Under the pieces are notes generated by a model. That model had not been told where the DNA came from and searched no databases. It saw only the letters and a list, made by a program, of their open reading frames with translations. Positions 1-64,000 of a stretch of DNA of 64,000 nucleotides are shown piece by piece. This DNA is from Candidatus Mediterraneibacter merdipullorum. Lineage in GTDB: Bacteria; Bacillota; Clostridia; Lachnospirales; Lachnospiraceae. Positions within the stretch are counted from its first letter, which is position 1. Each line of letters starts with the position of its first letter. The stretch is from NCBI GenBank assembly GCA_019117125.1, contig DXAL01000051.1:1-64000 (forward strand), read 5' to 3'. Both the position numbers and the translations under genes were made by a program.

Positions 1-41
1 CATAGCATAATTCTGCCCTTTTTTCTGTCAAGCGAGAAATT

Positions 42-107
42 GCACAAAAAACAGAAGGCGTATTCTGTCCGATTTGCATGGACGGGATGCACCTTCTGTT
101 TTTGTGC
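42..107. terminator. Long hairpin, possible terminator of a gene left of the window
   Basis: Arms at 42-58 and 92-107 are complementary over about 16 bp (core ACAGAAGG/CCTTCTGT flanked by A and T runs), with a 33-base loop. The T-rich 3' arm suits a terminator reading rightward from a gene outside the window. It could also be an upstream element of the surface-protein remnant. Confidence 0.45.
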
Positions 108-147
108 TTTAAAAATGAAAAAATCTGGAAGAAAGGTGTATAAAGAA

Positions 148-1156
148 ATGAAAAAACGATTCACTTCGGTTCTTTTATCGCTTATGTTGATGATTGGGCT
201 TATGCCGGTAACAGTATTCGCCGCAGGTCCGGAAGGAGTCTGGACGGATTACGCAGCCGAGGCTTTTGCAGGAGGAACTGGAACAAAAGACGCCCCTTAT
301 CTGATAGAAACGGCAGAGCAGTTAGCCAAAATTGCAAAAGATGTGAACGATGGAAGCAATGAGTAAGACGGCGTGTGCTTCAAACTGGAAAACAATCTCG
401 ATGAGCCTATAGGCCTCCAATAATGCGCGCCCCTGCGAGGATTATTATGGCGGTCATCAGTACAGTACCGAGCTCACCATTGACAAGCAGCCCACCTGTA
501 CGGAAGACGGAAGCCAGTCTTATCACTGCGAACGCTGCGGCGACAAAAAAGACAGCCAGCCGATTCCGGCTATTGAGCACGATTGGAGGGAGCCGGAATG
601 GAGTTGGTCGGAGGATTATTCCAGTGCTATGGCAACCTTCACCTGCCAAAACGATGACACACATCAGGAGACGCTGCAAGTGACAGTCACAAGCAGGGTT
701 ATCCGTGAAGCATCCTGTACCGCAGACGGAGAAAAAATCAATACTGCTTCTGCCACCTTTAATTGCCAAACCTATACGGATGAACAAAAAGTAACAATAG
801 CAGCTACCGGCCATCAGGCGAGCGCCGAATGGAAGGCGAACGGCGAAAAGCATTGGAAGGAATGTACCGAGTGCGGCGAGAAGCTGAACGAAGCCGCCCA
901 CACGTTTGAGTGGGTAATCGACAAAGAGGCAACCGCAGCCGAGAAAGGCTCCAGGCACGAGGAATGCACCGTCTGCGGATATGAAAAAGCGGCGGTGGAA
1001 ATCCCGGCGACAGGAACACCGTCAGATACTGACACAAATTCTCCCCAGACCGGTGATGACAGCAATATCGCCCTTTGGACTGCGGTCATGCTTGCAGCGG
1101 GCGCTGTCCTGACCGGCACAGCCGTTTACAGCCGCAAGAGGAAAGACAGCAAATAA
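148..1156 (+). pseudogene. Decayed sortase-anchored surface protein
   Basis: The 5' part starts at 148 behind GAAAGGTG, has a typical signal peptide (KK..., hydrophobic stretch, VFAA) and the motif DAPYLIETAEQLAKIA common at the start of clostridial surface proteins. Reading stops at TAA 364-366. The same frame would continue as DGVCFKLENN until a second stop near 421. From 413 a different frame is open to 1156; it holds paired CxxC segments (HCERCG, CTECGEK, CTVCGYE), a sorting signal SPQTGD, one membrane helix and a basic tail (YSRKRKDSK). Functional relatives are much longer, so the middle has probably been deleted, leaving a frameshift and a nonsense codon. Seen: signal peptide, stops and sorting motif. 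Inferred: one original gene. Confidence 0.8.
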
Positions 1157-1160
1157 ATCC

Positions 1161-1207
1161 ATACAGAAAGCGCCCTGTGGAATGAAGCCACAGGGCGCTT
1201 TCTGTAT
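1161..1207. terminator. Bidirectional terminator between surface-protein remnant and dtxR-like gene
   Basis: A perfect 20-bp stem (1161-1180 with 1188-1207) closes a 7-base loop. It lies just after the stop at 1156 and before the 3' end of the convergent regulator at 1250. There is no long T tract, but the stem is very strong. Confidence 0.75.
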
Positions 1208-1249
1208 ATCAGTTCTCTCTGTTTCAGACTGTTTTACGAGCGCCTGCCC

Positions 1250-1609
1250 TCATCGGATGTGTTTTTTCAGCGCATCGAAACTCTCTGCGCTTATCACATG
1301 CTCGATGCGGCATGCGTCTTCCGCGGCGGTCTCCGGAGAGACGCCGAGACGCTGCAGCCAGGAAGACAGGAGGGTATGGCGTTCATAGATGCATTCGGCG
1401 ATTTTCCTGCCGGTGTCGGTCAGTGTGATATAGCCTTCGTTAGAGACGGTGATATGACCGCTTTCCCGGAGCTTTTTCATGGCGACGCTCACGCTTGGCT
1501 TCTTGAAATCCAGTTCTGTCGCAATGTCGACAGAACGCACGACAGGCAGGCGCCTGCTCAGGACAAGTATCGTTTCCAGATAGTTTTCAGAAGATTCATT
1601 ACCGTACAT
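1250..1609 (-). CDS. DtxR/MntR-family metal-dependent transcriptional regulator
   Basis: 119 aa. The N-terminal winged helix (about residues 5-65) reads ENYLETILVLSRR...VRSVDIATELDFKKPSVSVAMKKL, characteristic of DtxR/MntR/IdeR. The dimerisation and metal-binding segment follows (ERHTLLSSWL, then DACRIEHVIS near residues 95-105). There is no SH3-like third domain, so it is of the short MntR-like type. The start at 1609 follows GAGGTGG. It is divergent from feoA and is the natural candidate to read Fe(II) or Mn(II) and repress the feo genes through the GTTAG-N6-CTAAC motif described below. Which metal it senses cannot be told from sequence. Confidence 0.88.
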   Translation of the reverse strand: MYGNESSENYLETILVLSRRLPVVRSVDIATELDFKKPSVSVAMKKLRESGHITVSNEGYITLTDTGRKIAECIYERHTLLSSWLQRLGVSPETAAEDACRIEHVISAESFDALKKHIR

Positions 1610-1681
1610 CTAAGTCCACCTCAATCCTGTGTTTCTCATCGTTCTATCCGCGTATGAATTGTTCTTTTCGCGTATAACCGG

Positions 1682-1710
1682 ATTATAGCACATCCGGTAT
1701 CCAACGGCAA
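1682..1710 (-). promoter_or_regulatory. Promoter of the dtxR-like regulator
   Basis: On the minus strand a perfect TATAAT (1687-1682) is preceded after 17 bases by TTGCCG (1710-1705). Transcription would start about 65 bases before the start codon. Confidence 0.6.
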
Positions 1711-1746
1711 ACCGGAAATTGAAACCGGAAATTGAAACCGGAAAAT
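1709..1746. repeat. Three tandem 13-bp repeats in the regulator/feoA intergenic region
   Basis: The unit AAACCGGAAATTG occurs twice exactly (1709-1721, 1722-1734) and a third time with a changed end (1735-1746). It overlaps the -35 of the minus-strand promoter, so it may bind a protein or be a simple replication repeat. Confidence 0.7.
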
Positions 1747-1773
1747 ATCAGCGGAAAATATCTGAAAAAGGGA

Positions 1774-1805
1774 TTGACAAAAGCTGGTAGTTAGTTTAAA
1801 CTATC
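1774..1805 (+). promoter_or_regulatory. feoA promoter with overlapping DtxR-type operator
   Basis: TTGACA (1774-1779) is followed after 17 bases by a weak -10 TAAACT (1797-1802). The spacer end and -10 form GTTAG-TTTAAA-CTATC (1790-1805), with a perfect 12-bp palindrome TAGTTTAAACTA at 1792-1803. A repressor bound here would block the -10. The same half-sites recur before feoB and the DUF2325 gene. Confidence 0.7.
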
Positions 1806-1878
1806 AACTGTTAGGAATGACAACCAAAAGAAAGTCACAGATAACCCGATAGGGACCGAAAGAGAGGAAGCAGATGTT

Positions 1879-2091
1879 ATGACTTTACTGGATGCCAGGG
1901 AAGGCGAAGAATATATCATCAAAGACATCGTCACAGAGGATGAGGAGATGGAGGCTTTCTTGTTTTCGCTGGGCTGCTACAGCGGCGAACCTGTCACAGT
2001 GGTATCAAGAGTGCGGGGAGGCTGTACGGTTTCCATCAAAGACGGAAGATATAATATCGATACTGATTTAGCGAAAGCTATTTCAATATAA
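1879..2091 (+). CDS. feoA: FeoA, ferrous iron transport accessory protein
   Basis: 70 aa, a single FeoA (SH3-like) domain: MTLLDAREGEEYIIKDI at the start and the beta-strand pattern GEPVTVVSRVRGGCTVSIKDGRYNID. FeoA proteins support FeoB in Fe(II) uptake. The start at 1879 follows AGAGAGGAAG. feoB follows after a 136-base gap that contains a terminator-like hairpin and a second copy of the operator motif, so feoB may also be separately controlled. Confidence 0.92.
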   Translation: MTLLDAREGEEYIIKDIVTEDEEMEAFLFSLGCYSGEPVTVVSRVRGGCTVSIKDGRYNIDTDLAKAISI

Positions 2092-2145
2092 CATGCACCG
2101 GCAGAGTCCCGTCATATCCGGCGGGGCAGAGAACTGGCGGTGCGG

Positions 2146-2178
2146 AAAAAATAGCAATCTCAGCCTGCTATTTTTTTT
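2146..2178 (+). terminator. Attenuator-like hairpin between feoA and feoB
   Basis: AAAAAATAGCA (2146-2156) pairs with TGCTATTTTTTTT (2166-2178) around a 9-base loop, ending in a T tract. The form is an AT-rich intrinsic terminator inside the feo cluster, so only part of feoA transcription may continue into feoB. Confidence 0.55.
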
Positions 2179-2186
2179 ACATAAGG

Positions 2187-2202
2187 GTTAGACATAACTA
2201 AT
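2187..2202 (+). promoter_or_regulatory. DtxR-type operator motif upstream of feoB
   Basis: GTTAG-ACATAA-CTAAT is a 16-bp dyad with one changed base in the right arm. It matches the sites at feoA (1790) and the DUF2325 gene (19352) and lies 25 bp before the feoB start. I see no convincing -35/-10 pair of its own. Confidence 0.55.
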
Positions 2203-2227
2203 CGGAATGAAGGAGGAGAATTGGAAA

Positions 2228-4237
2228 ATGAGAATTGCTTTTGCGGGAAACCCGAACAGCGGCAAGACGACCATGTACAACGCGCTGACCGGCAGAAATG
2301 AAAAAGTCGGCAACTGGGCGGGCGTCACGGTCGAGCGAAAGGAGAGCCTGATTAAAAAGACGTATTGCAAAGGTGCGGAGGACATTGTGGCAGTGGACCT
2401 GCCGGGCGCATATTCCATGTCGCCGTTTACCTCAGAGGAAAGCATCACCAGCGGCTATGTGAAAAACGAGCATCCGGATGCCATCATCAATATCGTGGAT
2501 GCGACGAACTTAAGCCGGAGCCTGTTCTTTACCACACAGCTCCTGGAGCTGGGAGTTCCGGTAGTCGTGGCGCTCAACAAGAGCGATATGACGGAGAAGA
2601 AGCAGACGAAGATTGATGAAAAGCTGCTCTCCGAGAAGCTGGGCTGCCCGGTCATCAAGACGGTATCCACATCTTCCGGGCATACCGGACTGAAGGACGC
2701 TGTGGAGGCGGCTGTCTCCTTAAAAGGAGCAGGACAGGAAGCTCCCTATGTACAGGCGGACATCGACCTGACGGATAAGGCGGCGGTAGAGGCTGCCGAC
2801 CGGAAGCGGTTCGAGTTCGTAAATGACATTGTGAAGCAGGTCGAGCAGAGGAAAGTATTTACAAAGGATAAGAATTTCCAGGACAAAGTGGATGCGGTCA
2901 TCACCCATAAGATTGTCGGCATCCCCATCTTTGTGGCAGTCATCGTCCTTGTATTCTACATATCCCAGACAACGGTCGGGACGTGGATTGCGGACTGGCT
3001 GGTGGCATGGATTGAGACATTCCAGGGCTGGGTGGGCGGCCTGATGGAGAATGCCAACCCGCTTCTGTACGCGCTGCTTGTGGACGGCATCATCGGCGGC
3101 GTGGGCGCGGTGGTCGGTTTCCTGCCCCTTGTCATGGTCATGTATTTCCTGATTGCTCTTCTGGAAGACTGCGGTTACATGGCGCGGGCGACGGTTGTAC
3201 TGGACCCCATCTTTAAAAGAGTGGGGCTTTCCGGAAAATCCGTCATCCCCATGGTCATCGGTACCGGATGCGCGATTCCGGGCGTGATGGCGTCCCGCAC
3301 GATACGCAATGAGCGGGAGAGAAGGACCACGGCAATGCTCACACCCTTTATGCCCTGCGGCGCCAAGATACCGGTCATCGCACTGTTTGCGGGCGCGTTT
3401 TTCGCAGACGCGTGGTGGGTATCCGCGACTATGTATCTGATGGGCATCGTGCTCATCCTGCTGGGCGCGCTCCTGGTAAAGAGGATTACCGGGCAGAAGT
3501 ACCGCAAATCCTTCTTTATCATCGAGCTCCCGGAATATAAGCTCCCGAGCCTGAAACGCGCGTGCATTTCCATGCTGGAGCGGGGCAAGGCGTACATCAT
3601 CAAGGCAGGGACCATCATCCTTGTGTGCAACACGGTCGTGCAGATTATGCAGACCTTTAACTGGCAGTTCCAGCTTGTGGAGGAAGGAGCGGAGAATACG
3701 TCCATCCTGGCGAGCATCGCCCATCCCTTTGCAATCCTGTTTATCCCTCTCGGGTTCGGCGTATGGCAGCTGGCAGCAGCGGCAATCACCGGATTTATCG
3801 CAAAGGAGAATGTAGTCGGTACGCTGGCAGTTGTATATGGCGTGACGAACCTCATCGACACAGATGCACTGGAGCTGGTCGGAAGCGGCGGCGAAGTGGC
3901 GACAGTCATGGGACTGACAAAAGTGGCGGCGCTCGCATACCTGATGTTCAATCTTTACACGCCTCCGTGCTTTGCGGCTCTGGGAGCGATGAATTCGGAG
4001 ATGAAGAGCGGCAAATGGCTGCTCGGCGGCATCTGCCTGCAGCTGGCGACCGGATATACCGTGGCGTTCTTTGTATACCAGATAGGGACGCTGATTACCA
4101 CAGGCTCTCTGGGAACTGCGTTTGTGCCGGGACTTATCGCGGTGCTCGTATTCGCCCTTATCATCCTGTGGAGAATACGGAAATCAGACCGGGAATTTGT
4201 GGCACAATACAGCCTGCACGGGAAAAGTGTGGTATAA
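2228..4237 (+). CDS. feoB: FeoB, ferrous iron transporter with GTPase domain
   Basis: 669 aa, close to usual FeoB length. An N-terminal G domain has P-loop GNPNSGKTT (residues 8-16), DLPG and NKSD; a GDI-like region follows, then a polytopic membrane domain with two Gate segments and the conserved CGAKIP. It moves Fe(II) across the cytoplasmic membrane. I chose the ATG at 2228 over one at 2207 because AGGAGGAG (2211-2218) lies between them at proper spacing from 2228, and the protein then starts MRIAFAGNPN as FeoBs do. It is followed after 58 bases by an HMA-domain partner. Confidence 0.95.
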   Translation: MRIAFAGNPNSGKTTMYNALTGRNEKVGNWAGVTVERKESLIKKTYCKGAEDIVAVDLPGAYSMSPFTSEESITSGYVKNEHPDAIINIVDATNLSRSLFFTTQLLELGVPVVVALNKSDMTEKKQTKIDEKLLSEKLGCPVIKTVSTSSGHTGLKDAVEAAVSLKGAGQEAPYVQADIDLTDKAAVEAADRKRFEFVNDIVKQVEQRKVFTKDKNFQDKVDAVITHKIVGIPIFVAVIVLVFYISQTTVGTWIADWLVAWIETFQGWVGGLMENANPLLYALLVDGIIGGVGAVVGFLPLVMVMYFLIALLEDCGYMARATVVLDPIFKRVGLSGKSVIPMVIGTGCAIPGVMASRTIRNERERRTTAMLTPFMPCGAKIPVIALFAGAFFADAWWVSATMYLMGIVLILLGALLVKRITGQKYRKSFFIIELPEYKLPSLKRACISMLERGKAYIIKAGTIILVCNTVVQIMQTFNWQFQLVEEGAENTSILASIAHPFAILFIPLGFGVWQLAAAAITGFIAKENVVGTLAVVYGVTNLIDTDALELVGSGGEVATVMGLTKVAALAYLMFNLYTPPCFAALGAMNSEMKSGKWLLGGICLQLATGYTVAFFVYQIGTLITTGSLGTAFVPGLIAVLVFALIILWRIRKSDREFVAQYSLHGKSVV

Positions 4238-4295
4238 TAATTGCGCTGACGCGCAATCCAGACCGGAATGTATGTAATAGAGAGGATGGAAACAT

Positions 4296-4673
4296 ATGCT
4301 GACAGACCTGATTATCATTGCCGTCCTGGCTGTACTGGTGGGCGGCGCCATTGCCTATATCGTCAGGGCGAAGAGAAGCGGTGTGAAATGCATCGGATGC
4401 CCGGCAGGCGGAAGCTGCCCGGGCGGAAGCAAGCCCCCCAGGAAAAAACTGTCCGGACGCGTCATCGGACGAAAGACAATGGGGATTTCAGGCATGCACT
4501 GCGCGCACTGTACGGCGGACGTGGCGATGTGCCTCAACCGGATTGACGGGGTGAGCGCGGAGGTCAGTCTGTCCAGAGGGCTGGCAAAGATTTCCTATGA
4601 CCGGGAAGTCAGCGATGACATCCTGAAAAGTGCGGTAGAGAAGATTGGCTATCATGTGACGTATCTGTCATGA
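4296..4673 (+). CDS. FeoB-associated Cys-rich membrane protein fused to a heavy-metal-associated domain
   Basis: 125 aa. One N-terminal membrane helix (residues 4-24) is followed by a cysteine cluster CIGCPAGGSC, the pattern of the small FeoB-associated membrane protein found at feo loci. From about residue 55 there is an HMA fold with metal site GMHCAHC and the usual ...ISYD...LKSAVEKIGY ending. The fusion suggests a membrane-tethered metal chaperone or sensor working with FeoB. HMA domains usually bind Cu(I) or other soft metals, so its role in Fe(II) uptake is unclear. It is the last gene before a strong terminator. Confidence 0.82.
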   Translation: MLTDLIIIAVLAVLVGGAIAYIVRAKRSGVKCIGCPAGGSCPGGSKPPRKKLSGRVIGRKTMGISGMHCAHCTADVAMCLNRIDGVSAEVSLSRGLAKISYDREVSDDILKSAVEKIGYHVTYLS

Positions 4674-4690
4674 CAGTCTGAGAGAGAAGA

Positions 4691-4758
4691 AAACAGAAAA
4701 TCCGGACGTCAGGTCCCGGGAGGATTCCCGGGACCTGCTGCGTCCGGATTTTCTGTTT
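4691..4758. terminator. Strong bidirectional terminator after the feo cluster
   Basis: An 18-bp outer stem (4691-4708 with 4741-4758) plus an 11-bp inner stem (4710-4720 with 4727-4737) closes a 6-base loop. A-rich and T-rich ends serve both the feo operon and the convergent minus-strand operon. Confidence 0.85.
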
Positions 4759-4763
4759 GCCTT

Positions 4764-4787
4764 AGCGTCAGTGTACACTGACGCTAG
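4764..4787. repeat. 24-bp perfect palindrome, copy A of a hairpin repeat family
   Basis: TAGCGTCAGTGT followed directly by its reverse complement. It contains the stop codon of the minus-strand permease gene (4784-4786). The 12-13 base arm GCGTCAGTGTAC recurs as inverted arms at 33779-33827 and, with covarying changes, at 38429-38473. Confidence 0.75.
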
Positions 4788-5428
4788 TACTTCCGCTTAT
4801 AAATCTGGATGGACAGAAGGCAGCTCAGCCCATACAGGACGAATGCCGCCGGGATGAGGATGAGGGCGGGCATCCATTTATCCAGTGCGAGGAATTCCTC
4901 CAGTCCGTAGATGGAGGCGGCAGAGCCGTATACCATGGCAATTACCATGGCGATTATGACGTAGATGACGGTCGCCGCTTTCTTTCCGAGCAGGAAGAAG
5001 AACACATAGGAGAGCGCCGTAAAAGCCAGGGCAATCCCTGCGCCCAGGAGGCAGACCTGTATCCCCTGCGCCAGCGTCACCGTACCCCAGATATACACGT
5101 GGGCAAGCAAGAAGCACACGGATATCAGGTTGGCTGCTGCGTGGAAGAACAGGGCGAGGAGATACTTGGCGAGGATGATTTCTCCTTTCGTCACGGGAAA
5201 GGATATCTGCAGCCTGTCAAAGGACGCCTTCTCATCCTGCTCTGTTGCGGATTCCAGGGCGGCGGAGCCGAGGATGCAGGGGAGGAGCTCTGCGAACAGG
5301 ATGAAGGAATAGGTCGTGGGAGAGAGGACCAGGCACACGAGGATGAAGCCGACTCCGAAGATGTAGCTCAACAGGTTCTTTTTGATGTAGAAATTATCAT
5401 AGAGGTCTTTCAGCATGATTCCCTTCAT
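4784..5428 (-). CDS. ABC-2 type transporter permease
   Basis: 214 aa with about six hydrophobic segments. The start MKGIMLKDLYDNFYIKKNLL and the central SFDRLQISFPVTKGEIILAKYL belong to the ABC-2 permease family paired with YtrB-like ATPases in Firmicutes. Its start overlaps the end of the upstream ATPase gene by 4 bases, so the two are translationally coupled and should form one exporter. Substrate unknown. The stop codon lies inside a perfect palindrome, which may double as a 3' mRNA structure. Confidence 0.85.
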   Translation of the reverse strand: MKGIMLKDLYDNFYIKKNLLSYIFGVGFILVCLVLSPTTYSFILFAELLPCILGSAALESATEQDEKASFDRLQISFPVTKGEIILAKYLLALFFHAAANLISVCFLLAHVYIWGTVTLAQGIQVCLLGAGIALAFTALSYVFFFLLGKKAATVIYVIIAMVIAMVYGSAASIYGLEEFLALDKWMPALILIPAAFVLYGLSCLLSIQIYKRKY

Positions 5429-6318
5429 TTTACGGATTCCCCTTTCCTGTTATCAGTATCTGCTTTTTCCCCTTTGACAGAGAACAGCATAATGTCCTCG
5501 ATTGAGGCGTTTTCAATGGCAACGTCTTGAAAGACGCGGCGCACTTTGCTCCGGTTCCGGATGAGCACGCGGTAGCTGTACGGCTCCTTCCGGTATGCGG
5601 CGATGTCGTCCGGGCTCAGGGCGTCGAAGAGCTGCTGCCCGCAGGTGATGATGCCGTAATCGCTGCGCAGCCCGTCGCAGGACTCGACAAACTGCATCCT
5701 GCCTTTGTGGAGAAAGGCGATGTAGTCGGCGACTTTATCCAGGTCGCTCGTGATATGGGAAGACAGGAGCACCGCGTGGTCTTCGTCTTCTGTAAACTCC
5801 CTTAAGATATCCAGAATCTCATCCCGGGAGACCGGGTCCAGCCCGCTGGTCGCCTCGTCCAGTATGAGGAGCTTCGGATGGTGGCTGAGGGCGGCGGCAA
5901 ATTCCAGCTTCACCCGCATGCCGGTGGAAAAGGTGCGTATCTTCCGTTTCTCCGGGAGGGAGAAGCGCTCCAGATAAGAAGAGAAGAGGGCGCTGTCCCA
6001 GCTCGGATAGACCTTTGACAGGATGTGCCCGATGATTTTCGGCGTCAGGCCGGTATCAAAGTGGGAGTCGCTGAAAATGGCGGCGACGTCCTGACGGATG
6101 AGCTTGCCGTGGGTCTTCACATCCATCCCGAGCATTGCCGTCAGGTCGGAACGGCTGTCCGTGATGCCAAGGATGGCGTTGATGAGGGTGGACTTCCCGG
6201 CTCCGTTTTCCCCGATGAGTCCCATGATGGTCCCGCCCGGCAGGGCAAAGGAGACCTGGTCCAGTGTAAAGTCTTTATAGCGTTTTGTCAGGTTTCTGAC
6301 TTCGATTGCGTAATCCAT
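5425..6318 (-). CDS. ABC transporter ATP-binding protein (YtrB-like)
   Basis: 297 aa. Walker A GENGAGKST (residues 36-44), a signature region replaced by the variant FSTGMRVKLEFAAALS, Walker B LLILDEATSGLDP and an H-loop (SSHITSDL). The C-terminal extension is typical of regulatory or drug-type ABC-2 ATPases. It is the partner of the permease downstream and lies after a GntR gene, the arrangement of ytr-type operons that respond to cell-wall stress or antibiotics. The start at 6318 follows GGGAGCATCACT. Confidence 0.9.
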   Translation of the reverse strand: MDYAIEVRNLTKRYKDFTLDQVSFALPGGTIMGLIGENGAGKSTLINAILGITDSRSDLTAMLGMDVKTHGKLIRQDVAAIFSDSHFDTGLTPKIIGHILSKVYPSWDSALFSSYLERFSLPEKRKIRTFSTGMRVKLEFAAALSHHPKLLILDEATSGLDPVSRDEILDILREFTEDEDHAVLLSSHITSDLDKVADYIAFLHKGRMQFVESCDGLRSDYGIITCGQQLFDALSPDDIAAYRKEPYSYRVLIRNRSKVRRVFQDVAIENASIEDIMLFSVKGEKADTDNRKGESVK

Positions 6319-6340
6319 AGTGATGCTCCCTTATGTGATG

Positions 6341-6715
6341 TCATTCCTCTTCGTACACGACTTCCAGCGTTGATTTCAGCTCCTCCAGGGTCAGTCCGTT
6401 CTCCCTGCCGAGGGCTGCGGCGTCTGCGAGGAGTTTCTCGATGCGGCGCAGGTTCTCCTCCCGGATGAAATCCTGGTTCTGGGCGGAGACAAAGGTCCCC
6501 TTTGCAGGGACTGTCACGATGAAGCCGTCCCGTTGCAGGTCGTCGTAAGCCCGCTGGGTAGTGATGACGCTGACATGCAGGTCTTTTGCCAGCCTGCGCA
6601 TGGAGGGCATGGGCTCTCCGGGCTTCAGCACGCCTTTCATAATCATCTCTTTAATCTGGGATGTAATCTGTTCGTAAATGGGGCGGTCGCTTGCATTGCT
6701 TAAAATAATCTCCAT
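6341..6715 (-). CDS. GntR-family regulator, YtrA subfamily
   Basis: 124 aa. The N-terminal GntR winged helix reads DRPIYEQITSQIKEMIMKGVLKPGEPMPSMRRLAKDL in pieces, then a short C-terminal dimerisation tail, as in the YtrA group that governs ABC transporter operons. I take the ATG at 6715 (MEIILSNASDRP), directly after the upstream permease stop at 6720 with AGGTGAGCGT as ribosome site; a longer frame upstream has no such sequence. It probably represses the promoter at 8352-8401 through a CTGTAC/GTACAG dyad. Confidence 0.9.
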   Translation of the reverse strand: MEIILSNASDRPIYEQITSQIKEMIMKGVLKPGEPMPSMRRLAKDLHVSVITTQRAYDDLQRDGFIVTVPAKGTFVSAQNQDFIREENLRRIEKLLADAAALGRENGLTLEELKSTLEVVYEEE

Positions 6716-6719
6716 ACGC

Positions 6720-7469
6720 TCACCTCTCAAATCCGTTTCTGCGGTACAGCACGAGGAAGAGGACGGCGGACAGGACAAGCTCCGCTGCCAGCACAAGGAT
6801 TCCCTGTGCATCCAGGGCGGGCAGCCCGTTGTGGATGTTGGCGACAGCGTCAAAGGCAATCCCGGTGAAGAGGAACATGCCGATGGTCTTTAAGGTGTCG
6901 CTGAATCCCGTGAACATGGGAATCATCATAAATACCAGTATCGCCGGCGTTGTGATGGTGCTCGCGGAAATCTGGTTCTTTGCGAAGATGCCGAGAATCA
7001 TGCCCACCACGGCAGCAATGACGGAGACGGCAAAGGTGACTCCAAGGTATGCCGCCCACTGTGCTGGAGTCATGGAAATCCGGGCGATGAACACGCAGAG
7101 TACATTGACGGCTTCGCTCATTAACACCACCGGTATCAGGCTCCCGAGGAAGAATTCCAGTCCGTTGACCGAGGAGGTCATCAGCGTGCGCAGCGTATGT
7201 TTCTCTTTCTCTTCCGCAAGGGAGGCGGCTGTGCAGTAGATGCCTGTCATGGAGATATTCATGAGCATGCCCATTGCGAGGGCGTAGGCGTTCATGGCAG
7301 CCATCCCGCCGGATATCCTTGCGTAGAGGAGCTGCATCAGGAAGGTAAACCCGAGCGAGAAGACAGGCATGATGATAAAGTTTTTGCTGAAAAGCGCCCG
7401 CCCTTTCACATCAATGATGGCGAGGAGCTTCCGGATGCGGACCGGTCTGACGGTAAGTGTTTTCTTCAT
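6720..7469 (-). CDS. ABC-2 type transporter permease
   Basis: 249 aa with six predicted helices, including TFAVSVIAAVVGMILGIFAKN and the conserved EEKEKHTLRTLMTSSV cytoplasmic segment of ABC-2/NatB-type permeases. Its ATG at 7469 overlaps the stop of the ATPase gene (ATGA) and follows CAGGGAGGG. Together they form a second exporter in the same GntR operon. Substrate unknown. Confidence 0.88.
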   Translation of the reverse strand: MKKTLTVRPVRIRKLLAIIDVKGRALFSKNFIIMPVFSLGFTFLMQLLYARISGGMAAMNAYALAMGMLMNISMTGIYCTAASLAEEKEKHTLRTLMTSSVNGLEFFLGSLIPVVLMSEAVNVLCVFIARISMTPAQWAAYLGVTFAVSVIAAVVGMILGIFAKNQISASTITTPAILVFMMIPMFTGFSDTLKTIGMFLFTGIAFDAVANIHNGLPALDAQGILVLAAELVLSAVLFLVLYRRNGFER

Positions 7470-8317
7470 TGTAATTCCCTCCCTGTAACTTCCAGAAATA
7501 CGGTTTCCAGTGTGGGCTCGCATGTGTGGAGCGTCTCAATCTGATTTTCCAGGAGCCATGCGGATATGCGCCTGGCGGTCTCATCGCTCTGCAGCAGGAA
7601 ATGCTTCGTGCCGTCGCGCAGCTGCACCCGGTACTTTTTGACGGTGTTGTACTTCAGGCAGATTTCCTCCGGCGTACCGTGCTCTACGATGACCCCTTCA
7701 TTTAAAAGGGCGACGCGGTCGCAGAGCTTTGTGGCTTCCTCCATATTGTGGGTCGTGAGGAAGACCGCCATCCCTTCCTCGCGCAGCTCCCGGAGCATCC
7801 GGTGTATCTCGAGGGCGGTGGAAGGGTCCAGCCCGCTCGTGGGTTCGTCCAGGAAGAGGACTTTTGGACGGTGGAGGATGGCTCTTGCCAGGATGAGCCG
7901 CTGGGTCTCTCCTTTGGAGAGCTTTGCAGCGGGCTTCTTCCGGTGTTCATAGAGTCCGATGCGCTTTAAGAGCGGGTCGAGCTGTGTCAGCGGGACGCCG
8001 AGGATGCGGGCGAAATATTTCAGATTGTCATAGACGCTCATCCGCTCGTAGACGCCGCTTTCGTCTGTGACGATGCCAATCTGTTCGTAGATGCGCTCGT
8101 CGATATCCCGGCAGTCGATGCCAAGGACTTCCGCCTCGCCCGATGTGGGGAGGAGCTGTCCGGTGAGTATTTTGATGGTGGTCGTCTTGCCTGCGCCGCT
8201 GGGACCGAGGAAGCCGAGTATCTCTCCGCTGTGGAGGTCGGCGTTCAGGTCTTTGAGGACAAGGTCTCTGTCATATTTTTTGGAAATATGGCTGGCATGG
8301 ATGTACACTTCGCTCAT
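7466..8317 (-). CDS. ABC transporter ATP-binding protein
   Basis: 283 aa. Walker A GPSGAGKTTT (residues 39-48), signature variant LSKGETQRLILARA, Walker B VLFLDEPTSGLDP and switch His in TTHNMEEA. The C-terminal domain ends in FLLQSDETARRI...EPTLETVFLEVTG, typical of ABC-2 drug/antibiotic exporters. The start at 8317 (MSEVYIHASHISKKYD) is preceded by AGGAG. First gene of the four- or five-gene GntR-regulated operon. Confidence 0.9.
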   Translation of the reverse strand: MSEVYIHASHISKKYDRDLVLKDLNADLHSGEILGFLGPSGAGKTTTIKILTGQLLPTSGEAEVLGIDCRDIDERIYEQIGIVTDESGVYERMSVYDNLKYFARILGVPLTQLDPLLKRIGLYEHRKKPAAKLSKGETQRLILARAILHRPKVLFLDEPTSGLDPSTALEIHRMLRELREEGMAVFLTTHNMEEATKLCDRVALLNEGVIVEHGTPEEICLKYNTVKKYRVQLRDGTKHFLLQSDETARRISAWLLENQIETLHTCEPTLETVFLEVTGRELQ

Positions 8318-8351
8318 GTTCGGGTCTCCTTTATATTCTGTTCTGATATTA

Positions 8352-8401
8352 CTGTACTTATCTGACATGTACAGATTAACACAGAATGTACTGACTGTCA
8401 A
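8352..8401 (-). promoter_or_regulatory. Promoter and probable GntR operator of the ABC operon
   Basis: On the minus strand TTGACA (8401-8396) precedes a weak -10 around 8378-8373. Overlapping the predicted start point is a dyad CTGTAC-N11-GTACAG (8352-8357 and 8369-8374). Position and symmetry suit autoregulation by the YtrA-like protein. Additional TGTAC half-sites lie nearby. Confidence 0.6.
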
Positions 8402-8427
8402 TATGTAATATGTACAGTTTTGAAGAA

Positions 8428-8459
8428 ATAAAAAAAGCAGCCCGGAAGACCGGACTGCT
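8428..8459 (-). terminator. Terminator of the acidic lipoprotein gene
   Basis: Read on the minus strand, AGCAGTCCGG and CCGGGCTGCT form a 10-bp stem with one mismatch around TCTT, followed by a run of T. Confidence 0.85.
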
Positions 8460-8471
8460 GATGGTCAGGAT

Positions 8472-9047
8472 TTACTCTGCTGCAAATTCTCTGGAAACGA
8501 GTTCTGTGCCGTCGCTTCCGACATAGCGGACAACGACTACCGGGTTTTCCACTTCGATGGCTGCCGGGAGCGTGCCTGCCACAGACTCAAAGGTCGAAGC
8601 CTGGGAATCCAGTGTGGACTCAAGGGTCGCTGTATCCATTGCCGCGGACAGAGCCTCATCTTCAATAATAAAGGTGTAGATGAGTTTGTTGTCTTCGCCG
8701 GAGAGCTCCATCGTCATTCCTGTGCCTTCCAGAGAAGACATCTGGGACTCGAGCTGGCTCTGCATGATATCGGATTCTACGAACTCCTGGATGGAAGCAA
8801 ACTTGCCGGTGACTGCCGCGTCATCGCCTGCTGCGTCTTCCTCCGCAGCCTCAACGGATTCCGCCGCTTCATCCTCTGCGGCTTCCACTTCTTCTTCCGC
8901 AGCTTCCTCTTCGGCTGCAGCTTCCTCCTCTGCCTGTGCGGCGTCGTCTGCCTTGTCTGCGTCGGAAGAGCCGCCGCATGCGCTCAGTGAGAATGCGAGC
9001 ATGGAAGCGCACAGAAGAAGCGCCAGTTTACGTAGTCTGTTTTTCAT
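8472..9047 (-). CDS. Lipoprotein with acidic linker and DUF4854-like domain
   Basis: 191 aa. A lipoprotein signal peptide ends in the lipobox LSACGG (Cys about residue 22). A strongly acidic, Ala/Glu-rich low-complexity linker covers about residues 28-72. The C-terminal domain (FASIQEFVESDIMQSQ ... VVVVRYVGSDGTEL) resembles small secreted DUF4854-type domains of clostridia. It should be anchored to the outer face of the membrane; function unknown. I take the ATG at 9047 because it begins the signal peptide MKNRLRKLALLLCAS and follows GGAGGAATAG. It has its own terminator. Confidence 0.8.
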   Translation of the reverse strand: MKNRLRKLALLLCASMLAFSLSACGGSSDADKADDAAQAEEEAAAEEEAAEEEVEAAEDEAAESVEAAEEDAAGDDAAVTGKFASIQEFVESDIMQSQLESQMSSLEGTGMTMELSGEDNKLIYTFIIEDEALSAAMDTATLESTLDSQASTFESVAGTLPAAIEVENPVVVVRYVGSDGTELVSREFAAE

Positions 9048-9285
9048 AGTCCTATTCCTCCTTTTTCCTCCGGAAGACAAGATGCCTGCCGGAATACTGA
9101 TAGCATCATTATGCCACAGTGATAAAATCATAGCAAGTTAAATTGTGAAAAATATGTGAAAACAGTATGAAAAGAGCCGGTATCCGGTCGGGATGCGCAC
9201 TGTTCAGGGGAAAAACGCGGCGGGAGCGGGCGGGGGAGCGTATCAGGTATAAAAAACAAGAAAATGTGTAAAAATGAAATGAGCT
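9048..9285. other. Non-coding stretch before the nrdJ promoter
   Basis: About 240 bases between the divergent lipoprotein and nrdJ genes. It holds a possible rightward promoter TTGTGA-N17-TATGAA near 9141-9169 and a GC-rich patch (9195-9240). I see no gene, riboswitch fold or repeat that I can name; no cobalamin riboswitch is apparent despite the B12 dependence of the next gene. Confidence 0.4.
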
Positions 9286-9301
9286 ACACTATATTTTGTG
9301 G
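9286..9301 (+). promoter_or_regulatory. NrdR box overlapping the nrdJ -10
   Basis: ACACTATATTTTGTGG agrees with the NrdR consensus (ACACWATATWTWGTGT-like) apart from the last base. It contains TATATT (9290-9295), a likely -10, with a weak -35 17 bases upstream. A second, poorer box may lie at 9330-9345. NrdR represses ribonucleotide reductase genes when dATP is high. Confidence 0.65.
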
Positions 9302-9439
9302 TTGGAACACAAACTTTTTATTTGTCAAGACTTGATATTTTATTTTTGAGATGATACGCTCATTAGCGTACGGATAAAATGCGGGCGGACCGCAGAGAAA
9401 AATATCGGAATACAGAATACAGTAGAAAGAGGGAACGAA

Positions 9440-11737
9440 ATGACAGTAGAAGAATGGCTGGGGGAAGAGAACCAGCTCGGCACAGACATCTGGACGAAAA
9501 AATACTGCTGCGACGGAGAGAACTTCGAGCAGTGGCTGGACCGCATCAGCGGAGGCAACCGTGAGATTGCGGAATACATCCGGCAGAAAAAGTTCCTGTT
9601 CGGGGGAAGGATACTCTCAAACAGGGGAATGGACCAGAAGGGGAGGAAGGTCACGTACTCAAACTGCTACGTGATAGCGCCCCCGGAGGACAATATCGAG
9701 AGCATCTTTGACTGCGCCAAGAAGCTGGCACGCACATACAGCTACGGCGGCGGATGCGGCGTGGACATCTCACGCTTAAGCCCCCGCGGCGCGAAAATCA
9801 ACAATGCGGCAAAGGAGACGAGCGGCTCGGTCTCCTTTATGGAGCTCTATTCCCTGGTGACAGCGCTCATCGGTCAGAACGGGCGCAGGGGAGCGCTCAT
9901 GATTTCCATCGACAGCTCCCATCCGGACGTGGAGGAGTTCATCGACCTGAAGACGGACCTGGAGAAGGTGACGAAGGCGAACATCTCCGTGCGCATCCAT
10001 GAGGATTTCATGGAAGCGGTGAAGAATAATGAAGAGTATCTGCTCCACTATACAAGAGAAGCCACAGGCGAAGTGGTGGAGCGCAGCGTGAACGCGCGGG
10101 ACCTGTTCCGCCGCATCGCGGAGACGAACTGGGACTATGCGGAGCCGGGCGCCCTTTTCTGGGACCGCATCGAGGGATGGAACCTCCTGAGCAATACGGA
10201 GGAATTTTCCTATGCGGGCGTGAACCCGTGCGCGGAGGAGCCGCTACCGGCAGGGGGGAGCTGCCTGCTGGGGAGCATCAACCTGTCCGAGTTTGTCAAC
10301 GACCCCTTTACCGGACATGCGCAGTTTGACTTTGAAGGGTTCAAGCACTGTGTGGAAGTCTCAGTGGGCGCGCTCAACGAAGTGCTGGAGGAAGGGCTCC
10401 CGCTCCATCCGCTTCAGGAGCAGCAGGACAGCGTGGGACAGTGGCGCCAGATTGGTCTCGGCATCATGGGGCTTGCAGACTGCCTCATCAAGCTCGGGCT
10501 GACCTACGGCGAGGAGGATGCGGTCAGCATGTGCGATGACATCGGATTCGCCATGGCGGACTCCGCTATCGCCGCATCGGCAAGGCTGGCAAAAGACAAG
10601 GGCGCGTTCCCCAGGTGCAATGTGGATGAAATCATGTCCACCCCGTATTTTGAGGCGAATACTTCCGAGAAGACCCGGGAACTGGTGCGCAAGTACGGTC
10701 TGAGGAACTCTCAGCTCCTGACGATTGCGCCGACGGGAACCCTCTCCACCATGCTGGGCATCTCGGGCGGCATCGAGCCGGTCTATGCGAACTACTATGA
10801 GCGCAAGACAGAGTCCCTGCACGGCACGGACGTCTATTATAAGGTATATACGAAGATTGTGGAGAGCTATATGAAGCAGCACGCTTTAAAGAGCGATTCC
10901 GAGCTGCCGGATTATTTCGTGACCGCCATGACGCTGGGATACCGCCAGCGCATTGATATGCAGGCAATCTGGCAGACGCATATCGACGCGTCCATCAGCT
11001 CCACGGTCAACGTGCCGAACCGCTTCACGGTAGAAGAGACGGAAGGGCTGTACATGTACGCCTATGAGAAGGGGCTCAAAGGCATCACCATCTTCCGGGA
11101 CGGCTGCAAGAGAATCGGCATCCTCAACACGAGCGAGAAGAAGGAGAAGGAGAGCCGGAAAGTCCTGGCAGGGGAAGGGCTCAAGCGCGGAGAAATCCTG
11201 CTCGTGACCGACGATGTGGTCGGGAAGAAGCGCAAGCTCACTACCGGCTGCGGAAGCCTGCACTGTATCGCCCTGTTCGACCCCCATACGGGAGCGCTTC
11301 TGGAGACTTACCTGAGCAAGGGCTCCACCGGCGGATGCAACAACTTCATGGTAGGACTTTCGCGGATGATATCCATCAGCGCCCGGGGCGGCATCGATAT
11401 CGAGACTATCGTGGACCAGCTCAATTCCAGCGGCTCCTGTCCGTCCTATACGGCGAGACGGGTGTCCCGGAAGGATACGAGCAAGGGCGCGTGCTGCCCG
11501 ATGGCAGTGGGCAACGCCCTGCTGGATATGTACAATGAGATGCAGGCGGAACTGGCGGAGCGCCAGGGAAAAGCCAGCGTGAAGACGGCAAGGAGGACCG
11601 AGAAGGTGCCGAAGCCAAAGGCGGTGACTTCCGAGGCGCCGACGGACAAGATGTACTGCCCGGAGTGCGGGGAGCCTCTCGTGTTTGAGGAAGGGTGCAA
11701 CATCTGCAAGTGCTGCGGCTGGAGCAAGTGCCACTAG
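9440..11737 (+). CDS. nrdJ: Adenosylcobalamin-dependent (class II) ribonucleotide reductase
   Basis: 765 aa. It converts ribonucleotides to deoxyribonucleotides without oxygen or a separate radical subunit. The catalytic barrel shows SNCYVI, GGGCGVDISRLSP, NPCAEEPLP (radical-cysteine loop), the effector-site region RRGALMIS and the phosphate loop APTGTLSTML. The C-terminus holds a zinc-ribbon-like CPECGEPLVFEEGCNICKCC with a final CxxC, as in clostridial NrdJ, thought to re-reduce the active site. Start 9440 follows AGAGGGAACGAA. It lies 11 bases before azlC and may share a transcript. The NrdR box at 9286 suggests dATP-linked control. Confidence 0.94.
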   Translation: MTVEEWLGEENQLGTDIWTKKYCCDGENFEQWLDRISGGNREIAEYIRQKKFLFGGRILSNRGMDQKGRKVTYSNCYVIAPPEDNIESIFDCAKKLARTYSYGGGCGVDISRLSPRGAKINNAAKETSGSVSFMELYSLVTALIGQNGRRGALMISIDSSHPDVEEFIDLKTDLEKVTKANISVRIHEDFMEAVKNNEEYLLHYTREATGEVVERSVNARDLFRRIAETNWDYAEPGALFWDRIEGWNLLSNTEEFSYAGVNPCAEEPLPAGGSCLLGSINLSEFVNDPFTGHAQFDFEGFKHCVEVSVGALNEVLEEGLPLHPLQEQQDSVGQWRQIGLGIMGLADCLIKLGLTYGEEDAVSMCDDIGFAMADSAIAASARLAKDKGAFPRCNVDEIMSTPYFEANTSEKTRELVRKYGLRNSQLLTIAPTGTLSTMLGISGGIEPVYANYYERKTESLHGTDVYYKVYTKIVESYMKQHALKSDSELPDYFVTAMTLGYRQRIDMQAIWQTHIDASISSTVNVPNRFTVEETEGLYMYAYEKGLKGITIFRDGCKRIGILNTSEKKEKESRKVLAGEGLKRGEILLVTDDVVGKKRKLTTGCGSLHCIALFDPHTGALLETYLSKGSTGGCNNFMVGLSRMISISARGGIDIETIVDQLNSSGSCPSYTARRVSRKDTSKGACCPMAVGNALLDMYNEMQAELAERQGKASVKTARRTEKVPKPKAVTSEAPTDKMYCPECGEPLVFEEGCNICKCCGWSKCH

Positions 11738-11748
11738 GGGCAGCGGAC

Positions 11749-12462
11749 ATGCAGGGAAAGACGGATGTGAAGCGGAAGGCATTTCGCGCCGCATTCCCCT
11801 ATACGATACCCATCTTTGCGGGATTCTGGTTCCTGGGGATGACGTACGGCATCTATATGAATGTCTCGGGTTTTTCATTCTGGTATCCGATGCTGATGAG
11901 CCTGACCATCTTTGCGGGCTCCATCGAGTTTGTCACAGTCAATATGCTGATGGGGGCGTTTGCCCCCATCCAGGCATTTCTGATGACGCTGATGATTAAT
12001 GCCAGACATCTGTTTTATGGCATCTCCATGCTGGATAAATACCGGGGGACCGGATGGAAGAAGATTTATCTGATATTCGGGATGTGCGACGAGAGCTTTT
12101 CCATCAATTATACAGCAGACATACCAAAAGACGTGGACCGGGGATGGTTCATGTTTTTTGTCACGTTACTGGACCATTTTTACTGGGTCTTCGGAGCGAC
12201 GCTGGGAGGCATCTTCGGCTCCTTCATTCAGTTCAGCACAGAGGGGCTGGAGTTTGTGATGACAGCGATGTTCGTCGTCATCTTTCTGGAGCAGTGGCTC
12301 AAGGAGAAGGACCACAGGAGCGGATTGTTCGGACTGTGCCTGTCCGCGCTCTGCCTGGCAGTGTTCGGACCGGACCGGTTCATCCTGCCGGCGATGGCGG
12401 TCATCCTCCTGATTCTGACGCTCCTGAAGGGGACGCTTGAGAAAGGAGGCGGGGAAGGATGA
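11749..12462 (+). CDS. azlC: AzlC-type branched-chain amino acid exporter, large subunit
   Basis: 237 aa. The AzlC fold is clear: [23 protein letters not shown], the [14 protein letters not shown] region and [12 protein letters not shown], with multiple hydrophobic helices. With AzlD it exports branched-chain amino acids or analogues. I take the ATG at 11749 ([10 protein letters not shown]), just after the nrdJ stop, with AGGGGCAG as ribosome site; an upstream in-frame start would lie inside nrdJ. It overlaps azlD by ATGA. Confidence 0.92.
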
Positions 12463-12785
12463 CGCTGACACAACAGGTGATAACGGTCGCCATGGTCGTC
12501 CTCGGCACGGCGGTGACGCGGTTCCTGCCGTTTCTTCTGTTTCCGGCAGGGAAAAAGACGCCGGAGTATATCCGATACCTTGGAAGAGTGCTCCCGGCGG
12601 CAGTGTTCGGACTGCTTGTCATCTACAGTCTGAAAGATGTGGAGCTTTTATCCGGCAGCCACGGGATTCCGGAACTGATTTCCATAGCGGTGGTCGCAGC
12701 GCTGCACGTGTGGAAACGGCAGATGCTCGTCTCCATTGCAGGGGGGACGGTCTGCTATATGGTCCTCGTGCAGATGGTATTTTAA
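12459..12785 (+). CDS. azlD: AzlD-type branched-chain amino acid exporter, small subunit
   Basis: 108 aa with four hydrophobic segments and the AzlD pattern [14 protein letters not shown]...[21 protein letters not shown]. It begins inside the end of azlC (ATGA overlap, GGAAGG before it), so the two subunits are translationally coupled, and a terminator follows. Confidence 0.92.
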
Positions 12786-12796
12786 TGAAATAAGAG

Positions 12797-12830
12797 CCAT
12801 GAGGTTGCATCTGCAGCTTCATGGTTTTTT
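12797..12830 (+). terminator. Terminator after azlD
   Basis: CCATGAGG (12797-12804) pairs with CTTCATGG (12817-12824, one G-T pair), followed by TTTTTT. Confidence 0.8.
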
Positions 12831-12973
12831 ATATCATCTATCGGATTGGAGGGATGCTTCACTTCCTGACATGCCTTAAATGCATGGAAACGGATAAACC
12901 ATAAGTATTAGACATTGTGTGAAGAGACTACTATACTGTAAATGAAACAGAATCAAAAGTCAGGAGGATGCTT

Positions 12974-13624
12974 ATGAAATATGTGAAACTGGGAACTTCG
13001 GAGTTAAATGTATCCCGCATCTGTATGGGATGCATGGGGTTCGGAGACGCGAAGAACGGACAGCATACCTGGACCATCGACGAGGAACATACCCGGGAAA
13101 TCATCCGCAGCGGGCTGGAATCCGGGATTAATTTTTACGATACTGCCATCGGATATCAGAGCGGCACGAGCGAGCAGTATCTGGGCAGGTCGCTGCGGGA
13201 TTATGCAAAACGGGATGAAGTGGTGGTTGCCACCAAATTCCTTCCCCGCACGCCGGAAGAGATAGAGCAGGGCGTTCCGGCACAGGAGCATATTGAGCGG
13301 ATGCTCAACAAGAGTCTGGAAAACCTCGGGATGGATTATGTGGACCTCTACATTTATCACATGTGGGACTATGCAACGCCGCTGTATGACATCATGGAAG
13401 GTCTGAACCATGTGGTGAAAGCCGGAAAGGCAAGATATATCGGCATTTCCAACTGTTTTGCGTATCAGCTGGCAAAGGCAGTCGACCTCTGTCTGACAAA
13501 GGAAGAAACCGACTATCTGGAAGAGCCTTATGTGCCGCACGCGCTGGTGGGCGTTATGGCGCAGAATACAGCGGAGCAGGCGAAAGAAAAACATGTCTGG
13601 TCCACGGGAAATCAAAAGCTGTAA
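12974..13624 (+). pseudogene. Aldo-keto reductase with an in-frame internal deletion
   Basis: 216 codons open, whereas this family (YakC/YajO type) is about 330 aa. Residues 1-165 match an AKR N-terminal half: GTSELNVSRICMGCMGFG, catalytic Tyr/Asp region NFYDTAIGYQSG, VATKF and GKARYIGISN. Directly after AYQLAKA the reading jumps to VDLCLTKEETDYLEEPYVPH and the family's C-terminal tail ending STGNQKL. About 110 residues carrying the rest of the barrel and cofactor site are missing, yet the frame is kept. The start at 12974 follows AGGAGG. The product is almost certainly inactive as a reductase. A short repeat (AAGGCA) at the junction suggests a microhomology deletion. Confidence 0.8.
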
Positions 13625-13651
13625 AAAATAAAAAACGATAAGAAAATAATA

Positions 13652-13700
13652 TTGACACAGCGTCAGAACAGTGGTGATATGTAGTTGTTGACACGGTGTC
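13652..13700 (+). promoter_or_regulatory. Promoter and TetR-type operators of the alcohol dehydrogenase operon
   Basis: TTGACA (13652-13657) is followed after 17 bases by TGATAT. Two related dyads flank it: GACACAGCGTC (13654-13664) and the perfect GACACGGTGTC (13690-13700), centred 36 bp apart. They are good candidate sites for the TetR protein at the operon end. Confidence 0.6.
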
Positions 13701-13737
13701 GGAATATCTTGAGATGATGAGAAAGGAGAGACTGGAA

Positions 13738-14907
13738 ATGCTTGGTAATTTTTCATACTGTAATCCGACGAAACTCTATTTTGGAGATAACGCGCTGGAC
13801 TATCTGAACACAGAACTGCCGAAATACGGCAGCAATGTAGTGCTCGTTTACGGGGGCGGCTCCATCCGGAAGAACGGGATTTATGACGATGTGTGCCGCA
13901 TCCTGAAGGAGAACGGCAAAAATGTGGCGGAGATATCCGGCGTCATGCCGAACCCGACGCTTCAGAAGCTGTATGAAGGCATGGAAATCGCAAGAGGTCA
14001 TCGCGCGGATTTTATCCTGGCAGTCGGCGGAGGTTCTGTCTGCGATTACTCGAAGGCGCTGTCCGTATCCATCCACTGCAAGGAAGACCCGTGGGAAAAG
14101 TACTATGTGCGCTTTGAAGAGCCGGAGTGCGAGGTCGTTCCGGTGGGATGCGTGCTGACGATGGCAGGGACGGGCTCCGAGATGAATGCGGGCGCTGTCA
14201 TCACGAACCGGGAGACGAAGCAGAAGTTCGGGCATGTGTTTGCCGATGAGAACATTATGCCCAGGTTTGCCATCCTGAACCCGAAGTACACGATGACGCT
14301 GCCCCGCTATCAGATGGCGGCAGGCACTTATGATATCTTTAATCATATCTGCGAGCAGTACTTCTCCGGGGAGGACGATAACACGAGCGACTACATCAGT
14401 GAAGGGCTGATGCGCTCTGTCATTCATTCCGGGCGCATCGCAAATGAAAATCCCCAGGATTATGAAGCGCGCAGCAATATCATGTGGGCTGCCACATGGG
14501 CGCTGAACACGCTGGTATCCAGAGGAAAGGAGACGGACTGGATGGTCCACATGCTCGGGCAGGCAGCAGGAGGCTATACGAATGCGACCCATGGGATGAC
14601 GCTTGCTTCCGTATCTCTTCCGTATTACCGCTATATCATGCCGTATGGCCTTGCGAAATTCAGACGGTTCGCGGTCAATGTATGGGATGTGGACCCGGCG
14701 GGCAAGACGGATGTCCAGATTGCGGAAGAAGGACTTCAGGCGATGGGGGACTGGATGAGGGAACTGGGTCTTGTGATGAGCCTGTCCGAACTGGGAGCGA
14801 CAGAGGACATGCTGGAAGGCATTGCAGACGGCGTGCTCGTCATGACAGGCGGCTACAAAGTGCTTGACCGGGAAGAAATCATCCGGATATTAAAAGAAAG
14901 CCTGTGA
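13738..14907 (+). CDS. Iron-containing alcohol dehydrogenase (BdhA/YqhD-like)
   Basis: 389 aa, the usual length. N-terminal Rossmann-like part with YGGGSIRKNGIYD and the NAD(P) motif GGGSVCDYSK; C-terminal helical metal domain with YDIFNHICEQ and THGMTLASVSLPY supplying Fe(II)-binding His residues. It reduces aldehydes to alcohols with NAD(P)H. The ATG at 13738 follows AAGGAGAG; an in-frame ATG at 13696 lies within the operator. First gene of an operon with flavodoxin and TetR, suggesting inducible aldehyde or redox-stress defence. Confidence 0.92.
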   Translation: MLGNFSYCNPTKLYFGDNALDYLNTELPKYGSNVVLVYGGGSIRKNGIYDDVCRILKENGKNVAEISGVMPNPTLQKLYEGMEIARGHRADFILAVGGGSVCDYSKALSVSIHCKEDPWEKYYVRFEEPECEVVPVGCVLTMAGTGSEMNAGAVITNRETKQKFGHVFADENIMPRFAILNPKYTMTLPRYQMAAGTYDIFNHICEQYFSGEDDNTSDYISEGLMRSVIHSGRIANENPQDYEARSNIMWAATWALNTLVSRGKETDWMVHMLGQAAGGYTNATHGMTLASVSLPYYRYIMPYGLAKFRRFAVNVWDVDPAGKTDVQIAEEGLQAMGDWMRELGLVMSLSELGATEDMLEGIADGVLVMTGGYKVLDREEIIRILKESL

Positions 14908-14926
14908 AGAGAAAGGAGACGGTGAC

Positions 14927-15394
14927 ATGAACGGAAAGAAACTGGTGGCATATTTTTCGGCAAGCGGAGTGACGGCGGATGTGGCGCGGAAGATTGCGGA
15001 TGCGGCAGGAGCGGACCTTTACGAGATACGCCCGGCGAAGCCCTACACAGCGGCGGATTTGGACTGGACGGATAAGAAGAGCCGCAGCACGCTGGAGATG
15101 AACGATGCAGCGTGCCGTCCGGAAATCGCCGGGGATGTCGGGGATATGGAGCAGTATGATGCCATCTGGCTGGGCTTCCCCATCTGGTGGTATGTGGAGC
15201 CCCGCATCATCGATACATTCCTGGAATCTTATGATTTCTCCGGAAAGAAGATGATTCCCTTCGCCACATCCGGCGGAAGCGGCATCCGGCGCGCAGAGCA
15301 GAGCCTGAAAGCGCATTGTCCGGCAGCAGACTGGCAGGAGGGACGCCTCTTAAATGGCGCCGACGTCAAATCCTGGGTAAATGAACTGCTCTAA
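14927..15394 (+). CDS. Flavodoxin family protein
   Basis: 155 aa. FMN phosphate loop YFSASGVTADVARKI near the N-terminus, the flavin-facing FPIWWYVEPRIIDTFLE loop and FATSGGSGI. The family (flavodoxin_4) acts in the cytoplasm as an electron carrier or small reductase. It lies 19 bp after the alcohol dehydrogenase and 13 bp before the TetR gene, so all three are probably one transcript. Confidence 0.88.
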   Translation: MNGKKLVAYFSASGVTADVARKIADAAGADLYEIRPAKPYTAADLDWTDKKSRSTLEMNDAACRPEIAGDVGDMEQYDAIWLGFPIWWYVEPRIIDTFLESYDFSGKKMIPFATSGGSGIRRAEQSLKAHCPAADWQEGRLLNGADVKSWVNELL

Positions 15395-15407
15395 GGAGGA
15401 CATACAG

Positions 15408-16058
15408 ATGCCAAAAGGTTCTGAAGAACGGACAAATGCAAGGAAAGAAGAAATCATCGACGCCTGCGCCGGGCTCTATGAAACGATGAACTTTAAGGAG
15501 ATAACCATCCGGGAAATCGGGAAGCAGACATCATTTACCCGGACGTCCATCTATAATTATTTCCAGACAAAGGAAGAAATCTTCCTGGCGCTGTTCCAGC
15601 GGGAGTATGAGCGGTGGGTCAGGGACCTGGATGACATACGACTGAGACATGAGCAGATGAGTGTGGAGGGATTCGCCGACGCGCTGGCGCATACGCTGGA
15701 AAAGCGGGAGCGGCTTTTAAAGCTCCTGGCCATGAACCATTACGATATGGAAGCGAACAGCCGCATGGAAAATCTGGTGGCGTTCAAGACCGCTTACGGC
15801 AATTCCCTTTCTGCGCTGTCCCGCTGCCTGGAGAAGTTCTTCCCGCAAATGCAGGAGAAGGACATCGAGGGATTTCTCTATGCGTTCTTTCCATTCCTGT
15901 TCGGTGTGTATCCATATACCAGCGTTACGGAAAAGCAGACGGAGGCGATGGACCGCGCCGGCGTCCGTTATGTATGTTATTCGGTCCGGGAAATTGTCTG
16001 TTCCATGACGAAAAAGCTGCTGGAAAGGTATCGACAATCCGCTCCGGTTGTATTATAA
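15408..16058 (+). CDS. TetR-family transcriptional regulator
   Basis: 216 aa. N-terminal TetR helix-turn-helix at about residues 10-58 (ARKEEIIDACAGLYETMNF then TRTSIYNYFQTKEEIF). The C-terminal ligand domain is helical (SVEGFADALAHTLEKRERLLKLLAMNHYD) and of the TetR_C type common in Lachnospiraceae. The ATG at 15408 follows AAGGAGGA; an ATG at 15381 lies inside the flavodoxin gene. It probably represses its own operon at 13652-13700. Confidence 0.88.
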   Translation: MPKGSEERTNARKEEIIDACAGLYETMNFKEITIREIGKQTSFTRTSIYNYFQTKEEIFLALFQREYERWVRDLDDIRLRHEQMSVEGFADALAHTLEKRERLLKLLAMNHYDMEANSRMENLVAFKTAYGNSLSALSRCLEKFFPQMQEKDIEGFLYAFFPFLFGVYPYTSVTEKQTEAMDRAGVRYVCYSVREIVCSMTKKLLERYRQSAPVVL

Positions 16059-16160
16059 TCTTTCCCGTTGAGGTGTTTTCAGGGTGCGGGCGCCGCACAC
16101 ATTTTCTGCACCTTGACAGGACAAAAGAGCAGAAACAGACTTACCGGAGGAATCAGTACC

Positions 16161-17192
16161 ATGAGTTTTACATTTATCAAACAGCTTCCGTCGCCGGACC
16201 AGGTGAAGATGCAGGAGCCCATGACAGAGGAGATGAAGAAGGCAAAGCAGGTACGCGACAGACTGATACAGGATGTCATCGCCGGAAAATCCGACCGTTT
16301 CCTCGTCATCGTCGGACCCTGTTCGGCAGATAACGAGGACGCTGTATGCGAGTATACAACGCGCCTGGCAAAAGTCCAGGAAAAGGTGGCGGACCGGCTG
16401 GTGCTCGTGCCGCGCATCTATACGAACAAGCCCCGCACAACGGGCGAGGGATACAAGGGCATGCTCCATCAGCCAGACCCGGAGGCAAAACCGGATATCC
16501 TTGCCGGCATCCTTGCCATCCGCCACATGCACATGCGGTCCATCGCGGAGACCGGGCTGACATCAGCCGACGAGATGCTCTATCCGGATAACTGGCATTA
16601 TCTTTCGGATATCCTTTCCTACGTGGCAATCGGCGCCCGCTCGGTGGAGAATCAGGAGCACCGCCTGATGATAAGCGGGCTGGACATTCCGGCAGGCATG
16701 AAGAATCCGACCAGCGGGGACTTCTCCGTCATGCTGAATTCCGTTGTGGCAGCGCAGGGCGGGCATGACTTTATCTCGCGAGGCTGGGAGGTCCGCACAA
16801 AGGGAAATCCGCTGACCCATACCATCTTACGGGGTGCGGTGAACAAGCACGGCAACACGATACCAAACTACCACTATGAGGACATCCAGCTCCTCCTGGA
16901 GATGTATGAGGAGCGGAATCTTGAGAATCCGGCAGTGCTCATCGATGCAAATCATTCCAATTCAGGGAAGAAATACAAAGAGCAGATACGCATCGTGAAG
17001 GAAGTGCTCCACAGCCGCAGGGTGTCAGACGATATCCACAGACTGGTAAAAGGCGTCATGATAGAGAGCTATCTGGTCGAGGGGAGCCAGCCAATCGGAC
17101 CGGACCACGTATACGGCAAGTCCATCACAGACCCGTGCCTCGGCTGGGAAGATACGGAACGGCTTCTGTATACCATCGCGGAACAGTGCTGA
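16161..17192 (+). CDS. aroF: 3-deoxy-7-phosphoheptulonate (DAHP) synthase, class I
   Basis: 343 aa, the class I (AroF/G/H) length. It joins phosphoenolpyruvate and erythrose 4-phosphate in the first step of aromatic amino acid synthesis. Active-site motifs are intact: VGPCSADN, PRTTGEGYKG, KNPTSGDF, LRGAVNKHG and the metal/substrate His-Asp region IDANHSNSGK, then MIESYLVEGSQ. The ATG at 16161 follows CCGGAGGAATC. Which aromatic acid inhibits it cannot be read directly, so the symbol is by family. It is followed by a terminator. Confidence 0.93.
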   Translation: MSFTFIKQLPSPDQVKMQEPMTEEMKKAKQVRDRLIQDVIAGKSDRFLVIVGPCSADNEDAVCEYTTRLAKVQEKVADRLVLVPRIYTNKPRTTGEGYKGMLHQPDPEAKPDILAGILAIRHMHMRSIAETGLTSADEMLYPDNWHYLSDILSYVAIGARSVENQEHRLMISGLDIPAGMKNPTSGDFSVMLNSVVAAQGGHDFISRGWEVRTKGNPLTHTILRGAVNKHGNTIPNYHYEDIQLLLEMYEERNLENPAVLIDANHSNSGKKYKEQIRIVKEVLHSRRVSDDIHRLVKGVMIESYLVEGSQPIGPDHVYGKSITDPCLGWEDTERLLYTIAEQC

Positions 17193-17210
17193 CCATGAAA
17201 TCAGGATAAT

Positions 17211-17250
17211 AACAGACAGGCAGCCCGGAAATAAGGGCTGTCTGTTTTTT
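17211..17250 (+). terminator. Terminator after the DAHP synthase gene
   Basis: AACAGA...CAGCCC (17211-17226) pairs with GGGCTG...TCTGTT (17235-17246), followed by TTTTTT. Confidence 0.85.
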
Positions 17251-17258
17251 GCATGGAA

Positions 17259-17293
17259 GAACACTTGTTCGATTTCCGATTTTGTGATATGAT
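17259..17293 (+). promoter_or_regulatory. LexA (SOS) box and promoter of the Y-family polymerase operon
   Basis: GAAC-ACTT-GTTC followed by G (17259-17271) matches the Gram-positive LexA box CGAAC-N4-GTTCG. TTGTTC (17265-17270) serves as -35 inside the box and TATGAT (17288-17293) as -10 with a 17-base spacer. LexA would block the -35. Confidence 0.8.
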
Positions 17294-17370
17294 GAGGAAG
17301 GAAGGGGAATACTGAAAGAAACGGAAGAAGCAGAAGGAGCAGATACTGCCGGGACAGGGAGAGGATGAAC

Positions 17371-18894
17371 ATGGCGGACAGGACTTATATCGCGATAGAC
17401 TTAAAATCTTTTTACGCCTCGGTGGAGTGTGTGGAACGGGGACTGGACCCGATGACGACTCATCTGGTAGTGGCGGACAAAAGCCGCACGGAGAAGACCA
17501 TCTGCCTTGCCGTGAGCCCGTCGCTGAAGGCATATGGGATACCGGGGAGGGCGCGGCTTTTTGAGGTGGTGCAGAGAGTAGGGGAAGTCAACGCGCTGCG
17601 GCAGCAGGCTGCGCCGGGGCGGAGGCTTTCCGGTTCTTCCTGCCAGGCGCCGGAGCTGGAGAAGGACCCCTCGCTTGCTGCGGATTATATCGTCGCGCCG
17701 CCTCAGATGGCACGCTATATGGAAGTCAGCAGCAGGATATATGATGTATATCTGAACTATGTTGCGCCGGAGGATATCCATGTCTATTCCATCGACGAAG
17801 TGTTCATGGACGTCACAGCCTATCTCGGGACATATCGGATGAGCGCCCGCGCCCTGGCGGTGCAGATGATAGAAGAGGTGCTCCGGACGACGGGCATCAC
17901 GGCGACGGCGGGCATCGGGACGAACCTGTATCTCTGCAAGGTCGCCATGGACATTGTGGCGAAGCGCATCCCGCCGGACAGACACGGCGTGCGCATTGCA
18001 AATCTTACCGAGATGTCCTACCGGTGTCTGCTCTGGGACCACCGTCCGCTCACGGATTTCTGGAGAGTGGGGAGAGGTTATGCAAAGAAGCTGGAGGAGC
18101 ATGGGCTTTACACGATGGGAGATATCGCGCGCTGTTCTCTTGGCAGACCGGATGAATATTATAATGAGGGACTTTTGTATGACCTGTTCGGGGTGAATGC
18201 GGAGCTGCTCATCGACCATGCGTGGGGATGGGAGCCCTGCACCATCGCTGATGTCAGGGCGTACAGACCCAGGAGCAGCAGTGTGGGCTCGGGACAGGTA
18301 TTAAAGCAGCCCTATCCTTATGAAAAGGCGAGGCTTGCGGTGCGGGAAATGGCGGATATGCTTGCGCTGGACCTGGTGGAGAAAGGACTTGTGACAGACC
18401 AGATTGTCCTGACGGTGGGGTACGACATCGACAATCTGAAAGACCCGGTCCTGAAAAAAGCGTACCGCGGCGAAGTAAAGACGGACCACTACGGGAGGAA
18501 GGTGCCGAAACATGCACACGGCACGGCGAACCTGGGCTGCCGCACATCCTCCTCAAGGGAAATCATGCAGGCGGTCACCAAACTGTATGAGCGTATCGTA
18601 AATGAAAAGCTGCTCGTGCGCAGGCTCACACTGTCCGCAGAGCATGTCCTGCCGGAGGAAGAAGCGGAGGCAGAGGTCCGGTATGAGCAGATGGACCTGT
18701 TTACCGACTACGCCGCCCTCCGAAAAAAGCAGGAGCAGGAGAGACAGGTGCGCACGCGGGAGAAGGAGATGCAGAAGGCGGTGCTGCAGATAAAGAAAAA
18801 ATTCGGGAAAAATGCGGTCCTGAAGGGGATGAACCTGGAGGAAGGGGCGACGGCGGTGGAGCGGAACGGTCAGATTGGAGGGCACAGGGCGTGA
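17371..18894 (+). CDS. Y-family DNA polymerase (UvrX/UmuC-like)
   Basis: 507 aa. Palm and finger motifs are IDLKSFYASVE (residues 8-18, first catalytic Asp) and YSIDEVFMDV (Asp-Glu pair), then TATAGIGTNLYLCKVAMDIVAKR and a thumb/little-finger region. It performs translesion synthesis. The long C-terminal tail is Glu/Arg-rich. The start at 17371 has GGGAGAGG at proper spacing; an ATG at 17365 is too close. The LexA box upstream supports damage induction. The end overlaps the YolD-like gene (GTGA), as in UvrX/YolD pairs of Firmicutes. Confidence 0.93.
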   Translation: MADRTYIAIDLKSFYASVECVERGLDPMTTHLVVADKSRTEKTICLAVSPSLKAYGIPGRARLFEVVQRVGEVNALRQQAAPGRRLSGSSCQAPELEKDPSLAADYIVAPPQMARYMEVSSRIYDVYLNYVAPEDIHVYSIDEVFMDVTAYLGTYRMSARALAVQMIEEVLRTTGITATAGIGTNLYLCKVAMDIVAKRIPPDRHGVRIANLTEMSYRCLLWDHRPLTDFWRVGRGYAKKLEEHGLYTMGDIARCSLGRPDEYYNEGLLYDLFGVNAELLIDHAWGWEPCTIADVRAYRPRSSSVGSGQVLKQPYPYEKARLAVREMADMLALDLVEKGLVTDQIVLTVGYDIDNLKDPVLKKAYRGEVKTDHYGRKVPKHAHGTANLGCRTSSSREIMQAVTKLYERIVNEKLLVRRLTLSAEHVLPEEEAEAEVRYEQMDLFTDYAALRKKQEQERQVRTREKEMQKAVLQIKKKFGKNAVLKGMNLEEGATAVERNGQIGGHRA

Positions 18895-19316
18895 GGGCAG
18901 AGGAAGAGAAAAAGGGAAGGTATGAGGATATCCTGTCCCTTCCCCATCATATTTCAGAGGTCCACGCACAGATGCCGGTCTCTGCGAGGGCAGCCCAGTT
19001 CGCCCCGTTCGCGGCGCTGACCGGATTCGGGGATGCGATACAGGAGACGGCGCGGCTGACGGAATCCGCGCCGGAGCTTCCGGAAGACCGGCTCGCGGAG
19101 CTGGATGAGAAGATGCGCCTGCTCTGCGCCCTGCCGCCGGATAAGCGGGAAGTGACCGTCACGTATTTTGTGCCTGACAAGAGAAAAGAAGGGGGCGCGT
19201 ACCGCACGGCGTCCGGGCGACTGGAACGGGTGGATGCCGAAGGAGGGAGGCTCATCCTGGAGGGCAGTGTGTGCATCCGGACGGAGCAGATTACGGATAT
19301 TGAAAAAAGTACTTGA
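18891..19316 (+). CDS. YolD-like protein, partner of the Y-family polymerase
   Basis: 141 aa with a GTG start overlapping the polymerase stop, GGAGGG upstream. The segment HISEVHAQMPVSARAAQFAPFAALTGF is typical of the short proteins encoded after Y-family polymerases in clostridia; the C-terminal half is a YolD-like beta domain (VTVTYFVPDKRKEGGAYRT ... LEGSVCIRTEQITDI). Presumed to modulate the polymerase; the exact role is not established. Confidence 0.78.
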   Translation: MRAEEEKKGRYEDILSLPHHISEVHAQMPVSARAAQFAPFAALTGFGDAIQETARLTESAPELPEDRLAELDEKMRLLCALPPDKREVTVTYFVPDKRKEGGAYRTASGRLERVDAEGGRLILEGSVCIRTEQITDIEKST

Positions 19317-19367
19317 TATTCATTCTCATTTTGTGTATGATAACACTATAAGTTAGCTGTGACTAAC
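19313..19367 (+). promoter_or_regulatory. DUF2325 gene promoter with Fur-like box and DtxR-type operator
   Basis: TTGATA (19313-19318), a 17-base spacer and TATGAT (19336-19341) form a good promoter. TGATATTCATTCTCA (19314-19328) matches a Fur box (TGATAATNATTATCA) at 12 of 14 defined bases. Just downstream is a perfect dyad GTTAG-CTGTGA-CTAAC (19352-19367), the motif seen at feoA and feoB. Dual iron control is inferred. Confidence 0.65.
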
Positions 19368-19415
19368 ATATAAAGCATGTACAGAGAAAGGCAGTTTGTT
19401 TTCAGGAGGTTTCAT

Positions 19416-19697
19416 ATGAGTGTTGTCATCATAGGCGGTCATGACAGGATGGTATGTCAGTATAAGAATGTGTGCAGGCGGTTCCACTGCAAGGCGAAGG
19501 TGTTTACCCAGATGTCCGCATCGCTCGCCAAACAGATTGGGAGTCCGGACCTGATCGTGCTCTTTACCAACACCGTTTCCCACAAGATGGTGAAATGCGC
19601 GGTGGAAGAAGCGGGAAGATGCAATGCGTGTGTGGTGAGATGCCATACGAGCAGCAAGAATGCGCTGGAGGAAATCCTGTGCAATGCATGCGCGTAG
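19416..19697 (+). CDS. DUF2325 domain protein
   Basis: 93 aa, close to the usual DUF2325 size. The start MSVVIIGGHDRM and later VLFTNTVSHKMVKCAVEEA and VVRCHTSSKNALEEIL are family hallmarks. Eight cysteines (CQYKNVC, FHCK, VKCA, CNACVVRC, LCNAC) suggest metal or redox sensing. The ATG at 19416 follows CAGGAGG. The promoter carries both a Fur-like box and the feo-type operator, so the gene is probably iron-responsive. Function of the family is unknown. Confidence 0.85.
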   Translation: MSVVIIGGHDRMVCQYKNVCRRFHCKAKVFTQMSASLAKQIGSPDLIVLFTNTVSHKMVKCAVEEAGRCNACVVRCHTSSKNALEEILCNACA

Positions 19698-19703
19698 CGC
19701 AAA

Positions 19704-19738
19704 AAGAGCAGGTCATGTTTTTCGCATGCCCTGCTCTT
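19704..19738. terminator. Bidirectional terminator between DUF2325 and S1-domain genes
   Basis: AAGAGCAGG (19704-19712) pairs with CCTGCTCTT (19730-19738), with CATG/CATG inner pairing around a T-rich loop, between two convergent genes. Confidence 0.75.
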
Positions 19739-19760
19739 GCCTTAACTTTTCTCTATTCTC

Positions 19761-20465
19761 TTACAGTTTCAGGTTCTTGAAGAGGTCCCCGAGGCTTGTT
19801 CCGATATCTTCCGCCTTCGGAAGTACGACTTTTTCCACCGGCTCTTCCTTCGGCTCTTCCAGCGCCTTCATACTCAGGCTGACTTTGCCGTCCTTGATGC
19901 CGATGACTTTCACCCGGACTTCATCGCCCACTTTCAGCACATCCGCCGGAAGCTTCACACGCTTCTGGGAAATCTGGGATACGTGGACCAGACCAGAGAG
20001 ACCGTTCTCCAGTTTGACGAATGCGCCGTAATTCTGCAGTGTCTCGACTTTACCGGTCAGGACTGTGCCGACTTTCAGGTTCGCAATCTGCTCTTCCCGC
20101 GCTTTCTTTTCCTTTTCTTTCAGGATTTCCCGTGCGGAGAGGACGAGGCGGTTATTCGCCTGGTCCGCTTCGATGACCTGCACTTCGATGTCCTTGAGCA
20201 GGTAGGTCTCAAGGTCTTCGATGTAGGACAGGGAGAGCTTGGAAGCGGGCACAAAGCCTCTCAGCCCCTCGACCATGGCAATGACTCCGCCGTTTACGAT
20301 TCCCTCTACTTTGACAGGAAGGACGGTCTTCTGTTCCATATATTCAGCAACCCTGTTCCATGGATTGGCGTCGTCGATGTGGTCTTCATAATCCGCCATC
20401 GTCTCGACCGGCTCTGTCCGGGCAGTTTCATTTTCCTGTAATTCTTCTCTCATTTCTTCGCTCAT
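19761..20465 (-). CDS. S1 RNA-binding domain protein (RpsA-like)
   Basis: 234 aa. Two S1 domains: an N-terminal one (about residues 40-110, VKVEGIVNGGVIAMVEGLRGFVPASKLS) and a C-terminal one (about 130-200, GTVLTGKVETLQNYGAFVKLENGLSGLVHVSQIS). The architecture is that of the short clostridial proteins annotated as S1-like, which bind RNA in translation or decay. It is much shorter than E. coli S1 (six domains). The ATG at 20465 (MSEEMREEL) follows GAGGTG. Single-gene unit; a TATAAT lies near 20578-20573 on the minus strand. Confidence 0.9.
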   Translation of the reverse strand: MSEEMREELQENETARTEPVETMADYEDHIDDANPWNRVAEYMEQKTVLPVKVEGIVNGGVIAMVEGLRGFVPASKLSLSYIEDLETYLLKDIEVQVIEADQANNRLVLSAREILKEKEKKAREEQIANLKVGTVLTGKVETLQNYGAFVKLENGLSGLVHVSQISQKRVKLPADVLKVGDEVRVKVIGIKDGKVSLSMKALEEPKEEPVEKVVLPKAEDIGTSLGDLFKNLKL

Positions 20466-20679
20466 TGTACAGCACCTCAACTTACTTTTTTTCGATACAG
20501 CCGGCGCCGCCTGCGGACCCTGTCAGGACAGGATGCAGGACAGCCGGACCGGACTGCGCCTCAATGCAGATATTATAGCATAAACCCCATGAAAAAAACA
20601 ACTCCGGCTTGACTATCCGGGGAAAAAATGGCACTCTTTAGTATAGGGAGACAAAAGGGACAGAACAGGGAGAGGTATT

Positions 20680-22329
20680 ATGAGCAAAGAAAAAATCAGA
20701 AAAGTATATGTCGTAGGACACAAGAATCCGGATACGGATTCCGTCTGTTCCGCGATTGCCTACGCGGCTCTGAAGACCAAGCTGACGAACATGCCGTATG
20801 AGGCGCGGAGGGCAGGACAGCTCAATGAGGAGACGCAGTACGTCCTGGAACGTTTCGGCGTGAAGCCGCCCAGGCTGCTGTCCGACTTAAGAGAGCAGAT
20901 AAAGGACCTGGAATTAAAAGAGGTGGACGGCATCAAGAGCAGTGTGTCGATACGCACGGCATGGGAAAAGATGCAGGAGTCCAATATACATACCCTTCCG
21001 GTGACGAGAAACGGGAAGCTGGAGGGCGTCATCACCATCGGCGATATCGCCAAGACCTACATGGAAATCTATGACAGCACCATCCTTTCCAAGGCGAGGA
21101 CGCAGTACCGCAATATCGCCCGCGCAGTGGACGGGGAAGTGCTCACGGGAAACGAGCACAGCTATCTGCTGAAAGGGAAGGTAGTGATTGCGGCGTCCAG
21201 CCGTATCCTGATGTCCGATTTTATCAGCCGCGACGACCTGGTCATCATGGGAGACCGGAAAGACGCCCAGACGTGCGCGCTGGAAATGAACGCAAGCTGC
21301 ATGGTCGTCTGCCAGAACGCGGCGGTATCGGACGAAGTCATCAAAAAGGCGCAGGAGAGGCAGATTGTCATCATTCGGACGCCCCATGATACATTTACGG
21401 CGGCACAGCATATCAACCAGAGCATCCCGGTCAAGTATTTCATGACCCGGGAGAATCTCGTTACATTTAAGATGCAGGATTATGTGGACGATGTAAAGGA
21501 AGTGATGGCGCAGAAGCGGTTCCGCGACTTCCCGGTGGTGGACAATAAGGGCAGGTTCCTCGGGCTGACCTCCAGGCGTCGTCTCTTAAATGTCCGGAAA
21601 AAACAGGTGATTCTGGTGGACCACAATGAAAAGAGCCAGGCAGTGGACGGCGTGGAAGAGGCGGATGTGCTGGAAATTATCGACCATCACAGGCTGGGCA
21701 GCATCGAGACGATGGCTCCTGTGTTCTTCCGCAACCAGCCGGTGGGCTGCACGGCGACCATTGTATACCAGATGTACCAGGAGGCGGATATCATCGTAGA
21801 CCCCGTGACAGCGGGACTCCTCTGTTCGGCTATCATTTCCGATACGCTGATGTTCCGCTCCCCGACCTGTACGCCGCTGGATGAAAATTCCGCAAGGAAG
21901 CTGGCAGAGCTGGCAGGCGTGGACGTGGAGACTCTGGCGCAGGAGATGTTCAATGCGGGAAGCAACTTAAAAGGGAAGACAGCGGAGGAAATCTGCTTCC
22001 TCGATTTCAAACAGTTCAATGTCAATGACACGGTATTCGGCGTCGGGCAGGTCAACTCCCTGAGCGCGGATGAGCTGAAAGAAATACGCGGCGTGGTACG
22101 GCCTTATCTGGAGCGGGCGAGAAAGAGCCATGGTCTGGACATGATATTCTTTATGCTGACGAATATCCTGACGGAATCTTCCGAACTGCTCTGCTGCGGT
22201 CCGGAGGCGCTGGATATCATCCGGAGCGCCTATGATATACCGGAGGAAGCAGAGACCGTCATGTTAAAAGGCGTGGTCTCCAGAAAGAAACAGCTCGTCC
22301 CCACGCTGGTGGGCGCCCTGCAGCAGTAA
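20680..22329 (+). CDS. ppaC: Manganese-dependent inorganic pyrophosphatase with CBS-DRTGG insert
   Basis: 549 aa. Family II pyrophosphatase of the nucleotide-regulated CBS type. N-terminal DHH half has GHKNPDTDSVCSAI; a regulatory insert holds two CBS domains (about residues 75-130 and 250-305) separated by a DRTGG domain; the catalytic half resumes at VDHNEKSQAVDG with the DHH motif IIDHHRLG and ends in DHHA2 with RKKQLVP. It hydrolyses PPi in the cytoplasm, with AMP/ADP inhibition and ATP activation known for this class. Start 20680 follows GGGAGAGG. A 34-bp tandem duplication includes its stop codon. Confidence 0.94.
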   Translation: MSKEKIRKVYVVGHKNPDTDSVCSAIAYAALKTKLTNMPYEARRAGQLNEETQYVLERFGVKPPRLLSDLREQIKDLELKEVDGIKSSVSIRTAWEKMQESNIHTLPVTRNGKLEGVITIGDIAKTYMEIYDSTILSKARTQYRNIARAVDGEVLTGNEHSYLLKGKVVIAASSRILMSDFISRDDLVIMGDRKDAQTCALEMNASCMVVCQNAAVSDEVIKKAQERQIVIIRTPHDTFTAAQHINQSIPVKYFMTRENLVTFKMQDYVDDVKEVMAQKRFRDFPVVDNKGRFLGLTSRRRLLNVRKKQVILVDHNEKSQAVDGVEEADVLEIIDHHRLGSIETMAPVFFRNQPVGCTATIVYQMYQEADIIVDPVTAGLLCSAIISDTLMFRSPTCTPLDENSARKLAELAGVDVETLAQEMFNAGSNLKGKTAEEICFLDFKQFNVNDTVFGVGQVNSLSADELKEIRGVVRPYLERARKSHGLDMIFFMLTNILTESSELLCCGPEALDIIRSAYDIPEEAETVMLKGVVSRKKQLVPTLVGALQQ

Positions 22330-22392
22330 CAGATATCGCCGGCAGACGCCGTGCAGCAGTAAAAAGTATCGCTGGCAGGCGCCGTGCGGAAA
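22319..22392 (+). repeat. 34-bp imperfect tandem duplication at the ppaC stop codon
   Basis: GCAGCAGTAA recurs at 22319 and 22353, followed in both by a near-identical stretch (TATCGCYGGCAGRCGCCGTGC). The duplicated unit includes the ppaC stop. Confidence 0.75.
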
Positions 22393-22414
22393 ATCACATA
22401 CAGGAGAAGCAAGA

Positions 22415-23008
22415 ATGGCAAAACAGATATGGAAACCGGGAAACATGCTCTACCCGCTGCCTGCCGTCATGGTGAGCACGGCGGACCGGGAGGGGCACGC
22501 CAATATCCTGACCGTGGCATGGACGGGAACGGTGTGCACGAATCCGCCGATGGTCTATATATCGGTCCGGCCGGAGCGGTATTCCTATCAGATGATAAAG
22601 GACAGCGGCGAGTTCGTGATAAACCTGACGACGAAGAAACTGACCCGCGCGGCGGACTACTGCGGCGTGCGTTCCGGCAGGAACGAGGACAAATGGAAAG
22701 CCTGCGCCCTCACACCGGAGAAAGCCTCAGCGCTGGACTATGCGCCGATTATCCGTGAGTCGCCGGTGAATATCGAGTGCAGGGTGGAGAGCATCCAAAA
22801 GCTGGGAAGCCATCACATGTTCCTGGCGGAAGTGGCGGCGGTCCAGGTGGATGACGCTTATCTGGATAAGAATGGAAAGTTCGACCTGAACCGGACCGGG
22901 CTGGTCGCCTATTCCCATGGGGAATATCTGGACCTGGGAGACAGGCTCGGCACATTCGGGTACAGCGTCAGGAAGAAGACCGGCAGGCGGAGAAAGGCGG
23001 CAAAATGA
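22415..23008 (+). CDS. Flavin reductase family protein (FMN-binding split barrel)
   Basis: 197 aa. Split-barrel flavin fold: PLPAVMVSTADREGHANILTVAWTGTVCTNPPMVYIS near the start, then GEFVINLTT and the later NIECRVESIQKLGSHHMFLAEV. The family binds FMN and reduces it or acts as a small FMN oxidoreductase; substrate unknown. Start 22415 follows AGGAGAAGCAAG. It overlaps the next gene by 4 bases. Confidence 0.88.
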   Translation: MAKQIWKPGNMLYPLPAVMVSTADREGHANILTVAWTGTVCTNPPMVYISVRPERYSYQMIKDSGEFVINLTTKKLTRAADYCGVRSGRNEDKWKACALTPEKASALDYAPIIRESPVNIECRVESIQKLGSHHMFLAEVAAVQVDDAYLDKNGKFDLNRTGLVAYSHGEYLDLGDRLGTFGYSVRKKTGRRRKAAK

Positions 23009-24033
23009 TGCTCTGTTTTGAAAATGATTATTCGGAAGGCGCCCATGAAGAGGTGTTAAAGCGCCTCATCGAGACGAATATGGAACAGCTCCCGGGATAC
23101 GGAACAGACCGGTACAGCGGGCAGGCGAAAGAGAAGATACGGAAGGCATGCGGCTGCCCGGATGCGGATATCTATTTCCTCACCGGCGGGACCCAGACAA
23201 ATCAGACGGTCATCAGCGCCATGCTGGATTCCAATGAGGGCGTGGCCGCGGCTGAGACCGGGCATATCAGTACGCACGAGGCGGGCGCCATCGAGTGCAC
23301 CGGGCACAAAGTGCTCACCATTCCGCAGAAAGACGGGAAACTTCCGGCAGAGCGCCTGGAAGCTTATCTCAGAACCTTTTATGCGGATGAAAACCACGAA
23401 CACATGGTATTCCCTGGGATGGTCTATATCTCACACCCGACGGAGTACGGCACGCTCTACACGAGGGGCGAGCTGGCGCAGCTCTCGGAGGTCTGCGCCC
23501 GGTACCATATCCCGCTCTATCTGGACGGAGCCCGTCTGAGCTACGGTCTGGCGGCGGACGGGACGGACGTGTCATTAAAAGATGTGGCGGAATACTGCGA
23601 CGTATTCTACATCGGCGGGACGAAAACAGGAGCGCTCTGCGGGGAAGCCGTCGTCTTTCCAAACGGGAATGCGCCCCGCCATTTCGTGACAAAAATCAAG
23701 CAGAGAGGCGCGCTCCTTGCAAAAGGCAGACTGACGGGGGTGCAGTTTGACGCGCTCTTTACAGACGATTTGTATCTCCGGGCGGGCAGAAACGCCATCG
23801 AGACAGCGAAAGCACTGAAGAAGGCATTTCAGGAGAAGGGGTATGAGTTTTATATCGATTCCCCGACCAACCAGATATTTGTGGTCCTGATAGACGAGCA
23901 GGCGGAGAGGCTGAAAGAACATGTGGTGTTCAGCTTCTGGGAGAAACCGGATGATGCGCATACCGTCGTGCGGTTTGCAACGAGCTGGGCGACGAAGATG
24001 GAAGATGTAGAAAGGATGGAGAAATTTCTCTGA
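23005..24033 (+). CDS. ltaE: Low-specificity L-threonine aldolase (PLP)
   Basis: 342 aa. Fold-type I PLP enzyme: FLTGGTQTNQTVISAML, ETGHISTHEAGAIECTGHKV, LYLDGARLSYGLAA and the PLP Lys in YIGGTKTGAL. It splits threonine or allo-threonine to glycine and acetaldehyde, or acts on related beta-hydroxy amino acids. The ATG at 23005 overlaps the flavin reductase stop, so the two are cotranscribed. Confidence 0.9.
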   Translation: MMLCFENDYSEGAHEEVLKRLIETNMEQLPGYGTDRYSGQAKEKIRKACGCPDADIYFLTGGTQTNQTVISAMLDSNEGVAAAETGHISTHEAGAIECTGHKVLTIPQKDGKLPAERLEAYLRTFYADENHEHMVFPGMVYISHPTEYGTLYTRGELAQLSEVCARYHIPLYLDGARLSYGLAADGTDVSLKDVAEYCDVFYIGGTKTGALCGEAVVFPNGNAPRHFVTKIKQRGALLAKGRLTGVQFDALFTDDLYLRAGRNAIETAKALKKAFQEKGYEFYIDSPTNQIFVVLIDEQAERLKEHVVFSFWEKPDDAHTVVRFATSWATKMEDVERMEKFL

Positions 24034-25440
<1,407 letters not shown>

Positions 25441-25450
25441 TGCAGGCTTG

Positions 25451-25490
25451 AAATCCGGGGAAATGTATGATTTATTTCTCCGGATTTTTA
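25451..25490 (+). terminator. Terminator after enolase
   Basis: AAATCCGGGGAAAT (from 25451) pairs with ATTTCTCCGGATTT with one mismatch, followed by a T-rich run. Confidence 0.8.
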
Positions 25491-25522
25491 TTTTAGACCT
25501 TAAACTTTCTTTTTTGAAATTC

Positions 25523-25551
25523 TTGACAGATTTGTTTTAAAAATGAATAAT
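25523..25551 (+). promoter_or_regulatory. marR-like gene promoter
   Basis: TTGACA (25523-25528), 17 bases, AATAAT (25546-25551). Because the -10 overlaps an in-frame ATG at 25543, translation cannot start there and the ATG at 25591 is favoured. Confidence 0.65.
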
Positions 25552-25590
25552 GGAAGAAGAAATACAAGGGAAAAGGGGAACACAGGACAG

Positions 25591-26067
25591 ATGCTGAAAA
25601 AGAGGACAGCAACGAAAGACTACACGTTGTTTGAAATGTCAGATATTATTGAACGCATAGCTGCGGTAGGAGTAACGAGTGTAGCTACAGATTACGGAAC
25701 CGGAGAGAAATACAACCCGGTAGAGGTACATACACTTAGCCACATAGCGGAGCATCCCGGGATATCGGTATCAGAAATTGCCAGAGACTGGGGAAAAACG
25801 AAAGGTGCGGTTTCCCAGATGATTCGGAAACTGAGTCTCCAGGGGCTTGTCTGTAAAAAGAAAATGGATGGGAATGACAAAGTGACCTGCCTTTATGTGA
25901 CGGAGAAAGGGGCAGAATTGGATAAACTGCACAAAATTTATGACACATCAAATTATGAACGATTTTTAAAAGTTCTGGGTGAGAGAGTGACGCAGGAGGA
26001 ACTGATGACAGCATTTAAGGTGATGGAAAACTGGATAGAATTATCATTGGACTGGATTCCGCATTGA
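25591..26067 (+). CDS. MarR-family transcriptional regulator
   Basis: 158 aa. Winged-helix MarR core: VEVHTLSHIAEHPGISVSEIARDWGKTKGAVSQMIRKLSLQGLV, then VTEKGAELDKLHKIYD. The start at 25591 (MLKKRTATKDY) is chosen because the promoter -10 lies over the earlier ATG. It immediately precedes an AT-rich catabolic operon whose promoter carries two TTTAG-N3-CTAAA dyads, and most likely controls it. Codon use is AT-richer than in enolase just upstream, suggesting transfer with the operon. Confidence 0.88.
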   Translation: MLKKRTATKDYTLFEMSDIIERIAAVGVTSVATDYGTGEKYNPVEVHTLSHIAEHPGISVSEIARDWGKTKGAVSQMIRKLSLQGLVCKKKMDGNDKVTCLYVTEKGAELDKLHKIYDTSNYERFLKVLGERVTQEELMTAFKVMENWIELSLDWIPH

Positions 26068-26100
26068 CGGATGATGAAAGAAGGATAATGGATGAAAAGA

Positions 26101-26135
26101 AACTGTTGACTTTGGAATAAAGCAACAGTTTTTTT
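26101..26135 (+). terminator. Terminator after the marR-like gene
   Basis: AACTGTTG (26101-26108) pairs with CAACAGTT (26123-26130), followed by T residues. Confidence 0.8.
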
Positions 26136-26182
26136 GTTAGATATACAAAATTCACAAAACAAAATAAAAAAGTGAAAGTTGA

Positions 26183-26238
26183 TTGACAATAACAGGAAAA
26201 TGGTTTAGTATCTAAATATAAAAGTTTAGAAACTAAAC
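26183..26238 (+). promoter_or_regulatory. Promoter with two MarR-type operators
   Basis: TTGACA (26183-26188), 17 bases, TAGTAT (26206-26211). Dyad 1 TTTAG-TAT-CTAAA (26204-26216) covers the -10; dyad 2 GTTTAG-AAA-CTAAAC (26224-26238) covers the start region. Their centres are 21 bp apart, two helical turns, so two dimers can bind the same face. Confidence 0.75.
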
Positions 26239-26291
26239 TATATTGTGATCACAAAAAGCGGAACAGGAAAAGAAATTCAAAGGAGGAAATT

Positions 26292-27503
26292 ATGGTAAAA
26301 TTCAGCGACAGAAATCAGCAGGAATTTCAGGAAAGAATACAGTCTGTTATGCGTGAAAAAGGTGTTGACGGACTGATATTGACTGAATTTGGAGCAATTT
26401 ATTATGCAACCGGACATTACAGTACTTTTCAAAAAGTGACAAATGTTCCCGGATACTGTATTGCAGTCTGCCCTGTTGAGGGAGAATTTACGGTTATTAT
26501 GCCGGACTATGAGACCATGTCTCTTGAACAGGTCCCCGGATGTAAAATTGATGTTTCCACAACTGGGATATATATTGACGGATTAGAAAAAATCACTGGC
26601 AAACCGGCGCCGAAAGTCCGACCGTCTACAGTAGATGGAAGCAGAACATTCCGGCAGGCTCTTGATATCATCAAAGCGAAGAAACCGGACGCAGTGATTG
26701 GTATCCAGTCAAAGCTCCTGACTCATGATGCGATGAAAGTTTTTGAAGAAAATGCAGGTTCCTGCACATATGTAGATTGTGATGAAGTATTGAGCCGCGC
26801 CCGGATGATTAAGACAAAGTGGGAAATTGATGTGCTCCGCACCGCTGCACAAATGAGTGAAAAGCAGATGACAGCGACGGCGAATGCCATGCATGAAGGA
26901 ATGACAGTAGGTACGCTTGTCAATCTTGCTTACCAGAATTGTTTCGCTCAGGGCGAAGGAGTGACCGGAGCGCGTCCGGTTCTTTCTGTAGGCGGAAGAT
27001 ACTTTGGTAATTTCGAGATACCGCCGGAGGATACACTGCGTAAAGGAGATATCGTGAGAATGGACTGTGGTCCTTTCTATCTGGGATACATCAGTGATAT
27101 ATGCCGCGCATATTCCGTCGGAAAAGCAGGAGACGAAGCAAAGAAAATATATGCGGCACTGATGGAAGGGTATCACAGGGAACTTGAAATGATAGGTCCG
27201 GGTGTAAAAATAGCGGATGTATACCATGAGGTTATGGCGATTGTCCGCAAAACGGTTCCGGACTATGTACGCGGACACCTTGGACATTCCATCGGAACTT
27301 ATTTCCTTGCAGAAGAGTATCCATATATTTCTCCATATGTAGGAGATGAGACATTCCAGCCGGGAATGGTTGTAAGCTGTGAAGTTCCATACAGCAGCGC
27401 AGTGCTTGGCGGGATGACGCCGGAAGACTCGATTGTAATCACGGAAGACGGGTATGAGCGGTTTACATATGTTCCGGAAGAGATTGTAGAAATTGGAGTT
27501 TGA
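26292..27503 (+). CDS. M24-family metallopeptidase (Xaa-Pro peptidase/creatinase type)
   Basis: 403 aa. N-terminal creatinase-like domain (residues 1-165) and C-terminal pita-bread domain with the full metal set: Asp in RMDCGP, Asp in YISDICRAYSVG, His in LGHSIGTYF, Glu in VVSCEVPY and Glu in TPEDSIVITEDG. Such enzymes release N-terminal residues from Xaa-Pro or similar peptides, or hydrolyse small amides. It starts at 26292 after AAAGGAGG. First gene of a MarR-controlled operon with a C-S lyase-type PLP enzyme, permease and RidA, which hints at a dipeptide or conjugate substrate. Confidence 0.9.
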   Translation: MVKFSDRNQQEFQERIQSVMREKGVDGLILTEFGAIYYATGHYSTFQKVTNVPGYCIAVCPVEGEFTVIMPDYETMSLEQVPGCKIDVSTTGIYIDGLEKITGKPAPKVRPSTVDGSRTFRQALDIIKAKKPDAVIGIQSKLLTHDAMKVFEENAGSCTYVDCDEVLSRARMIKTKWEIDVLRTAAQMSEKQMTATANAMHEGMTVGTLVNLAYQNCFAQGEGVTGARPVLSVGGRYFGNFEIPPEDTLRKGDIVRMDCGPFYLGYISDICRAYSVGKAGDEAKKIYAALMEGYHRELEMIGPGVKIADVYHEVMAIVRKTVPDYVRGHLGHSIGTYFLAEEYPYISPYVGDETFQPGMVVSCEVPYSSAVLGGMTPEDSIVITEDGYERFTYVPEEIVEIGV

Positions 27504-27520
27504 AATCGGAGGAGAAAAAC

Positions 27521-28690
27521 GTGAATTTTGATCAGATTATAGACCGGACGGGAACACAGTGCTGCAAATGGGATTCAGAAAAAGAATATCAGAATGGAAA
27601 AGTCCTGCCAATGTGGGTTGCGGATATGGATTTTCCTGCTCCGGATGAAGTGGTGGATGCGCTTCGCAGAAGAGCGGAACATCCGGTATACGGCTATCCA
27701 AATGATGACGGGAGTATGGCGGACTGCCTGCAGAAATGGCTGAAAAGGCGGCATGATTGGACGGTGAATACGGAAGAAATCATAATGAGTCCGGGAGTAC
27801 TGATCTCAATGGCGTTGTTCATTCATGCAGTTTCAGAGCCGGGGCAGAGTATTTTAATCATGTCGCCTGTTTATTATCCGTTTACAGACTATATTATCAA
27901 TAATGGAAGAAAAGTGAAACGGAGCCGCCTGATTTGCAGAGATGGTGAGTACACGATTGATTTTGATGAATTTGAACGATTGGCGGCAGAAGAAGACACC
28001 GTGGCGTTCCTTTTGTGCAGTCCGCATAATCCGGTTGGAAGGGTATTTACAAGAGAAGAACTGAAAAAAATATCGGACATCTGCCTGAAAAATGGATTGA
28101 AGGTTTTTGCGGATGAAATTCATTCAGATTTGGTAATGCCGGGATTTCATCATACGCCTTTTGCATCACTTTCGCCGGAAACGGCAAAGATGACGGCGGG
28201 AGCATATTCAGCGTCAAAGACATTCAATCTCGCAGGGCTTCAGGCATCGGCGTTGATTGTCGCAGATGAAGAACTCAGAAATAAGATTTTACAGCTGAGA
28301 GATGCGTGGGGGCTGTTCAATATCAATAATTTCGGACTTGAAGCATTTGAAGCGGCTTTTCGCAGCGGAGACAGATATGTGGATGAACTGACTTTATATA
28401 TCAGTAAGAACAGGGATTATGTTTCAAATTTTTTGGAGACAGAGCTTCCGGAAATCCGGTGTTCAGAACTTCAGGGCACCTATCTGATGTGGTTCGACTG
28501 CAGCGGGCTGAATATGACGGATGAAGAACTGGCAGTTTTTTTCCGTGAAAAAGCAGGGCTGGTATTAGATGAAGGGACACTCTTTGGTCCCGGTGGTGAA
28601 CAGCATATGCGTATGAATATTGCATGCCCCCGCAGCGTGCTTGTGAAAGCTGTGAATCAGCTTATGCAGGCTGTGAGGAACAGAAAATAA
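27521..28690 (+). CDS. patB: MalY/PatB-type PLP enzyme, probable C-S beta-lyase
   Basis: 389 aa from a GTG start at 27521, preceded by GGAGGAG; the frame is open from 27500 but without a ribosome site. Fold-type I aminotransferase family: VLPMWVADMDFPAPDEV, PVYGYPNDD, LLCSPHNPVGRVF, the PLP Lys in YSASKTFNLAGLQ, and the C-terminal Arg-containing MRMNIACPRS. PatB/MalY enzymes cleave cystathionine or cysteine S-conjugates to a thiol, pyruvate and ammonia through 2-aminoacrylate. The neighbouring RidA would hydrolyse that intermediate. An aminotransferase role cannot be excluded. Confidence 0.85.
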   Translation: MNFDQIIDRTGTQCCKWDSEKEYQNGKVLPMWVADMDFPAPDEVVDALRRRAEHPVYGYPNDDGSMADCLQKWLKRRHDWTVNTEEIIMSPGVLISMALFIHAVSEPGQSILIMSPVYYPFTDYIINNGRKVKRSRLICRDGEYTIDFDEFERLAAEEDTVAFLLCSPHNPVGRVFTREELKKISDICLKNGLKVFADEIHSDLVMPGFHHTPFASLSPETAKMTAGAYSASKTFNLAGLQASALIVADEELRNKILQLRDAWGLFNINNFGLEAFEAAFRSGDRYVDELTLYISKNRDYVSNFLETELPEIRCSELQGTYLMWFDCSGLNMTDEELAVFFREKAGLVLDEGTLFGPGGEQHMRMNIACPRSVLVKAVNQLMQAVRNRK

Positions 28691-28736
28691 GAGGAATGAG
28701 GTCACAGGAAATGTAATGTGACAGAAAGGATAAGTT

Positions 28737-29972
28737 ATGGGAGAAAAAAAGGAATTAAAAAGAGTCCTTGGTAAATTTGATCTCTGGGCTCTTGGATTTG
28801 GAGCAATTATCGGATGGGGCTGGATTTCAATGGGCTCTACCTGGATTACCAGTGCCGGGTCGCTTGGAGCGTGTCTTTCTTTTGTGTTTGCAGGATTGAT
28901 GATGATCTTTGTCGCTCTGTGTTATGGAGAGCTGGCTTCCGCAATGCCGAAAGCAGGAGGACCTCAGAATTTTGCGTGGCGTGCATTCGGCACAAAGGCA
29001 TCATTCATTGCCGGATGGGCATGTCTTCTGAATCCGGTGCTGTTTGTAAGTTGGCTGTGTAATGCAGCAGTAGTGGCAATTGATTATCTGTTTCCTCTTA
29101 CAGAGACACCGCTGCTCTATACCGTGTATGGATATGAAGTCCATGTTGGGACACTGGCAGCAAATATGCTTACCTGTGCGACCTTCCTGGCAGGTTTTGA
29201 GTGTATACCCCAGGCATCTGAGGAATCTGTCGTTAAGCCGAAAGACCTCGGCAAAGTAATCGTAATCGTTATGATTACAGCAGTTGCGTGGTTCATCCTG
29301 ACAATCATAGCGACATGCCTGGGACTGTCTCACGAAGATATTTCAAATTCCAGCCTGGCGGCTGTGGATTCCATGACTGCAATCTTTAATGGGAACCCGT
29401 TAGCAGGAAAAGCAATGATTATTGTCGGTATTTTAGGGATACTTACTTCATGGATTTCAACATACATCAATGGAAGCCGTCTGATGTACAGTATGGCACG
29501 CGGCGGAATGCTTCCGGATTATTTCAGCAAACTGCATGACAAATATCAGACACCGTACAGGGCAGTCATCATAATGGGAATCTTCATGCTTATATCAGGA
29601 TTTATGGGCGGTGGTGTAAACGTGTGGTATCCGACAGCGGGCGGATTTGGAAGCGTTGTAGCTTATCTGATCGTAGCAATTTCATTTATTAAATTGCGTA
29701 AATCAGAACCGGATATGAAACGTCCATATAAGGTAAAGACGATTTTAGTAGGATATATTGCCGTACTGATGGGGGCTGCTCTCGTTTTAATCTCACTTCC
29801 CGGCTTCCCGGGCTCGGGTCTCAAATGGCCATATGAAATTCTGATGGTTCTGATCTGGATTATACTTGGCTTTATATTATATTTCCGGGCAAGGAGCAGA
29901 AAAGACGGTTTGAAGAGGATTGACGAAATGATGGGTTCGGTCCTTGTAGATGAAGAAGCAGAGAAAGAGTGA
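28737..29972 (+). CDS. APC-family amino acid permease
   Basis: 411 aa, about 12 hydrophobic helices. The first helix carries the family motif FDLWALGFGAIIGWGWISMG, and later ASAMPKAGGPQNFAWRAFG and FECIPQASEES appear. It should import an amino acid, dipeptide or amine substrate for the enzymes encoded around it. Start 28737 follows AAAGGATAAG. The protein ends 34 bases before ridA. Confidence 0.88.
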   Translation: MGEKKELKRVLGKFDLWALGFGAIIGWGWISMGSTWITSAGSLGACLSFVFAGLMMIFVALCYGELASAMPKAGGPQNFAWRAFGTKASFIAGWACLLNPVLFVSWLCNAAVVAIDYLFPLTETPLLYTVYGYEVHVGTLAANMLTCATFLAGFECIPQASEESVVKPKDLGKVIVIVMITAVAWFILTIIATCLGLSHEDISNSSLAAVDSMTAIFNGNPLAGKAMIIVGILGILTSWISTYINGSRLMYSMARGGMLPDYFSKLHDKYQTPYRAVIIMGIFMLISGFMGGGVNVWYPTAGGFGSVVAYLIVAISFIKLRKSEPDMKRPYKVKTILVGYIAVLMGAALVLISLPGFPGSGLKWPYEILMVLIWIILGFILYFRARSRKDGLKRIDEMMGSVLVDEEAEKE

Positions 29973-30005
29973 GAAATGGAAAAAACAGAAGGAAAGGAAA
30001 ACATT

Positions 30006-30377
30006 ATGAAGAAAGTGATTTCAACAACAAAAGCGCCGGGCGCCGTTGGACCTTATTCGCAGGGATGGCGGGCAGGAAATCTGGTATTTGTATCCGGTCA
30101 GCTTCCAATCGACCCGGAAACATCCGGGATGCCGGATACGATAAGAGAACAGGCAGAATTAAGCTGTAAAAATGTACTTGCTGTTCTTGCAGCGGAGAAT
30201 ATACCGGCTGAAGATGTCGTAAAGACAACGTGCTTTCTTGCAGATATGGAAGATTTTGCGGCATTTAACGAGATATACAGCAAATATTTTACCGGGCATC
30301 CGGCAAGAAGCTGCGTGGCAGTAAAAGAACTTCCCAAAGGGGCATTATGTGAGATTGAAGCAATAGCTCTGGGATAA
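30006..30377 (+). CDS. ridA: RidA (YjgF/YER057c/UK114) enamine/imine deaminase
   Basis: 124 aa. RidA signature: KAPGAVGPYSQGWRAGNLVFVSGQLPIDP at the start, then VVKTTCFLADMEDFAAFNEIY and the active-site Arg in PARSCVAVKELPKGA with Glu in CEIEAIAL. It hydrolyses reactive enamines such as 2-aminoacrylate made by PLP beta-lyases. I take the ATG at 30006 after AGGAAAGGA. Last gene of the MarR-controlled operon, consistent with detoxifying the product of the PatB-like enzyme. Confidence 0.93.
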   Translation: MKKVISTTKAPGAVGPYSQGWRAGNLVFVSGQLPIDPETSGMPDTIREQAELSCKNVLAVLAAENIPAEDVVKTTCFLADMEDFAAFNEIYSKYFTGHPARSCVAVKELPKGALCEIEAIALG

Positions 30378-30451
30378 AAAATAAAATGAAAACAGGACTT
30401 GTCAGGGCATTTATTCCGTCGTATAATTACCCTCGACGTTTGAAAACATGC

Positions 30452-30479
30452 AGTCAGGAGTGCGTCAGCACTCCTGACT
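30452..30479. terminator. Strong hairpin between ridA and the MATE gene
   Basis: AGTCAGGAGTG (30452-30462) and its perfect complement (30469-30479) form an 11-bp stem with a 6-base loop. It lies 20 bases before the next start codon and has no T tract, so it may end the ridA transcript or shape the MATE leader. Confidence 0.5.
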
Positions 30480-30499
30480 TTCTGTGAGGAGGAAGGCGT

Positions 30500-31873
30500 A
30501 TGGGGAAAGAGAAAGTCCTGGACATGACGCAGGGGAGTCCTGCGAAGCTGATTATGCAGTTTATGATACCGATGTGCCTGAGCAATATATTCCAGCAGTT
30601 CTACAATATAGCGGATTCTGTTGTGGCAGGGCAGTTCATCGGAGTAGATGCGCTGGCAGCCATCGGGAGCACGGGTTCCCTGATGTTTTTCGTGACCGGA
30701 TGGCTGAACGGTCTGAGCAGCGGGTTCGCAATCCTGGTGTCCCAGTGGTTCGGCGCAAGGGATTACGACCGGATGCGCCACTATGTGGCGATGTCCGTCT
30801 ATCTGGCGGCGGGCTGCGCAGTCCTGATGACAGCGGTGCTGCTCTTTGTCAATGAACCCATCCTGCGGCTGATGAATTACTCGGATGACATCATGCCGGA
30901 TGTGAAACTGTATATGGGCATCATCTACGCCGGGCTTATCGTGACGGCGGCGTATAATTCCCTGGCAGGATTTCTGCGGGCACTGGGAGATTCCAGGTCG
31001 CCCCTGTATTTCCTTATCATATCCGCAGTCATCAATGTCTTTCTCGATATCGCATTTATCGTGTGGTTCGGCATGGGCGTGGAAGGCTGCGCCTACGCGA
31101 CGGTAATCGCCCAGGCAGTGTCGGCGCTGCTGTGCTATTTCTACATACGGAAGAAGTTTCCTATCCTTCATCTGATGAAGGAGGATTTCCGCATCCGGAT
31201 GAAGAGCTTTTGGCGTCTGCTGGCGCTGGGCATCCCCATGGGGCTGCAGTTCTCCATCACAGCGGTGGGGACCATCATCGTGCAGGGCGCGGTGAATGTG
31301 TACGGGGAGGCGTATATGGCGGGCTTCTCCGCAGCCGGAAAGATACAGAACATGATTGCCACGGTATTTACATCTTTTGGCGCGACCATTGCCACCTATG
31401 TCGGACAGAACCGCGGAGCAGGGAAAATGGACCGCGTCAGGCAGGGCGTCCGCTGTACGCAGGTCATGATACTGGTCTGGAGCGTCCTGGCGATGGTTCT
31501 GATGTTTTTCTTTGGCAGACAGATGACCTGGCTGTTCATCAGCCCGTCGGAGACCGAGGTCGTCCATGCCTCCGTGACGTATTTCCGGGCGGTGTTCTGG
31601 TGTTATCCGTTTCTGGGAAGCATCTTCCTCTACCGGAATACGCTCCAGGGGATGGGATACGGACTTGTCCCGATGATCGGGGGTATTTTTGAGCTTGTGG
31701 CACGGAGCTCCATCGTGGCGGTCGTAGCCGGACATGCGAGTTTCGCAGGCGTATGCCTTTCGGACCCGGCAGCATGGATATCGGCGCTCATACCGCTTGT
31801 CCCCTACTATTTTTATACGATGCGCCGTTTCAAAAAACAGGAGGAGGAAACAGCATGTCTTATGAATCACTGA
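30500..31873 (+). CDS. MATE-family multidrug efflux protein
   Basis: 457 aa, about 12 helices in two repeats: FMIPMCLSNIFQQFYNIADSVVAGQFIG and ALGIPMGLQFSITAVGTIIVQGAVN. MATE proteins export cationic drugs or metabolites with Na+ or H+. Start 30500 follows GAGGAGG. It overlaps the start of the esterase gene by 19 bases, so the two form an operon. Codon use returns to the GC-rich style of the chromosome here. Confidence 0.92.
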   Translation: MGKEKVLDMTQGSPAKLIMQFMIPMCLSNIFQQFYNIADSVVAGQFIGVDALAAIGSTGSLMFFVTGWLNGLSSGFAILVSQWFGARDYDRMRHYVAMSVYLAAGCAVLMTAVLLFVNEPILRLMNYSDDIMPDVKLYMGIIYAGLIVTAAYNSLAGFLRALGDSRSPLYFLIISAVINVFLDIAFIVWFGMGVEGCAYATVIAQAVSALLCYFYIRKKFPILHLMKEDFRIRMKSFWRLLALGIPMGLQFSITAVGTIIVQGAVNVYGEAYMAGFSAAGKIQNMIATVFTSFGATIATYVGQNRGAGKMDRVRQGVRCTQVMILVWSVLAMVLMFFFGRQMTWLFISPSETEVVHASVTYFRAVFWCYPFLGSIFLYRNTLQGMGYGLVPMIGGIFELVARSSIVAVVAGHASFAGVCLSDPAAWISALIPLVPYYFYTMRRFKKQEEETACLMNH

Positions 31874-32721
31874 AATTCTGGTTTTATGCTTCCCGCGCGG
31901 ACGCACGGCGGGACAGAGGTCTGAGGACGCCGGATGAGATATTCCGCGTCAGCGATATCCCATACGGACCGGATGCGCGGTGGAACACGCTGGATGTGTA
32001 CAGACTGCGGAAGGAGAAAGGGAAACTCCCGGTCATCGTAAACATCCACGGCGGCGGGTATGTGTACGGCAGTACAAAGCAGTATCAGTTCTACTGCATG
32101 GACCTTGCGCGCAGAGGGTTTGCCGTTGTCAGCTTCAACTACCGGCTGGCGCCGAAATACAAATTTCCCGCCCCGGTTATTGACACCAATCTCGTGCTCC
32201 GGTGGGTGTGCCGCAAGGCGGACATCCACGGATTTGATACAGAGCGGGTGGCCCTTGTGGGGGATTCTGCCGGCGCGCAGCTTGCCAGCCAGTACGCAGT
32301 CATCTGTACGAACCCGGAGTATGCGAAAGTAATGGAAGTGACGCCGCCGGAGTTTGGTTTAAAAGCAGTGGGACTCAACTGCGGCATGTACGACCTGAAA
32401 GAAAGAGCCGGGCAGATACCCGGCAATAAGCTGATGATTGATTATTTTACGAAAAATCCGTCGGTGTACGGGGAAAAGCTGGATGTGCTCTCCTATGTGA
32501 CGGAACAGTTCCCGCCTGCATACCTGCTCACGGCGAAGGGAGACTTCCTTCTGGAGCAGTGCCGCCCGATGGCAGAGCTTCTCCGTTCCAGAGGGGTGCC
32601 GTGTGCGTACCGGATATACGGCGATGAGCACACCGGCCACGTTTTCCATCTGGATGTGCGCTCCGCCCTGGCAGGGCAGGCAAACGATGATGAGACAGCG
32701 TTCCTGAGACAGTATCTGTAA
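31855..32721 (+). CDS. Alpha/beta hydrolase, HSL-type esterase
   Basis: 288 aa. Oxyanion motif NIHGGGYVYGS (HGGG), nucleophile elbow VGDSAGAQ, and a late catalytic His in DEHTGHVFHL. The hormone-sensitive-lipase group hydrolyses esters of small alcohols or acyl groups; substrate unknown. I take the ATG at 31855 (MSYESLKFWFY), which has GAGGAGG just upstream inside the MATE gene. It ends 20 bases from the convergent DUF368 gene with no visible terminator. Confidence 0.88.
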   Translation: MSYESLKFWFYASRADARRDRGLRTPDEIFRVSDIPYGPDARWNTLDVYRLRKEKGKLPVIVNIHGGGYVYGSTKQYQFYCMDLARRGFAVVSFNYRLAPKYKFPAPVIDTNLVLRWVCRKADIHGFDTERVALVGDSAGAQLASQYAVICTNPEYAKVMEVTPPEFGLKAVGLNCGMYDLKERAGQIPGNKLMIDYFTKNPSVYGEKLDVLSYVTEQFPPAYLLTAKGDFLLEQCRPMAELLRSRGVPCAYRIYGDEHTGHVFHLDVRSALAGQANDDETAFLRQYL

Positions 32722-32741
32722 AGAACGGTAACGGAACGGGT

Positions 32742-33587
32742 TTATTCCACTTTTACCCGGCTGTTGAACTTATCCAGCGCCAGCGCGGCAATGATGCCCA
32801 CGATGATGCAGATGAGGTTCACGGCAGTTGTCTCTGCTGTCTTGAATCCGGAGAAGGGAATCGTCATGATGGTGGCAGCGATGACGATGCCGATGATGCC
32901 GTGGAAGGCGATGGAGTAATAGTGGTCGAACAGCGCATTGATTGCCTTTGCCAGGCAGATGACTGTGGCGACTGCTCCGATTCCTCCGGGGATGAGGATT
33001 CCCATGTCAAAGTGTCCGATGCCGTCCACGAAAGGCTGATACAATCCGAGGGGCATCAGGAGGGTGGAAAAGCTCATGCCCGGCGCGATGACACTGAGCG
33101 CGAGGCAGAACCCGCAGAAGAGGAACCATGCGAAGTTCGGTTTCACGTCGATGGAGAACAGCTCCACGCTGATGAGCACGGCGAATATCACGACCATGCA
33201 GACGAACATAGAGACAAAGGAGCTCCTGCTCCGACCCTGTTCCCCTGCCTCCCGGAACAGGGAGGGCAGCATCCCCGTGATGAGTCCGATGAACACGCAC
33301 ACGGACGGGGCGGGATACTCCTCCAGGAAAAAGGAGAGGATGTTCGCCACGCCGAGAAAGCCGATGACGCCTCCGATAAATACCGGGATGAGCGGCGGCA
33401 CATGGGTCTTAAAGTTCTTAAAGGGATGGGCTAAAAGCTCCATGATGGGCTTGTAGATGCCGAAGATGACACCGAGGACGCCTCCGGAGATGCCCGGAAG
33501 GACCGCACCCAGCCCGATGAGCGCACCCTGGAAGATGCGGAAGACAAACTGGAGCGGGTTCATACTGCTTTTCTGGTTTTGTTCCAT
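32742..33587 (-). CDS. DUF368 membrane protein, probable undecaprenyl-phosphate translocase
   Basis: 281 aa, about eight helices. The family motif GALIGLGAVLPGISGGVLGVIFGIYKPIME is at the start, and a second, related AVIAPGMSFSTLLMPLGLYQPF lies in the second half, an internal repeat. DUF368 (PopT) proteins have been shown to return undecaprenyl phosphate across the cytoplasmic membrane for cell-wall synthesis. Start 33587 follows AGGAAAGGAAC. Single-gene unit. Confidence 0.88.
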   Translation of the reverse strand: MEQNQKSSMNPLQFVFRIFQGALIGLGAVLPGISGGVLGVIFGIYKPIMELLAHPFKNFKTHVPPLIPVFIGGVIGFLGVANILSFFLEEYPAPSVCVFIGLITGMLPSLFREAGEQGRSRSSFVSMFVCMVVIFAVLISVELFSIDVKPNFAWFLFCGFCLALSVIAPGMSFSTLLMPLGLYQPFVDGIGHFDMGILIPGGIGAVATVICLAKAINALFDHYYSIAFHGIIGIVIAATIMTIPFSGFKTAETTAVNLICIIVGIIAALALDKFNSRVKVE

Positions 33588-33778
33588 ATGTTCAAAGTTC
33601 CTTTCCTGTTCTTTTATTTTCGTCAAACATAATATTTATACTATCTTTTATGCCATTTTTCAAGAGGGTATGTGTCAGTCTGCGGGCAAAGCTGCGCCGC
33701 CCTGCCCGCAGAAGCGTGCAACCTGGCAGGGGCGTGCGACCTTGCCATCCCGCCGGATTCTGTGCTAAGATGGATGGA

Positions 33779-33827
33779 GCGTCAGTGTACAGGGGGACGG
33801 CTGTATTGTGCCATTGTACACTGACGC
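33779..33827. repeat. Hairpin repeat copy B, in the leader of the AEC permease gene
   Basis: Perfect inverted 13-bp arms GCGTCAGTGTACA (33779-33791) and TGTACACTGACGC (33815-33827) with a 23-base loop. It ends 14 bases before the ribosome site AAGGGGAAG of the gene at 33854. Confidence 0.75.
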
Positions 33828-33853
33828 TGTGCAGAGAGAAAGAAGGGGAAGAG

Positions 33854-34792
33854 ATGGAGAGTTTTATCCTGGCGCTGAGCGTCGTCGTCCCGCTGGTCGT
33901 CTACATGGCGTCAGGCGGGCTTGTGAGAAAACTGGGTATCATGAAGGAAGCGCATTTCAAGGCGGTGAACGATATGGTGTTCCGCCTGTTCATCCCCCTT
34001 ACCCTTTTCTTCAATATATACCGGGTGGATTTAAAGACTGCCATCCAGCCCAAAGTGGCGGGGTACTGTCTGGCAGGCACCGTGCTCGTCTTCGCCCTTG
34101 TCTGGCTTGTGACGGACCGGTTTGTGGAGGACCTTCCCACCGGCTCTTCCATCATCCAGGGAAGCTACCGGAGCAATTTCGTCCTGTTTGGCAATATGAT
34201 TGCACTTACCTTGTGCGATGCCCGGGGCGTGGCGCTTGTATCCGCCCTTTCCGCCATCGTGGTCCCGGTCTTTAACATCCTCGCGGTCATCCTGTTCGAG
34301 GTGAGGAGGGGGAATGCTCCGGGACTTTCCGGCATCCTCCTGAGCATCTGCAGGAATCCGCTCGTAGATGCGGGCGTCCTCGGATGCGTCTTTAACCTGC
34401 TGCATCTTCGGCTCCCGGTTCTCCTTGAGGAACCGCTGAGCGTGATGGCGGATATGGCGACGCCCCTTGCCCTCGTCACCCTGGGCGGGCTGCTCTCATT
34501 TGGCAGCATGGTCAGCCACAGGAAGTACCTGGCGGCGGTCACGGCGGTGCGCCTGGTCTTTGTTCCGGCAGTGATGCTGGGCGCTGCGGTCCTGCTCGGC
34601 TTCCGGGAGAATGTGCTGGTGGCGGTCCTTGCGGTCTTTGCCTCCCCCACAGCAGTGGCGTCCGCCCCGATGGCGCAGGCGATGGGAGGAAACGGCGCCC
34701 TTGCTGCGGAAATCGTGGCAGTGACGTCGGTGTGCTGCATCCTCACCATATTCCTGTTCGTGTTCGGACTCTCCTGGGCGGGCATGTTCTGA
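33854..34792 (+). CDS. AEC-family (auxin efflux carrier type) permease
   Basis: 312 aa, about ten helices. Family pattern: VYMASGGLVRKLGIMKEAHFKAVNDMVFRLFIPLTLFFNIY and the second-half ASPTAVASAPMAQAMGGN. Bacterial members transport malate or other organic acids, or export metabolites. The start at 33854 follows GGGGAAGAG; the open frame begins earlier but has no ribosome site and crosses the hairpin repeat. Its 3' end has an 18-bp tandem duplication including the stop codon. Confidence 0.88.
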   Translation: MESFILALSVVVPLVVYMASGGLVRKLGIMKEAHFKAVNDMVFRLFIPLTLFFNIYRVDLKTAIQPKVAGYCLAGTVLVFALVWLVTDRFVEDLPTGSSIIQGSYRSNFVLFGNMIALTLCDARGVALVSALSAIVVPVFNILAVILFEVRRGNAPGLSGILLSICRNPLVDAGVLGCVFNLLHLRLPVLLEEPLSVMADMATPLALVTLGGLLSFGSMVSHRKYLAAVTAVRLVFVPAVMLGAAVLLGFRENVLVAVLAVFASPTAVASAPMAQAMGGNGALAAEIVAVTSVCCILTIFLFVFGLSWAGMF

Positions 34793-34815
34793 GTGCGGGG
34801 CATGTTCTGAGTGCG
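34781..34815 (+). repeat. 18-bp tandem duplication at the AEC permease stop codon
   Basis: GGCATGTTCTGAGTGCG occurs at 34781-34797 and again at 34799-34815. The unit includes the TGA stop. Confidence 0.8.
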
Positions 34816-34900
34816 CGGGGATGCTCTGGGAAAACTTGCTTTTCCGGGGACGTTGGATTAAAATGGGTTCAGAAATGATACAGTCCAGGAGGAAGAGAGA

Positions 34901-35824
34901 ATGAAAAAGAAACCGGTTCTTGTGATTATGGCGGCAGGTATGGGGAGCAGATACGGCGGACTCAAGCAGATTGACCCGGTAGATAAAGAGGGCGACATTA
35001 TCATGGATTTTTCCATCTACGATGCGGAGCAGGCGGGATTTGAGAAGGTCGTCTTTATTATAAAGAAGGAAAACGAGGCGGATTTCCGGAAGGCGGTCGG
35101 GGACCGCGTGGAAGGGTCCATGGAAGTAGCTTATGCATATCAGGATATCGCGGCTATCCCGGAAGGGTTTACCGTCCCCGAAGGCAGGGTGAAGCCCTGG
35201 GGAACGGCGCATGCGGTGCTGAGCGCGGCGGACGAGATAGACGGTCCCTTCGCGGTCATCAACGCGGACGATTATTACGGCAGGCATGCGTTCCAGGTCA
35301 TCTATGACTACCTGACAACGCACAGCGACGATGAGAAATACCGCTATGCCATGGTGGCGTACCGGCTGAAGAATACGGTGACAGACAACGGATATGTCTC
35401 CCGCGGGGTCTGCGGGCTCAATGAGGAGCAGGAGCTTGTCAGCGTGACAGAGTGCACCCGCATCGAGAAGAGGGAGGGCGGCATCGCCTGCTCTGAAGAC
35501 GGCGGGCAGACGTGGCAGGAGATGGACGGCGACACGCTGGTGTCCATGAACATGTGGGGATTTTCCTACAGCATGCTGGAGGAGATACGGAAGAGATTCC
35601 CGGCGTTCCTCGAGAAGGGACTGAAAGAAAATCCCATGAAATGCGAGTATTACCTGCCGGCTGTGGTGAGCAGCCTGCTCGGGGAGGAACGCGCGGCTGT
35701 GAAAGTCCTGGAGTCGGAAGACAAGTGGTACGGCGTGACCTACAAGGAAGACAAACCGGTAGTGGAAGCGGCAGTGCGGGACATGAAAGAGAAGGGACTC
35801 TATCCCGCACATCTCTGGGACTAG
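34901..35824 (+). CDS. Sugar-phosphate nucleotidyltransferase family protein
   Basis: 307 aa. The NTP-transferase fold begins LVIMAAGMGSRYGGLKQID (the G-x-G-x-R nucleotide loop), with KPWGTAHAVLSAADEI and the metal-binding INADDYYG. Members activate sugar phosphates with UTP, GTP or CTP, but this subgroup has no settled substrate. Start 34901 follows AGGAGGAAG. It precedes galE by about 140 bases, so a role in nucleotide-sugar supply is plausible. Confidence 0.88.
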   Translation: MKKKPVLVIMAAGMGSRYGGLKQIDPVDKEGDIIMDFSIYDAEQAGFEKVVFIIKKENEADFRKAVGDRVEGSMEVAYAYQDIAAIPEGFTVPEGRVKPWGTAHAVLSAADEIDGPFAVINADDYYGRHAFQVIYDYLTTHSDDEKYRYAMVAYRLKNTVTDNGYVSRGVCGLNEEQELVSVTECTRIEKREGGIACSEDGGQTWQEMDGDTLVSMNMWGFSYSMLEEIRKRFPAFLEKGLKENPMKCEYYLPAVVSSLLGEERAAVKVLESEDKWYGVTYKEDKPVVEAAVRDMKEKGLYPAHLWD

Positions 35825-35960
35825 GGCATCCGGTTGGTCATGCAACATTTTTACCATAGGATGAGTTAAAAGTATAAAGCATTTCCCCGGGAGTTATGTT
35901 ATACTGTGCGTGAAAACAGAAAAACATGAGCAGCAGTCGTATCTTGAAGGAGGAAGCGAT

Positions 35961-36977
35961 ATGTCTATCTTGGTAACCGGAGGCGCCGGTTTTATCGGCA
36001 GCCACACATGTGTGGAGCTTTTAAATGCAGGCTATGAAGTAGTGGTAGTGGACAACCTGTACAATGCGTCGGAGAAAGCCCTTGACCGGGTGAAGGAGAT
36101 TACGGGAAAGGACCTGACATTCTATCAGGCGGACATCCGGGACAAAGAGGCGATGGACGCGGTCTTTGAGAAAGAGGACATCGAGTCAGTCATCCATTTC
36201 GCAGGACTCAAGGCAGTCGGCGAATCTGTGCGAAAGCCGCTGGAATACTATGAGAACAACATCGGAGGCACCATCAACCTCTGTGATGTGATGCGCAGCC
36301 ACGGCGTGAAGAACATCATCTTCAGTTCTTCCGCCACCGTCTACGGCGACCCGGCGTTCATCCCCATCACGGAAGAGTGCCCGAAGGGGACGTGCACCAA
36401 TCCCTATGGCTGGACGAAGTGGATGCTGGAGCAGATACTGACCGACCTGCATACCGCAGACCCGGAATGGAATGTCGTGCTCTTAAGATATTTCAACCCC
36501 ATCGGAGCGCACAAGAGCGGACGCATCGGCGAGGACCCGAAGGGCATCCCGAACAACCTGATGCCTTACATCACCCAGGTGGCAATCGGGAAGCTCCCGT
36601 GCCTGGGCGTCTTTGGAAATGACTATGACACCCACGACGGCACCGGCGTGCGCGATTATATCCACGTGGTGGACCTTGCCATCGGTCACGTCCGCGCGGT
36701 GGAGAAGCTCAGAGAGAAGGCGGGCGTTTCCGTCTACAACCTGGGCACCGGGAACGGATATTCCGTGCTCGATATGGTCAAAGCCTTCGGGAAGGCATGC
36801 GGAAAGGAAATCCCCTATGAAATCAAACCCCGCCGCGCCGGAGACATCGCGACCTGCTACTGCGACGCCACGAAGGCGAAAGAAGAGCTGCACTGGACGG
36901 CGGAGCGCGGGCTGGATGAGATGTGCGAGGATTCCTGGAGATGGCAGAGCCAGAACCCGGACGGGTACGCTGACTGA
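35961..36977 (+). CDS. galE: UDP-glucose 4-epimerase
   Basis: 338 aa, GalE length. Extended SDR enzyme: NAD loop [17 protein letters not shown] (residues 5-21), the NLYNAS and [12 protein letters not shown] segments, SSSATVYGD, the catalytic [10 protein letters not shown] (Tyr-x3-Lys), and [18 protein letters not shown]. It interconverts UDP-glucose and UDP-galactose. The start at 35961 follows GAAGGAGGAAG. Confidence 0.95.
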
Positions 36978-37074
36978 GCAGCTGCACACTGACGCCGCAG
37001 ATTGCACAGAGCCGCACAGCACCATGGCCAGAGGCTGAGCGGACATCTTTGGTAAAAACAGGATGTATATGGTA

Positions 37075-37123
37075 AAAAGACCGGAACGGTTCCCTCATTG
37101 CGGAGCCGGAACGGTCTTTTTTT
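37075..37123 (+). terminator. Terminator between galE and the YkgJ gene
   Basis: AAAAGACCG with CGG/TCC inner pairs (37075-37092) pairs with the reverse complement ending CGGTCTTTT (to 37120), then more T. Confidence 0.7.
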
Positions 37124-37184
37124 CTTGACAGGAAGGCGCGGATGGGAGAAAATGGAACGCGGACACACAAGAAAGGAACGACTG

Positions 37185-37871
37185 ATGAAACGAAACGTAG
37201 ACCTCAATGAAATATCAGACGGACGGCTCTATTCCTCCGGCGATATGGTGAAAGCGGACTGCCGGGACTGTAAAGGCTGTTCGGCGTGCTGCCGGGGCAT
37301 GGGTTCCTCCATCATCCTGGACCCCATGGATATCTGGAGGCTCGGACAGGGGACCGGCAAAGACTTCGCCGCGCTGATGAGCGGAAACGACATCGAGCTG
37401 GGGATGGCGGACGGCATGGTCCTGCCGAATTTGAAGATGGACGGAGAGCGGGATGCATGTCCCTTCCTGGACGCGGAGGGCAGATGTTCGGTGCATGCAT
37501 ACAGACCGGGGCTCTGCAGGCTCTTTCCCCTGGGACGGTACTATGAGGAAGGCGGGTTCCGGTATTTTATCCAGGTCCATGAGTGCCGGGAGAAGAACCG
37601 GGGAAAGGTCAAGATAAAGAAATGGCTGGGCATCCCGGACCTGCGCTCCTATGAGCGGTACATCCTCAGATGGCATGACTTCCTGAACAGCTGCGGGGAG
37701 GCGCTGGATACGCTGGACCGGGAAAAAACCGGGATATTGACGCTCTATGTCCTGCGGAAGTTCTATGAGACCCCGTACAGGGTTTCGGATGACAGCGGGT
37801 TCTACGCAGAATTTGATATCCGCATGAGAGAGACGGAAGAGAAACTGGGATTTGGGATACAGGAGAGATAA
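37185..37871 (+). CDS. YkgJ-family cysteine-cluster protein
   Basis: 228 aa. N-terminal cysteine cluster CRDCKGCSACCRGMG and later CPFLDAEGRCSVHAYRPGLCRLFPLG, ending in HEC: the YkgJ/zinc- or iron-binding pattern (Pfam CxxCxxCC). Function is not established; an Fe-S or Zn protein is expected. I take the ATG at 37185 (MKRNVDLNEI) after AAAGGAACG; an ATG at 37152 is possible. It lies 4 bases before the SulP remnant. Confidence 0.85.
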   Translation: MKRNVDLNEISDGRLYSSGDMVKADCRDCKGCSACCRGMGSSIILDPMDIWRLGQGTGKDFAALMSGNDIELGMADGMVLPNLKMDGERDACPFLDAEGRCSVHAYRPGLCRLFPLGRYYEEGGFRYFIQVHECREKNRGKVKIKKWLGIPDLRSYERYILRWHDFLNSCGEALDTLDREKTGILTLYVLRKFYETPYRVSDDSGFYAEFDIRMRETEEKLGFGIQER

Positions 37872-37875
37872 AGTT

Positions 37876-38212
37876 ATGAAACTATTTGCAACACTCAGGA
37901 ACTATAAAGCGGAATATCTGCCGAAAGATATTTTCTCCGGCATCATTATCGCGGCGGTGTCCATCCCCATCGCGATGGGATACGCGCAGATTGCAGGGCT
38001 TCCTTGGCGAGCTGGATGAGGACCTGCTCCTTGCATCTCTGGAAGAGCAGATGGAGGAACTGACCGAAGAGTTGAAAGAAAAGAAAGAAGAGATTGCAGA
38101 CCTTATCGGAAGCCGGAGAAAGCGGCTCCGGGAAAAGCTCTTAAGAGAGCATCCGGAGATGACCGAGTATCTGGAAGAGAGCCGGAGCCACCGGATGTCA
38201 GGCAGACGGTAA
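37876..38212 (+). pseudogene. SulP-family sulfate permease remnant with frame-shifted fragment
   Basis: Translation from 37876 gives MKLFATLRNYKAEYLPKDIF and SGIIIAAVSIPIAMGYAQIAGLP, the N-terminus and first helix of SulP anion transporters, and stops at TGA 38020 region after about 50 codons. A different frame then carries a charged helix (GELDEDLLLASLEEQMEELT ... LREKLLREHPEMTEYLEE) to a stop at 38212. SulP proteins are over 500 aa, so most of the gene is gone. Whether the helical tail is the old SulP C-terminus or another gene is unknown. A terminator follows. Confidence 0.75.
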
Positions 38213-38214
38213 TA

Positions 38215-38261
38215 CAGGCAGCCACTTGACGCGCGCGGAGCGCATCAGGGGCTGCTTTTTT
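38215..38261 (+). terminator. Terminator after the SulP remnant
   Basis: GCAGCC (38218-38223) pairs with GGCTGC (38250-38255) across a GC-rich 26-base loop with GCGCG pairing inside, then TTTTTT. Confidence 0.65.
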
Positions 38262-38428
38262 GCTGCTTTTTTCGCGCGGACAGGCTGTTTTCTGCGTGCG
38301 GTTGGGCGGAGGATGCGGGATGGCGGACGGGCGGAAGATGCGGGAGATATGAAAATACTGTGAAAACACGGAAAAGTTTAAATTCAGTTTAACAAACGGT
38401 CATAAAATATGTCGTGAAGTAAAATGCA

Positions 38429-38473
38429 GCGTCCGTGTACAAAGGGAGTGTGCTGTCTCTTGTATACGGACGC
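38429..38473. repeat. Hairpin repeat copy D, in the leader of the Gld-like ABC operon
   Basis: Arms GCGTCCGTGTACA (38429-38441) and TGTATACGGACGC (38461-38473) pair over 13 positions with one G-T pair and a 19-base loop. Compared with copy B, one A-T pair is replaced by C-G on both sides. It lies 19 bases before the start codon at 38492, just ahead of AAAGGACAG. Confidence 0.75.
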
Positions 38474-38491
38474 GGAAGAAAGGACAGCGCT

Positions 38492-39535
38492 ATGATAGAA
38501 GTGAACAATCTGACGAAATATTACGGCGGCCACAGGGCTGTGGACAACATCAGCTTTTCTGTCAAAGACGGGACCGTGTGCGGATTCTGCGGTCCGAACG
38601 GAGCCGGAAAGTCAACGACCATGAACATCATGACAGGATGCCTCTCCGCCACATCGGGGACGGTGACCATCGGCGGCTACGACATTTTCGAGCATCCCAT
38701 CGAAGCCAGGAAGCTCATCGGATACCTGCCGGAGCAGCCGCCCCTTTATCTGGAGGAGACGCCCCGGGAATACTTAAGGTTTATCGCGGAGGCGAAGAAA
38801 GTGCCGAAGGAGCGCGTGGCGGACGAAATCGCACGCGTGATGGAGGAGACTCAGATAACCGATGTGGCGGGCCGGCTCATCCGGAACCTCTCCAAGGGGT
38901 ACAAACAGAGGGTCGGCATCGCCCAGACTCTTCTGGGAAGCCCGAAGGTCATTATCCTCGACGAGCCCACCGTGGGGCTGGACCCTATCCAGGTTGTGGA
39001 GATACGGGAACTGATAAAAAACCTGGGAAGGCGGCACACTGTCATCCTGAGCAGCCATATCCTGTCGGAAGTCCAGCAGATGTGCGATGAGATTATCATC
39101 ATCGCAAAAGGCAGGCTCATCGCATACGATACGGCGGAAAATCTGGAGAAGATGCTCCAGCCGAAAGTGACGCTGGAAGTCCAGACGGATGCTTCCCTGG
39201 AGGAAGGGAAAGAGGTGCTCAGCGCGATGGACGGCATCGAGAAGGCAGAGTACAGCCAGGAAGACGGACTTCTGAACATCCTTATCACGACCGCTCCGGA
39301 GAAGGAGCTGGATGTCCGGAAGCTTTTGTCCAGGAAATTTGCAGCCATCGACCGTGCGATACTCAAAAACGACAAGGTAAAAGCAAACCTGGAAGAAATC
39401 TTTATCGAACTGACCAGCTCCGGACCGGAGGACGAGACTCCGGGGGATGAGATGTCGGAGGACGAGACTTCGGAAGATGAAGCACTGAAAGATGAGACTC
39501 CGGAAGAAGACAAAGAATGGGAGGATGTATTATGA
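38492..39535 (+). CDS. ABC transporter ATP-binding protein (GldA-like)
   Basis: 347 aa. Walker A GPNGAGKSTT (residues 34-43), IGYLPEQPPLYLEETPREYL, signature LSKGYKQRVGIAQ, Walker B VIILDEPTVGLDP and SSHILSE. The C-terminal tail from about residue 312 is an irregular run of acidic DE(T/M/A) repeats, unusual for this family. It overlaps the permease gene by ATGA. With the permease and the two auxiliary proteins it matches the Gld-type exporter gene order of many Firmicutes. Confidence 0.92.
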   Translation: MIEVNNLTKYYGGHRAVDNISFSVKDGTVCGFCGPNGAGKSTTMNIMTGCLSATSGTVTIGGYDIFEHPIEARKLIGYLPEQPPLYLEETPREYLRFIAEAKKVPKERVADEIARVMEETQITDVAGRLIRNLSKGYKQRVGIAQTLLGSPKVIILDEPTVGLDPIQVVEIRELIKNLGRRHTVILSSHILSEVQQMCDEIIIIAKGRLIAYDTAENLEKMLQPKVTLEVQTDASLEEGKEVLSAMDGIEKAEYSQEDGLLNILITTAPEKELDVRKLLSRKFAAIDRAILKNDKVKANLEEIFIELTSSGPEDETPGDEMSEDETSEDEALKDETPEEDKEWEDVL

Positions 39536-40395
39536 GTGCTGTATTCAGACATGAGCTGCGCATGATGTTTTCCAGCCTGACCGCCTATGTATACGGGATG
39601 TTTTCCCTGCTGGCAGTCGCCATCTACATGATGTACTACAACCTGAGCGTCGGGTATGCGAATTTTGAATACGCTCTTGCGGGAGCGTCTTTCGCATTCC
39701 TTATCATCATCCCCATCATCACCATGCGCATCATCGCGGAGGAAAAGAAGCAGAAGACGGACCAGCTTCTGTATTCCCTCCCCATATCAACGAGCCAGGT
39801 CGTGGTGGGCAAATTCCTGGCTGTGTTCGTCACATCCGTCATCCCGCTCTTCATCGTGAGCGTATATCCGGTCATCCTGAAAAATTACGGGAATCTGTAC
39901 CTCCCGACTGCGTTCGGAGCGCTGTTCGGCTACATCATGCTGGCGGCGGCGCTTCTGTCCATCGGAATATTCATCTCCTCGCTCACAGAGTCCCAGCCCA
40001 TGGCGGCGGGCATCTGCTTCGCGGTGATGATACTGAACTTTTACATGGTTACACTGGCGGAATATTCCACGTCTTCCGCATACGGCTCCCTGATAGCCCT
40101 TCTGATTGCAGAATTCCTTCTGGCGCTCCTGGTCCGGCATATGACCGGGAACGACCTGATGGCGGAAATCATCGGAGGCGTAGCGATGGCGGGGACGCTT
40201 GCCGCATATTTCTATAACAGAGACTGGTTTGAGGGACTGTTCCCGGCGATACTTCAGAAGCTTTCGGTCTACGAGCGGTTCTATGAATTCGTGGACGGCA
40301 TCTTCGACTATACGCACGTGGTGTACTTTATCAGCGTCATCGTGTTTTTCCTGTTTTTAACTGTCCAGTCGCTTGAGAAAAGGAGATATAACTGA
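39532..40395 (+). CDS. ABC-2 permease (GldF-like)
   Basis: 287 aa, six or seven helices. Starts MSAVFRHELRMMFSSLTAYV with the cytoplasmic EEKKQKTDQLLYSLPISTSQVVVGKFLA typical of ABC-2/GldF permeases. ATGA overlap with the ATPase and a one-base overlap with the next gene show tight coupling. Confidence 0.9.
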   Translation: MSAVFRHELRMMFSSLTAYVYGMFSLLAVAIYMMYYNLSVGYANFEYALAGASFAFLIIIPIITMRIIAEEKKQKTDQLLYSLPISTSQVVVGKFLAVFVTSVIPLFIVSVYPVILKNYGNLYLPTAFGALFGYIMLAAALLSIGIFISSLTESQPMAAGICFAVMILNFYMVTLAEYSTSSAYGSLIALLIAEFLLALLVRHMTGNDLMAEIIGGVAMAGTLAAYFYNRDWFEGLFPAILQKLSVYERFYEFVDGIFDYTHVVYFISVIVFFLFLTVQSLEKRRYN

Positions 40396-41855
40396 TGAAA
40401 GAATCATGCAAGAACCGTCTGACAAAAGTCAGAGAGCAGTTCGGGACGCGTTCCAGCAAGGTCGGAAGCTACAGCTTCTTTCTGACAGTCATCGTGCTGG
40501 CTATCCTGATTACTGTGAATTTCGCGCTCAGCTTCCTTCCGGACAGCTATGCGCAGGCGGACCTGACCGCGAACCAGCTCTATTCCATATCCAGCCAGTC
40601 CAAAGTCATGTTAAGCTCGCTGGAAGACGACATCACCATCTACTGGATCGTGGCGTCCGGCCAGGAAGATGAATATGTGGAGAAACTGCTGCACAATTAC
40701 GAAGACTACAGCAGCAAGGTAAAAGTAGAAAAGAAGGACCCGGATTTGAACCCGGATTTTACCAACGCCTACACGGATGAAGAGATATACAACAACTCCA
40801 TTATCGTCGAGTGCGGGGAGAGGTACCGTTACATCAGCTACGAGGAGATGTATGAGGTCAGCAGCACGGAGTACTATTCCATGTACTCCAGCGCAGACGA
40901 GTTTTCCGGTGAAAAGCTCATTACATCGGCGATCTCCTACTGTACCACCGAAGAGCTCCCGGTCGTCCATGTGCTGGAAGGGCACGGGGAGATGGAGATT
41001 TCTTCAGGCTTCGCAGATGCCATTGAGACGGACAATCTTGAGACAGAGTCTCTGTCGCTTCTGAACGGGGAATCTGTTCCGGAGGATGTGGAGTGCATCC
41101 TCATCAATGCGCCTTCTACGGATATCTCGGAAGAAGAAAAGGAGATGCTTATCGAATTCCTGGAGGGCGGCGGACGGGTGCTCATCCTGAGCGGGACCGA
41201 CACGGAAGGAGAACTGCCGAACCTGAAAGCAGTCGCTGAGTATTATGGGATATCCGTCCTGGAAGGCGTCGTGATAGAAGAGAGCGCGGACCATTATGTA
41301 TTCAACATGCCGGTTCTCCTGATGCCGGATATGGGAACCAGCGATATCACGGACCCGCTCATCTCCGACAACTATCATGTCATCCTCCCGGTGGCAAAAG
41401 CCCTGGATGTATCCGAGCCGGACGGCGATGTGACCGTGACGCCCCTTCTGACATCCTCGGAAGATTCCTTTATCAAGGAAGAGGGCTATGAGATTGAAAG
41501 CTACGAGAAAGAGGAGGGGGATACCCAGGGACCGCTGACGCTGGCTGCGCTGGCGACGAAGGATATCGACAGCGAGAATCAGATGCAGCTTGTGTGGGTC
41601 GCATCCTCCCTCATGCTGGACGATGCGTACAATCAGTATTCTTCCGATGCAAATGAGGACTTTGTGCTCAACGCGCTGGAGATGATGTGTGAAAAGGACG
41701 ACAGCGTCTCTGTGCGCTCCAAGAGCCTGACGAACGAATACCTCACTGTCAGCACCAGCGACGCTTCTTTCCTGAAAGTCGTGACCATCGGCATCATCCC
41801 GGCTGCATATCTGGTGATTGGCATCGTCGTAGTAGTAAGGAGGAAACGCAGATGA
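40395..41855 (+). CDS. GldG-family ABC auxiliary protein
   Basis: 486 aa. One N-terminal helix (YSFFLTVIVLAILITVNFAL), a large extracellular domain of the ABC_transp_aux (GldG) family, with KVEKKDPDLNP and VLEGHGEME, and a C-terminal helix followed by VRRKRR. The domain resembles a glutamine-amidotransferase-like fold without obvious catalytic residues and is thought to help ABC exporters outside the cell. Substrate unknown. Confidence 0.88.
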   Translation: MKESCKNRLTKVREQFGTRSSKVGSYSFFLTVIVLAILITVNFALSFLPDSYAQADLTANQLYSISSQSKVMLSSLEDDITIYWIVASGQEDEYVEKLLHNYEDYSSKVKVEKKDPDLNPDFTNAYTDEEIYNNSIIVECGERYRYISYEEMYEVSSTEYYSMYSSADEFSGEKLITSAISYCTTEELPVVHVLEGHGEMEISSGFADAIETDNLETESLSLLNGESVPEDVECILINAPSTDISEEEKEMLIEFLEGGGRVLILSGTDTEGELPNLKAVAEYYGISVLEGVVIEESADHYVFNMPVLLMPDMGTSDITDPLISDNYHVILPVAKALDVSEPDGDVTVTPLLTSSEDSFIKEEGYEIESYEKEEGDTQGPLTLAALATKDIDSENQMQLVWVASSLMLDDAYNQYSSDANEDFVLNALEMMCEKDDSVSVRSKSLTNEYLTVSTSDASFLKVVTIGIIPAAYLVIGIVVVVRRKRR

Positions 41856-43312
41856 AACGAGAACGGAAACTCATGATACTCTCCGGCGTCCTCGTGGTGT
41901 GCGCAGCCGGAGCGGTCGTCCTCTCCCGGATGGATTTCGAGGAGAAGATGACCGGCACCGAGACGGTCATTGTGGATGCGGACAGCAGCGATATCACCTA
42001 TCTGGCATGGAACTACGAGGACGACCGGATGGCATTTGAAAAAGAGGACGGGAAGTGGACGTATGAATCCGATGGGAAGATGTCCGTGGACCAGGACCTG
42101 CTGGATGAGATTGCGGAAAATCTCTCCTCCATCGTCTCAGACAAGAAAGTGGAGGAAGTCCAGAGCATGGGGGTCTACGGGCTGAGCGACCCGGCGTATG
42201 AGATTACCATAAAGACCGCAGATGATACGTGGGAGATCGCGGTCGGCGACGAGACATTCTCAGACGGGGAAGTATACATCTCCAACGGCGACGGATATGT
42301 CTACCTGACGGATGCAGGGCTGACCGACTATATCGCCTATACCCTGCTGGACTGCGTCCGGAAAGAAGAGATACCGGAGATGGAGAGCATATCCGAAGTG
42401 TGCGTGACAAAGGAAGACACAGTGGATATGGTTTATCAGGAAGACGCAGGGTACTGCTACAGCGATGCATATACCTACTATCTGAAAGACGGGGATGAGT
42501 ACAGGAATCTGGACAATGCGGATGCCGAAGATACATTCCGCACGCTCTCGGAATTCTCCTGGAACGAATGTGTGGATTACTATGCGGATGAAGGGGAGCT
42601 GAAATCCTACGGTCTGGAAGAGCCGGACGCCACGGTGTCCATCACCTACCGACCGGCAGAAGAAGAGTCTGAAGATTCGGACGGGGAAGAAGAAACCTCC
42701 GCAGAGGACGATGGGACAGACGCGGCAGAGGAACAGGAATTTGAATACGAAGTGGGAACGGCGGACAATGGGTATTACGCAAAACTTGTGGATTCGGATA
42801 TCGTCTACAGCATCAGCGAGGATGTCTATCAGGCGGCGGTTCATGCTTCCTATGAGAAGTTAAAGCCGGACGAAGTCATCCTGCTGGACTGGGATAGCGT
42901 GGAGAGCATCGGGGTCGAACTGGACGGGAATGTCTATACCGTGGACGTGGAAAAAGATGGCGATGACGGTTATGTCTATACCATGGACGGAGAAGAAATC
43001 GGATTCGACAGCGCCATCGAACAGCTGGAGGCAGTCACGGTCGCAGAGGACAGTGCAGAGGAAGCGGAAGAGGGGCAGAGCGTGCCGGAGGAAACGCCGG
43101 ATGGAAAAGGCAGGAAGTCCGAACTGAAGCTGACATTCTACCGCAATACAGAAGACTATAAGACGGTAGAATTGGAGTTCTTCCAGTATGACGGCTCCTA
43201 CTGCATCAGCAGCCTGAACGGAGAAGAGGTGAACTATACGGACCGGTCGCCGGTGGCGGATTTAAAAGAAGATATCAATTCTGCCATCCTGGACCGCTCG
43301 TCACAGGACTGA
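41852..43312 (+). CDS. DUF4340 membrane-anchored extracytoplasmic protein
   Basis: 486 aa. One N-terminal helix (LMILSGVLVVCAAGAVVL), then repeated beta-rich DUF4340 segments (YGLSDPAYEITIK, YGLEEPDATVSITY) separated by a strongly acidic insert (about residues 265-300, many Glu/Asp). It overlaps the GldG-like gene by ATGA and is regularly the fourth member of such operons. Its 3' end overlaps the convergent response regulator gene by 38 bases. Function unknown. Confidence 0.85.
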   Translation: MKRERKLMILSGVLVVCAAGAVVLSRMDFEEKMTGTETVIVDADSSDITYLAWNYEDDRMAFEKEDGKWTYESDGKMSVDQDLLDEIAENLSSIVSDKKVEEVQSMGVYGLSDPAYEITIKTADDTWEIAVGDETFSDGEVYISNGDGYVYLTDAGLTDYIAYTLLDCVRKEEIPEMESISEVCVTKEDTVDMVYQEDAGYCYSDAYTYYLKDGDEYRNLDNADAEDTFRTLSEFSWNECVDYYADEGELKSYGLEEPDATVSITYRPAEEESEDSDGEEETSAEDDGTDAAEEQEFEYEVGTADNGYYAKLVDSDIVYSISEDVYQAAVHASYEKLKPDEVILLDWDSVESIGVELDGNVYTVDVEKDGDDGYVYTMDGEEIGFDSAIEQLEAVTVAEDSAEEAEEGQSVPEETPDGKGRKSELKLTFYRNTEDYKTVELEFFQYDGSYCISSLNGEEVNYTDRSPVADLKEDINSAILDRSSQD

Positions 43313-44009
43313 GGACAGCCTGATTGAGCTGAGACACCTGATTGAGCTGGGCTTTGTATCCAAGCCCGCGGATTGTTACAATGCGGAAGTCCGGATTGGA
43401 TGCAAAGCGCTTCCTCAGCCGGTTGATATGTACGCTGACCGTCGCCTCCATGGATTCCGTGGACGGTCCCCAGATATCGTCCAGGAGCTGGATGCGGGTG
43501 AAAATCTGATTCGGACAGGATAAAAGTTTGTACAGAAGGAGGAACTCTTTCAGCGGCAGGGTGGACACGTGCCCGGAAGAGCAGACGGACAGGGCGTCGT
43601 AATCCAGCGTCGTCCCGCCCACCGCGAGTTTGTGCCCGGAAGCGATACGGGAGCGCCGGAGCAGCGCCCGGATGCGCAGGAGGAGTTCCGCTTCATCGGC
43701 AGGTTTGGTCATGTAATCGTCTGCGCCGGCGAGGAATCCGTGCCGGATATCATCCGGGAGCCCTCTGGCGGAGAGCATGAGGATGGGCAGGTCACAGCGG
43801 CATTCCCGCAGCAGTTTGGTAAATGTATATCCGTCCATGCCGGGCATCGTCACATCCACAATGAGAAGGTCAAAGGAATTTTCTTTTATGAAGCGGAGCG
43901 CTTCGGCTGCGCAGGAGGCGCAGCAGGGGGTGTAGCCTGCGCCGTTAAGGAGCCTGCGCAGGAGACGCCGTGTGTTTCTGTCATCATCGACAATGAGTAT
44001 CTGGAACAT
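43275..44009 (-). CDS. OmpR-family response regulator, orphan
   Basis: 244 aa. Receiver domain with acidic pocket VDDD, phosphorylation Asp in LLIVDVTMPGMDG and Lys in MTKPAD; C-terminal winged helix ending TVSVHINRLRKRF...IRGLGYKAQ. The start at 44009 (MFQILIVDDD) follows GGAGGATACC. The tail after GYKAQ carries a small repeat (QLNQVSQLNQ) beyond the family's usual end, and runs 38 bases into the convergent DUF4340 gene. No histidine kinase is encoded nearby, so its partner is elsewhere. Confidence 0.88.
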   Translation of the reverse strand: MFQILIVDDDRNTRRLLRRLLNGAGYTPCCASCAAEALRFIKENSFDLLIVDVTMPGMDGYTFTKLLRECRCDLPILMLSARGLPDDIRHGFLAGADDYMTKPADEAELLLRIRALLRRSRIASGHKLAVGGTTLDYDALSVCSSGHVSTLPLKEFLLLYKLLSCPNQIFTRIQLLDDIWGPSTESMEATVSVHINRLRKRFASNPDFRIVTIRGLGYKAQLNQVSQLNQAVLSPVTSGPGWQN

Positions 44010-44236
44010 GGTATCCTCCATCTGATAAACCGGATAAAACGAAAGAAAACCGGTGGATGCATCCCGGTCGGGACTCTTCCACTGTGGGAAGTATAGCAGT
44101 GGATTGTGAAGGATTTGTTTCGGACGGGAGTGGTTCACAGAACGTTCATAAATGTGATTTTGAGAGCTTGAGAATAGTAAAAATTTCCAGAAATATGTAA
44201 AATAAAGCGAGGGAAACTGCAGTTTACGGAAAAATA

Positions 44237-44265
44237 TTGACATCTGAAACCGGCATGGGTATAAT
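44237..44265 (+). promoter_or_regulatory. Consensus sigma-A promoter
   Basis: TTGACA (44237-44242), a 17-base spacer and TATAAT (44260-44265): perfect consensus. It drives the small ORF and the membrane protein at 44419. The rest of the 44010-44236 gap shows no gene. Confidence 0.85.
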
Positions 44266-44340
44266 TCAGTCCGGTCATGCACACGGCGGAACTCTCTCCG
44301 GTGCGGACGATAACACGTGAAAGGAGAAGAGACGAAGCGG

Positions 44341-44394
44341 ATGTCTACGGACGATTTGGAAGACATCGCAAAAAAGACATTTGAAAAGAAATAA
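44341..44394 (+). CDS. Possible 17-residue peptide in a leader
   Basis: ATG-to-TAA reading of 17 codons (MSTDDLEDIAKKTFEKK) between a perfect promoter and the next gene. AAGGAG lies 14 bases upstream, rather far for an optimal ribosome site. It could be a leader peptide, a tiny protein or chance. Confidence 0.3.
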   Translation: MSTDDLEDIAKKTFEKK

Positions 44395-44418
44395 GGCAGA
44401 AGAGGAGAAAATCACATT

Positions 44419-44796
44419 ATGAAAAATTCTAATTCAGGGGCTTTAAAAGCCTGCGGACTTATTATGCTCATCTTTGGCATCGTATATGTGCTGGTAGGGA
44501 CAATGGCCCTGGCAGGCATAATATCAAACGTACTCCCGGGACATGAGGCGCAGGAAGTCATCATCATCGTGCTTGCGTATGCCATCGCACTCCTGGGAAT
44601 CGTATGCGGAATCGTATGTATGAAAGGAATCACAGGAGCTGCAAAAGTATGCGGCATCATCTTTGCAGGCATCGGTCTGGCTTCCCTGATTTATCAGCAG
44701 GTAGTATATGATACATTCGCATTGGTAGACTCCCTGGCAATGTGCTATGGTATCGCAATTTTTTCTATTGCATCCAAAGTAGAGAAAGAGAACTAA
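44419..44796 (+). CDS. Small four-helix membrane protein of unknown function
   Basis: 125 aa with four hydrophobic segments: ALKACGLIMLIFGIVYVLVG, VIIIVLAYAIALLGIVCGIV, AAKVCGIIFAGIGLASLIYQ and LAMCYGIAIFSIASK. I do not recognise a characterised family. Start 44419 follows AGAGGAGAAAATC, and the gene lies under the consensus promoter at 44237. A terminator follows. Confidence 0.75.
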   Translation: MKNSNSGALKACGLIMLIFGIVYVLVGTMALAGIISNVLPGHEAQEVIIIVLAYAIALLGIVCGIVCMKGITGAAKVCGIIFAGIGLASLIYQQVVYDTFALVDSLAMCYGIAIFSIASKVEKEN

Positions 44797-44827
44797 AAAA
44801 CCATATAAAAATATCTGGTAAAAAACT

Positions 44828-44861
44828 GTGGCAGTCCTTTTCAACGGGACTGCCTCTTTTT
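44828..44861 (+). terminator. Terminator after the small membrane protein gene
   Basis: GGCAGTCC (44830-44837) pairs with GGGACTGCC (44846-44854), then TCTTTTT. Confidence 0.85.
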
Positions 44862-44905
44862 ACGCAAATGCGGTGTGTGCCATGGGCAAACGTGATATGC
44901 GTCGG

Positions 44906-46786
44906 CTATACAATCCGGTCCTGTATCTGTCCGGAAGCCGGAGACAGGACAGGCTGCGCGCTTTCCGCGATATCCGTGACGCCTTTCCCGGTGTTCGGAT
45001 GGAACTGGGAGTACACGGCGTCTGCCGCAAAGAGCAGCATCAGCGCAGAGCAGACCGCCATAAGCGCTTTTTCATTTACCTTTGCAATCAGGTTGTCGAG
45101 GATGGGCGCTGCCATGTAGGTGATGGCGAGCCCGCCGATGCCGAATACGAGCAGGCCTTCCGCACAGATTCTGCCGTTCAGGTTCAGGAAATAGCCGCTG
45201 TAATCCCACCATTTCGTGCCGCCCGTGGCAATCTCCATGACAAGAGAGGTCATGTACTCCAGGAATCCGCACAGCACCACGGTCGTGCCGAAGAGAAGCG
45301 CGGGATTCCTGCGGAACCGGTACAGGACGGTCAGGATAAGCACTCCTCCTGTGCCGTAGATTGGGAGCCACGGTCCGTGGAGGGCGCCCCGGTTGACGAG
45401 TTCACCGGTGGATATCAGATGCATGCCCACTTCCCAGAGCCATCCGAACAGGGACATGCTCAAAAAGACGGTAATCAGCGCCCAGACCGTATAATGCCGC
45501 ATATAGTTTAAGGACTGGACCAGCTTGCGCCGCTCTTCCTCCGGAATGGGATAGAGCCGGACCGGATAGGCCTCGCCCTGGACGTCATCCACCATGGAGT
45601 GGATGCGGACGTATTCCGCCTGGTGTCTCTCGTATGCCCGGTCCTGAGGTCTGCGCAGGAAGAGGATGCCGAAGTTGTCCGCCAGAAATCCGCGCCAGCC
45701 CTGCATCTTTTCTTTTTTCCCTTCCGGGGCGTCCATCACCCGGATGACATCCGGATAGGTGGCGCGGATGAGTTCTTCCCCGGCTTTCTCATAGAGATAT
45801 GTGTCGCATAAGCGCTCTGAGCCCGGGATATGTTTTGCCAGCGCTTCCGAACGCAGTTCGGCATAGTACCGGGTGAATGCGGCGACTTTGTATGGGTTGG
45901 TGTAGAAAATATTGAACACGCCCATGGTGAAGATGCCGAGAATCTGCCATCCCACGAACGAGAGTTCAAAGACGAAACACTCCCATTTGTGACCGTCCAT
46001 CATCTTCCGGGACAGGGTGACTGTCTCCCGCGCCGTCATATCCGGATTTTCCGCCGCGATGTACGGGACGAGATAATAGGAGTAGCGCTTGATGGCAATG
46101 CCGACGATGGTCGCGCACCACAGGGTGTAAAAGACATATTTCACGAACATAATCCAGGATGCCTTCAGCCATTTCCGGATGCGCATCAGGAAGGTGAAGC
46201 GCTGGGAAGTGACCCGGTCGTATATCATGCCTTCCAGGAAAACTCTGCGCGTCACGACCTGGAATACATTGACGACGAAGAACCAGAAGGCGAAGGCGCC
46301 CAGCGCGCCCAGTGCGATGAGGATGAGCACGCCCAGATTCTTCGAGCCGGTGATGGATGCAATAGCAGCCACCATGGTCACGATGATGGAGCCGGAGCTG
46401 AGTTGGTTGACGATGCCGGAAAGAACGCCCCGGGTACGCCCGAACGCCGGGTTTCCTTTTTCTGAGTCAAGGATTTCCTCTTCTTCTGCCTGCTGTGTCA
46501 GTTCCCGTCCTGCCTCAGTGCCATGCTCGGTGATGGTATGAAGCACATCGCTCCAGGAGATGCCGCTCACCTCGGTCTTGACCATGGCGTCGTCGGAAAA
46601 ATCTCCGTGCAGGTTGGCTTCAAACTCCTGTACCGTCTGCTCCCGCGTCTGGGCGGAAGAAAAATCCAGGGAGCTTGTGAACTCCGAGCCAAGGAACGAC
46701 GCGATGAGGCAGGCGGCGACGAATATGAGGTAATGCTTCTTCAGGGAACGTCTTCCCAGTTCTTTCATCTGTTTTCTTGTCTTCAT
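44906..46786 (-). CDS. DUF975 membrane protein fused to a CmpB-type (DUF1113) domain
   Basis: 626 aa. The N-terminal DUF975 part (to about residue 330) has KQMKELGRRSLKKHYLIFVAACLIASFLGS and five or so helices, with VTRRVFLEGMIYD and TARETVTLSRKMMDGHKW. A charged linker follows, then a C-terminal polytopic CmpB-like domain with LWEVGMHL, NRGALHGPWLPIYGTGG and TGGTKWWDYSGYFLNLNGRIC. Both families occur alone elsewhere, so this is a fusion. Function unknown; CmpB-like proteins are described as putative ABC-transporter type IV. Start 46786 has no strong ribosome site. Confidence 0.8.
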   Translation of the reverse strand: MKTRKQMKELGRRSLKKHYLIFVAACLIASFLGSEFTSSLDFSSAQTREQTVQEFEANLHGDFSDDAMVKTEVSGISWSDVLHTITEHGTEAGRELTQQAEEEEILDSEKGNPAFGRTRGVLSGIVNQLSSGSIIVTMVAAIASITGSKNLGVLILIALGALGAFAFWFFVVNVFQVVTRRVFLEGMIYDRVTSQRFTFLMRIRKWLKASWIMFVKYVFYTLWCATIVGIAIKRYSYYLVPYIAAENPDMTARETVTLSRKMMDGHKWECFVFELSFVGWQILGIFTMGVFNIFYTNPYKVAAFTRYYAELRSEALAKHIPGSERLCDTYLYEKAGEELIRATYPDVIRVMDAPEGKKEKMQGWRGFLADNFGILFLRRPQDRAYERHQAEYVRIHSMVDDVQGEAYPVRLYPIPEEERRKLVQSLNYMRHYTVWALITVFLSMSLFGWLWEVGMHLISTGELVNRGALHGPWLPIYGTGGVLILTVLYRFRRNPALLFGTTVVLCGFLEYMTSLVMEIATGGTKWWDYSGYFLNLNGRICAEGLLVFGIGGLAITYMAAPILDNLIAKVNEKALMAVCSALMLLFAADAVYSQFHPNTGKGVTDIAESAQPVLSPASGQIQDRIV

Positions 46787-46906
46787 CTTGTGTATGCGGC
46801 AGGACCGTCATGCGGATTCCTGCGCCCTCCTTATTTCAGTCTACAGACAGTATATGGAGGAAACAGAAAAAACGCAAGCGATTGCTGATTTTTTGAAAAA
46901 GATATC

Positions 46907-46935
46907 TTGTCAAATTATTAACAATGTGATATGAT
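46907..46935 (+). promoter_or_regulatory. Rex operator inside the mdh-hdr-flx-frd-fum promoter
   Basis: TTGTCA (46907-46912), 17 bases and TATGAT (46930-46935) form the promoter. TTGTCAA-ATTA-TTAACAA (46907-46924) matches the Rex consensus TTGTTAA-N4-TTAACAA at 13 of 14 defined bases and covers -35 and spacer. Rex leaves DNA when NADH is high. The rest of 46787-47102 shows no gene. Confidence 0.8.
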
Positions 46936-47102
46936 GGGAAAAGCGAAATCTGATTAATAAAGTGAGGAGTCACAGACCGATGTACAGACAGAAGGGATAA
47001 GAAAGCAGGATTCTTAATGTGGGCAGACAACGGTGGTTTAATCATGATTTCTTTTTTTATTTTCAGAAAACGAAAAACAACAAGAAAGGCAGAGGAGAAA
47101 CT

Positions 47103-48050
47103 ATGAGCAGCAAAATCACAATCATCGGCGCCGGAAGCGTCGGAGCGACAATCGCGTACAAACTTTCCTATGAAGAATTCGTATCCGAAATTGTCATGAT
47201 TGACATCAACAATGACAAGGTCGAGGGAGAAGTCATGGATATCGAGCAGGGTACCTGCTTCAGAAGCCCGATTTCCATCGTCGCCGGAACATACGAGGAT
47301 GCAAAGGATTCCGATATCGTGATTATTACATCCGGTATCGCGCGCAAGCCGGGTCAGACAAGAATCGAACTGGCGCAGACCAACGTAAATATCATCAAGT
47401 CCATCACACCGGAGATTGTCAAGGCAGCGCCGAATGCGAAATACATCATCGTAAGCAACCCGGTGGACGTGCTGACCTATGTATTCACAAAGATTTCCGG
47501 ACTTCCGGAGAACCAGATTATCGGTTCCGGCACACTGCTTGACACCGCGCGTCTGCGTTACGGACTGTCCAGACATTTCAATGTGGCACAGAAGAACATC
47601 CACGCATATGTATACGGCGAGCACGGCGATTCTTCCTTCGTTCCGTGGTCCGGAGCAAACATCGCGAGCATGCCCATCGATGACTACTATAAAGATATGA
47701 CGGCGCGCGGCGTAGAGCTTACCGAACTGGACAAGCCGGCGATGGAAGAGTACGTGCACAAGTCAGGCGGACAGGTTATCGCGAAGAAGGGCGCTACCTT
47801 TTACGCAGTATCCATCTCTGTTGTAGAGCTGTGCAACCTGGTGCTGGCAGCTTCCAATTCCGTTGCGACGGTATCTTCCATGATGCACGGCGAGTACGGC
47901 ATCGAGGATGTGTGCTTAAGCGTTCTTTCCCTTGTAGGACCGGACGGCGTGGTCGGCAAAGTCCCGATGCACCTGACAGACGAGGAGATCGAGAGACTCC
48001 AGGCAAGTGCAAATAAGCTGAAAGACGTTATCGCTCAGCTTGATATTTAA
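47103..48050 (+). CDS. mdh: LDH-like malate dehydrogenase
   Basis: 315 aa of the lactate/malate dehydrogenase family: NAD loop GAGSVGATIA (residues 9-18), catalytic Asp147, Arg150 and His174 (LLDTARLR, GEHGDSS). The specificity loop reads ARKPGQTR: Arg81 stands where true L-LDHs have Gln (position 102, dogfish numbering) and a Gln stands where LDHs have Glu. Both point to a C4-dicarboxylate such as oxaloacetate. Automatic annotation may call it L-lactate dehydrogenase. Start 47103 follows AGGCAGAGG. First gene of the Rex-controlled operon with fumarase and fumarate reductase, so oxaloacetate to malate is the likely reaction. Confidence 0.75.
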   Translation: MSSKITIIGAGSVGATIAYKLSYEEFVSEIVMIDINNDKVEGEVMDIEQGTCFRSPISIVAGTYEDAKDSDIVIITSGIARKPGQTRIELAQTNVNIIKSITPEIVKAAPNAKYIIVSNPVDVLTYVFTKISGLPENQIIGSGTLLDTARLRYGLSRHFNVAQKNIHAYVYGEHGDSSFVPWSGANIASMPIDDYYKDMTARGVELTELDKPAMEEYVHKSGGQVIAKKGATFYAVSISVVELCNLVLAASNSVATVSSMMHGEYGIEDVCLSVLSLVGPDGVVGKVPMHLTDEEIERLQASANKLKDVIAQLDI

Positions 48051-48059
48051 GAGATGTTT

Positions 48060-48084
48060 CCCTCTGCGGGCTTTCTGCAGAGGG
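48060..48084 (+). promoter_or_regulatory. Intercistronic hairpin between mdh and hdrB
   Basis: CCCTCTGC (48060-48067) and GCAGAGGG (48077-48084) form an 8-bp stem with a 9-base loop and no T tract. It may protect or process the mRNA so that mdh is made in larger amounts than the genes behind it. Confidence 0.5.
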
Positions 48085-48137
48085 TTACTCAAGTAACAGG
48101 ACGGAAGACCCGTCTGACAGACAAGGAGGTAAACACT

Positions 48138-48935
48138 ATGAAATACAGCTATTTTCCCGGCTGTACGCTGAAGAATAAAGCTGTGGACCTGGACCGTTAC
48201 GCCAGAATCTCCGCTGAGGCTCTCGGATTTGAGCTGGAGGAGATTGAGGAGTGGCAGTGCTGCGGCGGCGTGTATCCGCTTGGCACCGATGAGATTGCCA
48301 CGAAGCTGGCTTCTGTCCGTGCCCTCAACGATGCGAAAGAGCACGGTCAGGACCTGGTGACGGTCTGTTCAGCATGCCATCACGTGATTAAGCGCGTCAA
48401 CGACGACATGCAGAACGTGGATGACATCCGCACAAGGGCGAACAATTACCTGAAGCTTGACGAGCCCTATGAAGGCGAGACGACGGTGCTCCATTATCTG
48501 GAAGTGCTCCGCGACCGCGTGGGATTCGATGAGCTGAAGAAAAAAGTCGTGAAACCCCTTACCGGAAAGAAGATCGGCGCTTACTACGGATGCCTGCTCC
48601 TTCGCCCGGGCAAGGTCATGGCATTCGACGATCCGGAGAACCCGACCATCCTGGAGGACTTCATCCGCGCCCTGGGCGCTGAGCCGGTAATCTACCCGTA
48701 CCGGAACGAGTGCTGCGGCGGCTACATTTCCCTGAAGGAAGAGGACATGTTAAAGAACATGTGCCGCAAGATCGAGGAGAGCGCGGCGGGATTCGGCGCG
48801 GATATGCTTATCACGGCCTGTCCGCTGTGCATGTACAACCTGAATAAAAACAACGGCGGCAACCTGCCGGTATACTATTTCACAGAACTTCTTGCAGAGG
48901 CTCTGGGACTCAAAGAGGAGGTGGATGAGCAGTGA
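48138..48935 (+). CDS. hdrB: HdrB-like subunit, heterodisulfide reductase type
   Basis: 265 aa. Two complete CCG motifs: Cys9, Cys41-Cys42, Cys77-x2-Cys80 in the first, and CLLLRPG, ECCGGY, CPLCMYN in the second. These bind the non-cubane [4Fe-4S] clusters that in methanogens cleave CoM-S-S-CoB. Here no heterodisulfide is expected; HdrB-like subunits in bacteria deliver the high-potential electron branch to another acceptor. The start at 48138 follows CAAGGAGG. GTGA overlap with hdrC. Confidence 0.9.
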   Translation: MKYSYFPGCTLKNKAVDLDRYARISAEALGFELEEIEEWQCCGGVYPLGTDEIATKLASVRALNDAKEHGQDLVTVCSACHHVIKRVNDDMQNVDDIRTRANNYLKLDEPYEGETTVLHYLEVLRDRVGFDELKKKVVKPLTGKKIGAYYGCLLLRPGKVMAFDDPENPTILEDFIRALGAEPVIYPYRNECCGGYISLKEEDMLKNMCRKIEESAAGFGADMLITACPLCMYNLNKNNGGNLPVYYFTELLAEALGLKEEVDEQ

Positions 48936-49321
48936 AAACCGAACAGAAACGCGCGGAGATGATTAAGGAAATCAGCGGCGTCAATCCGCTCAAATGCATG
49001 AAGTGCGGCAAATGTTCCGCTTCCTGCCCGTCCTACAACGAGATGGATATCAAGCCCCACCAGTTCGTGTCTTATGTGATTAATGAAGATATCGAATCCC
49101 TGGTAAAATCAAAATCCCTCTGGAAATGTCTTTCCTGCTTTGCCTGCATCGAGAGATGTCCGCGCGACGTGAAGCCGGGCAAGCTCATCGACGCGGCGAG
49201 ACAGATCGTTGTGCGTGAGAGAGGACAGAATTACCTGCTGGCGGATGAGATACCGGAGCTTGTAGACCCCGACACACCGCAGCAGCTTCTCGTAAGTGCA
49301 TTAAGAAGATACAGGAGGTGA
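48932..49321 (+). CDS. hdrC: HdrC-like iron-sulfur subunit
   Basis: 129 aa with two [4Fe-4S] motifs: CMKCGKCSASCPSY and CLSCFACIERCPRD. It carries electrons between HdrA and HdrB. A GTG start overlaps the hdrB stop. It lies 6 bases before hdrA, preserving the hdr gene set as B-C-A. Confidence 0.9.
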   Translation: MKTEQKRAEMIKEISGVNPLKCMKCGKCSASCPSYNEMDIKPHQFVSYVINEDIESLVKSKSLWKCLSCFACIERCPRDVKPGKLIDAARQIVVRERGQNYLLADEIPELVDPDTPQQLLVSALRRYRR

Positions 49322-49327
49322 TAACAG

Positions 49328-51316
49328 GTGCAGAGGATAGGAGTATTTGTCTGCCACTGCGGATCAAACATCGCCGCAACGGTAGACGTTAAGAAAGTCG
49401 CTGAGATGGCGCTCCATGAGCCGGGCGTCGTACATGCGGAAGACTATCAGTATATGTGTTCCGAGGCCGGCCAGGAGAAGATCAGGGAAGCCATTCAGCA
49501 GAAACATCTGACAGGACTTGTCGTCTGTTCATGTTCTCCGCGTATGCACGAGACGACATTCAGAAACGCAGCGGAGAGAGCGGGCCTGAACCCGTATATG
49601 GTGGAAATCGCCAACATCCGTGAGCATTGTTCATGGATTCACAAAGATATCGAAGAAGCTACAGAGAAGGCAGTCATCCTGATGCGTGCGGCTGTTGCGA
49701 AAGTGAATCTTGACGCGCCGCTGCAGCCGGGCGAGAGCCGTGTGACGAAGCGTGCACTTGTGATCGGAGGCGGCATCGCCGGCATCCAGACCGCGCTCGA
49801 CATCGCGGAAGCGGGCTACCCGGTGGATATCGTGGAGAAGACGCCGAGCATCGGCGGAAGGATGTCCCAGCTTGACAAGACATTCCCGACCCTGGACTGC
49901 TCATCCTGTATCCTGACCCCGAAGATGGGTGAAGTGAACGCGCATCCGCTGATCAACATCTATACATACAGCGAGGTGGAGAGCGTATCCGGATTCGTGG
50001 GCGACTTTACAGTCGAAATCCGCAAGAAAGCAAGAAGCGTGGATATGAACAAGTGTACCGGCTGCGGCCTCTGCCAGGAGAAGTGCCCGAGCAAGAAGAC
50101 GCCCAGCGAGTTCAACCGCGGCTTAAGCACCAGAAGCGCCATCTACACACCGTTCGCACAGGCGGTTCCGAACGTTCCGGTGATCGACCGTGACGCATGT
50201 ATCAAGTTCAAGACCGGAAAATGCGGTCTCTGCGCAAAAGTGTGCCAGGCAGGAGCTATCGACTACGACCAGATCGATGAGATCGTAACAGAGAAGTACG
50301 GCGCCATCGTTGTCGCTACCGGATTCGACATGATCAAGCTGGATAAATATGACGAGTACGCATACAGCCAGAGCAAGGATGTCATCACATCCCTGGAGCT
50401 GGAGCGCATCATGAATGCGGCAGGACCGACAGGCGGACATCTGGAGCGCCTCTCCGACGGCAAAGCGCCGAAGGAGCTGGTATTCATCCAGTGTGTGGGC
50501 AGCCGGTGCGCAGACGACCGGGGCAAGAGCTACTGTTCCAAAGTCTGCTGTATGTATACGGCAAAACATGCCATGCTGATCCGCGACAAGTATCCGGATA
50601 CCAACGTGACCGTGTTCTACATCGACGTGCGTACGCCGGGCAAGAACTTCGATGAGTTCTACCGCAGAGCCGTTGAGGATTACGGTGTAAACTACATCAA
50701 AGGCCAGGTCGGAAAGGTCATCCCGCAGCCGGACGGCAAGCTGCTCGTACAGGGCGCGGACCTGATCGACAACAAGCAGATCCTGAAAGAGGCGGATATG
50801 GTCGTTCTTGCAGCTGCCATTGAGCCGAACCCGGATGTGCGGAAGATCGCGACCATGCTCACCGCGAGCATCGACACGAACAACTTCCTCACAGAGGCGC
50901 ACGCGAAGCTCCGTCCGGTGGAGTCTCCGACAGCCGGCATCTTCCTCTCGGGCGTATGCCAGGGACCGAAAGATATCCCGGAGACCGTATCCCAGGCAGG
51001 AGCTGCCGCTGTGAAAGCCATCGGCCTTCTTGCAAAAGATAAACTGCTGACCAATCCGTGTACGGCACATTCCGACGAACTCCTGTGCAACGGATGTTCC
51101 CAGTGTGCGAATGTCTGCCCGTACGGTGCGATCACCTACGAGGACAAAGAGGTGAACGATCACGGAATCCGCGAGACAAGACGCATTGCGGTTGTAAATG
51201 ACGCACTGTGCCAGGGCTGCGGTGCCTGCACCGTAACATGTCCGTCCGGCGCAATGGACCTGCAGGGATTCTCGAACAGACAGATTCTAGCGGAGGTGGA
51301 TGCGATATGTCGATAG
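49328..51316 (+). CDS. hdrA: HdrA-like bifurcating flavoprotein
   Basis: 662 aa, full HdrA length. An N-terminal Cys domain (VFVCHCGSNI, VVCSCSPRMHE, REHCSWIH) leads into a thioredoxin-reductase-like FAD domain (ALVIGGGIAGIQTALDIAEAG; DCSSCILTPKM), with an inserted ferredoxin part (CTGCGLCQEKCPSKK, CGLCAKVCQAG). The C-terminal ferredoxin has CNGCSQCANVCPYG and CQGCGACTVTCPSG. HdrA's FAD is the established electron-bifurcation site in Hdr complexes. GTG start after AGGAGG. It overlaps the next gene by 10 bases. Confidence 0.93.
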   Translation: MQRIGVFVCHCGSNIAATVDVKKVAEMALHEPGVVHAEDYQYMCSEAGQEKIREAIQQKHLTGLVVCSCSPRMHETTFRNAAERAGLNPYMVEIANIREHCSWIHKDIEEATEKAVILMRAAVAKVNLDAPLQPGESRVTKRALVIGGGIAGIQTALDIAEAGYPVDIVEKTPSIGGRMSQLDKTFPTLDCSSCILTPKMGEVNAHPLINIYTYSEVESVSGFVGDFTVEIRKKARSVDMNKCTGCGLCQEKCPSKKTPSEFNRGLSTRSAIYTPFAQAVPNVPVIDRDACIKFKTGKCGLCAKVCQAGAIDYDQIDEIVTEKYGAIVVATGFDMIKLDKYDEYAYSQSKDVITSLELERIMNAAGPTGGHLERLSDGKAPKELVFIQCVGSRCADDRGKSYCSKVCCMYTAKHAMLIRDKYPDTNVTVFYIDVRTPGKNFDEFYRRAVEDYGVNYIKGQVGKVIPQPDGKLLVQGADLIDNKQILKEADMVVLAAAIEPNPDVRKIATMLTASIDTNNFLTEAHAKLRPVESPTAGIFLSGVCQGPKDIPETVSQAGAAAVKAIGLLAKDKLLTNPCTAHSDELLCNGCSQCANVCPYGAITYEDKEVNDHGIRETRRIAVVNDALCQGCGACTVTCPSGAMDLQGFSNRQILAEVDAICR

Positions 51317-51750
51317 AAAAGAATGAAGAATTCAGACCAAAGATCGTGGCGTTCTGCTGCAACTGGTGCAGCTACGCCGGAGCAGACCTGGCGGGAAGCA
51401 GCCGTATGTCCTATTCGGCAGACGTGAAGATCATCCGCGTTCCCTGTTCATGCCGCGTCAATCCGATGTTCATCTTGAGAGCATTCGAGAAAGGCGCCGA
51501 CGGCGTGATCATGTGCGGATGCCATCCGGGAGACTGCCACTATACGTCAGGCAACTACTATGCGAGAAGACGTATGACGCTCCTGTTCTCCATGCTGGAT
51601 TACATCGGAGTGGAGAACGGACGTACCCGCGTTGAGTGGGTATCCGCCGCAGAGGGCGCAAAATTCTCACAGACCATGCATGAGTTTGTGGACAAGATCA
51701 AATCCCTCGGCAAGAATGTAAGATTGGAGGATTTAAGATGCAGGAATTAA
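51307..51750 (+). CDS. MvhD/FlxD-like [2Fe-2S] electron-transfer protein
   Basis: 147 aa. MvhD family: KIVAFCCNWCSYAGADLAG, VPCSCRVNP, IMCGCHPGDCHYTSGN. It links an electron-input module to HdrA. In methanogens the partner is a hydrogenase; in bacteria FlxD plays this role for the NAD(P)H-dependent Flx module, as the next genes suggest. Start 51307 lies inside hdrA after GCGGAGGTGG. Confidence 0.9.
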   Translation: MSIEKNEEFRPKIVAFCCNWCSYAGADLAGSSRMSYSADVKIIRVPCSCRVNPMFILRAFEKGADGVIMCGCHPGDCHYTSGNYYARRRMTLLFSMLDYIGVENGRTRVEWVSAAEGAKFSQTMHEFVDKIKSLGKNVRLEDLRCRN

Positions 51751-52712
51751 TCAACCGCGCAAAAGAGCTTCTGGCCGACGGAACCGTGGCAAGAGTGCTC
51801 GGATGGAAAGCCGGGGACCTGCCTTACAATCCGGAACCGGCTTACTTTGAGAAAGAGGAAGACTTCGCAGACTTCGTTTACAACGGCTTCTGCGGGGCCA
51901 ACTTAAGCAAATATATGATCGAGGCTTCCAAGCTGGAGGGCAAAACCCTCGTATGCCTGAAGCCGTGCGATACATACAGCTATCAGGAACTGTTGAAAGA
52001 ACACCGTGTGGACCGCGAGAAAGCGTATATCATCGGCGTGGGCTGCAAGGGCAAGCTGGACATCGAGAAAATCCGCGCCATGGGCATCAAAGGCATCAAA
52101 AACATCTCCGGCGCAGAGATTGAAGATGAAGCGGAGACGCTGACCATCGATACGATCTACGGTGAGAAGACATGCGCGTATACAGACGCCATGCTGGAGC
52201 GGTGCCACGTATGCAAGGGCAAGGACCATATGATCTTTGACGAGATCATCGGCGAGTCCAAAGAGACGAAAGATGCAGACCGTTTCGCGGAAGTGGAAAA
52301 GATTGAGGCCATGAGCCCGGAAGAGAAGTTCGCATTCTTCCAGAAAGAGCTGAGCAAATGCATCCGCTGCAACGCCTGCCGCAATGTATGTCCTGCATGC
52401 AGCTGCCGCAAGTGTGTATTTGACAGCAACAAGTTCGACAGCTCACAGAAAGCGAACGTGGATTCCTTCGAGGAGAAGATGTTCCACATCATCCGCGCCT
52501 TCCATGTGGCCGGAAGATGTACGGACTGCGGCGAGTGCAGCAGAGTATGTCCCCAGGGCATCCGCCTGCATCTCTTCAACCGCAAGTTTATCAAAGATAT
52601 CAACGAGCTCTACGGCGAGTATCAGGCCGGGGCGGACCTGGAGCCCAGGACTCCGCTGACCAACTATACGACGGAAGACGCAGAGCCTGGAATTGTGGCA
52701 GAAAGGGGATAA
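51738..52712 (+). CDS. FlxC-like iron-sulfur protein
   Basis: 324 aa. The N-terminal part (VCLKPCDTYSYQEL, IIGVGCKGKLD, CHVCKGK) resembles FrhB/FdhB-type proteins. The C-terminal part has two [4Fe-4S] motifs, CIRCNACRNVCPAC and CTDCGECSRVCPQG, with an additional CSCRKC. It is probably the electron conduit between the FAD/NAD(P) protein and the MvhD-like protein. Start 51738 overlaps the previous gene and follows GGAGGATTTAAG. Confidence 0.8.
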   Translation: MQELINRAKELLADGTVARVLGWKAGDLPYNPEPAYFEKEEDFADFVYNGFCGANLSKYMIEASKLEGKTLVCLKPCDTYSYQELLKEHRVDREKAYIIGVGCKGKLDIEKIRAMGIKGIKNISGAEIEDEAETLTIDTIYGEKTCAYTDAMLERCHVCKGKDHMIFDEIIGESKETKDADRFAEVEKIEAMSPEEKFAFFQKELSKCIRCNACRNVCPACSCRKCVFDSNKFDSSQKANVDSFEEKMFHIIRAFHVAGRCTDCGECSRVCPQGIRLHLFNRKFIKDINELYGEYQAGADLEPRTPLTNYTTEDAEPGIVAERG

Positions 52713-52716
52713 TGTT

Positions 52717-53757
52717 ATGTATAAGATCGCAAAAGAAAATCTGACGGCATTATTTCAGAAGATCGCCGCAGAACAGGAATTATATCTTCCGGTCCGCAAT
52801 GAAGGACAGGTGAACTTCGGCGCCTGGACGGAAGGGGCGGATGTGGACATTGATACGCTCAAGACGGTCAAATCTCCGAAAGACGCGTTCTTCCCGCAGA
52901 GCGAGACGCTTTACACCTGCGTGAAGGAAGGGAAGAAGATCAGCGTGACGCCGGAGGCGTTAAAAGAGCAGAACTTCGTTGTATTTGGCATGAGAGCCTG
53001 CGATGTGAGAGGCGTGGAAGTGCTGGACAAAGTGTTCCTCGTTGACCCGCTGGATACATTCTATGCGGCGAGACGGGACCACGGCACCATCGTTGCCCTT
53101 GCCTGCCACGAGCCGGAAGAGACCTGCTTCTGCAAGGTGTTCGGCATCGATGCGGCAGAGCCGGCGGCAGACGTTGCAACCTGGCTCATCGGAGATGAAC
53201 TGTACTGGAAACCGCTCACTGAGAAGGGCGAGGCGCTGACAGAGGCTGTGAAAGACGTGCTTACAGAGGACGGCAGCGCAGATGAGACGGTAGAGAAAGA
53301 AAAAGAAGCCATCCGCGGCATCGTGGAGCAGCTTCCGTACACCCACCTCTCCCTGGAGGGATGGAACGGCGACGTCCTGATGGAGAAATTTGAGGACCCG
53401 CTGTGGGATGAACTCTACAAACCGTGCCTTGCATGCGGCACCTGCACATTTGTGTGCCCCACATGCCAGTGCTACGATATCAAAGACTATGACACAGGAA
53501 AGAACGGCGTGCAGAGATATCGCTGCTGGGATTCCTGTATGTACTCAGACTTTACGATGATGGCCCACGGCAACAACCGTAAGTCACAGAAAGAGAGATT
53601 CCGCCAGAGATTCATGCACAAGCTTGTATACTTCCCGGCGAACAACGACGGGATGTACTCCTGCGTAGGCTGCGGCCGCTGCGTGGAGAAATGTCCGGAA
53701 TCCCTGAACATCGTGAAGGTGATCAAAGCATTTGCAAAAAGGGGAGGTGAAAAGTAA
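52717..53757 (+). CDS. FlxB-like iron-sulfur protein (sulfhydrogenase beta type)
   Basis: 346 aa. The N-terminal domain (VVFGMRACDVRGVEVLDKVF) is typical of sulfhydrogenase/anaerobic sulfite reductase subunit A-like proteins; two clusters follow at the end, CLACGTCTFVCPTCQC and CVGCGRCVEKCPES. Start 52717 is favoured over nearby ATGs by AAAGGGGAT. It overlaps flxA by one base. Confidence 0.85.
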   Translation: MYKIAKENLTALFQKIAAEQELYLPVRNEGQVNFGAWTEGADVDIDTLKTVKSPKDAFFPQSETLYTCVKEGKKISVTPEALKEQNFVVFGMRACDVRGVEVLDKVFLVDPLDTFYAARRDHGTIVALACHEPEETCFCKVFGIDAAEPAADVATWLIGDELYWKPLTEKGEALTEAVKDVLTEDGSADETVEKEKEAIRGIVEQLPYTHLSLEGWNGDVLMEKFEDPLWDELYKPCLACGTCTFVCPTCQCYDIKDYDTGKNGVQRYRCWDSCMYSDFTMMAHGNNRKSQKERFRQRFMHKLVYFPANNDGMYSCVGCGRCVEKCPESLNIVKVIKAFAKRGGEK

Positions 53758-54611
53758 TGAGTGAATGTACATGCCATAAGAACTATACACTGGATACCCT
53801 GATCCCGAAGGTAGGCGTGATCACAGATATCCGCGAGGAGACGCCGGACGTGAAGACATTCCGTGTCAATGCGCCGGAAGGCGGCAAGCTCTTCGAGCAT
53901 ATGCCGGGACAGTGCGCGATGCTCTGTGCGCCGGGGATCAGCGAGGGTATGTTTTCGATTACTTCTTCGCCGACCAACAAAGATTACCAGGAGTTCAGCA
54001 TTAAGAAGTGCGGAATGCTCACAGATTATCTTCACAGCCTGGAAGTGGGCGATGAGATCACTGTCCGCGGACCGTACGGCAATCATTTCCCGGTAGAGGA
54101 CAAGCTCAAAGGCAAAGACCTGCTCTTCATCGCCGGAGGCATCGGCCTTGCGCCGCTGCGTTCCGTAATCAACTACGTGCTGGACAACCGTGACGACTAC
54201 GGCACCGTGGATATCGTATACGGTTCCCGCTCCGCAGACGACCTGGTACAGTTAAAGGAGATTCAGGAAGTGTGGATGAACGCACCGGATGTGCATGTCC
54301 ACCTGACCATCGACCGCGAGCAGGAAGGATGGGACGGCCATGTGGGATTCGTGCCGAACTATGTGAAGGAGCTTGGCTTCGATGTGAACAAGACAGCGCT
54401 GATCTGCGGACCTCCGATCATGATCAAGTTCACGCTGGCCGGACTGGAAGAGCTGGGATTCTCCAGAGATCAGGTCTACACGACGCTGGAGCTGCGTATG
54501 AAATGCGGCATCGGCAAGTGCGGCAGATGCAACATCGGATCAAAATATGTATGTAAAGACGGCCCGGTATTTCGTTGCGATGAGATCGATGAGATGCCGA
54601 ATGAGTACTAG
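53757..54611 (+). CDS. FlxA-like FAD/NAD(P)-binding oxidoreductase
   Basis: 284 aa. Ferredoxin-NADP reductase fold: FAD region MFSITSSPTN, NAD(P) loop LLFIAGGIGLAPLRSVI, GPPIMIKFTLAGLEELG, and a C-terminal [2Fe-2S] site MKCGIGKCGRCNIG...YVC. This is the sulfhydrogenase gamma type, the likely entry point for NADH or NADPH into the Hdr complex. The operon's Rex operator favours NADH. Confidence 0.9.
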   Translation: MSECTCHKNYTLDTLIPKVGVITDIREETPDVKTFRVNAPEGGKLFEHMPGQCAMLCAPGISEGMFSITSSPTNKDYQEFSIKKCGMLTDYLHSLEVGDEITVRGPYGNHFPVEDKLKGKDLLFIAGGIGLAPLRSVINYVLDNRDDYGTVDIVYGSRSADDLVQLKEIQEVWMNAPDVHVHLTIDREQEGWDGHVGFVPNYVKELGFDVNKTALICGPPIMIKFTLAGLEELGFSRDQVYTTLELRMKCGIGKCGRCNIGSKYVCKDGPVFRCDEIDEMPNEY

Positions 54612-54628
54612 GGAAAGGAAGAAATATC

Positions 54629-55303
54629 ATGGAAAAGATGGTAAATGTATATTTTTTCGGTAAGAAATACAGTGTGCCGGCAGACCTGACGATCATGACA
54701 GCGATGGAATATGCGGGTTATACACTGAAAAGAGGATGCGGCTGCCGTCACGGTTTCTGCGGTGCCTGCGCGACGATTTACAGGATCAAAGGCAAGAATG
54801 AGCTGAAGACATGCCTGGCCTGTCAGACACAGGTAGAAGAGGGCATGTATGTGGCAAGCATCCCGTTCTTCCCGACAGACAAGAGAACCTACGACATTAA
54901 CGAAGTGAAACCGGAGCAGCGCATCATGATGGACCTCTATCCGGAGATTTACAGCTGCATCGGCTGCAACGCCTGCACGAAGGCCTGCACACAGGACCTG
55001 AACGTCATGCAGTACATTGCATATGCACAGCGCGGCGAGTTCGAGAAATGTGCGGAAGAGTCCTTCGACTGTATCGGATGCGGATGCTGTTCCGTAAGAT
55101 GTCCGGCAGAGATTTCCCACCCGATGGTCGGAGTCCTTGCAAGACGTCTCACAGGAAAATACATCGCGCCGGAGTCCAAACACCTGACCGAGCGTGTGGA
55201 AGAAATCCACCACGGCGAGTATGACCAGCTCATCGAGCAGATCATGGAGAAGCCGATCGAAGAGATGCAGGAACTTTACAACAACAGAGAGATCGAGAAA
55301 TAA
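54629..55303 (+). CDS. frdB: Fumarate reductase/succinate dehydrogenase-type iron-sulfur subunit
   Basis: 224 aa. N-terminal [2Fe-2S] domain (Cys39, 44, 47, 62; GCRHGFCGAC) and C-terminal clusters CIGCNACTKAC (110-120) and CIGCGCCSVRCP (148-158). Standard FrdB has a [3Fe-4S] third cluster where the second Cys is replaced; here that Cys is present, predicting [4Fe-4S]. There is no membrane-anchor gene nearby, so it should link the flavoprotein to a soluble donor such as HdrB. Start 54629 follows AAAGGAAG. Confidence 0.88.
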   Translation: MEKMVNVYFFGKKYSVPADLTIMTAMEYAGYTLKRGCGCRHGFCGACATIYRIKGKNELKTCLACQTQVEEGMYVASIPFFPTDKRTYDINEVKPEQRIMMDLYPEIYSCIGCNACTKACTQDLNVMQYIAYAQRGEFEKCAEESFDCIGCGCCSVRCPAEISHPMVGVLARRLTGKYIAPESKHLTERVEEIHHGEYDQLIEQIMEKPIEEMQELYNNREIEK

Positions 55304-55315
55304 GGAGGGAAGATC

Positions 55316-56917
55316 ATGTTTACACCGGAAATGATGGAATCCGTTCAGAAAGTGGAGGCCACCAGAGAAGCGCGTCTGGGCGTTGAACCGAGACGTATGA
55401 CTGCGGATGAGAAAGATGCTCTCCTTAAGGAGTTCCATCCTGATTACAAGGAAGACGCATTCGCGGAGATCAAGGTAGGACCGAACAAAGGGCAGAAAGC
55501 GCCGAGGGAGCTGGTACATCTTCTCCACTCCAACAGCCGTCTGCTCACAGACAAAGTAGATATCAGCAAAGTGGATTATGACGTGGACGTTCTCGTGATT
55601 GGCGGCGGCGGAGCGGGAGCTTCCGCAGCCATCGAGGCAAATGAGGCGGGCGCCAACGTTATGATCGTGACAAAACTCCGTATCGGCGATGCCAACACCA
55701 TGATGGCAGAGGGCGGCATCCAGGCTGCAGACAAAGAGAACGACTCTCCGGTACAGCACTACCTGGACGCATTCGGCGGCGGACATTTCGCTGCAAGACC
55801 GGAGCTTTTAAGACGTCTTGTCATGGAAGCGCCGGACGCCATCAAATGGCTCAATGAACTGGGAGTTATGTTCGACAAGGATGAGACGGGCCGTATGATC
55901 ACCACACACGGCGGCGGAACATCCAGAAAGAGAATGCATGCCTGCAAGGATTACTCCGGAGCAGAGATCATGCGTACCCTTCGCGACGAAGTCCTGAACC
56001 GTCAGATCCCGGTCGTTGAATTTACGGCTGCGGTAGAACTGATCAAAGACGACAGAGGACAGGTTGCAGGCGCGGTTCTCCAGAACCTGGAGACAGACGA
56101 TTACCTGGTGGCAAAAGCGAAAACCGTCATCATCGCCACAGGCGGTGCGGGACGTATGCACTATCAGGGATTCCCCACATCCAACCATTACGGAGCGACA
56201 GCAGACGGCCTGATCCTCGGATACCGTCTGGGCGCACCGCTCCTTTACCAGGATACAATCCAGTATCACCCGACAGGCGTGGCATTCCCGTCACAGATTT
56301 TCGGCGCGCTGGTTACAGAGAAGGTACGTTCCGTAGGCGCACAGCTTGTCAACGTGGACGGCGAGGCATTCATGCATCCGCTTGAGACCCGTGACGTGGC
56401 TGCGGCATCCATTATCCGTGAGTGTACGGCGCGCGGCAAAGGCGTGACCACACCGCTCGGAAGCGGCGTATGGCTTGATACGCCGATGATCGAGATGCTC
56501 GGCGGACCGGGAACGATCGAGAAACGCATCCCGGCGATGCTGCGTATGTACATGAACTATGATATCGATATGAGAAAACTTCCGATCCTTATCTACCCGA
56601 CCCTTCACTATCAGAACGGCGGACTTGAGATCGGAGGAGACGGCTTTACAAAAGTCATCGACAACCTGCTCGTTGCAGGCGAGGCTGTCGGCGGAATCCA
56701 CGGAAGAAACCGTCTGATGGGCAACTCTCTCCTTGATATCATCGTATTCGGACGCAATGCAGGAAAGGCTGCGGCTGCCAAAGCAAAAAATGTGGAACTG
56801 GGCAATATGAACCTGAACCACATTGAAGCTTACGCAGAGGAATTAAAAGAGGCAGGGCTGAGCACAGAAGACGTCTCTCCGCTCATCCTTCCGAAATATG
56901 CGAGACACGAGAGATAG
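55316..56917 (+). CDS. frdA: Soluble fumarate reductase flavoprotein subunit
   Basis: 533 aa. After an N-terminal extension of about 85 residues with no FAD motif, the FAD domain starts VLVIGGGGAGASAA (about 93-106). Catalytic and substrate residues are present: His318 (YHPTG), Arg338, Arg359 (TRDVA) and His431 (PTLHYQNGG). The position of the covalent-FAD His of SdhA/FrdA is Asn127 (GDANTMMAEGG), so FAD is probably bound non-covalently, as in soluble fumarate reductases. It reduces fumarate to succinate. Confidence 0.9.
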   Translation: MFTPEMMESVQKVEATREARLGVEPRRMTADEKDALLKEFHPDYKEDAFAEIKVGPNKGQKAPRELVHLLHSNSRLLTDKVDISKVDYDVDVLVIGGGGAGASAAIEANEAGANVMIVTKLRIGDANTMMAEGGIQAADKENDSPVQHYLDAFGGGHFAARPELLRRLVMEAPDAIKWLNELGVMFDKDETGRMITTHGGGTSRKRMHACKDYSGAEIMRTLRDEVLNRQIPVVEFTAAVELIKDDRGQVAGAVLQNLETDDYLVAKAKTVIIATGGAGRMHYQGFPTSNHYGATADGLILGYRLGAPLLYQDTIQYHPTGVAFPSQIFGALVTEKVRSVGAQLVNVDGEAFMHPLETRDVAAASIIRECTARGKGVTTPLGSGVWLDTPMIEMLGGPGTIEKRIPAMLRMYMNYDIDMRKLPILIYPTLHYQNGGLEIGGDGFTKVIDNLLVAGEAVGGIHGRNRLMGNSLLDIIVFGRNAGKAAAAKAKNVELGNMNLNHIEAYAEELKEAGLSTEDVSPLILPKYARHER

Positions 56918-56936
56918 AAAGGGAGAGTAGAGTAAG

Positions 56937-58106
56937 ATGTTTTTAGTAAACTGGTTTCAGGAGAGCGTCATGGGCGAGACGCTGATGGTCCTCTTCCTGG
57001 TGGCGTTCGTAGGCTACCTTGTGGGAAGCATCACCATCAAGGGCGTAGAACTGGGGACGGCAGGCGTACTGCTTGTCGCCCTGGTATTCGGACATTTCCT
57101 CGGAAATGATGAAGCGCTGGTGGAAGGGCTTGGCATGTTCCAGGACCTGGGACTCATCTGCTTCGTGACGTCCGTCGGATTTATCGCCGGACCGAAGTTC
57201 TTCCGGAACTTTAAGATTAATGCAAAATCCTATATCCTTCTGGGATTCATCGTTATACTCATCGGAGCGCTCACCACAGTGGGCATCATCGAGATTGGCG
57301 GCATCCCGACGGATATCTCCGTGGGCATGATGTCCGGAGCACTTACCAGTACGCCGGGACTTGCGGCAGCCCTTGACGCCACCGGTTCTGCCAACGCGTC
57401 CATCGGATACGGTATCGCCTATCCTTTCGGCGTGGTCGGCGTGGTGCTCTTCGTGCAGCTGATTCCGAAAATCCTGCACACCGATATGGATGCGGAGCGC
57501 GCGAAATTCGAGGCGGCGCAGAATGTGGGAGATGTGCAGAAGAAGGATAAACTGTTCCATGTGGACCCGATGGGATTCTTCCCGTACGCGCTGGCGATTG
57601 CCCTGGGCATCGTCATCGCAAAGATTGTCATCCCGCTTCCGGGCGGTGCGGAGTTCTCACTGGGGACATCCGGCGGTCCGCTCATCGCAGGTCTGATTCT
57701 GGGACACTTCGGGCATGCGGGCAAAATCAGCTTCCATGTGGAGAAATCCGTGCTCGAGTGCTTAAGAGAGTTCGGTCTCGCCCTGTTCCTGATTGGAGCG
57801 GGCGTCGAGGCGGGCGCAGGGTTCATCGAGATACTGAAGGAACACGGACTCATTCTGTTCGTGTACGGCGCGCTGATTACCCTGATTCCGATGGTCATCG
57901 GATATTTTGTGGCGACGAAGTTCATGAAGCTGAGCCTCTTCAATACGCTCGGTTCCATCTGCGGCGGCATGACGAGTACACCGGCTCTCGGAACTCTGAT
58001 TCGTGTGACCGGCACAGACGATGTGGCAAGCGCCTATGCGGCGACCTATCCCGTCGCGCTGGTATTCGTCGTACTGGCGTGCCAGTTTATAGGCATTTTC
58101 TTATAA
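56937..58106 (+). CDS. AspT-type exchanger lacking the TrkA_C domains, probable C4-dicarboxylate transporter
   Basis: 389 aa, about ten helices. Two Asp-Al_Ex domains each carry the family motif: SGALTSTPGLAAAL in the first and GGMTSTPALGTLI in the second. Classic aspartate:alanine exchangers (about 540 aa) have two central TrkA_C domains; here only a short charged linker (about residues 180-215) is present. In this operon, exchange of succinate with fumarate, malate or aspartate would fit. Start 56937 follows GGGAGAG. Confidence 0.85.
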   Translation: MFLVNWFQESVMGETLMVLFLVAFVGYLVGSITIKGVELGTAGVLLVALVFGHFLGNDEALVEGLGMFQDLGLICFVTSVGFIAGPKFFRNFKINAKSYILLGFIVILIGALTTVGIIEIGGIPTDISVGMMSGALTSTPGLAAALDATGSANASIGYGIAYPFGVVGVVLFVQLIPKILHTDMDAERAKFEAAQNVGDVQKKDKLFHVDPMGFFPYALAIALGIVIAKIVIPLPGGAEFSLGTSGGPLIAGLILGHFGHAGKISFHVEKSVLECLREFGLALFLIGAGVEAGAGFIEILKEHGLILFVYGALITLIPMVIGYFVATKFMKLSLFNTLGSICGGMTSTPALGTLIRVTGTDDVASAYAATYPVALVFVVLACQFIGIFL

Positions 58107-58125
58107 TGAAAGGAGTTGACTTCCA

Positions 58126-58968
58126 ATGCGTGAAATCAATGTAAGTACACTCACCGATGTAATCGAGAGACTCTGCATCGATGCAAACAATCATCTCCCG
58201 GGAGATGTGAAATGTGCCATCCGTGACTGCCGTGCCTGTGAAGACGGCGAGATAGCACAGGGAGTCCTCGATAATATCATCGAGAACTTTGAGATCGCGG
58301 ACAGCGAGAACGTGCCCATCTGCCAGGATACCGGCATGGCGTGCGTATTCCTTGAGATTGGACAGGACGTGCACCTTGTGGGCGGCGACTTGAGAGAAGC
58401 GGTAGACGAGGGCGTACGCCGCGGATATACGAACGGATATCTGCGCAAGTCTGTAGTGAAGGACCCGGTGCGCCGCGGCAATACCGGCGACAATACACCG
58501 GCAATGCTCTACACGGAAATCGTGCCGGGCGAAAACATCAAGGTCACGGTCGGACCGAAGGGATTCGGCAGTGAGAACATGAGCCAGATTCGGATGTTCA
58601 AACCGTCGGCAGGTCTCCAGGGCATCAAGGATTTCATCCTCGAAGCGGTGGAGACGGCAGGACCGAACCCGTGCCCGCCGATGGTAGTGGGCGTCGGCAT
58701 CGGCGGTACATTTGACAAATGTGCGCTCCTCGCAAAGAAAGCGCTCATGCGGCCGCTGGATTCCTCCAATCCGGACCCGTTCTATGCTGACCTTGAGAAG
58801 GAGATGCTGGAGAAGATAAACGAACTGGGCATCGGACCCCAGGGCTTTGGCGGAAAGACGACAGCCATCGGACTGAATATCGAGACGCTTCCGACACATA
58901 TCGCAGGCATGCCCTGCGCGGTAAATATCAACTGTCATGTGACACGCCACAAATCGGAGGTGATATAA
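58126..58968 (+). CDS. fumA: Class I fumarase, alpha subunit
   Basis: 280 aa, the two-subunit (TtdA-like) type. [4Fe-4S] ligands and motifs: ICQDTGMACVFLEIG, NTPAMLYTEIVPG, FGSENMSQIRMF and NPCPPMVVGVGIGG. It dehydrates malate to fumarate in the reductive branch. The start at 58126 follows AAAGGAG, and the beta gene begins at the very next base after its stop. TtdAB-like tartrate dehydratase is an alternative. Confidence 0.92.
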   Translation: MREINVSTLTDVIERLCIDANNHLPGDVKCAIRDCRACEDGEIAQGVLDNIIENFEIADSENVPICQDTGMACVFLEIGQDVHLVGGDLREAVDEGVRRGYTNGYLRKSVVKDPVRRGNTGDNTPAMLYTEIVPGENIKVTVGPKGFGSENMSQIRMFKPSAGLQGIKDFILEAVETAGPNPCPPMVVGVGIGGTFDKCALLAKKALMRPLDSSNPDPFYADLEKEMLEKINELGIGPQGFGGKTTAIGLNIETLPTHIAGMPCAVNINCHVTRHKSEVI

Positions 58969-59526
58969 ATGGCAAGAAAGATTACATTACCACTTACAGA
59001 GGAACTTGCTAAGACGCTCCACGCAGGAGACCAGGTGCTCCTGACAGGGACCATCTATACATCCCGCGACGCCGGACACAAGAGGATGTGCGAGGCGCTG
59101 GCAAAAGGCGAGGATATCCCCTTTGACCCGAAGGATGCGACCATCTACTATGTGGGACCGACTCCGGCGAAACCGGGACAGGTCATCGGCAGCGCAGGAC
59201 CGACCACAAGCGGACGTATGGATGCTTATGCGCCGACCATGATGTCTGTGGGCGCGCGCGGCATGATTGGAAAGGGCGCACGTCTTCCGGAAGTGGTGGA
59301 AGCCATGAAGAAATACAGCGGCGTGTACTTCGGAGCTATCGGCGGAGCCGGAGCACTGCTTGCAAAATGCATCAAGAAGGCAGAGCTCATCGCTTTTGAA
59401 GACCTGGGCGCTGAGGCTCTGAGGAAACTCTATGTAGAGGATATGCCGGTTGTCGTCATCATTGACAGCGAGGGCAATAACCTGTACGAAGAGGGAAGAA
59501 AAGCATATCTGGATTCCAGGAAATAG
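58969..59526 (+). CDS. fumB: Class I fumarase, beta subunit
   Basis: 185 aa. Beta-domain motifs: LLTGTIYTSRDAGHKRM, PTPAKPGQVIGSAGPTTSGRMDAYAP, GAIGGAGALLAKCI. It completes the active site with the alpha subunit; translation is coupled, with GGAGGTGATA in the alpha gene. Last gene of the operon, followed by a strong terminator. Confidence 0.92.
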   Translation: MARKITLPLTEELAKTLHAGDQVLLTGTIYTSRDAGHKRMCEALAKGEDIPFDPKDATIYYVGPTPAKPGQVIGSAGPTTSGRMDAYAPTMMSVGARGMIGKGARLPEVVEAMKKYSGVYFGAIGGAGALLAKCIKKAELIAFEDLGAEALRKLYVEDMPVVVIIDSEGNNLYEEGRKAYLDSRK

Positions 59527-59549
59527 GAAAAGCAGAATAACTGTTATGC

Positions 59550-59607
59550 CGGGATGCCGGTGTCATTGACGGAAAAGTCTGTCAGATGGCACCGGCATCC
59601 TTTTTTT
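59550..59607 (+). terminator. Terminator of the Rex-controlled operon
   Basis: GGATGCCGGTG (59552-59562) pairs perfectly with CACCGGCATCC (59590-59600), with GAC/GTC inside, then TTTTTTT. Confidence 0.92.
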
Positions 59608-59655
59608 ATTTTAAGAATATTACAAAAGACTGTTTGAAGATTACAAAAGATGAGC

Positions 59656-59779
59656 TTGAAATGAAGAGAAAGGTGCATTATAATTAATTTAGCCGTACGG
59701 CTTAAAATCGACGGGCAGAACTGCGATTTGTCCGTACGGCTCAAAAATGATATATAATTAGTAATTTAGCCGTACGGCA
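59656..59779 (+). promoter_or_regulatory. hipBA control region: two promoters and three HipB operators
   Basis: Promoter 1 is TTGAAA (59656)-N17-TATAAT (59679). Promoter 2 has TATAAT at 59752-59757 and a weak TTGTCC -35. The palindrome core (T/G)CCGTACGGC occurs at 59691-59702, 59730-59741 and 59768-59779, centred 38-39 bp apart, each just downstream of or inside promoter elements. HipB is the expected ligand. Confidence 0.8.
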
Positions 59780-59797
59780 AAAATGGAGATTTCATTT

Positions 59798-60010
59798 ATG
59801 AAAATCATTGACCCAAAATCTCTCGGAAAAGCTATCCGCGAGAGACGAAAAGAGCTTCATTACACACAAGCTTATTTATCGGAATTTACGGGATTGAGCA
59901 TCAGTTTTATTTCTGACCTGGAACGGGGAAAAGCAACAGCAGAAATCGGAAAGGCTTTGCAGATTATCAATCTGCTGGGTATGGATTTGCTTGTAGAAAA
60001 GCGGGGATGA
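59798..60010 (+). CDS. hipB: HipB-like antitoxin, XRE-type DNA-binding protein
   Basis: 70 aa. Helix-turn-helix of the Cro/CI type: LGKAIRERRKELHYTQAYLSEFTGLSISFISDLERGK, covering most of the protein. The start at 59798 follows GGAGAT; an in-frame ATG at 59783 overlaps the third operator. It represses hipBA and neutralises the kinase encoded one base downstream. Confidence 0.9.
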   Translation: MKIIDPKSLGKAIRERRKELHYTQAYLSEFTGLSISFISDLERGKATAEIGKALQIINLLGMDLLVEKRG

Positions 60011-60011
60011 T

Positions 60012-61319
60012 ATGAAAGAGCAACTGGCTGTATACATTGAAATAAAAGGGAAAAGCATCTATGTGGGAAATATAACAGGAGATTCGCCGATAAATGCGTC
60101 TTTTCGGTATGCGGATGAATATATGTCTCAGGAAGGAAACCGTCCGATATCAATCAGTCTTCCGTTTTCCGATTCTCCGTTTTCATCAGAGCAGACATTC
60201 CGTTTTTTTGACGGACTTCTCCCGGAAGGTTTTACAAGGCGGTGTGTAGCCGGATGGATGCATGTGGATGAGAACGATTATCTGTCTATTCTGGCGGGAT
60301 TGGGGAAGGAATGTCTTGGTGCAGTAAAGATTTTAACATCTGCAGATTCAAAACATCGGCCGAAGTATCGGAAAATAACGGAAAACGAGGTCAGAAGACT
60401 GGCGGCAGAGGGGGCAACAGAATCTGCTCAGATGGTAACAAAAGCGCACCTGTCGCTTACCGGTGCTTCTGGAAAAGTCGGGTTGTATCTGGATGCTGAT
60501 ACCGGTCAATGGTATCTTCCCCTGGGTGAAGCTCCGAGTACACATATTGTCAAACAGAGTCATGTCCGTCTCCAGAGGATTGTGGCTAACGAGCAGTTGT
60601 GTCTTTTGACGGCAGGAAAACTTGGAATTGAAATACCAGAAAGCTTTATTATCAATATCGGAAACAATACGGACGAAGATGTTTTGTTTGCAACAAAAAG
60701 ATATGACCGAAAAATGACTTCGGGCGGGGTGCGGATTGACGGACTTTCGGTTCCGTTCCGCCTCCATCAGGAAGACTTTGCGCAGGCGCTGGGGATTCCG
60801 GCTGAGCGAAAATATGAAGGAGAACAGGACGGTTATCTGAAAAAGATGTTTGAACTGCTGCGTGCATATTCGACAGACCCGATGGAAGACCAGTTGAAAT
60901 TGTGGGACCTTTGCATCTTTAATTATCTGATTGGAAATACAGACAACCATATAAAAAATGTCTCGCTGCTTTACAGTGAAGATTTAAGAGCGGTCCGTCT
61001 TGCACCGGCTTACGATATTGTCAGTACTGTGGTTTATGAAAACAGTACAGAAGATATGGCGCTTTACATTGGCGGGGTACGAAGACTCCCGGATATCAGA
61101 CGTCAGTCGTTTCTGGCAGAAGCCGGTCATATCGGACTGGGAGAAAAGATGGCAGAGAAACGGCTGGATAGCATGGCAGACCGTTTTGAACGTGCATTGG
61201 TTGAAGCACAGACCGAATTAGAAGCACAGGGATTTTATCAGGCAGGCGGGTTGAAAGACAAGATACTCAGGTATGGCGGGTATCACTATATTCTTGATGG
61301 CACTTCTTTAGCAAGTTAA
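60012..61319 (+). CDS. hipA: HipA-like serine/threonine kinase toxin
   Basis: 435 aa. N-terminal HipA_N domain (to about residue 105), then the kinase core: flexible P-loop LSLTGASGKVGLY, ATKRYDR, RLHQEDFAQALG, catalytic GNTDNHIKNVSLL and the DFG-like APAYDIVST. E. coli HipA phosphorylates glutamyl-tRNA synthetase and causes persistence; the target here is unknown. All key residues appear intact. Its stop overlaps the convergent LysR remnant in the palindromic TTAA. AT-rich compared with the operon before it, suggesting acquisition. Confidence 0.9.
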   Translation: MKEQLAVYIEIKGKSIYVGNITGDSPINASFRYADEYMSQEGNRPISISLPFSDSPFSSEQTFRFFDGLLPEGFTRRCVAGWMHVDENDYLSILAGLGKECLGAVKILTSADSKHRPKYRKITENEVRRLAAEGATESAQMVTKAHLSLTGASGKVGLYLDADTGQWYLPLGEAPSTHIVKQSHVRLQRIVANEQLCLLTAGKLGIEIPESFIINIGNNTDEDVLFATKRYDRKMTSGGVRIDGLSVPFRLHQEDFAQALGIPAERKYEGEQDGYLKKMFELLRAYSTDPMEDQLKLWDLCIFNYLIGNTDNHIKNVSLLYSEDLRAVRLAPAYDIVSTVVYENSTEDMALYIGGVRRLPDIRRQSFLAEAGHIGLGEKMAEKRLDSMADRFERALVEAQTELEAQGFYQAGGLKDKILRYGGYHYILDGTSLAS

Positions 61320-61948
61320 CTGACATCCGCGAATTTCGCCTGCATCTGCTTCAGAAACAGCTCCGCCGCGGGCGAGAACACTTGATGCTTCTTCCATACG
61401 ACATTCAGCCCGGATTCCAGTTTCGGAGAGAGGGGGCGGAAGCACAGGCTGCTGTCCCCGGAAGTATCAATCAGATTGTCCAGCGTGACAGCGTATCCGA
61501 TGCCGGCTTCGACCATGATGGCGGCGTTGTAGACCAGATTGAAGGTAGTGACGATGTTCAGCCCCACATAGTCCGCGCCGAACCAGTCCGCATAGCTGTT
61601 TCCCTCCAGACGGGGTGAGAGCGCCTGGCGGGAACAGATGAGAGGAAGACCAAGAAGGTCTTCTTTTTTGATGCTGGATTTTGCGGCAAGGGGGCTGTCT
61701 TTGCGCATGACAACGCCCCAGGTGTCTTGCAGTTCTTTTATGATTTTCGCAATCTCTGTCATTGCCCTTGTCTCTCCGCCGCCGATATACACGCTGCCGC
61801 TGATGGTATTCCCCATGGAGATGAATTCTTCCAGCTCTTTAATCTGGCGGGACAGAGTGGGCTGCGTCAGGTGCAGGGAGTTGGCTGCGGCAGTGATGCT
61901 CCCTTCCCTTGCGACGGCAAGAAAATAGCGGAGTACGCGGGTTTCCAT
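61316..61948 (-). pseudogene. LysR-family regulator remnant with internal deletions
   Basis: 210 codons from the ATG at 61948, which has its own AGGAGG. The start METRVLRYFLAVAREGSITAAANSLHLTQPTLSRQIKELEE is a LysR helix-turn-helix (read here in parts), but the usual ELGxxLF...G segment after it is missing and reading continues ISGSVYIGGGETRAMTEI. After AKIIKELQ it jumps to DTWGVVMRKDSPLA, skipping a further part of the ligand domain. Normal length is about 300 aa. The frame is also open through the upstream ABC remnant. Confidence 0.75.
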
Positions 61949-62854
61949 GAGAATTACCTCCTGAATTCCGGCTGCTTTCAGGGGCAGAAGCGGAGTCTTT
62001 GCAGATGCAAATGCCATAAATACCCGTTCCCTTATAGCCTCTCCCTTCTTTTCCGTGATCTTTGCCCATGTCACTCCGTCTCCTTTTTCCTGTGTCTCTA
62101 TCATTTCGATTCCCGGCACATTCTTCAGGATCAGCCGCACTTCGGAAGGTGATGCCCCGGTCTCGATTTCAACGGAATTATGTTCACCCAGCATTTTCTC
62201 CAGGTTCTCCGGTGTATCGCTGGCTACCAGTCTGCCTTTGGATATGATCAGTATATAATCACAGACTTCCCTTACTTCCGCAAGGATATGAGAACTTAAG
62301 ATGACCGTGTGCTTCTTCGCCAGTTTGCGGATCAGCTCACGGATTTCAATGATCTGCTTGGGATCGAGGCCCACACTTGGTTCATCCAGTATGATGATCT
62401 CCGGGAAGCCGAGGACTGCCTGTGCAAGCCCGACTCTCTGACGGTACCCTTTGGACAGGTTTTTGATCAGCCGGTGCTCCACATCCTTGATCCGCACCAT
62501 CTTTTCTATCTCTATAATTTCTTCCTCTCTTTTTGCTTTTTGTATTCCCTTTTATTCCGCTGCAAATTCAAGATATTCCCGAACTGTCATATCCACATAG
62601 AGCGGCGGCTGTTCCGGCAGATATCCGATATGCTTCTTTGCCCCTTCCGGTTCTTTCAGGATATCGTGTCCGTCAATGAGCACCTCACCCTCTGTCGCGC
62701 CGAGATATCCTGTCATAATGTTCATGGTCGTCGATTTGCCGGCGCCGTTAGGACCTAAAAAGCCATAGATCCGTCCGGATTCAATCTTAAAATCCAGATG
62801 GTCTACGGCTAAATGAGATCCATATTTTTTTACCAGATTCCTCACTTCGATCAA
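61949..62854 (-). pseudogene. ABC ATPase gene broken by a nonsense codon and fused to the LysR remnant
   Basis: It starts at 62854 (MIEVRNLVKKYGSHLAVDHL) with Walker A GPNGAGKSTT and reads to VREYLEFAAE, where TAA (62554-62552) stops it after 100 codons. The same frame continues without shift for 17 codons and on into MVRIKDVEHRLIKNLSKGYRQRVG, Walker B IIILDEPSVGLDP and SSHILAE. A single TTA to TAA change would explain the stop. The C-terminus runs directly into the LysR leader (GIQEVILMETRV). Closest relative in the window is the GldA-like ATPase at 38492. No intact permease gene accompanies it. Confidence 0.82.
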
Positions 62855-62995
62855 AGCTTTACCCTCCTGAACATATACTTAAATACGTTTAAAAGGGTAC
62901 CAGTATTGTGTGAAAGTTCTGTGTTGTAAATGTGATAAAGAGATGGTCGGAACAGTTCATACCTAATCGCCGCTCCGCATGCACACTCGTCACGC

Positions 62996-63232
62996 TTAAA
63001 GCATGCACTCATGCAGGTCCTCCTGCTCGATCCCGCATTCCGCCATCACTCCGGCGAGGCGTTCTCTCTCTGTAAGAGGCGCGCACCATGCAAGCCCGCA
63101 CCCTGCGGATATCTCTCTCGGCACAGGAATCAGCCTGCCCGGAACATCCAGTTCCCGGCAGGCTTTCTCCATAGCCATTGCGTCCGCTGTCGTGTGAAAT
63201 GTAACTACAAGTTTTAATTCTTTCTTTCTCAT
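62996..63232 (-). CDS. DUF3343 protein of the selenium-metabolism type
   Basis: 78 aa. DUF3343 pattern: VVTFHTTADAMAMEKACRELDVPGRLIPVPREISAGCGLAW, with the invariant Cys in SAGCGLAWCAP. These small proteins occur beside YedE and a TusA-like protein in selenium-using bacteria and may carry the chalcogen. Start 63232 is chosen at MRKKELKLVV, 5 bases after the upstream gene's stop. Confidence 0.85.
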   Translation of the reverse strand: MRKKELKLVVTFHTTADAMAMEKACRELDVPGRLIPVPREISAGCGLAWCAPLTERERLAGVMAECGIEQEDLHECML

Positions 63233-63237
63233 ATGCT

Positions 63238-63450
63238 TTACTTCTGCGGCTCGATCACAACGACAAATCCGTCCTCTGTCTCTGTCGATGTATACTCTCT
63301 TCCGTGATCTCTCGCACATTTCTCCACATTCATCCTCTGATGGGGTTCTGTCACAAGAATTCTTATGGCTCCGTTTTCGCTTTTGACCGCCTCTTCCGTG
63401 AGCATCATCGGCTCCGGGCAGGAAAGACCTCTTGCATCTACTTCTTTCAT
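63238..63450 (-). CDS. TusA/SirA-like sulfurtransferase-type protein (YedF-like)
   Basis: 70 aa. TusA fold with the active-site motif DARGLSCPEPMMLT (Cys near residue 11) and the following beta-alpha pattern ending DGFVVVIEPQK. TusA proteins relay persulfide sulfur; those next to YedE are associated with selenium delivery. It lies between yedE and the DUF3343 gene on the same strand. Confidence 0.88.
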   Translation of the reverse strand: MKEVDARGLSCPEPMMLTEEAVKSENGAIRILVTEPHQRMNVEKCARDHGREYTSTETEDGFVVVIEPQK

Positions 63451-63491
63451 CCTTATTCCTTCTTTCTCTTATTATTTCCAGTTATAACAGT

Positions 63492-64000
63492 TCATTTATT
63501 TTCGTTTCTTTTATTGAAAAATCCGATCACAAAGCATACTGCAATGCAGATGATGACCGCCACTTTTCCATTCAGCGGCACGCTTCCCGCTGCGACTTCC
63601 TGAGTCTCCGCATTAAGAGCTGTTGCACTCGCCGCAAGCCCCAGGTTGTGAGCCAGCGCCGCTCCGATAAACATGCCGGTCACAGTCATGGCAGAATCCG
63701 ACGATCCCTGACCTGCAAGGATGAGCTGACGCAGCGGGCAGCCGCCTGCAAGCACCGCGGCAAATCCTACCGCATACATACCGAGAATATTCCATAGGTG
63801 TTCAGAGTGAGCGATCACCCCCGGAGTATCGAATGCAGGAGTAAAATTTCCAGTAGCGACATTATAGATCAGCATGACAACGAAAAAACTTCCGATGATA
63901 GTCAGCAGATCAAAGTTTCTCATCAGGATCACGTCACGGATACTTCCCGCAAAGCACATCCTCGACTTCTGGGCAAACGCCCCGAAGATCAGTCCGCCGA
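63492..64000 (-). CDS. yedE: YedE-type membrane transporter, partial (runs off the right edge)
   Basis: The visible 169 codons, open to the edge, end at 63492. They carry helices and the conserved GGLIFGAFAQKSRMCFAG and AGGCPLRQLILAGQG motifs, each with the invariant Cys of the YeeE/YedE sulfur-compound transporter family. The selenium-linked YedE/FdhT subgroup is adjacent to TusA-like and DUF3343 genes as here. The N-terminus is outside the window. Confidence 0.88.
   Translation of the reverse strand, partial: GGLIFGAFAQKSRMCFAGSIRDVILMRNFDLLTIIGSFFVVMLIYNVATGNFTPAFDTPGVIAHSEHLWNILGMYAVGFAAVLAGGCPLRQLILAGQGSSDSAMTVTGMFIGAALAHNLGLAASATALNAETQEVAAGSVPLNGKVAVIICIAVCFVIGFFNKRNENK

What the first reader, a model, noticed from the sequence alone, without database searches (positions are those of the whole stretch)
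46907..59526. Predicted NADH-dependent, Hdr/Flx-coupled soluble fumarate reduction operon
Thirteen same-strand genes with overlaps or short gaps encode malate dehydrogenase-type enzyme, HdrB-HdrC-HdrA, an MvhD/FlxD-like protein, FlxC-, FlxB- and FlxA-like proteins, FrdB and FrdA, an AspT-type exchanger, and both fumarase subunits. From sequence: all cluster ligands, the HdrA FAD motif, two HdrB CCG motifs and FrdA catalytic residues are intact, and no Frd membrane anchor is present. From established knowledge: HdrA bifurcates electrons, and Flx modules feed it from NAD(P)H in Desulfovibrio. Inference: NADH is oxidised, ferredoxin is reduced, and the HdrB branch ends on fumarate, so succinate formation would yield reduced ferredoxin instead of membrane-coupled respiration. 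I do not know a characterised complex with this exact gene set.
Basis: partly seen in the sequence, partly recalled or inferred. Interest (0 to 1): 0.92.

Follow-up and report, generated by a model that had tools for sequence, protein, structure and literature searches.

The report
Soluble fumarate reductase with Hdr/Flx genes
A gut bacterium carries one 13-gene operon that probably makes succinate by using NADH to reduce fumarate in the cytoplasm while also charging ferredoxin, an idea already proposed for one heat-loving Clostridium but not yet proven, and here found in many gut Clostridia.

Summary
Observation confirmed: thirteen same-strand genes (mdh, hdrBCA, flxDCBA, frdBA, AspT-type exchanger, fumarase alpha/beta) end at a strong terminator hairpin; cofactor ligands are intact and no membrane anchor was found.

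The set is tightly linked. Among 391 class genomes, this FrdB family and close HdrA co-occur in 53 of the 55 genomes that have either. Of 138 distinct loci, all 108 with enough upstream sequence hold all seven Hdr/Flx genes, 107 in one order.

FrdA lacks the flavinylation histidine; FrdB has a second four-cysteine cluster site instead of [3Fe-4S]; HdrB keeps ten cysteines; HdrA keeps the lysine at the bifurcating flavin. RnfC and PEPCK are present, MenB and Sdh_cyt not found. Best reading: 2 NADH + fumarate + Fd(ox) give succinate + Fd(red), HdrC/HdrB feeding FrdB. No biochemistry shows this.

The hypothesis is in print for Pseudoclostridium thermosuccinogenes (2019 preprint, 2020 paper). New here: the breadth; the changing partners of FrdAB elsewhere in the phylum (4 of 21 checked genomes have no HdrA hit); and the contrast with the plain NADH-dependent enzyme assumed for Blautia luti in 2026. 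Interest: moderate.

The parts
46907..46935 (+). promoter-like site TTGTCA-17-TATGAT with TG before the -10
   Evidence: 10 of 12 matches; such sites are no more frequent than in shuffles
47103..48050 (+). mdh: LDH/MDH-fold dehydrogenase with malate-type Arg at residue 81
48138..48935 (+). hdrB: two CCG domains, ten conserved Cys; 148.2 bits to the SdhE and 143.8 to the HdrB model
48932..49321 (+). hdrC: two [4Fe-4S] sites
49328..51316 (+). hdrA: 50% identical to HdrA of 5ODC; Lys413 aligns with Lys409 at the bifurcating FAD
   Evidence: role of Lys409 from PMC6405883
51307..51750 (+). flxD: MvhD-like protein
   Evidence: FlpD, 182.9 bits
51738..52712 (+). flxC-like 4Fe-4S dicluster protein
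52717..53757 (+). flxB-like protein (sulfhydrogenase beta / AsrA-like)
53757..54611 (+). flxA-like FAD/NAD(P)H oxidoreductase (hydrogenase gamma / AsrB-like)
54629..55303 (+). frdB: Cys pattern for one [2Fe-2S] and two four-Cys [4Fe-4S] sites, no [3Fe-4S] site
55316..56917 (+). frdA: anchor-less flavoprotein with 88-aa N-terminal extension, no C-terminal domain hit, Asn127 at the flavinylation position
56937..58106 (+). AspT/YidE-type exchanger, likely dicarboxylate (succinate) transport
   Evidence: TIGR01625, two copies; substrate is inference
58126..58968 (+). class I fumarase alpha subunit
   Evidence: NF004885, above cut-off
58969..59526 (+). class I fumarase beta subunit
   Evidence: NF005310, above cut-off
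59551..59608 (+). intrinsic terminator hairpin and U-run

Best explanation
The operon encodes a quinone-free succinate fermentation route. MDH and fumarase turn oxaloacetate (from PEP carboxykinase) into fumarate, and a cytoplasmic Flx-Hdr-Frd complex reduces it. FlxA oxidises NAD(P)H, most likely NADH. FlxB, FlxC and FlxD pass electrons to the FAD of HdrA, which splits them: one branch to ferredoxin, the other through HdrC and HdrB to FrdB and FrdA, which reduces fumarate to succinate. HdrB acts as an electron relay that docks FrdB, as the HdrB-like SdhE and the CCG part of TfrB may do in other complexes, rather than as a disulfide reductase. Net: 2 NADH + fumarate + Fd(ox) -> 2 NAD+ + succinate + Fd(red). 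Rnf re-oxidises ferredoxin and conserves energy; the AspT-type exchanger exports succinate. Shown here: gene content, co-retention, residue patterns, RnfC and PEPCK in the genome. Inferred: complex formation, electron order, bifurcation, donor, transport substrate.
For: Co-retention: FrdB and close HdrA in 53 of 55 genomes among 391. Synteny: 138 distinct loci; all 108 with room hold the seven Hdr/Flx genes, 107 in the same order; the 30 cut by contig ends agree. The exception (L108) and four further loci hold the same nine genes with frdBA in front; these five form one FrdA clade apart from the class set. Pathway: a fumarase on the same strand in the fetched stretch in 69 of 73 loci with room on both sides, 54 class I and 15 the unrelated class II enzyme, and MDH in 60 of 73. 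Direction: Asn at the flavinylation site in 181 of 181 rows; PMC9557727 says soluble homologues with noncovalent FAD only reduce fumarate (passages). Anchor-less design: second four-Cys site instead of [3Fe-4S] in 184 of 184 rows, as in SdhABE enzymes whose SdhE is HdrB-like (PMC2680327, passages). Small unit: hdrC-hdrB-frdB-frdA stand together without HdrA/Flx next door in 4 loci plus one cut contig; HdrA lies elsewhere in those 4 genomes. HdrA: 28 of 31 Cys of 5ODC and Lys409 conserved. Genome: RnfC 501.8 bits, PEPCK 816.2 bits, no MenB, no Sdh_cyt. Literature: the P. thermosuccinogenes operon rose about 4-fold under CO2 limitation, not significantly for every subunit (PMC7282089); soluble NADH:fumarate activity 35.7 against 5.7 mU/mg in membranes of Pelotomaculum (PMC10308238), assigned there to a cytoplasmic FrdAB whose sequence I did not compare.
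Against: I saw no purified complex and no ferredoxin measurement for this system. The FrdAB family has no Hdr next door in 17 of 38 phylum loci; HdrA is elsewhere in 13 of those genomes and not found in 4, and the FrdA rows of those 4 nest inside the class set, on long branches, so other donors must exist. HdrB keeps all ten Cys (137 of 137) and its 5 solved relatives are all true HdrB, so disulfide chemistry is not excluded. An operon does not prove physical contact. The FrdB model was too poor to use (pLDDT 55). Oliverpabstia intestinalis carries the genes, but in the passages seen (12 of 17 places) I found no succinate value for it. Only RnfC, not the whole Rnf set, was searched for.
Confidence: 0.68

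Rival explanations
1. Thiol relay: Flx-Hdr reduces a small disulfide at HdrB (with bifurcation), and a separate FrdAB oxidises the thiols, as thiol:fumarate reductase does in methanogens.
For: HdrB keeps all ten Cys in 137 of 137 rows and its 5 solved relatives are HdrB chains; FrdA's best NCBIfam match is TfrA; PMC7282089 words Flx-Hdr as passing NADH electrons to ferredoxin and thiols.
Against: FrdB lacks the CCG part that TfrB carries, so HdrB would have to serve both jobs; HdrBC and FrdBA stay adjacent even without HdrA/Flx next door in 4 loci.
Confidence: 0.15
2. Non-bifurcating: Flx feeds NADH electrons through Hdr to Frd one-to-one, without ferredoxin reduction.
For: The 2026 Blautia luti paper uses a plain NADH-dependent fumarate reductase in its energy budget (PMC12773636). 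Pelotomaculum soluble extracts show NADH:fumarate activity (PMC10308238).
Against: HdrA keeps the N5-contacting Lys (139 of 139 rows) and 28 of 31 Cys of the bifurcating enzyme; a simple NADH-FrdAB route would not need nine subunits.
Confidence: 0.12
3. FrdAB and Flx-Hdr share an operon for co-regulation only; Frd takes electrons from ferredoxin, flavodoxin or another donor.
For: FrdAB of the same family sits beside pyruvate carboxylase, or malic enzyme- or sucCD-like genes (by reading) in other lineages, and 4 of 21 genomes have no HdrA hit.
Against: In the class 53 of 55 genomes keep both; the nine genes stay together in more than one order; the four Hdr-less rows are on long FrdA branches, which suggests changed constraint.
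Confidence: 0.05

Closest known systems
Proposed Flx-Hdr-Frd 'succinate operon' of Pseudoclostridium thermosuccinogenes (PMC7282089, passages; preprint 10.20944/preprints201912.0288.v1 seen only as its reference)
   Same: fumarase, Flx-Hdr genes, FrdAB and a putative transporter together; same proposed coupling to ferredoxin
   Different: here mdh is in the operon and fumarase is the two-subunit class I enzyme at the 3' end; gut bacteria; sequences not compared here
FlxABCD-HdrABC of Desulfovibrio vulgaris (Ramos 2015, seen only as a reference)
   Same: seven-subunit NADH dehydrogenase/Hdr module
   Different: assigned by its title to ethanol metabolism; no linked fumarate reductase that I know of (recalled)
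E-type SdhABE / methylmenaquinol:fumarate reductase (PMC2680327, passages)
   Same: B subunit with a second [4Fe-4S]; HdrB-like ten-Cys subunit
   Different: quinone-linked, with a twin-arginine export motif; SdhE and SdhA model scores here far below their cut-offs
Thiol:fumarate reductase TfrAB of methanogens
   Same: TfrA is the best NCBIfam model for FrdA; the TfrB model matches FrdB, HdrC and HdrB in its successive parts
   Different: here FrdB and HdrB are separate proteins and scores are below the cut-offs
MetFV-HdrABC-MvhD of Moorella (PMC5861303, passages)
   Same: HdrA-based complex fed by NADH with a non-disulfide terminal acceptor
   Different: acceptor is methylene-H4F through MetFV, not fumarate

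Membership tests
Flx-Hdr module | HdrA, HdrB, HdrC and FlxA-D in one cluster | tested here: met
   108 of 108 loci with room
Flx-Hdr module | NADH as electron donor | not testable with these tools
   FlxA has FAD- and NAD-binding domains; specificity untested
Proposed Flx-Hdr-Frd succinate operon | fumarase + Flx-Hdr genes + FrdAB + transporter in one cluster | tested here: met
   window against the text of PMC7282089
Proposed Flx-Hdr-Frd succinate operon | orthology to the P. thermosuccinogenes proteins | not tested
   its sequence was not fetched by name
Electron-bifurcating HdrA complexes | HdrA FAD-N5 lysine and cluster cysteines | tested here: met
   K413 = Lys409; 28 of 31 Cys; K in 139 of 139 rows
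Electron-bifurcating HdrA complexes | coupled ferredoxin reduction | not testable with these tools
   needs purified complex
E-type SdhABE | second [4Fe-4S] Cys pattern in the B subunit | tested here: met
   12 Cys in 184 of 184 rows
E-type SdhABE | SdhE/SdhA equivalog scores | tested here: not met
   148.2 bits against 500; 207.6 against 1100
TfrAB | TfrB with fused CCG domain; TfrA cut-off | tested here: not met
   FrdB 224 aa without a CCG hit; TfrA 325.7 against 718
Membrane quinol:fumarate reductase | membrane anchor and flavinylation His | tested here: not met
   no Sdh_cyt hit; Asn127 in 181 of 181 rows
L-aspartate oxidase | NadB equivalog score | tested here: not met
   248.5 against 452.75; a separate NadB-like gene elsewhere in the genome (by reading)

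The most novel reading that the evidence does not exclude
HdrB in this family has become a relay and docking subunit for FrdB instead of a disulfide reductase. FrdB-FrdA is then a portable, quinone-free fumarate terminus that Bacillota plug into different Hdr front ends (Flx-Hdr, HdrBC, multi-HdrA assemblies), and the Flx version is the main energy-conserving fumarate reduction of succinate-forming gut Clostridia.
Probability: 0.45. Interest if true: 0.75.

Novelty: new member of a known kind. Interest (0 to 1): 0.58.

Why it matters
If true, many gut Clostridia conserve energy when they make succinate without quinones or cytochromes. Energy budgets that assume a plain NADH-dependent fumarate reductase, such as the one for Blautia luti, would be too low wherever this operon is present. 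By that paper's own assumptions (2 H+ per Rnf turn, 3.6 H+ per ATP, 0.42 succinate per glucose) the difference would be about 0.23 ATP per glucose. This is my arithmetic, and I did not check that B. luti carries the operon; Blautia glucerasea does (L142). It also gives a specific test of how an Hdr complex can end on something other than a disulfide.

Tried and rejected
AlphaFold of FrdB (47 rows) gave pLDDT 55 and was not used. FrdA (46 rows) gave pLDDT 69; Foldseek only restated SdhA/FrdA kinship, best 7d6v, TM 0.57. Rfam found nothing in the window at gathering scores. Considered and rejected: lactate dehydrogenase for gene 1 (Arg specificity residue, though the LDH models are passed), L-aspartate oxidase for FrdA (score), a hidden membrane anchor (none found), succinate oxidation as the main direction (no flavinylation His), assembly artefact (same set in many genomes). 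In the listings, and in the passages I opened, I saw no purified or biochemically tested Flx-Hdr-Frd complex; (exact phrases) returned zero papers. The library is open-licence PMC only. The 2019 preprint is not held; I know it only from PMC7282089. In the FrdA tree the long rows (L215, L233, L223, L234 and others named) are unsure, and the class set is not a single side of one branch because four Hdr-less rows nest in it.
Full report
Anatomy. The window holds thirteen genes in one direction from 47103 to 59526: mdh, hdrB, hdrC, hdrA, flxD, flxC, flxB, flxA, frdB, frdA, an AspT-type exchanger and fumarase alpha and beta. Most starts follow ribosome-binding-like sequences (by reading); four gene pairs overlap. 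A promoter-like site lies at 46907-46935, but such matches are no more frequent than in shuffled sequence. A hairpin of -39.4 kcal/mol (z -7.4) running into a U-run ends the unit. Rfam finds no RNA family in the window at gathering scores.

Proteins. Gene 1 passes the lactate dehydrogenase equivalog but carries Arg at the specificity position in 100 of 100 rows; by the recalled LDH/MDH rule it is a malate dehydrogenase. HdrA is 50% identical over 643 aligned residues to HdrA of 5ODC, keeps 28 of its 31 cysteines, and has Lys413 where 5ODC has Lys409, the lysine at N5 of the bifurcating FAD (PMC6405883, passages). HdrA and FlxD together match the fused HdrA2 model end to end, below its cut-off. 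HdrB has two CCG domains and scores slightly better to the SdhE anchor model (148.2 bits) than to HdrB (143.8), both far below the cut-offs; its five solved relatives are all HdrB chains. FlxA and FlxB match hydrogenase gamma and beta and AsrB/AsrA models, FlxD matches MvhD, and FlxC is a 4Fe-4S dicluster protein. The Flx names follow resemblance and recall of the Desulfovibrio cluster.

The Frd pair. FrdA's best NCBIfam model is TfrA (325.7 bits, cut-off 718). It keeps the residues that align with the active site of SdhA and flavocytochrome c3 (H318, T334, E335, R359, H431, R466, roles recalled), conserved in 178 or 179 of 179 rows. It has Asn127 where SdhA has the flavinylation His, in 181 of 181 rows. 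PMC9557727 states that soluble homologues with noncovalent FAD only reduce fumarate (passages). FrdA starts with an 88-residue extension and shows no match to the usual C-terminal domain. FrdB is 224 aa with twelve ligand-type cysteines invariant in 184 of 184 rows: a pattern for one [2Fe-2S] and two four-Cys [4Fe-4S] sites. A second [4Fe-4S] in place of [3Fe-4S] is what PMC2680327 describes for E-type SdhABE, whose SdhE is HdrB-like with a ten-Cys motif (passages). HdrB here keeps ten cysteines in 137 of 137 rows. These rows include near-copies.

Conservation in the genus and class. In the window's genus FrdB of at least 93% identity is in 11 of 25 genomes. HdrA of at least 88%, fragments included, is in 13. 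Ten have both; the four mismatches (G003, G004, G016, G019) all lie at contig ends. In 391 class genomes FrdB is in 54, of 36 of 223 genera, and HdrA of at least 58% identity is in 54. They share 53; the exceptions G110 and G072 are 75% and 62% complete (Fisher p 2e-63, though genomes are not independent). Five further genomes have only more distant HdrA (40-47%); in one (G062) it lies in a GlcD/GlcF-like locus (by reading), so HdrA partners do change.

Synteny. Titles include Mediterraneibacter, Merdimonas, Mordavella, Blautia glucerasea, Oliverpabstia, Dorea, Sporofaciens, Ohessyouella and Anaeromassilibacillus. With the genus, order and class loci, 138 distinct loci remain. All 108 with over 7.5 kb upstream of frdB hold the seven Hdr/Flx genes, 107 in the window's order; the 30 truncated loci agree. 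Of 73 loci with room on both sides (over 3 kb before hdrB, over 4.5 kb after frdA), 69 have a fumarase on the same strand in the fetched stretch (54 class I, 15 class II), 60 have mdh and 42 the AspT-type gene. Replacement of one fumarase by an unrelated one at the same pathway step is good evidence for the route oxaloacetate-malate-fumarate-succinate.

Beyond the class. A phylum search found the FrdB family in 39 of 398 genomes. The 38 besides the window (44-59% identity) show five settings: the nine genes with frdBA in front (4); the nine genes with hdrC first (1); hdrC-hdrB-frdB-frdA only (4, plus one cut by a contig end); Hdr genes with further HdrA-like proteins and MvhD (11, two of them cut by contig ends); and no Hdr next door (17, some near contig ends). 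In a FrdA tree of 97 rows the frdBA-first rows form one supported clade (5 rows, 99) apart from the class set; the class set shares its clade with four Hdr-less rows, L208, L211, L213 and L215, on long branches. Of 21 genomes checked from the HdrBC-only and no-Hdr settings, 17 have HdrA elsewhere, 15 of them with FlxA within about 6 kb (by coordinates). Of five Flx-Hdr regions looked at, two show all seven genes and three show six, with no hdrC hit. The four genomes behind the Hdr-less rows just named (G794, G496, G714, G493) have no HdrA hit at E 1e-30. So FrdAB is portable: usually but not always kept with Flx-Hdr.

Mechanism. The genome has RnfC (501.8 bits) and PEP carboxykinase but no MenB and no Sdh_cyt anchor; it is 94% complete, so absence is not proof, and the rest of Rnf was not searched. 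This favours a soluble complex in which NAD(P)H electrons enter at Flx, split at HdrA, and leave to ferredoxin and, through HdrC and HdrB, to FrdB and FrdA. With recalled potentials (NADH -320 mV, fumarate +30 mV, ferredoxin about -450 mV) the sum is about -42 kJ/mol, so it is feasible. The direct HdrB-to-FrdB step rests on three points: the E-type SdhABE precedent, the TfrB model matching FrdB, HdrC and HdrB in successive parts, and the HdrBC-FrdBA loci. The main rival is a thiol relay; the next is transfer without bifurcation.

What is known. PMC7282089 (passages) describes the same kind of gene set in P. thermosuccinogenes, reports about 4-fold induction under CO2 limitation (not significant for every subunit), reads an older H2-addition experiment as fitting coupling to ferredoxin, and cites a 2019 preprint for that coupling; the preprint is not held. 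PMC10308238 (passages and Discussion) measured NADH:fumarate activity of 35.7 mU/mg in the soluble and 5.7 in the membrane fraction of Pelotomaculum and assigned it to a cytoplasmic FrdAB beside an FrhB-domain protein, the NADH-oxidising partner being unknown. PMC12773636 (passages and section 18) found fumarate reductase and MDH activities and strong frdAB transcription in Blautia luti and used a plain NADH-dependent enzyme in its energy budget; words beginning with hdr or flx do not occur in its main text. The system is therefore a new member of a proposed, unproven kind, and its breadth in gut Clostridia makes the proposal worth testing.

Noticed in passing
L236, L237, L238, L240: In distant relatives HdrA (3 of 5 loci looked at) has an in-frame TGA exactly at window Cys194 and FlxD (4 of 5) at Cys72, which suggests selenocysteine at conserved cysteine positions. 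No SECIS search was made.
   Followed up: partly
window 60012-61319: A HipA kinase (PF07804, 170.9 bits) lies just downstream of the terminator, with a short HTH-like frame before it (by reading): a likely HipBA-type toxin-antitoxin pair.
   Followed up: partly
window 61316-62500 (-): One ORF joins the C-terminal part of an ABC ATPase to a LysR-type regulator with part of its length missing; perhaps a deletion fusion or pseudogene.
   Followed up: partly
L057 and L156; L188; L020 and L120: hdrA in two frames, a shortened frdA, and a shortened aspT respectively; sequencing error or decay not distinguished.
   Followed up: no
L214, L217, L218, L222, L224-L230: frdBA preceded by Hdr genes, further HdrA-like sequence (one protein of 1,092 aa in L217, 1,489 aa in L214) and MvhD; sucCD-like genes follow frdA in L214 and L217, with 2-oxoacid:ferredoxin oxidoreductase-like genes in L217 (the last two by reading). 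The electron donor there is unclear.
   Followed up: partly
L194 (G062): A different Hdr cluster: GlcD/GlcF-like genes followed by HdrBC-like, HdrA and MvhD proteins, apparently a lactate or glycolate front end (by reading).
   Followed up: no
L192 (window's own genome, contig 39): A nadB-like reading frame beside nadC- and nadA-like genes appears interrupted in this assembly (by reading).
   Followed up: no
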